Assembly (NCBI GenBank): GCA_938035125.1
Contig: CALHNS010000033.1
Coordinates: 1-35,863, forward strand
Length of the DNA stretch: 35,863 nucleotides
Source: an uncultured Granulosicoccaceae bacterium
GTDB taxonomy: Bacteria > Pseudomonadota > Gammaproteobacteria > Granulosicoccales > Granulosicoccaceae
Direction: 5' to 3'
Shown here: positions 1 through 35,863 of the stretch, one piece after another
Layout of the letters: the number at the start of each line of letters is the position of its first letter
Numbering within the stretch: the first letter of the stretch is position 1
Notes under the pieces: model-generated
What the model was told of the DNA's origin: nothing
Database searches by the model: none
What the model saw: the letters and a program-made list of their open reading frames with translations, nothing else
Made by a program: the position numbers and the translations under genes

Positions 1-1049
1 TATTGCAGTGTTACTTTCTCCACACCGTTTGCATGTTCAGAAGATATCGCACGCCCTTGATCATCATAAGACCATGTGGCAAAACGTACTCCAGTTCTAT
101 CGGTTAAACCTGTTAAGCGGTTAGGCCAAACCTCATCTTCGTAGTGATATTCGCGGCTTGTGCCATCGGGAAATCTAACTCGGGTTAGGTTGCGTTTACT
201 ATCGTAGTCGTAGCCTATTTCACTGCTATCTGGCAAGGTAACGCCAGAGAGGTAGCCACCCACACTCGTAAATCGCGCATCGTCATAACCTTTAAGTGTG
301 CTGGCATGGCCGTCGGTATAATTGAATTGCAATACGCGACTCGTCTCATCGGTCACACTGTGCAATCGCCAGTTACGATAAAACAGTGTCAGCATTCGTT
401 GGTCGGGCCAATCGATGTTCACAAGGAACGAGCCTTTAAAGCTCAACACACGCCCATCGCTTAAATGCCAGAGGTGATGATCGTTTTCAAATGTCAGGTA
501 ACCATTGCTACTTTGCGTTGCGCGATAGAGTGGGTGGCCGTTGTCGGTTGTGCCATCGTCGAAGAAATCAATGCGTCGGCCATCGCCTCCGACGATTCGC
601 CGGGTGCCATCACCAGAATCGAATAGCGAAACTGCGAACGTGTGCGTCCACCCCTGCCCAAAACCGTAATTACTGGAGGTGTTCACGCTGTTATAGCTGC
701 GCGTTAACGTCAACTTGGCGCCCGGAATATCAAAGTCGATTTCACTTTGATGCTTATTACCGGTGAGTAAATTTATCGGGTTACCCACAGAGCTTCTGGG
801 TAAATTTGAGCTGGGAGGGGTTGTGGCATCTGAGCCACAAGCGCCGCCTTCGCTGCCATTACAGGAAGGCGTTGACGTTTCAGTAGAGGTGTTACCGGCG
901 GTTGAGCCTTCTTGAGCTAACGCGGTGTTTGAGAAAATAGCTACGCAAAGCGTAAGCACTAACGCTAGGGCATTAGGCCAAGTGTTTGTGTGAACTGATG
1001 CATTCATTGCATCGCTTTCACGTCGTAGTGGCAGCAATCCGTGCTTCAT
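1..1049 (-). CDS. RHS/YD-repeat protein, N-terminal part (cut by window edge)
   Basis: Reading the minus strand from ATG at 1049 gives about 349 residues with no stop before the window edge, so the C-terminal part is missing. The first ~46 residues form a signal peptide ending near NTALAQ; a second in-frame ATG at 1007 (MNASVH) would give a more compact signal peptide and may be the true start. A low-complexity Ser/Thr/Gly linker follows, then the DUF6531 signature GNPINLLTGNKHQSE and the RSYNS strand typical of exported RHS proteins. After that come YD-like repeats (FNYTDGHAS, IGYDYDSKRNLTRVRFPDG, ATWSYDDQGRAISS). RHS proteins form a hollow beta shell that often encloses a C-terminal toxin. 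The toxin or effector end and any immunity gene would lie to the left of the window. No secretion genes are seen nearby. Confident of family, not of function. Confidence 0.85.
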   Translation of the reverse strand, partial: MKHGLLPLRRESDAMNASVHTNTWPNALALVLTLCVAIFSNTALAQEGSTAGNTSTETSTPSCNGSEGGACGSDATTPPSSNLPRSSVGNPINLLTGNKHQSEIDFDIPGAKLTLTRSYNSVNTSSNYGFGQGWTHTFAVSLFDSGDGTRRIVGGDGRRIDFFDDGTTDNGHPLYRATQSSNGYLTFENDHHLWHLSDGRVLSFKGSFLVNIDWPDQRMLTLFYRNWRLHSVTDETSRVLQFNYTDGHASTLKGYDDARFTSVGGYLSGVTLPDSSEIGYDYDSKRNLTRVRFPDGTSREYHYEDEVWPNRLTGLTDRTGVRFATWSYDDQGRAISSEHANGVEKVTLQ

Positions 1050-1105
1050 TATGAGTCTTTACAGGTTCATTTTTTTAAACAGAGCTTCGTGCTCCGTCTG
1101 TTGGG

Positions 1106-1138
1106 GCTATTTTTATCATAGTTTTTTGAAAAAATAGC
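1106..1138 (-). terminator. Possible weak terminator between the DMT gene and the RHS gene
   Basis: A 9-bp perfect inverted repeat (GCTATTTTT at 1106-1114 and AAAAATAGC at 1130-1138) with a 15-nt loop lies just after the stop of the minus-strand exporter gene. The stem is AT-rich and there is no clear T-run after it, so a terminator role is only a possibility. Confidence 0.25.
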
Positions 1139-1146
1139 TGCACTGG

Positions 1147-2049
1147 TTAACTGTTTTTGAAGGAGTGTTTATTTAATTCTTGAATCTGCTCTCGCTTAAT
1201 AACATACAAGCTGCCAGAAATAATAAGAACCGCACCCATTAACGTGTAATGGCTTGGGTACATATGCCAGATTAAAATGTCATACAGTAGAGTCCATAAC
1301 ACACCTGAATATTCAAAAGGTGTTATTTGAGAGGCTTCTGCAACGGCAAACGCTTTGGTCATGGCAAAGTGCCCTGCTACCGCAAACATTGAAAGCAGTA
1401 GCACACCAAAATATAGGGGTAATTCTATATTTCCCCAAAACCAAGGCAACAGTACTAATGCAACAAGGCCAACCCCTAAGTTATAAGACAACACCAAAGA
1501 GGTAACCGATTCGGTTTTGGCAAGTAGCTTGCCACTAATAAATAGGCCCGAATAGGTGATGCTTGAGAGTAGAACGAGAAGGTAGCCTTTTAACTCACCT
1601 CCACCCCAAGGCATCATTGCCAACGCCACGCCACAATAACCGACCACTACAGCTGCCCAGCGGTGAACACCGACCTTTTCTTTGAGCACAACGATTGACA
1701 TCAGCGTTGTAAAGAATATGGATGAAAAGAACACAACCACCGCTGCGGTAAGAGATAAGTACTGAATTCCAACAAAAAAGCTAAATGGGGCAATAAAGCC
1801 TAAGACGCCGCGAACACCTTGTGCTATCGGCCGGGTGGGGAGAAGTTCTGCTTTTTTCCCTGCAAGTAAAAAATACAGAATTAAGCAAGGCACAATAATA
1901 ACGCTTCGCAAGGCGAGGATTTGTACGGAGGTGGCCGAGTATTCTAATAAATACTTAGCGATTGCATCCATGGTGCTAAGTAAAAACATCGCACACAGCA
2001 TTAAGGCAATGCCTGATGGGTTAGCTAGCTTGGATTGGCCTTGGTTCAA
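1147..2049 (-). CDS. DMT-superfamily (EamA) transporter
   Basis: The product is a 300-residue, highly hydrophobic protein with about ten predicted membrane helices arranged as two EamA halves, the normal size for the drug/metabolite transporter superfamily. The first half begins with GIALMLCAMFLLSTMDAIAKY and the second follows the short charged loop around WGGGELKG. Members export or import small metabolites such as amino acids, nucleosides or toxic compounds; the substrate cannot be read from the sequence. The longest frame starts with TTG at 2049, which has no convincing Shine-Dalgarno sequence. The first internal ATG is at 2001, inside the first helix and therefore less likely. The gene is monocistronic, with the RHS gene about 100 bp downstream on the same strand. 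Confidence 0.85.
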   Translation of the reverse strand: MNQGQSKLANPSGIALMLCAMFLLSTMDAIAKYLLEYSATSVQILALRSVIIVPCLILYFLLAGKKAELLPTRPIAQGVRGVLGFIAPFSFFVGIQYLSLTAAVVVFFSSIFFTTLMSIVVLKEKVGVHRWAAVVVGYCGVALAMMPWGGGELKGYLLVLLSSITYSGLFISGKLLAKTESVTSLVLSYNLGVGLVALVLLPWFWGNIELPLYFGVLLLSMFAVAGHFAMTKAFAVAEASQITPFEYSGVLWTLLYDILIWHMYPSHYTLMGAVLIISGSLYVIKREQIQELNKHSFKNS

Positions 2050-2149
2050 TTAGGTATTGCTCAAAAAACATTAGAAAAGTTGATGATCAACTGCGAATCG
2101 TTCTGGGAGCAATGGCATTGAACTAGCTGGTCTAGTTACTTATATACGC

Positions 2150-2197
2150 CCTGCGGTACGAAGATACATCATTTCAATGCTTCTTCGCTACCGCAGG
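2150..2197. repeat. Long imperfect hairpin between the OmpA-like gene and the DMT gene
   Basis: The left arm (CCTGCGGTA then CGAAGA, 2150-2164) pairs with 2182-2197 (TCTTCG, one bulged C at 2188, TACCGCAGG), giving 15 pairs around a 17-nt loop. There is no T-run on either side, so it is not a classical intrinsic terminator. It could be a factor-assisted terminator of the lipoprotein gene or a small repeat unit. A shorter repeat (AACTAG...CTAGTT) lies immediately to its left. No gene is visible in 2050-2264. Confidence 0.4.
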
Positions 2198-2264
2198 TCG
2201 CTTATTCGATATCTATAACACCTTAATATCGGAAATAATTATTTTGCGTAATACCCATGCGGTA

Positions 2265-2777
2265 TCAGTTATTTTCAATAAAGATCACTTCAACACGACG
2301 ATTAGCCTGGCGCCCTTCTAATGTGCTGTTATCAGAAGTTGGGTTAGATTCGCCAAAACCCTCAGTCTGAATTCTGCTTTCACTAATGCCCATCGACATC
2401 AACGCTGTCTTGATTGACTCTGATCGTTTCTCAGATAAGCCTTGATTAAACGCAGCATCCCCAGTGTGATCGGTATGCCCTTCAACAAGCGCTATTCTTT
2501 CTGGGTTTGAGCGTAAGTAAGATGCGGCTTTTTCCACTGTGTTGTGTGCTTCTGGACGTAAGCTGGATTGCTCAAAATCAAACAACACATCGTCAAGCGT
2601 TAAACTGGGGCCGCGTGTGGTTTCCACTATCTGTGGAATTGTAGGTGCGGATGATGTGGCAATGGCCGCTCCTAATGCAGGCGGTTTAGCAATTTTTGTA
2701 GGTGTACTTGAACAGGCACTGATTACACCGGCAACTGTTATTAGAGCCGCAGATTTTAGAATGGATACATTTTTCAT
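2265..2777 (-). CDS. OmpA-family peptidoglycan-associated lipoprotein
   Basis: The 170-residue protein begins with a lipoprotein signal peptide whose lipobox (VISAC, Cys22) is followed by Ser, which predicts sorting to the outer membrane. A short linker leads to an OmpA C-terminal domain from about residue 62 to the end. That domain shows the VLFDFEQSSL opening strand, EGHTDHTGDAAFNQGLS with the peptidoglycan-contacting Asp, LSEKRSESI, and the closing ANRRVEVIF. Such proteins anchor the outer membrane to peptidoglycan non-covalently, as Pal does. It is not the tol-pal copy, because no tol genes are nearby. It is transcribed divergently from the zinc peptidase gene, with 231 bp between them. 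The ATG at 2777 gives a complete signal peptide, so the start is reasonably secure. Confidence 0.9.
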   Translation of the reverse strand: MKNVSILKSAALITVAGVISACSSTPTKIAKPPALGAAIATSSAPTIPQIVETTRGPSLTLDDVLFDFEQSSLRPEAHNTVEKAASYLRSNPERIALVEGHTDHTGDAAFNQGLSEKRSESIKTALMSMGISESRIQTEGFGESNPTSDNSTLEGRQANRRVEVIFIENN

Positions 2778-2850
2778 GATGCACTAACCCTAGTTTCGTT
2801 ATTGGTACTATGGGTATCGGCGGTTTACATCAAAAAATGCAACGCTTTTA

Positions 2851-2882
2851 CATTACCGATATCTCATTACCTATTGGTAATG
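2851..2882. promoter_or_regulatory. Repeated CATTACC boxes in the divergent OmpA-like/peptidase promoter region
   Basis: The heptamer CATTACC occurs at 2851-2857 and 2865-2871, and its reverse complement GGTAATG is at 2876-2882. The last two form a 7-bp inverted repeat with a 4-nt spacer. The position between two divergent genes suits an operator, but no regulator can be named. Confidence 0.25.
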
Positions 2883-3008
2883 AATATTCAGTATTATGTG
2901 TGTGGGAATTAGCATTTGAATGATTTTTAAGCCTTTTGTAGCGGTATTCTAGGCCAGATTGATCACTCTTATCCCGTTATTCATTGTTATGAAGGATTCA
3001 AACGCATC

Positions 3009-3671
3009 ATGTTTTTAATCGTCATTATCGGAACCTTTGCTATCTCTTGGTTGGTTAAAACATGGATGATGCGCACCTATAAAAAATGGGGCGCGGTACC
3101 GAACGCTGTGGGTGCTACGGGTTTCCAAGTGGCTCGCCACATTTTGGATACCAACAATTTGCAGCATGTAGAACTCGAAGTATCCAAAGGTCAACTAAGC
3201 GATCATTACATTCCCAGCTTAGATAAAATGCGGTTGTCTGAAGCAATAAACAATGAAGCATCTGTGGCATCGATTGCTGTGGCAGCACACGAGTGCGGTC
3301 ATGCGTTGCAAGACAAAGAAAATTATTCGATGTTAAAGGTAAAGGCTGCAATGATGCCTTTAGCAGCGTTAGGCAATCAATTAGGTTTGGTTCTAGCCAT
3401 TGCAGGGGGTTTTATGGCCAGCCCATTTTTGGCAAATTTAGGTTTTCTATTAATTGGTATTGGCGTCTTAATGCCAGTGCTGACGCTACCCATTGAATTT
3501 GACGCAAGCCACCGTGCATTGGAAGAACTGCAGCGTTTAAAACTGGTTGATGAAAAAGATTATGACGGCGCAAAGTCTATGCTGATTGCGGCGGCGCTAA
3601 CCTATGTTGCCAGTGCAGTGTCGTCTATGGCGTTAATCGGTGTGTTCTTGCTGAGATTCATCAAGCGCTAA
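3009..3671 (+). CDS. YugP-type membrane zinc metallopeptidase
   Basis: This 220-residue protein is a Zn-dependent peptidase of the YugP family (neutral zinc metallopeptidase). An N-terminal membrane helix (residues 1-19) is followed by the family motif GQLSDHYIPS (61-70) and the zinc-binding HExxH motif inside VAAHECGHALQ, with His94, Glu95 and His98. Two further hydrophobic hairpins (about 108-155) and a C-terminal helix (about 190-216) place it in the inner membrane. The downstream acidic segment EFDASHRALE probably supplies the third zinc ligand. AAGGAT about 12 nt upstream of the ATG is a usable Shine-Dalgarno. The physiological substrate is unknown for the family. Its last 39 bp overlap, tail to tail, the end of the FrnE-like gene. 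Confidence 0.9.
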   Translation: MFLIVIIGTFAISWLVKTWMMRTYKKWGAVPNAVGATGFQVARHILDTNNLQHVELEVSKGQLSDHYIPSLDKMRLSEAINNEASVASIAVAAHECGHALQDKENYSMLKVKAAMMPLAALGNQLGLVLAIAGGFMASPFLANLGFLLIGIGVLMPVLTLPIEFDASHRALEELQRLKLVDEKDYDGAKSMLIAAALTYVASAVSSMALIGVFLLRFIKR

Positions 3672-4307
3672 TTGTTTTAACAACTGAGTAAAACCTGCCT
3701 CTCCTTGCGCTCCGCTAATTAAATGCCTGCGGTTAACAACGGTGGCAGGAACCCCTTGAATGCCCTGCTGCATCCAAAATTGCTGTTTTTCTCGCACAGC
3801 TGATGCATAGCGCTCATCGTTTAACAACGCAAGCGCTTCTGTTTTATCTAACCCTACACGCTCTGCAGCACTTGCCAAGGTATTTTTATCACCCACATTC
3901 TTTTGATGGGTAAAGTGAGTTTCAAAAAGCTCCATCTTTAATTCGTGCTGTTTGCCGTGTTCTTCAGCCCAATGAAGCAATTGATGCGCTAAAAAAGTGT
4001 TGGCCATGCGCATGTTGTCATCAAATTTAAAGGTAAAACCAAGCTCGGCTCCCATCTGGGTCATCTGCTGACGATTGCGAGCGCTGTCTTCGTCGCTGAT
4101 GCCGTATTTTTGCGTAATATGCTCACGAAAATCTTGACCCTCTTCCGGCATTTGAGGGTTCAGCTCAAAGGGGTGCCAGGTGATGCTCGCCTGCGTACCC
4201 GTAGCTTTTAAGGCTTTTTCTAATTGCTTATAGCCAATAATGCACCAAGGGCACATTACGTCAGAGACGATATCGATATTGAGCGGTTCAGCTTGTGCGT
4301 CGGTCAT
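3633..4307 (-). CDS. FrnE-like DsbA-family oxidoreductase
   Basis: The product is a 224-residue thioredoxin-fold protein of the DsbA/FrnE (HCCA isomerase-related) family. The active-site CPWC motif (Cys19-Cys22) sits after the first strand (IDIVSDVM), a helical insertion spans about 60-165, and the cis-Pro loop is seen as GVPATVV. There is no signal peptide, so it acts in the cytoplasm, where FrnE proteins are thought to reduce or isomerise disulfides and help under oxidative stress. The following tail (RRHLISGAQG) is typical of the family. The gene lies 49 bp after the AMP-ligase gene on the same strand and might receive read-through from that operon. Its 3' end overlaps the convergent peptidase gene by 39 bp. 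Confidence 0.9.
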   Translation of the reverse strand: MTDAQAEPLNIDIVSDVMCPWCIIGYKQLEKALKATGTQASITWHPFELNPQMPEEGQDFREHITQKYGISDEDSARNRQQMTQMGAELGFTFKFDDNMRMANTFLAHQLLHWAEEHGKQHELKMELFETHFTHQKNVGDKNTLASAAERVGLDKTEALALLNDERYASAVREKQQFWMQQGIQGVPATVVNRRHLISGAQGEAGFTQLLKQLALDESQQEHTD

Positions 4308-4356
4308 GATTGGTTAGTCTATAAAGATGATGAAGTCAGACAATGCTCTTTTGTAT

Positions 4357-5928
4357 CTAGTTCCCAGACAGCTCTCGTTTTAGCGCATCTTTGTTAATCA
4401 AGTTCTGATCACTTTGTACCAATGGCAATGATTTTCTGTAAACGATTTTGGCAGGCACCATGTAGGCTGCTAAATGCTTTTTAAGCTCGAATGTAATCTC
4501 TTTTTCAGAAATCGCGCTAGGTGCTGAATACACCATCACAATCTCTTCTTCAATGTGTGGGTTGCTCATACCAAATACTGCACACTGAGAGATGCTCGGT
4601 AAGTTCTTCTCCACCACCGATTCAATTTCAAAAGGGGATACTCGAAACCCACTGGTTTTGATCATATCGTCGCGCCGATCTACGAAGTAGAAATACCCTT
4701 CTTCATCTTTGTAAACGTAATCACCACTGGCCACAACGGTTTCATCAGCCAGTTGCCCATCTAGGTTCACTACGTTTTTTAAGATTTGCACCGATTTAAA
4801 ACGCTCACTGGTCTCTTTTGGGGCATTCCAAAAGCCGCGATAGATGTAGCTGCCACGATGAATCAACTCACCGACTTCACGTGGGGCGCATTCATTGCCC
4901 TCTTCGTTTATAACGTACAGCTCGGCATCGGGGATGGGTTTGCCAATGGAGTCGGGGCGAATTTTGATTTGTTCAGGGGCAAGATAGGTGGAACGAAACG
5001 CCTCTGTGAGCCCGTGCATGGAATAAAAAGCGGCGTTTCTGAATGTGGTTTCGCAATCTTTAATCATCTTAGCGGTTACGTTTCCGCCAGAGGAGGTAAT
5101 GATGCGCACCTTATCGAACAGCTCTTCATTGGGGTTACTGAATAGATCCTCATCGAACATTTGTGAGATATTGACAGGCATTAGCGGTAATACGGTAACT
5201 TCATCGTTCATTAAGTGATTGAAAAAGTCATCTGGCAAAATAAAGCGGTGCAATGCCAGGGTGGCTTTGTTCATTAACGAACAAAAAATTTGGTTTAAAC
5301 CGTAATCTAAATTAAAGATCAGTAGCCCTGAAATAACATCGTTCTCGTTTAAGTTTAAATACTGGGTAACCACTCGCGCAGAATCGATTAAATTCCTGTG
5401 CGATATCACAATGCCTTTAGGGGTGCCAGTTGAACCAAAGGAATAGGTAATAACGGCGTTCTCATGGCCATTGATATCGCAGCTAAAAGGCTTGTTGTAG
5501 TATTTGAAAATCTCTTCAAACGATGGAATATCTTTATGAGTCGTTTCGATGGACACCACATGCCCGCTAAAATTTATCTCTTCAATACTTTCAAGCTTTA
5601 ATTTGTCGGTAATGATGCACTGAATGCTGCAATCATCAATCATGTAATTCACTTGCTCAGGTTTTAATAGGCGAGTAAGCGGCACCAATATGTAATCGGT
5701 GGATAATATCGCCAAAATAGCAATAACCTGCGAAGCGCTTTTATTGGCATAAATGCCCACGCGTGCGCCTTTGGGTAAATCAAGCTCTTGCAAATACAAA
5801 GCAACCTGGTCAACCTTAATTAACAGCTCTTGGTAGCTAAGCTTTGTCTCGTTATCAATTAACGCGATTTTATCTGGGTGTGTTTTGGAAGCGTTTTCAA
5901 GCAGTATGCGAATGCAATTTATTGACAT
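4357..5928 (-). CDS. AMP-dependent acyl/aminoacyl ligase-like protein lacking the A10 lysine
   Basis: The 523-residue protein belongs to the ANL (AMP-binding) superfamily. It has the P-loop TYSFGSTGTPKG (161-172), the LDYGLNQ motif (207-213), the A5-like MHGLTEAFRS, and the A8 hinge region FVDRRDDMIKTSGFRVSP followed by EIE. It most resembles stand-alone ligases that load amino acids or acyl groups onto CoA or carrier proteins. In the C-terminal A10 motif the usual N-G-K-I-D/N-R is Q-N-L-I-N-K, so Leu510 occupies the place of the lysine needed for adenylation; the codon reads TTG. The start overlaps the stop of the GlmL gene by 10 nt, so the two are translationally coupled. By analogy with VinN of vicenistatin biosynthesis, which activates 3-methylaspartate, the product of the neighbouring mutase is the obvious candidate substrate. 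That link is inference, and no carrier-protein gene is visible. Confidence 0.85.
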   Translation of the reverse strand: MSINCIRILLENASKTHPDKIALIDNETKLSYQELLIKVDQVALYLQELDLPKGARVGIYANKSASQVIAILAILSTDYILVPLTRLLKPEQVNYMIDDCSIQCIITDKLKLESIEEINFSGHVVSIETTHKDIPSFEEIFKYYNKPFSCDINGHENAVITYSFGSTGTPKGIVISHRNLIDSARVVTQYLNLNENDVISGLLIFNLDYGLNQIFCSLMNKATLALHRFILPDDFFNHLMNDEVTVLPLMPVNISQMFDEDLFSNPNEELFDKVRIITSSGGNVTAKMIKDCETTFRNAAFYSMHGLTEAFRSTYLAPEQIKIRPDSIGKPIPDAELYVINEEGNECAPREVGELIHRGSYIYRGFWNAPKETSERFKSVQILKNVVNLDGQLADETVVASGDYVYKDEEGYFYFVDRRDDMIKTSGFRVSPFEIESVVEKNLPSISQCAVFGMSNPHIEEEIVMVYSAPSAISEKEITFELKKHLAAYMVPAKIVYRKSLPLVQSDQNLINKDALKRELSGN

Positions 5929-7121
5929 GCTGCGTGCTCCTTAGCGCCCAGTGTCCAAATATCGTAGTTGTTGTCTAAAACGGTGGCGGGTTTGTGTTCT
6001 GAATTTAATATTTTTCGATAGAAAAACGCCACCACATCTTCGATGTCTTCAGTGGTAAGTACTTTGGTGATGCCGCCTGTGAACACAATCGAATTCATGG
6101 CCAAAAGTTTTAAGGTAACGTAGGCTGGGCGGTAGTGGGACATTTTGCACAGCACTAAGAAGATGGCCAGTTGCATCAGAATTTTGGTGGCTTTCTCACT
6201 GTTCTCGTTATAAATATTCTCAGTCACTTTTAAGTGCATTAATAGCTCATAAGAAAATTCGTTATTCTCTGCGGTGAAAATAAGCGACTGGCGAGACTTG
6301 TACACACCAAGCTTCTTAAAAACGATTCGATCGTGGCCTTGTTCGGTAACGATGTTATCGGTAAGTAAGTCTTTCGAGTAATGAACATCGGTGGTAGCAC
6401 CGCCAATGTCTAATAATATAAACGGATCCGTTACCGAAAAAGAGGCATTGATAAGCGGCAGCGATTTATTCACCACATAAGGGGTTGAGTAAATTTGATT
6501 GCTGGTGATTTTATACAGGTGTTTGATGTCTTCTTTGCCTTCAATGTCTTGCTGGTAAAGATTGGTAAGATAATCTTTTAAGTGTGTTTCAACGATATGT
6601 AGCCGATTATCAATAATATTGGGTAACAAGGTTACGTTATCTATGCGCGATTTTATGGCCTGAGCATCGGGTTCGTTACCCACAAACACAAAGTTTGAAT
6701 AGTTCAGCTTGGCAAGGTAGTTATCCAGTCGCTCATCAAATAACCCGCTGTTGGAATCGATGCCCCCAACCACAATCACCACATCGATTAAATCGCTGGG
6801 CACCGAATAGGTTTCGATATCCTGAAATACGATGGAATCAATAATATTGATGCCTGAGTTGTAGGCAATATTGGTGGCGTATTTTAATGAATACGATTGA
6901 GTGAGCCCAATAATAAGGGTACTTAATCCGCCATTGGCCGATGAACATATGTGCACATCACTCTGATCGTAACGCTGCACCGTGTCACCACATTTTTGCG
7001 TTAAATCATCCAATATGGTTCGGTTAAAGTCACGAAAATGCTGCTCAATAGAATTTGAGGTGCTAACTTTAAAGTAGGTGCTGCCAATATCAATTAACAG
7101 CTTGTTCGATTCAGCACTCAC
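5919..7121 (-). CDS. glmL: GlmL/MutL-family glutamate mutase accessory protein
   Basis: The 400-residue protein is a member of the MutL/GlmL family found between or beside the two glutamate mutase genes in clostridia and actinobacteria. It has an actin/Hsp70-like ATPase fold: phosphate-1 motif LLIDIGSTYFKVS near the N terminus, phosphate-2 motif FILLDIGGATTDVH in the middle, and a C-terminal adenosine-type motif SIVFTGGITKVL. Members are thought to protect or reactivate the adenosylcobalamin enzyme. At 400 residues it is somewhat shorter than the ~460 residues common in the family. Translation starts with GTG at 7121, overlapping the stop of glmE by 4 nt (GTGA), and the end overlaps the ligase start by 10 nt. 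Confidence 0.85.
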   Translation of the reverse strand: MSAESNKLLIDIGSTYFKVSTSNSIEQHFRDFNRTILDDLTQKCGDTVQRYDQSDVHICSSANGGLSTLIIGLTQSYSLKYATNIAYNSGINIIDSIVFQDIETYSVPSDLIDVVIVVGGIDSNSGLFDERLDNYLAKLNYSNFVFVGNEPDAQAIKSRIDNVTLLPNIIDNRLHIVETHLKDYLTNLYQQDIEGKEDIKHLYKITSNQIYSTPYVVNKSLPLINASFSVTDPFILLDIGGATTDVHYSKDLLTDNIVTEQGHDRIVFKKLGVYKSRQSLIFTAENNEFSYELLMHLKVTENIYNENSEKATKILMQLAIFLVLCKMSHYRPAYVTLKLLAMNSIVFTGGITKVLTTEDIEDVVAFFYRKILNSEHKPATVLDNNYDIWTLGAKEHAACQ

Positions 7122-8482
7122 TGCATGATTCCAATGTCGTGGATGATGTCATTAACAATGTCGGTAGTATCTTTGTCTAAATCACAACACGATCGCTCGT
7201 ATTGATAGCAATGATCAGGGATAGGCACGTTGCCGCGTTCAATGATGCGAATATTTTTATTCGAATCACGAATGGTGATCATCTTGTTGTGATTAATAAT
7301 ATGCGGCGAAAACGGCACATCTATTACGCCGTTCTTTATCGAGTTAAATACTTTTCGCCATAAGGTATCTGCTGGGTCGTTAAACACCGCTTCCATTATG
7401 GCGTGCACTTCCGCGGTAAGAATTTCCTCTTCTTGTTCATCGCTTATGGCGGGTAGGCCACTTAATATATTCAGTGTGTACTGAGTGTTGGCAACGGTTT
7501 GGGCATTGGCTTCTTTGGTGGGAATGCCTACTGCCTCTTCTCGGGTTTTGGTAATGATCTTATCCGCACCCACCATAGAGGCAATAACGGTTGACATATT
7601 GATAAGCTGATCGGCTGAATCTCGATTGGTGGGAAACGCCCCCATCCATTGGTGGTACACCAAGTGGATATCCGCATCTTCACAGCCAATTTCTTTGGCG
7701 TAGTGCTTGGCAAGCGCTCGGGTGACTTTGCCTGTAACAATGTCTTGAATCATTGAGCCTTGCTGTGAGAAAGACACAGAGAAGGATTTCACCCCCTCTT
7801 CTAATGACAACAGCATTTCTAAAAGCTGTATAACGATGGTGATGGACGGCGGCACCAAAGTGGCGGTTAATGGCCCAAACGATTCGCGGTTAATCGGTAA
7901 ATTTAATGTGGAATAGTCAGCGCAGACGCGCTCAACGTACTTCCAATAAAGAAACGCCTTATCAAGCGGAAAATTCTTTGAATACGGCAGAAGATAGGTT
8001 ATTGGCCCACCTTCAATCTCAAAGATGCCTGAGGCAATCGCAATTTCAATCAGAAGGCGTGCATCGGGTGTTCCATGGCGAAGGCTTACCGGATGATTAA
8101 AGTGCGTCATCATTTTACGCGTGGTGCGATAACCGTGATTCACCAACGGATAGCCATTTAGCATATCCACTTCATTGGCCTCACTTAATCGAAGCATTTT
8201 TTTCGCAGTGGCGTAATCGTTTAAGCGCGTGTTTGAATCGATGGTAAGTGGTAGCACGTCCACATTGGCATCAACAAAAAACTCATACAACGCGTATTGC
8301 TTTTCATAAGTGGGAAATCCGCCACGCGGCTGCACCAACATTTTGTCTCTATTGGCAAACGCATGAGAAATAAATAAATTCTTATCGGCGCCGCGAACAA
8401 ATTCTCGCACTTCATCAAAATCGAACGAATCAACATTCTCATTACCGAGGATGATGTCGCGTTCTTCCTGCAACTGGCTCAT
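7118..8482 (-). CDS. glmE: Glutamate mutase (methylaspartate mutase) epsilon subunit
   Basis: The 454-residue product is the catalytic TIM-barrel subunit of adenosylcobalamin-dependent glutamate mutase, which interconverts L-glutamate and (2S,3S)-3-methylaspartate by a radical carbon-skeleton rearrangement. The family signatures are clear: QPRGGFPTYEKQYALYEFF, LNGYPLVNHGY, SLRHGTPDARLL, EGGPITYLLPYSK and GGFPT-like arginine contacts. The open frame extends to 8551, but the ATG at 8482 overlaps the stop of glmS by 4 nt (ATGA) and starts at the expected place (MSQLQEERD), so I chose it. The length matches the clostridial enzyme closely. It needs GlmS for activity, and that gene is immediately upstream. 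Confidence 0.92.
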   Translation of the reverse strand: MSQLQEERDIILGNENVDSFDFDEVREFVRGADKNLFISHAFANRDKMLVQPRGGFPTYEKQYALYEFFVDANVDVLPLTIDSNTRLNDYATAKKMLRLSEANEVDMLNGYPLVNHGYRTTRKMMTHFNHPVSLRHGTPDARLLIEIAIASGIFEIEGGPITYLLPYSKNFPLDKAFLYWKYVERVCADYSTLNLPINRESFGPLTATLVPPSITIVIQLLEMLLSLEEGVKSFSVSFSQQGSMIQDIVTGKVTRALAKHYAKEIGCEDADIHLVYHQWMGAFPTNRDSADQLINMSTVIASMVGADKIITKTREEAVGIPTKEANAQTVANTQYTLNILSGLPAISDEQEEEILTAEVHAIMEAVFNDPADTLWRKVFNSIKNGVIDVPFSPHIINHNKMITIRDSNKNIRIIERGNVPIPDHCYQYERSCCDLDKDTTDIVNDIIHDIGIMQ

Positions 8483-8892
8483 GATGTTTTGTGTTCCTTC
8501 AAGTAATCTTCCAACATATCCAGCCCGGTGTTCAAATCCACTTGGTGACACACCAAATCAAAGCCGTATTTTTGATAACGCGGGATGATATCTGTTGCAC
8601 TACCGCTGCCCACCGTTAAGTTGCCACCAATCATCATCACTAAATTATCTAAACTGTTGTAGCGGGACATCAACGGCTTTACATCGCGCGCCCACCCTTC
8701 GGCTTCACCGTTTAATGATGAAATTAACAGCACGTCGGCTCCGGTTTCTACAGAGGCGTCGAAGAATTCCTCAAGGTAGGTATTCACGCCCAGATTGAAC
8801 ACCTCATAGCCTCGGGCATTTAACGACAGATCCATCAGCCGATTGGCGACGACGTGGATATCGTTGCCGATCACGCCAGTTACGATTTTCAT
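8479..8892 (-). CDS. glmS: Glutamate mutase (methylaspartate mutase) sigma subunit, B12-binding
   Basis: This 137-residue protein is the cobalamin-binding subunit of glutamate mutase. It has the Rossmann-like B12 fold with Asp11 and His13 of the DxHxxG motif; His13 is the lower axial cobalt ligand. It also has the SSL element in LLISSLNGEAEG and the GG element in MMIGGNLTVGS. One residue is unusual: the motif reads D-I-H-V-V-A, so the normally invariant glycine is Ala16. It is the first gene of a four-gene operon (glmS, glmE, glmL, ligase) joined by short overlaps. The promoter must lie in the 136 bp shared with the divergent RraA-like gene. No B12 riboswitch could be recognised in this short leader. 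Confidence 0.92.
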   Translation of the reverse strand: MKIVTGVIGNDIHVVANRLMDLSLNARGYEVFNLGVNTYLEEFFDASVETGADVLLISSLNGEAEGWARDVKPLMSRYNSLDNLVMMIGGNLTVGSGSATDIIPRYQKYGFDLVCHQVDLNTGLDMLEDYLKEHKTS

Positions 8893-8942
8893 GGCTTAAA
8901 TTTGCTCTAAAACAACCTGCCTATGATAGCAAATGCCCCCTG

Positions 8943-9000
8943 CTGACTGCGGTGCCGAGATGGTAGTATCTTCAGGATAAGAGCCCTGCATTGGCGGGGC
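8943..9000 (+). promoter_or_regulatory. Possible promoter and leader hairpin of the RraA-like gene
   Basis: A weak -10-like TAGTAT (8964-8969) with a poor -35 (CTGACT, 8943-8948) is followed by a GC-rich hairpin at 8983-9000 (GCCCTGC / GCGGGGC with one G-U pair, 4-nt loop). The hairpin is not followed by T residues. It lies within the 136-bp divergent region shared with glmS. Confidence 0.25.
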
Positions 9001-9028
9001 AAAACACCTTGATTTTGAGATCTACACC

Positions 9029-9511
9029 ATGGCGGAAGACTACACCGCAGATTTTTGCGACAACTACCCCGAAAAAGTGACAGCCCTTGGGCCCGGTTTC
9101 TCCAATTTCGGCGGGGCCGCCATGTGTCAAGGCGAGGTGGTTACCATCAAGCTAGATCGCAATAACGCCGATCTAATCACCCTGCTGAAAGAGGAAAACG
9201 GCGCCGGAAAAGTGGTGGTGGTGGATGCCGATCAAGCCTACTACGCCATCGTGGGTGAAAATCTGATGAAGTTCGCCCATAGCAACGGATTCGCAGGCAT
9301 TGTTGTCAATGGGTACATCCGTGATACCGCGCAAATCAAAGACATTCCCGTTGCGCTCTATGCCTTAGGCACATGCCCAAGAAAATACATCCCAGTGACT
9401 AAAGGCACACGAGATGTGGGGCTATCGTTCGGTGGAGCGGAATTTAACCCAGGTGATTATGTCTACGCTGATACCGATGGGGTGGTGGTAACCGCTGCGC
9501 CGCTGTCGTGA
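9029..9511 (+). CDS. RraA-like / HMG-aldolase-fold protein
   Basis: The 160-residue protein matches the RraA family along its full length: the N-terminal D-x-CD-x-Y pattern, FSNFGG, GKVVVVDAD, GFAGIVVNGYIRD, LSFGGAEFNPGDYVYADTDGVVV. Family members are either inhibitors of RNase E (RraA) or class II pyruvate aldolases (4-hydroxy-4-methyl-2-oxoglutarate aldolase). Here the aldolase Arg-Asp pair is present (Arg98-Asp99 in NGYIRD), whereas E. coli RraA has Arg-Gln. The glycine triplet normally found after VVVD is replaced by A-D-Q (67-69). This mixture leaves the activity undecided. It is divergent from the glutamate mutase operon and ends 7 bp from the convergent P450 gene. Confidence 0.8.
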   Translation: MAEDYTADFCDNYPEKVTALGPGFSNFGGAAMCQGEVVTIKLDRNNADLITLLKEENGAGKVVVVDADQAYYAIVGENLMKFAHSNGFAGIVVNGYIRDTAQIKDIPVALYALGTCPRKYIPVTKGTRDVGLSFGGAEFNPGDYVYADTDGVVVTAAPLS

Positions 9512-9518
9512 CGTAATT

Positions 9519-10811
9519 TCAACCCCAGGTTATATGCAGTTTCGATGGCCCACGAAACGTGATGTTGGCAGAATATTCCAGTGCTTGGTCTTCCACTAAT
9601 CGTAGATCGGGGAATCGTTTACTCAGCGCCTCGATGGCGATTTCGCCCTCAAGACGTGCTAAGCGAGCGCCGAGGCAGAAATGAATACCGTGGCCGAAGG
9701 CGATGTGCTTTTTAGCATTTTTACGACTGATGTCGAAGTTGGTGGGGTTTTCAAAGAGTTCGGGTTGATGGTTGGCTGCGGCCAAGCTTAAAAACACTTG
9801 CGTACCGGCAGGAATTTTCACCCCTTCAATATCAGTATCCACATTGGTGACTCGACGCCAGCTGGTTTGCGGGGATTCATAACGCAGCACCTCTTCTAAG
9901 GCATTGGGAATAAGGCTTGGGTCTTTGCCTAAGGCGGCCCAATCATCGCGGCGCGGCAACAAGCACAATAAGGCGTTACTTAAAAAATTGCTGACAATTT
10001 CATGGCCAGCAAATGAATGACCGTAAATGATGGATTCCACTTCGCGATAACTCAGCTCTGTTGGATTAGCCTCATGAGCATTCAATAATTCAGACGTTAA
10101 ATCATCGGTACGATTCTTAAATCGTTTTGCCACATGGGATTGACAATAGCGCCAATAACCCACCATTTTCTCAGCAATTTCTACCTGTTCATCTTCACTG
10201 GGGTTACCCCATGTGAATGCTAGGCGATTACCGGTCCAGGCCATGATTTGATCATCGTCTTCTTCATCAAAACCGATAAATCGAAAAATGATTTGCCCAG
10301 GTAATGGATGGCCAAACGCTTTGACAAAATCCACCGGGCCACCGTGTGCAATCATGTCGTCAATAAGCTCATCACAGCGTCGTCGAATGTAAGGCTCTAA
10401 CTGTTTCATTCGCCTGCCCGAGAACCCATCTCGGGTGTACTTACGAATGCGAGTGTGATCCGGTTGCTGCCGGTTAGACATAACGGCTACTGGGTTAAAA
10501 TCATCGCTGGCTAAAACCGCTGCTGCTCTTTTGCAAATGGGGAATACCGGGTCTTGTACGTTGATGGATGAATACACATCGTGATCACGAAATACGTCTA
10601 CAACATCTTCCATGCGTGTGATTACCAAAAAACCTAATTTTTCTGAATAGAAAATTGGGTTCTCTTCGCGAAGCTTTTTCAACTGCGCATAGGGATTGGT
10701 TAAATAGTCTGCATTGAAGGTGGTAAAGTCGTGATCAATTGGGCAACCACTAGGTTTCACTGTGGGTGCAACAGAAATGTTGTGATAGGCGCCCTCTTCA
10801 TTCGTGCTCAT
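9519..10811 (-). CDS. Cytochrome P450 (soluble bacterial type)
   Basis: The 430-residue protein has no membrane anchor and carries all core P450 elements: the K-helix ExxR motif (Glu307-Arg310 in ALEEVLRYESP) and the heme-ligand loop FGHGIHFCLGARLAR with Cys379. The I helix reads SFAGHEIVSNF, so the conserved Thr of the acid-alcohol pair is Ile272 after Glu271. That Thr normally helps oxygen activation, so the enzyme may use substrate assistance, may be poorly coupled, or may perform another reaction. No ferredoxin or ferredoxin reductase gene is nearby, so redox partners must come from elsewhere. The substrate is unknown. The gene stands alone, between the convergent RraA-like gene and a divergent hydrolase gene. 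Confidence 0.93.
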   Translation of the reverse strand: MSTNEEGAYHNISVAPTVKPSGCPIDHDFTTFNADYLTNPYAQLKKLREENPIFYSEKLGFLVITRMEDVVDVFRDHDVYSSINVQDPVFPICKRAAAVLASDDFNPVAVMSNRQQPDHTRIRKYTRDGFSGRRMKQLEPYIRRRCDELIDDMIAHGGPVDFVKAFGHPLPGQIIFRFIGFDEEDDDQIMAWTGNRLAFTWGNPSEDEQVEIAEKMVGYWRYCQSHVAKRFKNRTDDLTSELLNAHEANPTELSYREVESIIYGHSFAGHEIVSNFLSNALLCLLPRRDDWAALGKDPSLIPNALEEVLRYESPQTSWRRVTNVDTDIEGVKIPAGTQVFLSLAAANHQPELFENPTNFDISRKNAKKHIAFGHGIHFCLGARLARLEGEIAIEALSKRFPDLRLVEDQALEYSANITFRGPSKLHITWG

Positions 10812-10915
10812 TATCGTTTTTTCTGCCTTCGTGTAAGTTTATTCCAATCCTAACGTTCATTTTTCATTGAACATTCGGCGGAAACAACGCTCTAACCCAA
10901 GGATTTAATAATACC

Positions 10916-12229
10916 TTGACGGGCACAAACTTTCGACCCATGGTTACGCTAATTCGACGGTGCGCCGTCCTCGTGCTGTTATCTGTATGCTTGCCGGCGT
11001 GCACAGCCACCCGAGGCACAGAAGCTCCCACCGAGTATCTCACCCCCACAGGCTGGCAATCGGTTGATGATGCTTTGCAAGAAAGCTCTTTTACTGACTA
11101 TGCTGCCACTATAAAAGCAGAGGTTAGCCGGTTCAGAATCCCGTTTAATTCAGCTAACGCTGAACAAGAAATCAATTGGGCTGCCCCGATTGAATTGCAA
11201 CCCGTTGCAAGCTGTGAGGGGGCCGTTAACGGCATCGCCCTTTTAGTGCACGGGCTAGCAGATACCGCATTTGCAATGCGCGATGCCGCCACTGTATTGT
11301 CAAACCATTGCTACCAAGCCAGAACGCTGTTACTTCCCGGCCACGGCACGCGTGCAGGCGATCTACTTACCACGCGTTTATCGCATTGGCGCAATACGCT
11401 TCAATACGCGGTAAAGCAAGCCGCAGCAGAGCATGATCACGTTGTGGCGGTGGGGTATTCGTTAGGGGCTGTGTTAACGCTAAATGAAGCACTGCAAGAG
11501 AACAGTGATATAGATGCGGTAATTGCTTTCTCCCCGGCCTACCACATTTGGCTTGAACGTCTTGCGCGCTGGGCGCCTTTGATGCACCCAATTTATCGTT
11601 GGGTGGATCGCGGCATTGCCGATGATGCCATGCGATACGAAGCCATGCCCACACGCGGTGTGGCAGAAACGGTAAAAGCGATGCGCGCGTTGAAGAAAAC
11701 CATTGCCAAGGCGGATGGGGTAGAAAAGCCTTGGTTACTGATTCAAAGCATGGACGATTGGGTGGTTCGAGCAATCGACAATAATGCGTTTTTTGATAAG
11801 AACGCGCAACATCCGCTGAGTAAACGAGTGAATTTGTTTTCCAAAAGTGAATTTTCCAAAAGCGCTCCTGAAGCGGGAACCTACAACGCAGGGCGAGAAA
11901 TTTGGATACCCAGCTACGATGATGAGCTTGGTGTTAAAGGCTTAACGCATTTGGCTGTGCATAACTCCCCAGATAACCCGCACTATGGCGTTAACGGAGC
12001 TTATAGAAACTGTGGTGGAACAGGCCCTACTCATGCAGCCATTGTTCAGGCGTGCGAAAACGCTGATGATATTCACTATGGCTTGTGGCAAGACTTACGC
12101 CGACGCTCAGCGCGTAACGCTAATTCTAAGCCGTTAGCTTTATCAACGTTTAATCCAAAATTTGATGAGGTGGCAGCGGTGATAAAAAGTTTTCTATCCG
12201 ATGTACAACAACAGGTGTCTAACCGCTAG
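10916..12229 (+). CDS. Exported alpha/beta hydrolase, probable lipoprotein
   Basis: The product (437 residues from TTG at 10916, or 429 from ATG at 10940) has a hydrophobic N-terminal signal ending in a lipobox-like LPAC, so it is probably lipid-anchored in the cell envelope. The alpha/beta-hydrolase core starts with GIALLVHGLADTAF (oxyanion-hole region) and contains the nucleophile elbow GYSLG inside VVAVGYSLGAVLTL. The likely acid lies in LLIQSMDDWVV and the catalytic His in the C-terminal half. It resembles serine-aminopeptidase-S33/lysophospholipase-type hydrolases; the substrate is unknown. AAGGA at 10899-10903 supports the TTG start, whereas the ATG gives a cleaner signal peptide, so the start is unresolved. 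The stop abuts the stop of the convergent small gene. Confidence 0.82.
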   Translation: MTGTNFRPMVTLIRRCAVLVLLSVCLPACTATRGTEAPTEYLTPTGWQSVDDALQESSFTDYAATIKAEVSRFRIPFNSANAEQEINWAAPIELQPVASCEGAVNGIALLVHGLADTAFAMRDAATVLSNHCYQARTLLLPGHGTRAGDLLTTRLSHWRNTLQYAVKQAAAEHDHVVAVGYSLGAVLTLNEALQENSDIDAVIAFSPAYHIWLERLARWAPLMHPIYRWVDRGIADDAMRYEAMPTRGVAETVKAMRALKKTIAKADGVEKPWLLIQSMDDWVVRAIDNNAFFDKNAQHPLSKRVNLFSKSEFSKSAPEAGTYNAGREIWIPSYDDELGVKGLTHLAVHNSPDNPHYGVNGAYRNCGGTGPTHAAIVQACENADDIHYGLWQDLRRRSARNANSKPLALSTFNPKFDEVAAVIKSFLSDVQQQVSNR

Positions 12230-12562
12230 CTATCCGTTGCTATGAGCTTTATCTCCATCTTGTAGCTCTTTTCGCACGCTTAAAACAAAGTGACCGGTAT
12301 GGCTTTCGCCGTCCACCCATTCACATTGGTAATCTGACTCGACAAGCCGTGCTTCAATATAACTGCAGGCCATGTCCCGCACACCCGCAAGGTATTCATC
12401 TGAGCACTCTGGATTGATTTTAGTTAGTGCTGTATGCAGCGCTTGTTCTAAATTCATCTCCACCGTTTCAGGAAACGGGCCTTCGTTTAGGGATTGAAGG
12501 GTTCTTTCCAAAAAAACATCGAGCACATTTATCCAATTACTCACAGATCGAACTCTCAACAA
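12230..12562 (-). CDS. Small hypothetical protein (110 residues)
   Basis: I do not recognise this protein. It is soluble and acidic, with no signal peptide and no membrane segment. The visible features are a helical N-terminal half (ALHTALTKINPEC), a central DMACSYIEARL helix and a C-terminal beta-like stretch (GHFVLSVRKEL). Translation would start at one of two adjacent TTG codons (12562 or 12559). GAGG at 12567-12570 is better spaced for the second. The stop directly touches the stop of the convergent hydrolase gene. The steady codon use and the ribosome site favour a real gene, but the rare start codon lowers confidence. Confidence 0.6.
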   Translation of the reverse strand: MLRVRSVSNWINVLDVFLERTLQSLNEGPFPETVEMNLEQALHTALTKINPECSDEYLAGVRDMACSYIEARLVESDYQCEWVDGESHTGHFVLSVRKELQDGDKAHSNG

Positions 12563-12703
12563 TTTACCTCGTTACTAAAGGTAGCGATCAAAGGCCGGCT
12601 TGTCTTCAGTCATTTAACGCTTTATGTGCTCTAAGCCGCAGTCTTGTTGCCTTTAAAGTTACCGACCTGATCTGATGCCCTACCCGAGTGTGCAGCCATG
12701 AGC

Positions 12704-13885
<1,182 letters not shown>

Positions 13886-16042
13886 TTATGCTCCTTGAGG
13901 GAAAAACGATTGGTTCTCAGCGGCCATTTTTCTCATACCATCGGTGGCTTGATACATAGGATGTAAGTCAGCATATTTATCGCACATAGCCACAAACGCT
14001 GGCATTCCGATAGTATCGATGTAGTGCAAAGCACCGCCTCGAAATGGGGGGAACCCTAGGCCGTACACCAAGCCCATATCCGCATCGGCAGGCCCGCTGA
14101 CGATGCCCTCTTCAATACAGCGAATGGTTTCAATTAACATAGGCACTAGCATGCGTTCTACGATTTCATCGTCGGTGAATTCACGCGTTTCAACAACAGC
14201 CGGTGCAATAACACTCATAACATCTGGGTCGGGAAGTTTTTTAGGCTTACCGCGTTTATCCATTTCATAACGGTAAAACCCAACGCCGTTTTTCTGCCCA
14301 TAGCGTTCCGCTTCATACAGTAAGTTCATGGCATTGGTGAAGCGGTAGTCCATACGATCAGGGAAACCTTCAGCCATAACTTCGGTGCCATGATGACCGG
14401 TATCGATGCCCACCACATCTAATAAGTAGGCAGGGCCCATGGGCCAACCCCAGCGCTCCATTAATTTATCGATGCGAGTGAAATCGGCCCCGTGTGATAA
14501 CAACAACGAGAAGCCACCGAAGTATGGAAACAACACGCGGTTAACGTAGAACCCAGGGCAATCGTTTACCACAATGGGTGTTTTACGCAGCGTTCGAGCA
14601 TAGGCGACTGTTGTTGCGATGGTTTGTTCACTACTTTTAGCGCCTCGTATCACTTCCACCAGCGGCATCAGTGGTACCGGGTTAAAAAAGTGCATACCGC
14701 AAAATTTTTCAGGACGTTTTAGATTACTGGCTAATAAATCAATAGAGATTGTTGAGGTGTTAGAGGTTAAAACTGCCTCTTCAGAGATTAGCCCTTCCAC
14801 TTCGGCCAACACGGATTGCTTTATTTTGGGGTTCTCAACAACCGCTTCAACCACTAAGTCCACATCGCCAAATTCACCATAGCTTAAGCTGGGCACTATT
14901 CGATGCAATGCGGCTGTGGCTTTTTCTTGCGTTAATCGGCCGCGTTTAATTTGTTTAAAAAACTGCTTGTCGGCTTCGGCTAAGCCATCGTTAATGGCGT
15001 TTTGATTGATGTCTTTCATCACGATAGGGACACCAGAGGATGCAGATTGGTAGGCAATGCCGCCACCCATAATGCCTGCGCCCAGTACGGCTGCTTTATT
15101 CACCGCCGCCGCACCTTCTGACAATGTCTTACTTTGCTTCTTCAAATATTGGTCTTTCATGAAGATGCCAATAAGAGACGCGGTAACTGGTGATTTAGTG
15201 AGTTTGGCAAACGCAGCGGCTTCTACTTTGAACGCATTGTCGCGATCAAGACTTGCATGCTGCTCAATCACTTTGATGATGGCCATGGGTGAGGGATAAT
15301 GTGGGCCTGCTTTCGCGCCAACCACGCCGCGAGCACTTTCAAATGCCATGGTGCGTTCAATGGTGGATAACGGCAGCGGGGCACGTTTTTCAATGCGCCG
15401 TTCTTCGTAATCGAATTTACCGTCGATACAATCTTGCAGTAGCTGCATGGCGGCATCGCGCAAGTGTTCATCCGATACTACCGCATCCACAGCACCATCT
15501 TTTAATGCCGCCTCGGCGCGTTTGTTGGAACCTGTGGCGATCCATTCAATGGCGTTATCTACACCGATCATTCGAGGTAGGCGAACGGTGCCACCCCAGC
15601 CTGGCAAAATGCCAAGTTTTACTTCTGGTAAGCCGATTTTAGCGGTGCTGGCCATCACTCGATAGTCACAGGTTAAGCAGATTTCTAAGCCCCCACCCAA
15701 GGCTTCACCGTTAATAGCCACAACGGTTGGGTAAGGTAAATCTTCTATGCTTGAGAATAAGGCATCGATCTCTAATAAGGCTTCAATGATTTGAGGTTCT
15801 GGGCTTTTAAACAATTCACCGAATTCAGAGATATCCGCACCAACAAAAAAGCTTTTCTTTGCGCTGGCTAGCAGGAGTCCTTTTACACCGTCTTGGCGTT
15901 GCAACGCCTTAACTGCCTCTTTGAGTTCTTCAACCGTTGCTTGATTGAATTTATTAACGCTTGAGCCTTGTAGGTCAAAACGCATTTCATAAATGCCATT
16001 TTCTACTTCAGCAACCGTCAGTGACTTTCCGTCGAATAACAT
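13886..16042 (-). CDS. fadB: Fatty-acid oxidation complex alpha subunit
   Basis: The 718-residue multifunctional enzyme carries enoyl-CoA hydratase/isomerase activity in its N-terminal crotonase domain (about 1-190, oxyanion motif [13 protein letters not shown] with the catalytic Glu). It carries L-3-hydroxyacyl-CoA dehydrogenase in the second half: dinucleotide motif [12 protein letters not shown] near residue 320, catalytic [14 protein letters not shown], and the C-terminal dehydrogenase domain ending near [10 protein letters not shown]. The length matches E. coli FadB (729) and not the longer FadJ, and the gene order fadB-fadA is the gammaproteobacterial one. AAAGGAC ten bases before the ATG is the ribosome site. 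The gene lies 14 bp downstream of the acyl-CoA dehydrogenase gene in the same operon. Confidence 0.97.
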
Positions 16043-16056
16043 GAATTGGGTGTCCT

Positions 16057-17859
16057 TTAGAAGTGGAAGTGATCGGCATCAAGCGCCATTAATGGGTCAG
16101 CGCCAGCTTCCATAGTAGCAACCAGTGATCGGGTTCTTGGCAGTAATTTTTCAAAATAAAATTGAGCTGTGGTGATTTTAGCTTGATAAAAATCAGGCTC
16201 TGTACACGTTTCATCAGCTAATGCGTTTAACGCAGTCGCTTGTGCGCGTGCCCAGAAGTACGCTAGCACGATGTAACCTGAGTACATAAGATAGTCTACA
16301 GATGCAGCCCCTACCTCATCGGCGTTAGACATGGCTCGCATGGTGATATCGGTGGTGATTTGCTCCCACTCCTCGCAATGCGTTTTTAGTGCAGCAACGG
16401 TATTTGCCATGTGGCGGTTATCAGCGTGCTGTGCGCAAAATTGCTGAATCTCTGCCAAGAACGGTCGTAACAGGCCACCTTGCGAGCCAACAACTTTTCG
16501 GCCCAAAAGATCTAAGGCTTGAATGCCTGTGGTGCCCTCATACAACATAGAGATACGGCAATCGCGAACGTTTTGTTCCATGCCCCATTCTTGAATGAAG
16601 CCATGGCCACCGAAAATCTGTAACCCTAGATTGGCTGATTCAAACCCGGTTTCAGTAAGAAACGCTTTGGCTATGGGTGTTAAAAGAGCTAAGCGGGCGT
16701 CGGCAACCCCTTTGGCTTCAACCGATGCATCTGATTCGGTGGTGTCCACATCCATCGCCAAGGAATGCACAAACAACCGCCCGCCTTCAGATAAGGCTTT
16801 TTGCGTCAGTAGCATGCGGCGCACATCGGGGTGAACGATGATGGGGTCAGCTGCTTTATCAGGACTTTTCTTACCTGATAGCGAACGCATTTGTAATCGT
16901 TCACGCGCGTAATCAAGTGATTTTTGAAAACCGAATTCAGAATGGGCAAGACCTTGTAGTGCGGTACCTAAGCGGGCGGCGTTCATGAAGGTAAACATGC
17001 AATTTAGCCCACGGTTTGGTGGCCCGATTAGCCAACCTTTGGCCCCGTCAAAATTTAACAACGCCGTTGCGTTACCGTGTATGCCCATTTTATGCTCAAT
17101 GGAGCCACAGCTTACGCCATTGCGCTCGCCTGCTTCACCATTGGCATCGGGAATCATCTTAGGAACAATAAATAATGATATGCCGCGTGTGCCTTGGGGG
17201 GCGTCGGGCAAACGAGCTAATACGATGTGCACGATGTTATCGGTCATGTCGTGTTCACCGGCAGAGATAAAAATCTTGGTGCCGTGAAGCGCATAACTGC
17301 CATCATCATTAGGTTCTGCGCGGGTGCGAAGCATGCCTAAATCGGTTCCGCAATGCGATTCGGTTAAGCACATGGTGCCCGTCCATTCGCCTGAGGTGAG
17401 TTTGCCTAAATATTGTTGTTTTTGCTCATCGCTACCGTGAGCTGTAATAGTGGCGTGCGCGCCGTGACTTAAACCTGGGTACATAGCCCAAGACCAATTA
17501 GCCGTGCCTGCCATTTCACTTAATAAGGTGGCCATGGAAGGGGGTAGGCCTTGGCCACCGAATTCAGGATCAGCGGACAGCCCTGCCCATCCTGCATCAA
17601 CGTATTTTGCGTAAGCCTCTTTAAAACCATCGGGTGTTGTGACCACGGTGTCATTCCACTGACAGCCCTGTTGATCACCGGATTGGTTAATGGGCGCCAA
17701 CTCTTGCTCAACGAACTTTGCCGCCTCATCTAATATGGCGTCCAGTAATTGATCCCCTACTTCTTCAAAACCGCCTAGCTCGGAACAATGCGTTGTGTAA
17801 TTCAACACCTCTTTGAGGCTGAAACGCATATCTCTTAAAGGGGCTTTAAAGTCGGCCAT
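16057..17859 (-). CDS. Acyl-CoA dehydrogenase with C-terminal extension
   Basis: The 600-residue flavoprotein catalyses the first step of beta-oxidation (acyl-CoA to trans-2-enoyl-CoA). It belongs to the long bacterial type with an extra C-terminal domain, as in DmdC-like enzymes, and not to the ~815-residue FadE type. FAD- and substrate-binding blocks are visible in order: [59 protein letters not shown], and [19 protein letters not shown] with the catalytic Glu. It is the promoter-proximal gene of the operon with fadB and fadA, so one transcript encodes a complete beta-oxidation spiral. GGAG nine bases upstream supports the ATG at 17859. Its promoter shares an 81-bp region with the divergent regulator, including a perfect 20-bp palindrome. 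Confidence 0.95.
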
Positions 17860-17910
17860 GGTGGTGATCTCCGGTTCGCAATTAGACAGCCATTACACGG
17901 TTATCGGCTG

Positions 17911-17930
17911 TGTTCAGTTTAAACTGAACA
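17911..17930. promoter_or_regulatory. Perfect 20-bp palindrome, likely operator of the beta-oxidation operon
   Basis: TGTTCAGTTTAAACTGAACA is its own reverse complement over all 20 bases. It lies midway between the start of the acyl-CoA dehydrogenase gene (17859) and the divergent GbsR-like regulator, followed at once by a -10-like TACTAT (17935-17940). The position and symmetry are those of a dimer-binding operator. The adjacent regulator is the natural candidate ligand. Confidence 0.75.
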
Positions 17931-17940
17931 CTGATACTAT

Positions 17941-18507
17941 GTGGCTCAGCTATATATGTCAATACGGTTGGACATTAGTTGCAGGCGTTTTTTTGCCATT
18001 GTTTTACAGAATTTTGATCTAATAGGCGCTGCATCAGCTTCTTGGATTAGCAGTTTGGGTCGTTCAATCACCACCGTTCGCAAAGAATTTATCGAACAAG
18101 TTGGGCTCATAGCGCAAGCGGAAGCCTTACCCAAAATCGCAGGACGTGTGATGGGTATGTTGATATTCGATGGCAAAGACTATTCTTTTAGCGAGATTGC
18201 CGAAGAATTGGACATTAGCCGTGGCAGCGTTAGCTCTAGCGTGTCTTTGTTAACGGCGATGGGGGTAATTGAAAGAACGTCTAAACCTGGTGATCGGCAA
18301 GACTACTTTAAGCTCAGTGATGATCCGTACACCACATTTTTTAATCGCGCTTTGAAGCGTGCTGAAAAAGCACATCAATCCATTCAACAAACACGGCAAT
18401 CGGTTCCAGCGGATAAAAAAGAGATACGCCGTCGATTGAAAGAATATGAGAAGTTCTACACCACGTTAATGCAAGCATTGGATGGGGCGGCGGGTTCGAA
18501 AGATTGA
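17941..18507 (+). CDS. GbsR/MarR-type transcriptional regulator
   Basis: The protein is a winged-helix regulator of the GbsR branch of the MarR superfamily. The recognisable part begins with FIEQVGLIAQAEALPKIAGR, then GMLIFDGKDYSFSEIAEELD and the recognition helix SRGSVSSSVSLLTAMGVIER. The wing GDRQDYFKLSDD and a C-terminal coiled helix for dimerisation follow. The longest frame starts with GTG at 17941 (188 residues), but its first ~35 residues do not look like the family. If the -10-like box at 17935-17940 is real, the start must be downstream: ATG at 17956 and TTG at 18055 are candidates. Being divergent from the acyl-CoA dehydrogenase/fadBA operon across a perfect palindrome, it probably controls fatty-acid oxidation and itself. 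Confidence 0.82.
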   Translation: MAQLYMSIRLDISCRRFFAIVLQNFDLIGAASASWISSLGRSITTVRKEFIEQVGLIAQAEALPKIAGRVMGMLIFDGKDYSFSEIAEELDISRGSVSSSVSLLTAMGVIERTSKPGDRQDYFKLSDDPYTTFFNRALKRAEKAHQSIQQTRQSVPADKKEIRRRLKEYEKFYTTLMQALDGAAGSKD

Positions 18508-18555
18508 AGATTTTGATGCTGACTCTTACGATGCTGACCTCGAAGTTCGACAATC

Positions 18556-18580
18556 AAAAACGCTGTATTAATCAGCGTTT
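18556..18580 (-). terminator. Intrinsic terminator of the tricarboxylate catabolic operon
   Basis: An 8-bp perfect stem (AAACGCTG 18558-18565, CAGCGTTT 18573-18580) with a 7-nt loop overlaps the stop of the HpaI-like gene. Read on the minus strand it runs into a T-run (GTTTTTG), the normal form of an intrinsic terminator. Read on the plus strand the T-run is only three, so it may weakly serve the convergent regulator gene as well. Confidence 0.75.
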
Positions 18581-19353
18581 GATAAATGTTCAGCTGCACG
18601 ATTAGCAGCTTCCCGCATGTTTCTTGCGAATAACGTAACATCGATTTCAGTGGCAATAAAACTGGCGCCGATATCACGGCACTGAGTTTGCAGTTGTTCA
18701 TCTAACGTTAAGATGCCGCCTGCTTTGCCAGAGGCAATGATTTTCTTCATGGTATCGCGTACCGCGTCGTACACTTCATCTGCTCCGGCTTGATCAAGGT
18801 AACCCATATCGGCGGCAAGATCGGCCGGCCCGATGAATACACCGTCAATACCTTCAACAGCCAAAATTTCATCTAATGCAGCAATGCCTTTAAGGTTTTC
18901 CACTTGCACTAATAAACATATTTCATCGCGTGCTGTGGTGAGATAATCATCGATACCAGAAAATTGCGAAGCTCGTGCTAACGCAGAACCCACCCCGCGA
19001 ATTCCATGCGGCGGATAGGTTACCGCGTTCACAAGCTGTTGCGCTTGTTCAGCGCTTTCCACCATGGGTATCAAAAGAGTTTGAGCGCCTGCATCCAGCA
19101 GCTGTTTTATTATCCACACTTCGCCAATAGGCGGACGAACGATGGCATGGCTGCTGGAGGCTTCAATGACTTGCAGCTGAGCGGTAATTGAGCGTAAATC
19201 GTTCGGCGCGTGTTCTGCATCGACCAAAACCCAATCAAAACCTGCGTTGGCGCTGATTTCAGCAACATAGGGAGAGGCTAAACCTAACCAGCAACCTAAC
19301 TGCAATTTGCCTTTGTTAATGGCTGCTTTAAACGGATTGTGAGGTGCTGGCAT
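18568..19353 (-). CDS. HpcH/HpaI-family class II aldolase
   Basis: The 261-residue enzyme is a metal-dependent aldolase that cleaves 4-hydroxy-2-oxo acids to pyruvate plus an aldehyde. The active-site pattern of E. coli HpcH is present at matching spacing: His48 in VDAEHAP, Arg73 in IVRPP, and the metal ligands Glu152 in LVQVENLKG and Asp178 in GPADLAADMG. The frame stays open to 19521, but the upstream 56 residues (Arg/Tyr/Lys-rich) do not belong to the family. ATG at 19353 begins the conserved MPAPHNPFKAAINKG. It is the last gene of the operon, 80 bp after the aconitase gene and before a terminator. In this context it probably splits the 2-oxo acid made by the preceding aconitase and dehydrogenase. 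Confidence 0.92.
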   Translation of the reverse strand: MPAPHNPFKAAINKGKLQLGCWLGLASPYVAEISANAGFDWVLVDAEHAPNDLRSITAQLQVIEASSSHAIVRPPIGEVWIIKQLLDAGAQTLLIPMVESAEQAQQLVNAVTYPPHGIRGVGSALARASQFSGIDDYLTTARDEICLLVQVENLKGIAALDEILAVEGIDGVFIGPADLAADMGYLDQAGADEVYDAVRDTMKKIIASGKAGGILTLDEQLQTQCRDIGASFIATEIDVTLFARNMREAANRAAEHLSNAD

Positions 19354-19433
19354 TATAGCAATTCTCTTGATGTTTGAAAAAGGGAAACGCGGTCTTACGT
19401 CCACTTTTAACTTAATTAAATAGAGTGATTTAA

Positions 19434-22031
19434 TTACAACATGTTTTTTAATAAGGAGGGAAGTATTCCACCCATGCGCAAAGTAGCAACTTCTTGGTGT
19501 GTATGTACGTCGGCACAGCAAGCGATTGACTTACGCATGCCATCAGGTTTTACTATATCAACTGATAGTTTGAGCTGGGGTTTCAAGGCCATCTCAGGTA
19601 CATCAATTTCGAAACGATCCGCTGCGGTTATCTGCGCATCTTTTGGGGAATACGCATCGATAATTTGAATAGGCAAGATGCCCATGCCGATAAGATTCGT
19701 GCGATGAATTCGTTCAAAGCTTCTCGCTATAACGGCTCTTACACCCAGTAACGCAACACCTTTTGCAGCCCAATCTCGACTTGATCCCATCCCATAACGT
19801 TCGCCAGCTAAAATAACGCACGATTGAGATTGTTTTTCATAGTGCCAAGCGGCTTTGTAGATCGGTAATTCAGACCCGTTTTCAAGTTTTGTATAGGCAG
19901 GAGGAATGGATGCTCCCATACAGTTTATGGCTTGTGTATTTGTGAATAAACCCCGCAACATCACCTCCCAGTTTCCACGATAAGAGGCGTACACATTTAG
20001 ATTATTTTTCTTAGCCCCTCTTTGTAACAGCCATTGTCCAGCCTCACTGTTTGGGTTTATTGCACCAGCAGGTGATATATGATCTGTGGTCATATCATCA
20101 CCGAGTACCAGTAAAGGGCTGGCTGAATATCGACCTAATCGACAGGGTTCCTCAGCGGAGACAAACTTCGGTGGCCGCAGTTGTATAGAGTTTGCGTTCC
20201 AAGGAAAACAAGGTTTGTCAGAGGCTTCGATGGCATGCCATTCTGCCGAGTCGTTAGCACGAGTAAATGCACTAGGAACATCGGCATTACGGTAACACTC
20301 AGATAATGTTTGTTGTATCTGTGTTTCACTAGGCCACAAATCGCGTAAATAAACCGGGTTTCCATTCGGTTCATACCCGATAGGGTCTGCTGTTATATCA
20401 CCAGCTAACTGCCCTTTGAGCGCATAAGCGATGACTAATGGCGGCGATGCAAGAAAACATAAATCAAGTTTTGGGTGAACACGACCTGGAAAATTACGAT
20501 TGCCTGATATAACAGCGGATACGGCTTTGCCTTGCTCCAAGGCTTCTTCAATTAATTCAGGCAATGATCCTGAATTACCAATGCATGTTGTGCAGCCATA
20601 GCCAACAATATCAAAACCAATAGCGGCAAGATCATCAAGCAGCCCAGCCCGTTTTAAGTAAACCCCTGCCGATGTTGAGCCCGGAGCTAATGAGGTTTTC
20701 ACCCAAACTGGCGGCTTTAATCCTTTGGCTCTGGCATTGCGAGCAAAAAGACCTGCTGCGATGAGTAAGCTTGGAGCGCTGGTATTGGTACAGCTGGTGA
20801 TAGCTGCAACGCCAACGGCACCATCGGGTACTGTTTCAGTTGAATCCGGGTTAAGCTTGCGCTTTATGTTCTCTTCTAACGCTTGCATCACCTGTGATAT
20901 TGGGTGTGTGTCTTGGGGTCTGGTTGGGCCTGCTACACAGGCGTTTACTAGATCAAGCTGAATTTTGATACGGCGATCAAATTTAGGTGTTTGCTTGGGG
21001 TCAAACCATAACCCCTGTGCACGAAATATCGGTTCGATGCAATCAGTAAGTGATGCATCTCTTGCTGTGCGCGATAGATACGATACTGATTCATTATCCA
21101 CTGGAAAAAAACCAGTTGATGCGCCGTATTCTGGCGCCATATTTGCAATGACGGAGCGCTCATCCGCACTCAATGTAGATAAACCTGGCCCGAAGAATTC
21201 GACAAAGCATCCGGTTACATCAAGTTTACGCAGTTGATTGGTTATCTCAAGCGCAAGATCGGTGGCTAATGTACCTGGATTAAGCGCACCGGTTAGTTCA
21301 ACCCCAACAATACTTGGAAACGCAATGGACACAGCTTGCCCAAGCATGACGCTTTCTGCTTCCAACCCTCCAACGCCCCAACCCAAAACACCAATACCGT
21401 TGATCATAGGGGTATGGCTATCGGTACCCAGCATCATATCGGGATGGGTAAAACCATCGGGTTGGAACACCACGATAGACGCTAATTGTTCAAGATTTAT
21501 GGTGTGCATAATGCCAGAACCCGGTGGGTATACCGTTAAGTTATCCATCGATAACGCAGCCCATTTCATAAACGCGTATCGCTCAGTGTTTCGATCGAGC
21601 TCCATGCGTTGATTAATCACTATGGCATTGTTTGTTGCGTATTTATCCACCGCTACTGAATGATCGATACAAACATCCACCGGTATTTTTGGGGCCAAAC
21701 TATGCGGATCTCTCTTCGCGTCTGCAACAACGTCTCGCATAGCCGCTAAATCTGCCAGTGCGGGTGTACACGTGGTGTCATGCATCAATATACGGTTTGG
21801 TGTAAATAAGAATTCGAAACTTGATGGTTTGTGTTCCAGCCAAGCATCTACGGCCACTAACACATCGGTTGTGTCAGAGCTGGTGCGAACATGATTCTCA
21901 ATCAGTAGCCTTAATACATGAGGCAGCTTTGGCAAACGTTCGCCAAGAAGTAAGGGGAGGTCAATAAATGTTTTTTGACCGGCAGCCGTGTTTAAAGACA
22001 CTTCGGCGGGGTGAAAATTTGTCTTGGCCAT
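19434..22031 (-). CDS. Divergent aconitase-family hydratase
   Basis: The 865-residue protein has the full AcnA-type domain order and the three 4Fe-4S ligands: Cys414 in TSCTNTSAPS, Cys480 and Cys483 in GYGCTTCIGNSG. It keeps GTDSHTPMINGIGVLGWGVGG (201-221), TTDHISPAGAI and the catalytic-serine loop ERYGMGSSRDWAAKG. It therefore probably interconverts a tertiary and a secondary hydroxy tricarboxylate through the enoic acid. It differs from housekeeping AcnA at a normally strict block: RGTFANIR is RGLFTNTQ (693-700), so an Arg is Gln700. It is also shorter than AcnA (~890) and similar in size to AcnD. Lying in a TctABC/dehydrogenase/aldolase operon with no citrate-cycle or prp genes, it is probably specific for another substrate. 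The ribosome site is weak. Confidence 0.9.
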   Translation of the reverse strand: MAKTNFHPAEVSLNTAAGQKTFIDLPLLLGERLPKLPHVLRLLIENHVRTSSDTTDVLVAVDAWLEHKPSSFEFLFTPNRILMHDTTCTPALADLAAMRDVVADAKRDPHSLAPKIPVDVCIDHSVAVDKYATNNAIVINQRMELDRNTERYAFMKWAALSMDNLTVYPPGSGIMHTINLEQLASIVVFQPDGFTHPDMMLGTDSHTPMINGIGVLGWGVGGLEAESVMLGQAVSIAFPSIVGVELTGALNPGTLATDLALEITNQLRKLDVTGCFVEFFGPGLSTLSADERSVIANMAPEYGASTGFFPVDNESVSYLSRTARDASLTDCIEPIFRAQGLWFDPKQTPKFDRRIKIQLDLVNACVAGPTRPQDTHPISQVMQALEENIKRKLNPDSTETVPDGAVGVAAITSCTNTSAPSLLIAAGLFARNARAKGLKPPVWVKTSLAPGSTSAGVYLKRAGLLDDLAAIGFDIVGYGCTTCIGNSGSLPELIEEALEQGKAVSAVISGNRNFPGRVHPKLDLCFLASPPLVIAYALKGQLAGDITADPIGYEPNGNPVYLRDLWPSETQIQQTLSECYRNADVPSAFTRANDSAEWHAIEASDKPCFPWNANSIQLRPPKFVSAEEPCRLGRYSASPLLVLGDDMTTDHISPAGAINPNSEAGQWLLQRGAKKNNLNVYASYRGNWEVMLRGLFTNTQAINCMGASIPPAYTKLENGSELPIYKAAWHYEKQSQSCVILAGERYGMGSSRDWAAKGVALLGVRAVIARSFERIHRTNLIGMGILPIQIIDAYSPKDAQITAADRFEIDVPEMALKPQLKLSVDIVKPDGMRKSIACCADVHTHQEVATLRMGGILPSLLKNML

Positions 22032-22055
22032 TTTAAGCTGGCTGTTTAATAAAAA

Positions 22056-22127
22056 TTACCAGCGGTGCAACGTGACAGTAACTGTAGGTGCATTTGTACT
22101 GCTTGCGTGTTCGGCTGGCTTATTCAT
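22056..22127 (-). other. Possible 23-codon linking ORF between kinase and aconitase genes
   Basis: An ATG overlapping the stop of the kinase gene by 4 nt (ATGA) opens a 23-codon frame (MNKPAEHASSTNAPTVTVTL, then HRW and a stop at 22056-22058) ending 24 nt before the aconitase ATG. It resembles no known peptide. It could couple translation across the 92-bp gap, since the aconitase gene has a weak ribosome site, or it could be chance. Confidence 0.25.
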
Positions 22128-23410
22128 GTTAATCCACTCATTTGAGCAATCGCTTTAGAGAAAAAATTATCTGCTCCAAAATTGCCTGATTTAAGTGCCA
22201 AGGTTACTTTTTGTTTGCCATTAATACGAAGCATCGGTATGCCAGGGTCGATTTCAGGACCGATTAACATGGCTTCAACCTGGGTTAGTGAGGTAACCGC
22301 TTGCGCAACCGCGCCAGAAGTTTCTCCGCCAGCCACAACCATGTTGGTGTAACCGGCTTCAATTAATCGGCACGCGGTTTTACTGAATAAGCCATCTAAA
22401 GCCGCTGAAACTTCCTCCTGCCCGTACTGAGCTTGCAAAGCGTTTATGTCTTCTTGGCTAGAAAATGAATACACCAAAGGAGCTGAATTAGGATGATCGT
22501 TAAAAAATTCGAACAAGGTTTCATCGTTCACCTTGCCTTGCATGACTTTATTCACATCGATTACATAATTCGGCTTATTTTCAGCGTAAACACGCACTTG
22601 CTCGCGCGTTGCCCCCGAACACGAACCCACTAGAATGGCCGAAGGGCCTTCCGTGATGGACCAAGGTTCTCGCTGCACTGTTGATTGGGTACGATTAACA
22701 AAGTTACCAGGCAGCCCCATCGCAACGCCTGAGCCACCAGTTAATAATTTTGTACTGGCAAGAGCTTTAGCGATAGTTAATAGATTCTCTTCACTTACAG
22801 CGTCTACCACACAAAAGACATGGCCCTGTTCTTTGTTGAGTTGTATTGCCTCGGTTAATTCAGCAGGCCCCTCGCTCACGGTTGGCAAACCAACATGGCC
22901 AACCGAACCTTCACACTGCAATGAGAGCCAACGGCGTATATCAGAATCGATCATGGGGGTTACTGGATGCAGTTGCATACCGCTTTCATTTAATGGCTTA
23001 TCCCAAACAAATAAATTCCCTTGGTATACCGTGCGGCCTGCTGCAGGAAATGCTGGGCACACCACAACACCATTGACATCGAGTGCTTTTGCCAAAGCTT
23101 CAGCTACCGGGCCAATATTTCCCTGTGGAGTAGAATCAAACGTTGAACAATACTTAAAAATGATTTGCTCACAACCCTGAGCGAGAAGCCATGTAAGTGC
23201 TGCCAGTGATTCTTTAACGGCTTCATCCACTGGCGCGGATCGGCTTTTTAATGATACGACGCCTGCTTCTATATCGGACGATACATCTTTTGTTGGAATA
23301 CCTGAAAATTGCGCTGTGGTTAAACCACCCTCAGGGGATACGCCTTTTGCTAGGGTATTTGCGATATCACTTGCGCCGGTAAAATCATCGGCTATGACTC
23401 CAATAAGCAT
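22124..23410 (-). CDS. OtnK-like four-carbon acid sugar kinase (DUF1537 family)
   Basis: The 428-residue kinase matches 3-oxo-tetronate kinases (OtnK) closely: IADDFTGASDIANTL at the N terminus, FKYCSTFDSTPQGNIGPV, VVCPAFPAAGRTVYQG, DKPLNESGMQLHPVTPM, then the nucleotide-binding half with LVGSCSGATREQV and VVAGGETSGAVAQAV. OtnK phosphorylates 3-oxo-tetronates in D-erythronate/L-threonate degradation. The partner genes of that route (OtnC decarboxylase, OtnI isomerase, NAD-dependent C2 dehydrogenase) are absent here, and a GG loop (TGGSGVAMGLPG) adds nothing to specificity. Its role in the operon, after a racemase-fold protein and before aconitase, is unclear: it may phosphorylate a C4 branch product or act on a different 3-oxo acid. 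It lies 14 bp downstream of the racemase gene. Confidence 0.9.
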   Translation of the reverse strand: MLIGVIADDFTGASDIANTLAKGVSPEGGLTTAQFSGIPTKDVSSDIEAGVVSLKSRSAPVDEAVKESLAALTWLLAQGCEQIIFKYCSTFDSTPQGNIGPVAEALAKALDVNGVVVCPAFPAAGRTVYQGNLFVWDKPLNESGMQLHPVTPMIDSDIRRWLSLQCEGSVGHVGLPTVSEGPAELTEAIQLNKEQGHVFCVVDAVSEENLLTIAKALASTKLLTGGSGVAMGLPGNFVNRTQSTVQREPWSITEGPSAILVGSCSGATREQVRVYAENKPNYVIDVNKVMQGKVNDETLFEFFNDHPNSAPLVYSFSSQEDINALQAQYGQEEVSAALDGLFSKTACRLIEAGYTNMVVAGGETSGAVAQAVTSLTQVEAMLIGPEIDPGIPMLRINGKQKVTLALKSGNFGADNFFSKAIAQMSGLT

Positions 23411-23424
23411 AGGTTAATCAACTT

Positions 23425-24105
23425 TCATGAAAGGTTTGAGGGTATTTCTAGAATCTTTGAGCGCATTTTTTTCACCGCAGCTTCAGGGCTGTTGAGAATG
23501 GGTTGGTCGGTAAGGGCTCTGCACGCAGAACTTGCCCGAGCCATTGAAAAATGCGCTAGCAATATGGCATCGGCTTGCTTTACTTCTGAAACTTTCTGAG
23601 CGATCAACTCGTTATGCATCGCTTCATCGCCTTGGTGCAAAGCCTCTAAAGCGCCTTGAGCAAATAACACCTCTAATGTTGCCTTCGATTCTTTTTCGGC
23701 CGCATTGATTTTAAATTCTGATTGCATACCTGCAACAGCGGGTTCAAAGGTATAAATTAACACCAAATTCTCACCCAATGCCAACGCATTGTCGAACATC
23801 GCCTCATTGGGTTTTAACACCGGTATGGATTGGCTATCGGCAACCTTCTCTATCGCCTCGCCAAAAGCCGAGCAGGTGTACAGTATTCCGTCAGAGCCAA
23901 TGGTGTTCGCATAGTGCGCTAACGCGCTAATGCGATTAAACATGGGTGCTTCTAGTTTTTCATGCTTGCGTCTATCAACAGATAACGCATCATCTAACAA
24001 TGATACGGCTTCAGCTTCAGGCCAGTGATCTTGGAAAGCGCCCATAACAGGATCTATGGCAACACGCGTTGCATGAATAAGTGCAACTCTTGGCACCTCA
24101 TGCAT
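23425..24105 (-). CDS. Asp/Glu-racemase-fold enzyme (AMDase/hydantoin racemase type)
   Basis: The 226-residue protein has the two-domain racemase fold: VALIHATRVAID at the N terminus, the first catalytic-Cys segment GILYTCSAFGEAIE (Cys78), and the second-half segment ADAILLAHFSMARAS. The second cysteine expected in true racemases is missing there (Ser187 with Cys195 some residues later). One-cysteine members include arylmalonate decarboxylases and related isomerases, so a decarboxylase or isomerase activity is more likely than amino-acid racemisation. GGAGATG nine bases before ATG 24105 supports the start. It lies 75 bp downstream of the dehydrogenase gene and 14 bp upstream of the kinase gene. 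Related genes often accompany TctC-type transporters. Confidence 0.8.
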   Translation of the reverse strand: MHEVPRVALIHATRVAIDPVMGAFQDHWPEAEAVSLLDDALSVDRRKHEKLEAPMFNRISALAHYANTIGSDGILYTCSAFGEAIEKVADSQSIPVLKPNEAMFDNALALGENLVLIYTFEPAVAGMQSEFKINAAEKESKATLEVLFAQGALEALHQGDEAMHNELIAQKVSEVKQADAILLAHFSMARASSACRALTDQPILNSPEAAVKKMRSKILEIPSNLS

Positions 24106-24180
24106 AGACGTTCATCTCCAAACAGGCATTATCGAGGATTTCAATTCTGGCAAGCCTATTTGAATAGTCAAAGTGAGCCA

Positions 24181-25251
24181 TTACTGGGCGATGGAGCTTG
24201 CCACCATTTTACCAAAATCATCCGTATTAACCTGCCCACCCAGATCACGTGTTCGCTTAGCAGGATCAGCAAGAACGGTATCAACGGCATTTGCAATGGC
24301 GCTTCCAGCATCCAGTAATTTATTGTTTTCTCGCTGCTCGCCCAGCCAAGACAACATCATGGCAGCAGATAATATCAGTGACGTTGGGTTAGCGATATTT
24401 TTAGTGGCAATATCGGGTGCTGAGCCGTGTTGCGCTTGGGCGCAGCATAAGCCGGTTTCAGCGTTTGCATTGATTGAACCGGCTAAGCCGATTGAACCCG
24501 ATAATTCAGAAGCTAAATCGGAGAGAATATCGCCGTAAAAGTTAGTTGCAACCACCACATCATAAATTTCTGGTTGACGTACTAATAACGCAGCGAACGC
24601 ATCCACAATCAATTCTTCGGTTTCAACTTCAGGATACTCTTTAGCTACGTTTCGAAAACACTCTAAAAATAAGCCATCCGTCATTAAAAATGAGTTGGCT
24701 TTATGAATAGCGGCCACTTTTTTTCTTCTTTGCATGGCTAGCTTGAATGCTTCTCGACAAATTCGATCGCAGGCGTGGCGAGTTATTTTACGAACTGATA
24801 AGGCCATATTCGGGTCCGGCATCATCTCCCCAACCCCTTGATGCATATTTCGATCGGGATAAAAGCCTTCAGTTGCCTCGCGCATGATGACTAAATCCAT
24901 ACCTGGGGCTTTATTGACAATAAAATCTCTGCTTCTTGCAGGGCGCACGTTAGCGTAAAGATCCAATCCCAATCGAAAACCTGCCGATACATTTCGCCCA
25001 CCTTCGTTTAAGGGTGGATAATCCATATGCGATTGTGTTCCTAGCAATACGCCATCAAATTCAGTGCGGGCTCTGTCCAGCACTTCCTCACGTAACGTAA
25101 TTCCGTATTTCTCTAGGCTTACAAAACCTGCTTCCTCTTCATGAAAAGAGAGCTTGAGGTCGAAGCGTTTGTCTGCAGCTGCCATGACATCCATCGTCGC
25201 AGAAACTATTTCTGGGCCGATACCGTCACAGGGAACTGTCATAATTCGCAT
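24181..25251 (-). CDS. Isocitrate/isopropylmalate-type beta-decarboxylating dehydrogenase
   Basis: The 356-residue enzyme belongs to the family of isocitrate, isopropylmalate, homoisocitrate and tartrate dehydrogenases, which oxidise a (2R)-malate unit and release the beta-carboxylate as CO2. Visible blocks are PCDGIGPEIV, LGLDLYANVRPA with the substrate arginines, LVIMREATEGFY, the catalytic Lys in AAIHKANSF, the metal-binding NFYGDILSDLASEL, and the NAD loop HGSAPDIATKNIANP. The REATEG block has Ala where isocitrate dehydrogenases usually have Asn (RENTEG), which hints at another substrate. In this operon it probably follows the aconitase and makes a 2-oxo acid for the HpaI-type aldolase. 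GGAG ten bases upstream supports the ATG at 25251. Confidence 0.92.
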   Translation of the reverse strand: MRIMTVPCDGIGPEIVSATMDVMAAADKRFDLKLSFHEEEAGFVSLEKYGITLREEVLDRARTEFDGVLLGTQSHMDYPPLNEGGRNVSAGFRLGLDLYANVRPARSRDFIVNKAPGMDLVIMREATEGFYPDRNMHQGVGEMMPDPNMALSVRKITRHACDRICREAFKLAMQRRKKVAAIHKANSFLMTDGLFLECFRNVAKEYPEVETEELIVDAFAALLVRQPEIYDVVVATNFYGDILSDLASELSGSIGLAGSINANAETGLCCAQAQHGSAPDIATKNIANPTSLILSAAMMLSWLGEQRENNKLLDAGSAIANAVDTVLADPAKRTRDLGGQVNTDDFGKMVASSIAQ

Positions 25252-25329
25252 CTTTTTTTAACTCCAGTTTTATTGCACTTGTTGGATCTTGATTTTTAAT
25301 TGCATCACTTCAATGAAATGATTAATGCG

Positions 25330-26856
25330 CTATGAATTTTTACTGCCAGCTTTCATTCGCGCATTCACTCGGCGGCCAAACATCATTGGAAGAACGAAAC
25401 CGGTGATTGCAATAACCCAGAGAATAATGGCCAAAGGACTGCCCACAAGCGTTGACCAATCACCATCTGAAATAGTCATCGCGCGACGTAAATTTACCTC
25501 CATTTGATTTCCCAGCAATATGCCCAAAATAACGGGCACCAGAGGTACTTCTATCTTACGTAATAACCAACCAGCAACGCCAAAACCTACCATTAACATG
25601 ACATCAAACGTTGAGCCTGTGATGCTATAGATGCCGACGAATGAAATCATGGCCACCACTGGCATCAGGATGCGCGTAGGCACCATTAACACGCGAGTGA
25701 ACAAGCCTACTAATGGGATATTCATGGCCAGTAGAATAAAGTTGGCGATGAATAGAGCCGCAATAAGCCCCCAAACCACATCTGGATTTTTGGAGAACAA
25801 CAAAGGCCCTGGGGTTATGTTGAGTTGAAGTAATACCGCCAACAAAACAGCTGTGGTGCCTGAACCAGGAACACCGAGCGCAAGCATCGGCACTAAAGCT
25901 CCACCTGATGCTGCATTGTTACCCGCTTCTGGTGCAGCCACGCCTCTTGGGTCACCCTTACCAAACGTCTCACCGTCGCGATCAACGGTTTGTTTTTCTA
26001 ATGAATAGGCTAAAAACGAACCTAATGATGCGCCTGCGCCGGGTAGAACGCCTGCAAAAAATCCCAGCCCAGTGCCTCTTGCCATGGTAGGAATGCACTG
26101 CTTTATCATTTTAAAATTGGGAAGAATCCGGCCAATTTTTGGCGCTTTGATCTCATTGTGTTTACCGGATTGATGTCGTTCGAGGAAGATAAAAACTTCA
26201 CTCAGTGCAAATAGCCCCACAATCGCAATGAGAAAATCAATACCGTCATAAAGGTGGATGTGATCAAAAGTGAAGCGCTGCGAACCGGTTTGCGAATCAC
26301 TTCCAATCATAGCGATGCCGAGGCCTAAGGCAGCAGCAAATGCCGATTTTGCTTGATTGGTTGAGGATATTCCGCCCAGCGTTGCAAACGCTACCGTAAA
26401 CAACACAAAATATTCAGCTGGCCCAAACAATAACGCGATTTTTACCAATTGCGGTGCGAGTAGTACCAACCCACAAGTAGCAACAAAGGCACCCACAAAA
26501 GATGCAACGCCAGACAATGTTAAGGCTTCTCCGGCTCTGCCTTGTTGTGCCATGGGATACCCATCCAGACACGTCATCATTGCAGGTTCATCACCTGGGA
26601 TGTTCAATAAGATGGAACTGATACGGCCGCCGTACATGGCTCCGTAGTAAACACTGGTAAGTAAAATTAACGAAGGCGTTGGCCCTAAACCTAGAGAGAA
26701 CGCAATCGGAATAAGAATGGCAACACCATTGGCAGGGCCAAGGCCTGGCAATGCGCCCATTAGAGTGCCTAGAAAGCATCCAAGAAAAGCTAGTAACAGG
26801 TTTTCTGGTGTGAGAGCAACCGCAAAGCCGTTGCCGAGTAACGCTAAAGTTTCCAT
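25330..26856 (-). CDS. tctA: Tripartite tricarboxylate transporter, large membrane subunit
   Basis: The 508-residue, ~12-helix membrane protein is the TctA permease of a TTT-type secondary transporter. The family signatures are the N-terminal GALPGLGPANGVAIL and the repeated GVLPGAGASLGSFLAY, together with GDPRGVAAPEAGNNA and GVPGSGTTAVLL. The open frame begins at 26907, but AGGAG nine bases before ATG 26856 (METLALLG) identifies the real start and avoids overlap with tctB. With TctB and the periplasmic TctC it imports di- or tricarboxylates at the expense of an ion gradient. tctB lies 13 bp upstream and the dehydrogenase gene 78 bp downstream. Confidence 0.95.
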   Translation of the reverse strand: METLALLGNGFAVALTPENLLLAFLGCFLGTLMGALPGLGPANGVAILIPIAFSLGLGPTPSLILLTSVYYGAMYGGRISSILLNIPGDEPAMMTCLDGYPMAQQGRAGEALTLSGVASFVGAFVATCGLVLLAPQLVKIALLFGPAEYFVLFTVAFATLGGISSTNQAKSAFAAALGLGIAMIGSDSQTGSQRFTFDHIHLYDGIDFLIAIVGLFALSEVFIFLERHQSGKHNEIKAPKIGRILPNFKMIKQCIPTMARGTGLGFFAGVLPGAGASLGSFLAYSLEKQTVDRDGETFGKGDPRGVAAPEAGNNAASGGALVPMLALGVPGSGTTAVLLAVLLQLNITPGPLLFSKNPDVVWGLIAALFIANFILLAMNIPLVGLFTRVLMVPTRILMPVVAMISFVGIYSITGSTFDVMLMVGFGVAGWLLRKIEVPLVPVILGILLGNQMEVNLRRAMTISDGDWSTLVGSPLAIILWVIAITGFVLPMMFGRRVNARMKAGSKNS

Positions 26857-26869
26857 GGTATCGGTGCTC

Positions 26870-27301
26870 CTAAAAACCAAATGGCCCTTTGGCAAGCGAC
26901 AAGCCAAGGATCAGATGAAAGACAACATAAATACCGACTGAGGTAAGCACGCCAGTTACGAGAGACCAAAAAGGGTGTGTGCCTAAGCGCCAGGTTAAAT
27001 AGGCGGTGGCAAATACGGTGGCGATTAAAAAACCAACCTTAGGAAGTGACCAACCGTATAACAGCATGACTACTGTTGCGGCCAGTATCTCGGTCAGCTT
27101 GTATATACCAGGCCATGCTGGCTCGGTATCAGGTCGAATGATGAAATAGATGGAGCAAAGGCCAAGCACCGTACCAACAATATATGGGAAGGCTCTGGGG
27201 CCTACCACATCGACCATAAAGCTGTCTTTTATGATGGTTGCAGCCCAAATGTAAAAGATAGCGAGTAATAACCCAAACCCGCCAAACACGCGATCACTCA
27301 T
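26870..27301 (-). CDS. tctB: Tripartite tricarboxylate transporter, small membrane subunit
   Basis: The 143-residue protein has four hydrophobic helices and the usual TctB outline, including DVVGPRAFPYIVGTVLGLCS after the first helix. It is the small membrane partner of TctA. The frame can be extended to TTG at 27319, but ATG 27301 has a purine-rich ribosome site (GGGGGA) at proper spacing, so I use that start. It is separated from tctC by about 80 bp that contain a strong stem-loop, and from tctA by 13 bp. Confidence 0.93.
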   Translation of the reverse strand: MSDRVFGGFGLLLAIFYIWAATIIKDSFMVDVVGPRAFPYIVGTVLGLCSIYFIIRPDTEPAWPGIYKLTEILAATVVMLLYGWSLPKVGFLIATVFATAYLTWRLGTHPFWSLVTGVLTSVGIYVVFHLILGLSLAKGPFGF

Positions 27302-27323
27302 GAAAATCCCCCAATGCAATTAA

Positions 27324-27354
27324 CGGATGAATCTGCACTATGCAGATTCATCCG
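27324..27354 (-). repeat. Perfect 14-bp stem-loop between tctC and tctB
   Basis: CGGATGAATCTGCA (27324-27337) and its exact reverse complement (27341-27354) flank a 3-nt loop, 28 bp after the tctC stop. There is no T-run after it on the minus strand. This arrangement is typical of hairpins that shield the 3' end of a binding-protein mRNA or partly stop transcription, giving more binding protein than permease. Confidence 0.75.
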
Positions 27355-27382
27355 CCTATCTTTAGATAACTACCTAAAATGC

Positions 27383-28369
27383 TTACTGAATAATGCCGAT
27401 TTCTTTCGACAGCTTCGTCACGTCTTCAATGCTTCCCGCAACGAATTTGTACATGTCATCGCCGAAGTTATTGAAAGGCGCAATCGCTGCATCTTCAAGA
27501 GTTTGTTGGAAGCCTTCATCTTCAACCATGGTTTGGATCGCGTTGCTCCAAAACTCTTTTGCTTCATCAGATGCGCCAGCAGGCATGTACAGACCGCGCC
27601 AGTTAGCACCGACCACATCATAGCCCTGCTCTTTAGCTGTTGGAATGTCAGGGAAATTTGCTAAACGCTCTGGCGCCATGATGGCGATGATGCGAATGTC
27701 GCCTGATTCTAGAAAACCTAACATTTCTGAGAAATCACCCGACAATGCTTCGGTAGCACCTGAAAGAAGACCTGTCATCGCCTCACCACCACCGTCGAAG
27801 GAGACATACTTCATCGTAGTAACATCTTCTAAACCAGCTTTTTGAGCAACAAGCATAGGTTTGATGTGATCAAAACTACCGATAGAAGAACCACCTGCGA
27901 TACCCACTGAGCGTGGATCTTCAAGGATGTCATCCATCATTTGAGTCAGTGTTTCGTATTTTGAATCTGACTTTACTGCGATAGCCCCGTATTCAGCACC
28001 GAATGTTGCTAGGAAATGAACGTCGTCTTGCGTAGCGCCTTCATAAATTCCTTGAGCAATTCGCGCGCTGGTACTCATCGATGCTGCAACGATAAGATTG
28101 TTATCTTCGTTACGTTCTTTAGTAACATGAGCAAAGGCTACACCGCCGCCACCACCAGACATATTGGTGACTTGCATGGAATCTTCGATTATTTTTAAAT
28201 CGAAGAGGAATTTAGCGGTTGTTCGGCAGATGAAATCCCAGCCGCCGCCAGGGTTAGACGGTGCGATACATGCAGGATTTTCGGCCTTGAAATCTTGTGC
28301 GTGCGCATTTGATACGCTGAGCATCAGTGCAATGCTCAATGTACTGGTTTGTACGATCTGTTTGATCAC
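27383..28369 (-). CDS. tctC: Tripartite tricarboxylate transporter, periplasmic binding protein
   Basis: The 328-residue protein has a Sec signal peptide (residues 1-24, ending SNAHA) and the TctC/Bug fold: the ligand-loop PSNPGGGWDFICRTTA, MSGGGGGVAFAH, AAGIAGGSSIGSFDH-type second loop, and ANWRGLYMPAGAS near the C terminus. Bug-type receptors bind carboxylates through water-bridged backbone contacts in these two loops. Translation starts with GTG at 28369, preceded by an excellent GGAGGAG site. It is the promoter-proximal gene of the catabolic operon and faces a divergent GntR regulator across 388 bp. The actual ligand would define the pathway. The tryptophan-containing GGGWDF loop resembles citrate/tricarboxylate-type TctC rather than the shorter Bug loops, but this is a weak indication. 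Confidence 0.95.
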   Translation of the reverse strand: MIKQIVQTSTLSIALMLSVSNAHAQDFKAENPACIAPSNPGGGWDFICRTTAKFLFDLKIIEDSMQVTNMSGGGGGVAFAHVTKERNEDNNLIVAASMSTSARIAQGIYEGATQDDVHFLATFGAEYGAIAVKSDSKYETLTQMMDDILEDPRSVGIAGGSSIGSFDHIKPMLVAQKAGLEDVTTMKYVSFDGGGEAMTGLLSGATEALSGDFSEMLGFLESGDIRIIAIMAPERLANFPDIPTAKEQGYDVVGANWRGLYMPAGASDEAKEFWSNAIQTMVEDEGFQQTLEDAAIAPFNNFGDDMYKFVAGSIEDVTKLSKEIGIIQ

Positions 28370-28757
28370 TTTGGTGACTCCTCCGATTTATAGATACTTT
28401 GTGCGATTTGGCAACACAGTGCCAAATCGCATATTGCACTTTTATAAATAAAAAACCAATATATTTTTTACTTTTTTTATCTTTAATTTCCGATTAGCTG
28501 CTGATTCACTAACCAAAAGTTTGGATATTTTGGTTTGAATCTCCTTCACGACGCTGTTAAATTAGCGTTTCGTTGAATTATTCTGAAAATATCCGAAGCA
28601 CAGATTTACGGTGTCAAAATATTTAATGCTGCGACAAGAAGATAGGATTTAGTGTACTTTTTATGCTAATTTCCACATTCCATCCGCTGAACAGCGAATT
28701 TAAGCTGCTCTCAAAGGACTACAGGATGAATTAACTTTCAACCAAGAGAGTTTTGTA
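28370..28757. promoter_or_regulatory. 388-bp divergent regulatory region between tctC and the GntR gene
   Basis: No gene is visible in this AT-rich region, which must hold the promoters of both tctC and the regulator. It contains the strong 12-bp inverted repeat at 28402-28431 in the tctC leader and an 8-bp inverted repeat AACCAAAA/TTTTGGTT (28511-28518, 28528-28535) containing a nested CCAAA-AG-TTTGG. A long A/T tract at 28441-28485 could bend DNA or act as an UP element. Exact -35/-10 boxes cannot be assigned with confidence. Confidence 0.6.
28402..28431. promoter_or_regulatory. 12-bp perfect inverted repeat in the tctC leader
   Basis: TGCGATTTGGCA (28402-28413) and TGCCAAATCGCA (28420-28431) are exact reverse complements around a 6-nt spacer, 33-62 nt upstream of the tctC GTG. 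It could be the operator of the divergent GntR regulator or a 5' mRNA hairpin protecting the transcript. No T-run follows, so it is not an intrinsic terminator. Confidence 0.65.
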
Positions 28758-29654
28758 ATGAACCAACGTATCCGCTCGAATGAATTGCCCGAGCGAATAT
28801 CTCATCGAATATTGCAAGAAATTGCTGTTGGCACAATGGAGGCTGGTCAGCATGTCAGCGCTCAGCAAGTGGCTGATCGTTACCGGGTATCCAGAACACC
28901 GGTAAGAGAGGCGCTAAGCTCGCTAGAAAAATGTGGTGTTCTTAAGCGTAAGACCAACCGTGGGTATTTCGTCCCTGCTGAAATTCCGAATGGTTTAAAC
29001 GAACTAATTGAAGAATATCGCCAATCTCCTGCAGATCCTTATCAGCAACTTGCCAATGATTGGGTGGCCAACCGATTGCCAGGAGAAGTCACCGAGCAAC
29101 ATTTGCGGCAAAATTACGGGTGGTCTAAAAGTAAAGTTGTTGAGTTGCTAGCTCGCGCTACCCGAGAAGGTTGGGCTGAGCGTAAAGATGGATATGGTTG
29201 GCGATTTTTGCCAGTGGCTAAAACATCGCAAGCGTTTGAACAAATATATCGACTGCGGCTTGCTATTGAACCGGCTGCTTTATTAGAGCCTACCTTTCAA
29301 TTAGATCGTAAAGTGCTAGATGAACAACGACGAATTCAATCTGGCATGTTAGAAAAAGGCGCTGACACTGTGGCGGAAGAATTGCAGCTATCCAACGGTT
29401 CGCTGTTTCATGAAGAGATTATAAAACTCTCTGGTAATCAATTTTTCTTACAGGCTTTAACGCAAGTCAATCGTATGCGTAGGCTAATGGAATACAAGGT
29501 TAAGGTTGACCCCATTCGAACGGCTGAACAATGTACTGAACATCTAGAAATTATTGATTTACTAGAATCTGGAGATATAGTTGAAGCATCTTATAAAATG
29601 CGCAGTCATCTCGCTGGGGCTCTCAAAATTAAAACATCGACTACTCTGGATTAG
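28758..29654 (+). CDS. GntR-family (FCD) regulator with a second winged-helix-like insert
   Basis: The 298-residue protein starts with a normal GntR winged helix (1-75; AQQVADRYRVSRTPVREALSSL and wing NRGYFVPAE). It ends with an FCD ligand-binding domain (about 157-290) that shows the metal-site histidines His218 (LFHEEI), His262 and His284 (MRSHL). FadR-type regulators are usually 220-250 residues long. The extra ~70 residues (85-152) look like a second winged helix: VTEQHLRQNYGWSKSKVVEL, then REGWAERKDGYGWRFLP. It is divergent from the tctC operon and is its likely repressor or activator, with the operon's substrate or intermediate as ligand. GAGAG nine bases before the ATG supports the start. 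Confidence 0.9.
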   Translation: MNQRIRSNELPERISHRILQEIAVGTMEAGQHVSAQQVADRYRVSRTPVREALSSLEKCGVLKRKTNRGYFVPAEIPNGLNELIEEYRQSPADPYQQLANDWVANRLPGEVTEQHLRQNYGWSKSKVVELLARATREGWAERKDGYGWRFLPVAKTSQAFEQIYRLRLAIEPAALLEPTFQLDRKVLDEQRRIQSGMLEKGADTVAEELQLSNGSLFHEEIIKLSGNQFFLQALTQVNRMRRLMEYKVKVDPIRTAEQCTEHLEIIDLLESGDIVEASYKMRSHLAGALKIKTSTTLD

Positions 29655-29816
29655 TCAGATTAGAGTCAGTAAAGGCTTTGCTTTTTTAAAAGCTTACCAA
29701 TAAGTTAATAACTTATAGAATAACCCAACCTATAACGCGCCGTTTTTGTATTGCACACTCAAGCTGCATTCCTATTGCGCACTCACTCTACAAAAAAATC
29801 TTGGATATACGGCGTT

Positions 29817-30239
29817 ATGAGTAAAACAGGCCAAACCAGAGTCGCTGCCTATGGGCTTCTTCAACGCGATAGTAAAATACTGTTGTGTCGTTTATCAAAA
29901 AATGTAGGAATGAACCCTGGCCGCTGGACATTACCAGGCGGCGGAATAGATTTTGGTGAAGACCCAGAAGATGCCGTGGTACGAGAGTTTCGTGAAGAAA
30001 CTGGATTAAATGTAAAGGTGGAAAAACTAATCGGCGTAGATTCTCTTTGCGACAGTATGCCCAATTGGCCTGCTATGCACAGTATTAGAATTATTTACAC
30101 GGTAAGTTATGTATCGGGGGAATTGCAATATGAGCATGACGGATCAACCGATTTATGTGCGTGGCATACCTATACCGATTCCAAAGAACTACCCTTGGTT
30201 GATTTGGCTAAACGCGGTGTCGCTTTAAGTTTTTCGTAA
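29817..30239 (+). CDS. Nudix hydrolase
   Basis: The 140-residue protein has a complete Nudix box, G-x5-E-x7-REUxEExGU, from Gly42 (GGIDFGE) through REFREETGL (56-64). It cleaves a nucleoside diphosphate linked to another moiety, with Mg bound by the box glutamates. The exact substrate cannot be predicted; the preceding RWTLPGGG and an aromatic-rich C terminus are typical of small Nudix enzymes of the MutT/ADP-ribose pyrophosphatase type. The open frame extends to TTG at 29751, but those 22 residues look non-coding and ATG 29817 begins the family-like first strand. It lies 52 bp upstream of kynU on the same strand and may be co-transcribed with it. Confidence 0.87.
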   Translation: MSKTGQTRVAAYGLLQRDSKILLCRLSKNVGMNPGRWTLPGGGIDFGEDPEDAVVREFREETGLNVKVEKLIGVDSLCDSMPNWPAMHSIRIIYTVSYVSGELQYEHDGSTDLCAWHTYTDSKELPLVDLAKRGVALSFS

Positions 30240-30291
30240 ACTACAAGCGTTACGATACATCGATTGAAAATGGCTGTAGGTATAGAGAATT

Positions 30292-31470
30292 ATGCGCAAG
30301 AGCGAATTTGTATTACCCGAAGGTATGATCTATCTCGACGGCAATTCGTTGGGGCCATTGCCAAAAGCTGCGTCTGCGCGTTTACAAAAAACGGTTCAAG
30401 ATGAATGGGGTCAGCTTTTAATTAAAGGATGGAATGATGCGGGCTGGATGCATCAGCCTACAGCCATTGGTGAGCGAATTGGGCGCCTAATTGGGGCACC
30501 TGCTGGCACGGTTATGGTAGGTGATACGCTGTCAATAAAAATTTATCAGGCTCTGGCTGCAGCACTCGCCATGCGTCCTGACCGACGAATAATCGTATCT
30601 GACACTGGGAATTTTCCCACCGATTTATACATGGCTGAAGGGTTAATCAATTCATTAGACAAAGGGCATGAACTTAAGGTGGTGCCAGCTGAGTCGGTTA
30701 CCGATGCCATAGACGAATCGGTTGCGGTGTTGCTGTTAACACAAGTAGATTACCGAACGGGTCGACTGCACGATATGCAGGCATTAACAGAAAAGGCACA
30801 AGCAGCAGGCGCTGTTGTAATTTGGGATCTTGCTCATTCAGCCGGGGCATTGCCTATCGATCTTCAAGGCTGTAAGCCAGAGTTTGCTGCCGGTTGTACG
30901 TATAAATATTTAAATGCAGGCCCTGGTGCACCAGCGTTCATATACGTTCGCCCCGATATCGTTGATACCATCGAGCCTGCGCTATCTGGATGGCTTGGGC
31001 ACACAGCGCCTTTTGATTTTTCGCTACATTATCAGCCAGGTAAGGCTATTGAGCGCATGCGCGTTGGAACACCATCTGTTTTACAAATGTCTGTACTTGA
31101 AGCGGCCTTAGACATTTGGGACGATGTGTCTATCGATGAGGTTCGTGATCAATCCATTGAGCTTAGTGAGTTATTCATTCAGTTAGTCGAAAGCCGATGC
31201 TCTGAACTTACATTAATCAGCCCAAGAGATCCTCAACAACGTGGCAGTCAGGTGTCTTTTGCGTTCGATGAAGGTTATGCCGCTATTCAGGCGCTTATTA
31301 CTGATGGCGTTGTAGGAGATTTTCGTGCACCCAATGTTATGCGTTTCGGATTTACTCCGCTTTATTTAGATAAGGATGATGTGCGGCTCGCCGCTGACAA
31401 GCTGGTGAACGTTATGCAAAATAAATTATGGGCTGAAGAACGCTTTAGTGTTCGTAAGGCAGTTACCTAA
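30292..31470 (+). CDS. kynU: Kynureninase
   Basis: The 392-residue PLP enzyme hydrolyses kynurenine (or 3-hydroxykynurenine) to anthranilate (or 3-hydroxyanthranilate) and alanine. Kynureninase-specific motifs are seen throughout: IYLDGNSLGPLPKAA, WNDAGWM, TLSIKIYQAL, DTGNFPTDLYM, WDLAHSAGALPIDL with the PLP-binding Asp179, and the Schiff-base lysine Lys205 in GCTYKYLNAGPGAPAF. Length agrees with bacterial KynU (~395-420). No tryptophan 2,3-dioxygenase or formamidase gene is in the window, so the rest of the kynurenine route must be elsewhere. Its relation to the adjacent tricarboxylate operon is probably only positional. Confidence 0.93.
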   Translation: MRKSEFVLPEGMIYLDGNSLGPLPKAASARLQKTVQDEWGQLLIKGWNDAGWMHQPTAIGERIGRLIGAPAGTVMVGDTLSIKIYQALAAALAMRPDRRIIVSDTGNFPTDLYMAEGLINSLDKGHELKVVPAESVTDAIDESVAVLLLTQVDYRTGRLHDMQALTEKAQAAGAVVIWDLAHSAGALPIDLQGCKPEFAAGCTYKYLNAGPGAPAFIYVRPDIVDTIEPALSGWLGHTAPFDFSLHYQPGKAIERMRVGTPSVLQMSVLEAALDIWDDVSIDEVRDQSIELSELFIQLVESRCSELTLISPRDPQQRGSQVSFAFDEGYAAIQALITDGVVGDFRAPNVMRFGFTPLYLDKDDVRLAADKLVNVMQNKLWAEERFSVRKAVT

Positions 31471-31551
31471 CCACCGGATTCCACAGTAAAACGTGTGGAA
31501 AAAAACAATACGCCAAACAGCGTTTTTGCATCGGCCTGCAAGTTTATTGCC

Positions 31552-31655
31552 AATACGTTTATCTCTTACTCTCAAAACCATCACTCTACCCATTTCGAAT
31601 GCGTTGTGATCACAGTAAAAATTGTGATGCAGCTAGCATGATTGATAAACGTATT
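31552..31655. repeat. Spaced 12-bp inverted repeat around a TGTGATCACA palindrome
   Basis: AATACGTTTATC (31552-31563) is repeated as its exact reverse complement at 31644-31655, 80 bp apart. A TGTGATCACA palindrome (31605-31614) sits near the middle of the spacer. This lies upstream of the large oxidase gene, in the 284-bp gap after kynU that otherwise shows no gene. Looping operators are a possible reading; chance cannot be excluded. Confidence 0.35.
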
Positions 31656-31754
31656 TAATCTGAAACCTTTCAGGCATTGTTTGAGTTGTAAGGCTTAATC
31701 GATTGGCATTTTAGGTGCTTGAGGTATTAAATCTTACGATAATCGAACGTGCCA

Positions 31755-34700
31755 ATGAAATCGATACAGAATCGAGCAGTATGCTTTTCGCTATGCTGTG
31801 CAATAACATTATGCGCTTTCTCCAATGCATTGGCGCAATCAGCCACCAGTGGCGGGGTTTGGAGCGAAAAAATTGATACCCCGGTTATCGCTGTAGCCGC
31901 AGCCAATTTGCCCACCGGTAAAGTGCTTATGTGGTCCTCCAATATGCAGACCACCTTTGGCGCTGGCCCTGCAGAAACCTACACGGCCATATTCGATCCG
32001 ATTACTCGCACCAGCACACAGCGCATCGTTCGAGAGTCGCAGCACGATATGTTCTGTCCTGGCATCAGTTTGTTAGATGACGGGCGCTTGTTGATTTCTG
32101 GTGGTAATTCAGCAGGTAGCACAAGTATTTACAGCGCTGAAACTGATAACAGTTCCGTTTGGCAACGCGCGGAAGATTTAAACATTCCTCGTGGCTATCA
32201 CTCTAGCGCCATAACACCCAGCGGCGCTGTGTTCACCATCGGGGGCTCGTGGAGTGGTGGTATCGGCGGAAAGATGGGCGAAATCTGGCACGAAGGCAGA
32301 GGTTGGTTTCCATTAAGTGGATTACCCGGCAGCCTATTGCAAGAAGGAACAAATGATCCTGAAGGCGTATACCGAGAAGATAATCATGCATGGATTTTTG
32401 CAGCACCTGGCGAACGCATGTTTCACGCAGGGCCTGGCACCGCTATGCATTGGCTTGATTTGAATGGGAATGGTTCATACACCTCAGCTGGCACACGAGC
32501 CGATGATGAGTACAGCATGAACGGATCTGTTGCGATGTACGACATAGGAAAAATATTAAAAGCTGGTGGTGCGCCTGCTTATGCCTATGAAAGAACAGCG
32601 AATGCAAATTCATACATTATTGATGTGAACGGCGCACAGCCTTCGGTGCAACGCGTTGCCAACATGAAGTACCCCCGCACACTGGGCAATAGTGTTGTTT
32701 TACCCAACGGAGAAGTGATGGTAATTGGTGGCATTCCAATAGCTACCCCATTCTCCGATCAATTTTCTGTAATGATTCCAGAAATATTTAACCCTGATAC
32801 TCAAACGTGGCGCGATGCAGCAAGCATACAAGTACCTCGTAACTACCATAGCACCGCCCTATTATTGCCTGATGGACGTGTGATGGCAGCAGGTGGCGGT
32901 CAATGTGGGGATTGCGATACGAACCATTTCGATACTCAAATTTATTCACCAGAGTATTTATTCACAGCGAATGGTCAGCCCAGGCAGCGACCCACGATTA
33001 CCAACGCACCAGCAAAAGCCGATTATGGCCAAACTATTTCTGTTAGCAGCAATGGTAACGTCGATCATTATGTATTGATGAGGTTGTCCAGTGTTACCCA
33101 CAGCATTAATACGGATCAACGCCGCGTACCATTAGCCACCAGAAATACCGGTAATGGCAATTTTCAGCTGTCCATACCCACCGACCGCGGCATTGCACCG
33201 CCTGGGTTGTACATGCTTTTTGCAATGGATGCTAATGGCACTCCAAGTATTTCTAGGAACATACAAATTGGATCAGCCACTGCAACGCCTGAGGTTAATT
33301 TACCCGATCGTGACTTGGGCGCAATGGCTGTATTGAATCGTGGTAATTGGAGAATCGACAGCAACAGAGACACACGATGGAATGGAAATGAATGTGTGTT
33401 AGACGATTGTGGCCAATTCGGTTCGCCTACAGATGTGGCTGTTCCGGGTATAGAAGGAGCTACAGTGGGTGTGTACCGACCCAAACGTCGACGATTCTTT
33501 TTCGATCTAAATAACAACTTAAGTTGGGATGGTTGCACAGTAGACTTGTGCATTGACACCGTTGGTCGAGAGGGCGATTTACCTGTCATAAAAGATGGGA
33601 AGATTGGTGTGTTCAGACCCAAGAATGGGCGTTGGTTTTTCGATAAAAACGGCAACCATAGAATTGAGCGCTGTAGAATTGATGAGTGCGGTCATTTTGG
33701 TGGCCTAAACGATATTCCATTAATTAGAAATGGCAATGTAGGGGTTTTTCGCGCTAGTACTAAAGAGTGGTTTTTCGATGCTAATGGGAACATAGGGTTT
33801 GATGGATGTCATATCGATCACTGTGTGGTAGGTTTTGGCGAAGTCGGAGATAAGCCTGTGGTGAATCCTGTTACAGGCGTCATCGGTGTTTATAGGCCCA
33901 GTCAGAACACATGGTTTCTAGATTCGAACAATAACCTGCAATGGGACGGCTGTTCAGTTGATTCCTGTATCAATACCTTTGGTAATGGAAACGTTCAAGC
34001 GCTTATGGTTGAGTTGCCAGATCCTAGTGCACCATCGTTCGGCGCTGCTTTGCCTATCGGTTTACCTGAAGGTGTTGAAGCTGGCATCACTAACGCAGTT
34101 GGGGTGGTATCACTAGATGGTGAAATAAACGAATGGGAATCACTGACCGCCTTTCCCCGAGATTCTGAAAACAACTTAGCAGCATCAGAAAATCCATTGG
34201 ATTGGGACCAAGCATGGATGGCGCACGATGCACAGCATTTCTATCTTGCATATAGCAATCAGTCTTCAATCGTACGAAGCTGGGGGCAAAGTGTTTTAAT
34301 TGATTCAGACTACGATTCAGACACCGGTTTTAATCAAAGCTCAGCAATTGGAGCCGACTTTTTGATTCAGGCCAATGAGCTTTACGCGCACATTGGTGAG
34401 AATTCAGAATGGCAATGGGCACATGTTGCTACTTTGAATGTGGGCGAAAGTGATCGCTTTTTTGAAATGGCAATACCACGTGAGTTGCTAGGCAACACAG
34501 CACACTTACGCTTTTACTTTCTTGGGTCTAATGACCCCTATTCTTCTAGTGCAGAAGTTGATCTGTATCCAAATGGTGCTCATGATGCCAACGCCAGTGA
34601 GCGATTTTTCACTTACAGTGTGAATACGGGTGAGGAAAATACAGCACCTGATGTTGTATCTTCCCAGGTAACAACGCTTGAGGCGTTACCCACCAACATC

Positions 34701-35714
34701 TTACTGCAAGGATCAGATGTCGATAACAACCCGCTGGAATTTACTATAACAAGACAACCTGAATTTGGACGATTAGAAGGTGTTGCGCCTGAGGTGACTT
34801 ATACCGCTGAGAACTATGAAGGCCGTGATTCTTTTAGTTTCGTTGTTAGTGACGGCACACAACAAAGCGCAGAAGCGGTTGTGAATATCAATGTTTTGGG
34901 AAGCTACCTATCTAACCCGGTAGAAAATTTATCTATAAATGGTGAGTTCTCCGACTGGGCTGAGGTTGAATCTTTCACTCAAGATGAAATAGGTGAATTA
35001 AGAGGTTCCAATAACCCGATTGATTTGCAATCGGCGTGGATGGCACATGATGACGATAATCTCTATTTATCGTTTGAAAACGCAGACTCTTCTGCGCCAC
35101 TTCCAGTTGAAGGAATCAATGCCTTCCTAGACACAGATCGTGTTGTGAATTCTGGATATCGATTTAATTCGTCAATGGGCGCTGATTTCTTAATTCAAGG
35201 CGCGCAATTATTTCAATACATTGGCAACGGCCATTCGTGGGATTGGCAGCTCATTGAGATTGGCTCAAGCGAGGTGCGCAACAATCGTGTCGAGCTGATG
35301 TTAAGCCGAACCGCAATTCATAACGTTATCAATATGAAGGTTATATTTACTGCTGATAATGTAGCCTTAGGCGGAGAATCCGATGATTTTATGCCAGGCG
35401 ATGCTAGGCAAAATGTGGGTATAAATTATCTTAATTACAGCTTTGGGCCTTCATTGCTTGAGCAAGGCCTTGGCGCAGCACTGCTAGCCCTTGATTCTAA
35501 TGTGAACGCAACTAATGGAACGTTGGATAGAGTGGCACAGGCTCGCACACCTTCTGCGATAAACGAATTAGGTGTAAACCGTAACGTGCTTGTTGGTAGT
35601 GGGTGTTCTGTGTCGGCGGGATTGAGTGGTAGTAGTGGTGATGTTGGGTTGCTTTTTCTTGTTTTGTTTAGCTTAGGGTTCTGTGGTCGTAAAACCGCTA
35701 GAACTGCCCCATAA
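31755..35714 (+). CDS. Galactose-oxidase-like (AA5) secreted multidomain protein with C-terminal sorting tail
   Basis: From ATG 31755 the protein has about 1,319 residues (GTG at 31749 would add two). Order: signal peptide (1-28, ends NALAQ); seven-bladed Kelch-type propeller of the copper-radical oxidase family with all galactose-oxidase active-site residues, namely the Cys-Tyr cofactor Cys101 (MFCPG) and Tyr148 (RGYHSS), stacking Trp166 (GGSWSGG), Tyr364-His365 (NYHST) and His449 (VTHSINTDQRR); then the DUF1929-type domain to about 505. Five ~45-residue repeats with paired Cys follow (about 525-750), then two CBM9-like domains (about 785-955 and 1055-1230) around a cadherin/Ig-like domain (965-1050). 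The tail has Cys1284 (GSGCSVS), a hydrophobic helix and GRKTAR, as in JDVT-type CTERM signals. Probably a surface-anchored oxidase of carbohydrate or alcohol groups. Confidence 0.92.
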   Translation: MKSIQNRAVCFSLCCAITLCAFSNALAQSATSGGVWSEKIDTPVIAVAAANLPTGKVLMWSSNMQTTFGAGPAETYTAIFDPITRTSTQRIVRESQHDMFCPGISLLDDGRLLISGGNSAGSTSIYSAETDNSSVWQRAEDLNIPRGYHSSAITPSGAVFTIGGSWSGGIGGKMGEIWHEGRGWFPLSGLPGSLLQEGTNDPEGVYREDNHAWIFAAPGERMFHAGPGTAMHWLDLNGNGSYTSAGTRADDEYSMNGSVAMYDIGKILKAGGAPAYAYERTANANSYIIDVNGAQPSVQRVANMKYPRTLGNSVVLPNGEVMVIGGIPIATPFSDQFSVMIPEIFNPDTQTWRDAASIQVPRNYHSTALLLPDGRVMAAGGGQCGDCDTNHFDTQIYSPEYLFTANGQPRQRPTITNAPAKADYGQTISVSSNGNVDHYVLMRLSSVTHSINTDQRRVPLATRNTGNGNFQLSIPTDRGIAPPGLYMLFAMDANGTPSISRNIQIGSATATPEVNLPDRDLGAMAVLNRGNWRIDSNRDTRWNGNECVLDDCGQFGSPTDVAVPGIEGATVGVYRPKRRRFFFDLNNNLSWDGCTVDLCIDTVGREGDLPVIKDGKIGVFRPKNGRWFFDKNGNHRIERCRIDECGHFGGLNDIPLIRNGNVGVFRASTKEWFFDANGNIGFDGCHIDHCVVGFGEVGDKPVVNPVTGVIGVYRPSQNTWFLDSNNNLQWDGCSVDSCINTFGNGNVQALMVELPDPSAPSFGAALPIGLPEGVEAGITNAVGVVSLDGEINEWESLTAFPRDSENNLAASENPLDWDQAWMAHDAQHFYLAYSNQSSIVRSWGQSVLIDSDYDSDTGFNQSSAIGADFLIQANELYAHIGENSEWQWAHVATLNVGESDRFFEMAIPRELLGNTAHLRFYFLGSNDPYSSSAEVDLYPNGAHDANASERFFTYSVNTGEENTAPDVVSSQVTTLEALPTNILLQGSDVDNNPLEFTITRQPEFGRLEGVAPEVTYTAENYEGRDSFSFVVSDGTQQSAEAVVNINVLGSYLSNPVENLSINGEFSDWAEVESFTQDEIGELRGSNNPIDLQSAWMAHDDDNLYLSFENADSSAPLPVEGINAFLDTDRVVNSGYRFNSSMGADFLIQGAQLFQYIGNGHSWDWQLIEIGSSEVRNNRVELMLSRTAIHNVINMKVIFTADNVALGGESDDFMPGDARQNVGINYLNYSFGPSLLEQGLGAALLALDSNVNATNGTLDRVAQARTPSAINELGVNRNVLVGSGCSVSAGLSGSSGDVGLLFLVLFSLGFCGRKTARTAP

Positions 35715-35721
35715 CACTGGG

Positions 35722-35751
35722 GATGAATTTTTCTGTTAAAGTAAATTCATC
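35722..35751. repeat. 9-bp inverted repeat after the oxidase gene
   Basis: GATGAATTT (35722-35730) and AAATTCATC (35743-35751) form a 9-bp stem with a 12-nt loop, just after the oxidase stop. No T-run follows. It may be a weak terminator or the edge of a mobile element, since a transposase-like frame starts 20 bp further on. Confidence 0.35.
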
Positions 35752-35771
35752 AACAAAACAAAGAGGTTCGC

Positions 35772-35863
35772 ATGGACGCGACCACACACTGCCCTCGCTG
35801 CGATGCGCCGCGATCATCCCTAGTTCGTGATGGTTTTTATCACCGCGCCGACGATTCAAAATT
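35772..35863 (+). CDS. Zinc-ribbon protein, transposase-like N-terminus (cut by window edge)
   Basis: Only the first 30 codons are in the window. The start is supported by GAGG six bases upstream of the ATG. The visible sequence has a CxxC zinc knuckle (HCPRCDAPRS) followed by LVRDGFYHRADDSK. This layout (zinc ribbon, then xxDGFYxRxxD/S) recalls the N-terminal DNA-binding ribbon of IS1-like or related transposases and resolvase-associated proteins. The second half of the ribbon and any catalytic domain lie outside, so the call is tentative. Confidence 0.5.
   Translation, partial: MDATTHCPRCDAPRSSLVRDGFYHRADDSK

Follow-up and report, generated by a model that had tools for sequence, protein, structure and literature searches.

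A possible acid-sugar-type catabolic operon with an isocitrate dehydrogenase-like enzyme, a racemase-fold protein, and a 3-oxo-tetronate kinase in an uncultured Granulosicoccaceae bacterium

The window, a 35,863-nucleotide stretch of DNA from an uncultured Granulosicoccaceae bacterium, a relative of marine Granulosicoccus (GenBank assembly GCA_938035125.1, contig CALHNS010000033.1), contains eight minus-strand genes and a divergent regulator. A sequence-only reading had placed these eight genes and assigned their families, and both held: all eight families scored above the Pfam gathering score, and the kinase also passed the OtnK model NF043035.

28758..29654, plus strand: GntR/FCD regulator, divergent from the operon (PF00392 and PF07729)
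28434..28459, minus strand: conserved promoter- or operator-like stretch 5' of tctC, TTGGTTTTTTATTTATAAAAGTGCAA
27383..28369, minus strand: TctC, periplasmic solute-binding protein of a tripartite tricarboxylate transporter (GTG start; PF03401, 70.2 bits versus 27)
26870..27319, minus strand: TctB, small membrane subunit (PF07331, 65.3 bits)
25330..26907, minus strand: TctA, large membrane subunit (PF01970, 509.1 bits)
24181..25251, minus strand: IDHL, isocitrate/isopropylmalate dehydrogenase-family enzyme (Iso_dh; PF00180, 272.6 bits; loop NVSAGFR instead of SxNVxxR)
23425..24105, minus strand: Race, Asp/Glu racemase-fold protein (PF01177, 38.2 bits versus 31; AlphaFold2 pLDDT 93.3)
22124..23410, minus strand: OtnK, 3-oxo-tetronate kinase (DUF1537/SBD_N-NBD_C; NF043035, 505.6 bits versus a cut-off of 350)
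19434..22031, minus strand: dedicated AcnA-like aconitase, HDTTC type (PF00330 and PF00694)
18568..19353, minus strand: HpaI-type aldolase (HpcH/HpaI), co-directional (ATG at 19353; PF03328, 170.5 bits)

Translation of TctB and TctA probably begins at internal ATG codons, 27301 and 26856 respectively. The regulator is 59 to 65% identical to those adjoining the most similar operons, and some variant of the TTGGTTTTTTATTTATAAAAGTGCAA pattern was present in eight of nine compared upstream regions. The terminator proposed to end the operon corresponds to an 8-pair stem (18580-18558) with a poor T tail. It is a weak candidate, as a scan of 17800-28800 returned 15 terminator-like sites, and shuffled sequence gave 11.8 on average. 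Rfam and tRNA scans gave no match.

We compared the window with related loci. From 79 genome-contig loci, 41 entered a set of 55 dehydrogenase loci and 36 with other IDH-family genes served as controls; two fell in neither (L060, at 52%, and L062, a duplicate of G043). The other 14 of the 55 were the window, nine loci from its family, and four plasmids. Locus L018 (53%) was left out, and L017 and L169, which are one plasmid, were counted once; an earlier tally, taken over 56 rows ahead of these exclusions, came out much the same. The gene set was found in rhizobia, Pantoea, Burkholderiales, marine roseobacters, and the window's kin, partly on plasmids, and 20 plasmid records carried the dehydrogenase at 60 to 80% identity. 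A more distant form of it, an actinobacterial locus, runs AfuABC, IDH-like gene, racemase-fold gene (26% identity), OtnK, OtnC, Ldh, and aconitase, with RraA nearby. The expectation that the gene set would recur together in other genomes was thus borne out for the set but not for HpaI, which occurred at one of the 55 loci, the window itself.

The IDH-like enzyme reached the cut-off of none of the 17 listed NCBIfam isocitrate, homoisocitrate, isopropylmalate, and tartrate dehydrogenase families. Tartrate dehydrogenase was ruled out as its identity (TIGR02089, 228.5 bits versus 470.4). Eight residues (R93, R103, R124, Y131, K184, D217, D241, and D245) were invariant in all 12 aligned IDH-family proteins; we take them to be the catalytic arginine, tyrosine, lysine, and aspartate set of the family, in which the three arginines presumably grip the malate core of the substrate. 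The SxN motif, which we assume to be the gamma-carboxylate motif of isocitrate dehydrogenase, is replaced in the window enzyme by NxS. Of the 54 loci where the motif could be read, 53 have NxS and one has GxS, compared with SxN at 16, NPS at 11, and other loops at 9 of the 36 controls. This pattern supports a specialized subfamily, which would not be a housekeeping copy.

The aconitase tells a similar story. It scored below the cut-off of the AcnA equivalog TIGR01341 (899.9 bits versus 945) and passed the broader subfamily model NF009520 (1093 versus 905). Aconitase genes were present at 17 loci, of which 16 entered a tree and 15 a residue alignment. The 16 formed a clade of their own (support 99/98), and all 15 carried His at the position of the active-site Gln (E. 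coli AcnA Q89, which we equate with Q72 of pig aconitase). That Gln was kept in L060 and in all 10 rows from outside the clusters, among them E. coli; L071 has His. Aconitases at least 55% identical to the window's were confined to G000, G018, G039, G040, and G044, all of which have the IDH-like gene. Among genus members, 24 of 26 gave a weak or split aconitase match, which we read as putative AcnB; the window genome, whose assembly is 92.5% complete, shows no AcnB. A housekeeping role for the window aconitase was considered and rejected, given that its close relatives occur only alongside the IDH-like gene and that the genus matches are read as AcnB. These sequence features support a specialized subfamily for this enzyme as well. 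AcnD of the 2-methylcitrate cycle is likewise an Fe-S aconitase with His for the active-site Gln (both of the two AcnD proteins read). However, the window aconitase lies on a separate branch and scores far below the AcnD cut-off (TIGR02333, 662.7 bits versus 1419.85), and neither prpB nor prpC was annotated within the annotated neighborhoods that we read.

Together, the NxS loop and the Gln-to-His change suggest that the acid is an unusual one resembling (iso)citrate or tartrate. The sequence-only reading had gone further, proposing that hydroxycitrate is converted by the aconitase to hydroxyisocitrate, by the dehydrogenase to 4-hydroxy-2-oxoglutarate, and by HpaI to pyruvate and glyoxylate. 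What stands of that proposal is a dedicated set of import and catabolic genes for an unusual acid, (iso)citrate-like or related, with a specialized aconitase and dehydrogenase; the complete three-step route is not supported. Specialization of both enzymes would suit it, as would the shared Gln-to-His change in AcnD, whose substrate, 2-methylcitrate, is the methyl counterpart of 2-hydroxycitrate. RraA-type genes, present at 8 of 55 loci and 2 of 36 controls, could stand in for HpaI; lactonase-family genes (9/55) and amidohydrolase genes (20/55) would match a lactone-forming acid; and genes at L105 and L107 that weakly resemble the hydroxyaspartate aldolase BhcC (NF045642, 218.7 bits versus 690) might consume glyoxylate. 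In addition, G040, whose operon lacks HpaI, carries an HpaI of 59% identity at another place in its genome. Against this, the aldolase is not conserved, and no aconitase or aldolase was seen in the parts read of the minimal Ruegeria (L023) and Amylibacter (L033) loci. Garcinia or Hibiscus acid would also be an unlikely main substrate for marine hosts.

The context of HpaI relatives points elsewhere. The window aldolase fell slightly under the cut-off of TIGR02311 (343 bits versus 368.8) and is 67 to 77% identical to proteins of genus members in G020, G024, G025, and G030. An HpaH-like gene directly precedes three of the five most similar aldolase genes in the genome family; counted over all seven regions inspected, the figure is again three (G020, G024, and G025). 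A further relative, in G030, lies near CHMI-like and HpaE-like genes, and that of G023 stands alone beside MarR. Relatives of the window aldolase sit with hpa-type genes, as expected for HpaI of homoprotocatechuate degradation, whereas the window copy lies behind an aconitase gene; no HpaI was found beside the window genome's own hpaE/F/H-type cluster. To judge from this gene context, the window HpaI is probably a displaced hpa-pathway aldolase outside the conserved unit. With HpaI at one locus and its relatives among hpa-type genes, we rejected the hydroxycitrate route as the main reading and regard it as quite unlikely. The accompanying caveat that a related substrate was equally possible stands.

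The same absence of a conserved aldolase weighs on a second proposal for the altered enzymes. Here the aconitase would convert an acid of the itatartarate or 2-hydroxyparaconate type to 3-(hydroxymethyl)malate, the IDH-like enzyme would form 4-hydroxy-2-oxobutanoate, and HpaI or RraA would release pyruvate and formaldehyde. Both enzymes are changed at what we take to be substrate-contact positions and keep the presumed malate-binding residues, and 2-hydroxyparaconate, being a lactone, would match the lactonase genes. Yet OtnK and OtnC would have no substrate, and we regard this route as highly improbable. Acids of this type are described as fungal products in the part of the literature that we consulted.

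The hydroxycitrate scheme has no role for OtnC, the kinase, or the racemase-fold protein. Of the dehydrogenase's partners, the latter two are the best conserved, and they belong to the core of the set. The racemase-fold gene was found at 36 of the 55 loci and at none of the 36 controls by tblastn at a threshold of 1e-12, which misses a 26%-identity racemase-fold gene in control L071. That control is a distant cluster of the same kind as the window operon. Among the family's 48 genomes, the gene was present in all 11 with the dehydrogenase, in 2 of them on another contig, and in 1 of the 37 without it. OtnK was found at 30 of the 55 loci and OtnC at 23, each against 1 of 36 controls. The presence of OtnK in all 11 dehydrogenase genomes says little, because 41 of the 48 family genomes have it. 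OtnK was absent from 25 of the 55 loci, 6 of which carried an SSADH-type dehydrogenase instead. The window gene is the sole OtnK found in its genome. One OtnC in that genome exceeded its cut-off (282.6 bits versus 250), on a separate contig, C42, where it adjoins an OtnI-like gene (NF043033, 309.8 bits, slightly under 325; 42% identity to YgbM). An inspection by eye of the region upstream of this pair showed no operator that would tie it to the window regulator. G040, whose genome is 86% complete, has the dehydrogenase and no OtnC match at 1e-40.

Foldseek matches place the racemase-fold protein in the racemase superfamily. Two-base Asp/Glu racemases are expected to carry a second catalytic cysteine. 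In an alignment of 33 rows, Cys78 was kept throughout and the second motif read AHFS, AHLS, AQFS, or GQFS in every row, with a cysteine between 2 residues upstream and 5 downstream of it in only two; of the two catalytic cysteines, the window protein has the first alone, Cys78. We propose that it may be an oxo-tetronate isomerase or epimerase.

OtnK and OtnC are known from the bacterial L-threonate pathway (LtnD, OtnI, OtnK, and OtnC) described in PMC12540250, and both systems would end in dihydroxyacetone phosphate (DHAP). The window OtnK shares 44% identity with YgbK of E. coli. Unlike that pathway, which uses LtnD and OtnI, the present loci have the IDH-like enzyme and the racemase-fold protein, often with the special aconitase. 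The LtnD query matched 2 of 55 loci at 23 to 28% identity and the OtnI query one, and by Pfam there is no LtnD-type dehydrogenase among the window operon genes. LtnD, alpha-hydroxy acid oxidase, and SAF, searched with one query each (DenD was outside the queries) over loci truncated near 10 kb or where a contig stops, were unmatched at 28 of the 30 OtnK loci. Since these loci lack a queried oxidant, the IDH-like enzyme and racemase-fold protein most likely stand in for LtnD and OtnI, supplying 3-oxo-tetronate to OtnK and OtnC. At L020, L134, and L135 the racemase-fold/OtnK/OtnC block accompanies TctCBA, there with different oxidants.

Beyond what is directly observed (gene content, its conservation, the membership of OtnK and OtnC in their families, and the altered residues), we would give about an even chance to an acid-sugar (tetronate)-type catabolic operon in which IDH-like enzyme, racemase-fold protein, OtnK, and OtnC yield DHAP. 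A hydroxylated di- or tricarboxylate would enter through TctCBA. Its malate-like part would be oxidized by the IDH-like enzyme, which would also release one carboxylate as CO2 and leave an oxo-tetronate; the racemase-fold protein would convert this to the isomer or epimer accepted by OtnK. The kinase would phosphorylate 3-oxo-tetronate at C4, and OtnC, encoded beside the OtnI-like gene on C42, would decarboxylate the product to DHAP for glycolysis, reactions that follow those described in PMC12540250. The aconitase might isomerize a citrate-like form of the acid or a companion acid, broadening intake, and HpaI would be a neighbor belonging to the homoprotocatechuate pathway. Hydroxycitrate and 4-hydroxy-2-oxoglutarate fit OtnK poorly because a 3-oxo-tetronate kinase needs a CH2OH group, which both lack. 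From the IDH-like enzyme through OtnK to OtnC, the carbons would balance if the substrate were a C5 acid built on a malate core with CH2OH as a branch. One such acid is 2-C-(hydroxymethyl)tartrate; the proposed C5 substrate is not known to be a common natural product.

No single linear scheme runs from the aconitase to OtnK, because rehydration by an aconitase leaves the beta carbon without a hydroxyl, so that the dehydrogenase product would lack the C3 hydroxyl of an oxo-tetronate. This difficulty would disappear if two acids were used: a substituted citrate, which aconitase and IDH-like enzyme would oxidize to a 2-oxo acid, and a co-imported tetronate, which would be degraded by the racemase-fold protein, OtnK, and OtnC. 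Indeed, racemase-fold/OtnK blocks without the IDH-like gene exist, accompanied by an alpha-hydroxy acid oxidase or SAF protein. Conversely, L035, L043, L054, and L091 have the IDH-like gene and aconitase and no OtnK or OtnC in the stretch read. However, the tetronate branch would lack its first step at those 28 of 30 OtnK loci unless that step is encoded elsewhere, and we consider two acids unlikely. Pentarates (xylarate and arabinarate) are ordinary oxidation products of pentoses and would give an exact carbon balance: the IDH-like enzyme would oxidize C3, the beta-keto acid would lose CO2 directly to give 3-oxo-tetronate, the racemase-fold protein would act as a C2 epimerase, and the lactonase genes would be explained. 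Still, R93, R103, and R124, the presumed grip on a malate core, are invariant, a pentarate has no carboxylate beside the oxidized carbon, and the aconitase would be left over, which makes this substrate improbable.

Returning to the acid-sugar reading, we hold, at somewhat less than even confidence, that the operon represents an undescribed, widespread hydroxy-di/tricarboxylate pathway with its own HDTTC aconitase, IDH-family oxidative decarboxylase, and one-cysteine isomerase, in which TCA-like chemistry leads to 3-oxo-tetronate and DHAP. Because the gene set spans rhizobia, Pantoea, Burkholderiales, roseobacters, an actinobacterium, and plasmids, the acid that it degrades is probably a common one that has escaped metabolomics, whether made by plants or algae or present in dissolved organic matter. 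Among the matches listed from the open-licence PMC literature, titles and the starts of abstracts held no description of this gene set or pathway. A pathway for ascorbate includes an amidohydrolase besides a PdxA decarboxylase and a WD40-like enzyme; among the matches listed, nothing concerned it. Three enzyme subfamilies are now marked by sequence (HDTTC aconitase, NxS isocitrate-type dehydrogenase, and one-cysteine racemase fold), and the names that they bear in the records read (aconitate hydratase AcnA, isocitrate/isopropylmalate dehydrogenase family, and aspartate/glutamate racemase family) are probably misleading. With a kinase as end point, the question of the substrate is directly testable through DHAP coupling.

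Lower-glycolysis genes were rare in the earlier tally (Pyk in 4 and GapN in 3 of 56 rows) but are present in a few clusters (L016 and L017); no OtnK was seen in the part read of L016, where they are most numerous. Tricarballylate (TcuAB) clusters encode a related IDH-like enzyme (45 to 51% identity) and, besides it, a PrpF-like tautomerase and TctA. The parts of these clusters that were read showed neither a racemase-fold gene nor OtnK or OtnC, the IDH-like loop at one of them (L019) is NPS, and L019 and L064 fall, on long branches, outside the clade of the 55 loci.

The gene run called from sequence alone on the minus strand was recovered as tctC, tctB, tctA, IDHL (an isocitrate/isopropylmalate dehydrogenase-family enzyme), Race (an Asp/Glu racemase-fold protein), otnK, an acnA-like gene, and hpaI; Pfam confirmed the family calls and NCBIfam part of them. 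The candidate found for the proposed terminator was weak. The host genome spans 3.54 Mb in 111 contigs and is 92.5% complete, with the window on contig C33. From the genome family, plasmids, and genome_contigs, we drew 55 loci with IDHL at 55% identity or more, along with 36 control loci carrying other members of the dehydrogenase family, and located partner genes by tblastn. The IDHL partners recurred across loci: Race (36/55 versus 0/36 controls), OtnK (30 versus 1), OtnC (23 versus 1), amidohydrolase (20 versus 1), TctA (18 versus 5), AcnA-type aconitase (17 versus 0), SSADH-type genes (12 versus 0), cupin (12 versus 1), lactonase (9 versus 0), and RraA (8 versus 2). Fisher values (1e-11 for Race, 7e-8 for OtnK) are overstated because the loci share kinship and many are cut short. 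Among the 48 family genomes, Race occurred in all 11 with IDHL versus 1 of 37 without it, on a different contig from IDHL in G043 and G044. An actinobacterial locus classed as a control by identity (L071) carries AfuABC-IDHL-Race-OtnK-OtnC-Ldh-AcnA as one run, with RraA nearby. The operon is real and conserved. It probably encodes a variant pathway of the tetronate type, its gene set being without a published description among the search results listed from the open-licence literature.

Window OtnK, a 3-oxo-tetronate kinase, scored above the NCBIfam equivalog cut-off and was 44% identical to Escherichia coli YgbK, with conserved blocks kept. OtnC also exceeded its cut-off, on host contig C42 beside an otnI-like gene, and the genome held one above-cut-off match for each of the two proteins. 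That C42 locus (L131:7867-9302) has no otnK and lies alongside sugar-type ABC transporter genes; no OtnK besides the window copy turned up in the assembly. According to PMC12540250, L-threonate is converted to DHAP by LtnD, OtnI, OtnK, and OtnC. Whereas that route uses LtnD and OtnI, matches to either are rare in IDHL loci, where IDHL and Race occur instead. Queries with LtnD, alpha-hydroxy acid oxidase, and SAF proteins gave no match in 28 of the 30 IDHL loci with OtnK, and OtnI occurred in 1 of 55, from which we infer that IDHL and Race would stand in for LtnD and OtnI.

Other oxidant genes sit beside the Race-OtnK pair elsewhere: alpha-hydroxy acid oxidase in L134 (where OtnK is split in two pieces) and L137, and a SAF protein in L020 and L135. 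The latter precedes Race-OtnK-OtnC (L020:7550-8989; L135:6560-7981, annotated FlgA in L135) and is probably another oxidant for tetronate-type acids. Because TctCBA accompanies L020, L134, and L135, it is not by itself diagnostic of a tricarboxylate. Additional pyk and gapN genes occur in clusters L016 and L017, and L016 has tpiA, gpmA, and ppc as well, as would fit a triose phosphate as product; such genes are rare (Pyk in 4 and GapN in 3 of 56 rows), and the L016 stretch showed no OtnK. SSADH-type genes without OtnK occurred in 6 of 55 loci, which suggests an alternative lower route, possibly a branch of the same pathway. Loci of this kind (L034, L047, L049, L050, L052, and L054) mostly carry a cupin and often an amidohydrolase.

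Both sequence and predicted model (28-row alignment, pLDDT 93.3) placed Race in the Asp/Glu racemase superfamily, with 11 to 18% identity among the structural matches listed. The second cysteine motif was absent from 33 of 33 aligned rows, and Race is unlikely to be a classical two-base racemase. It is proposed to act instead as a ketol isomerase or epimerase of an oxo-tetronate. Homologs in L136 and L139 (38%) immediately follow a 3-hydroxyacyl-CoA dehydrogenase-like gene and represent a different use of the fold; L136 also carries malonyl-CoA decarboxylase and synthase.

Catalytic residues of IDHL were kept in 12 of 12 aligned proteins, and its loop read NxS in 53 of 54 versus the SxN of isocitrate dehydrogenases. 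Control loops were SxN in 16, NPS in 11, and other in 9 (n = 36), so the NxS loop also extends beyond the IDHL group. Cluster aconitases (16 rows) fell on one side of a branch with support 99/98 under midpoint rooting, and that of L071 on the opposite side. His replaced Gln (E. coli AcnA Q89) in 15 of 15 cluster aconitases examined, as well as in the L071 aconitase and two AcnD; Gln was kept in 10 of 10 non-cluster rows and a Pelagibacter TcuA-linked row. In aconitases this Gln contacts the substrate, and in isocitrate dehydrogenases the gamma-carboxylate is bound through SxN; because of these roles both enzymes probably accept an altered acid. In 24 of 26 genus members a weak or split aconitase match was interpreted as AcnB, which would make the window aconitase an accessory enzyme.

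Isocitrate dehydrogenase chemistry on the aconitase product yields a 2-oxo acid with CH2 beside the carbonyl; OtnK wants an oxo-tetronate with a hydroxyl there. By our reckoning, 2-C-(hydroxymethyl)tartrate is the only malate-core acid joining IDHL to OtnK. Its beta carbon bears both a hydroxyl and a CH2OH group, and aconitase hydroxyl migration cannot yield it. Either aconitase supplies a second acid to IDHL or the substrate lies outside the acids considered.

The sequence-only reading had proposed that hydroxycitrate, or equally a related substrate, might be degraded, with hydroxycitrate passing through aconitase, IDHL, and HpaI to pyruvate and glyoxylate. This scheme breaks down at the aldolase step, with HpaI in 1 of 55 IDHL loci (0/36 controls), and leaves the conserved core unused. 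The two most closely related operons (L022 and L105) read TctCBA-IDHL-Race-OtnK-AcnA with HpaI missing; their genomes have HpaI-type genes outside the operon, at 59% (G040) and 39% (G039) identity. Close relatives of the window aldolase, P0002 (67 to 77% identity), occur in five genomes, none with IDHL. HpaI immediately follows a gene 58 to 63% identical to the host's HpaH-like gene in G020, G024, and G025, with an HpaE-like gene upstream. In G030, a CHMI-like gene sharing 79% identity with one in the host's cluster is about 7 kb away; in G023, the aldolase gene is 1.8 kb from a MarR, acyl-CoA dehydrogenase, FadB, and FadA block, and P0002 is flanked by the same block in the window. The host's own cluster, on contig C53, comprises HpaE (789.7 bits versus 638.35), a CHMI-family protein, and the HpaH-like gene (347.8 bits versus a cut-off of 351.5), with no adjoining HpaI. 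One other HpaI-type protein was found in the host genome, 39% identical to P0002. Given the hpa-type neighbors of its relatives and the lack of HpaI in C53, L022, and L105, P0002 is most simply a displaced homoprotocatechuate aldolase. It may be cotranscribed with the operon, and aldolases of the HpaI kind are promiscuous.

An alanine-racemase-fold gene with a D-serine-dehydratase domain, weakly like BhcC, adjoins the operon in two genus members (L105:11755-12894; L107:3241-4386) and may point to glyoxylate or hydroxyaspartate; L107 also carries an FMN-dependent hydroxy-acid dehydrogenase. A small SBP_bac_3-family protein (L015:13069-13776 and relatives) adjoins clusters in 8 of 55 loci versus 0 of 36 controls, has no evident signal peptide by eye, and may function as an enzyme instead of binding solutes. 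TcuA/TcuB (tricarballylate) clusters (L019, L140, L141, L064, L065, and L069) contain a related IDH-family gene, a PrpF-like tautomerase, and TctA. Elsewhere in the window were the following:

9029-9511, RraA-like gene outside the operon (PF03737; 35% to cluster RraA)
30292-31470, kynureninase-type gene downstream of the GntR gene (PF22580, PF00266)
31749-35714, large open reading frame of 1321 aa
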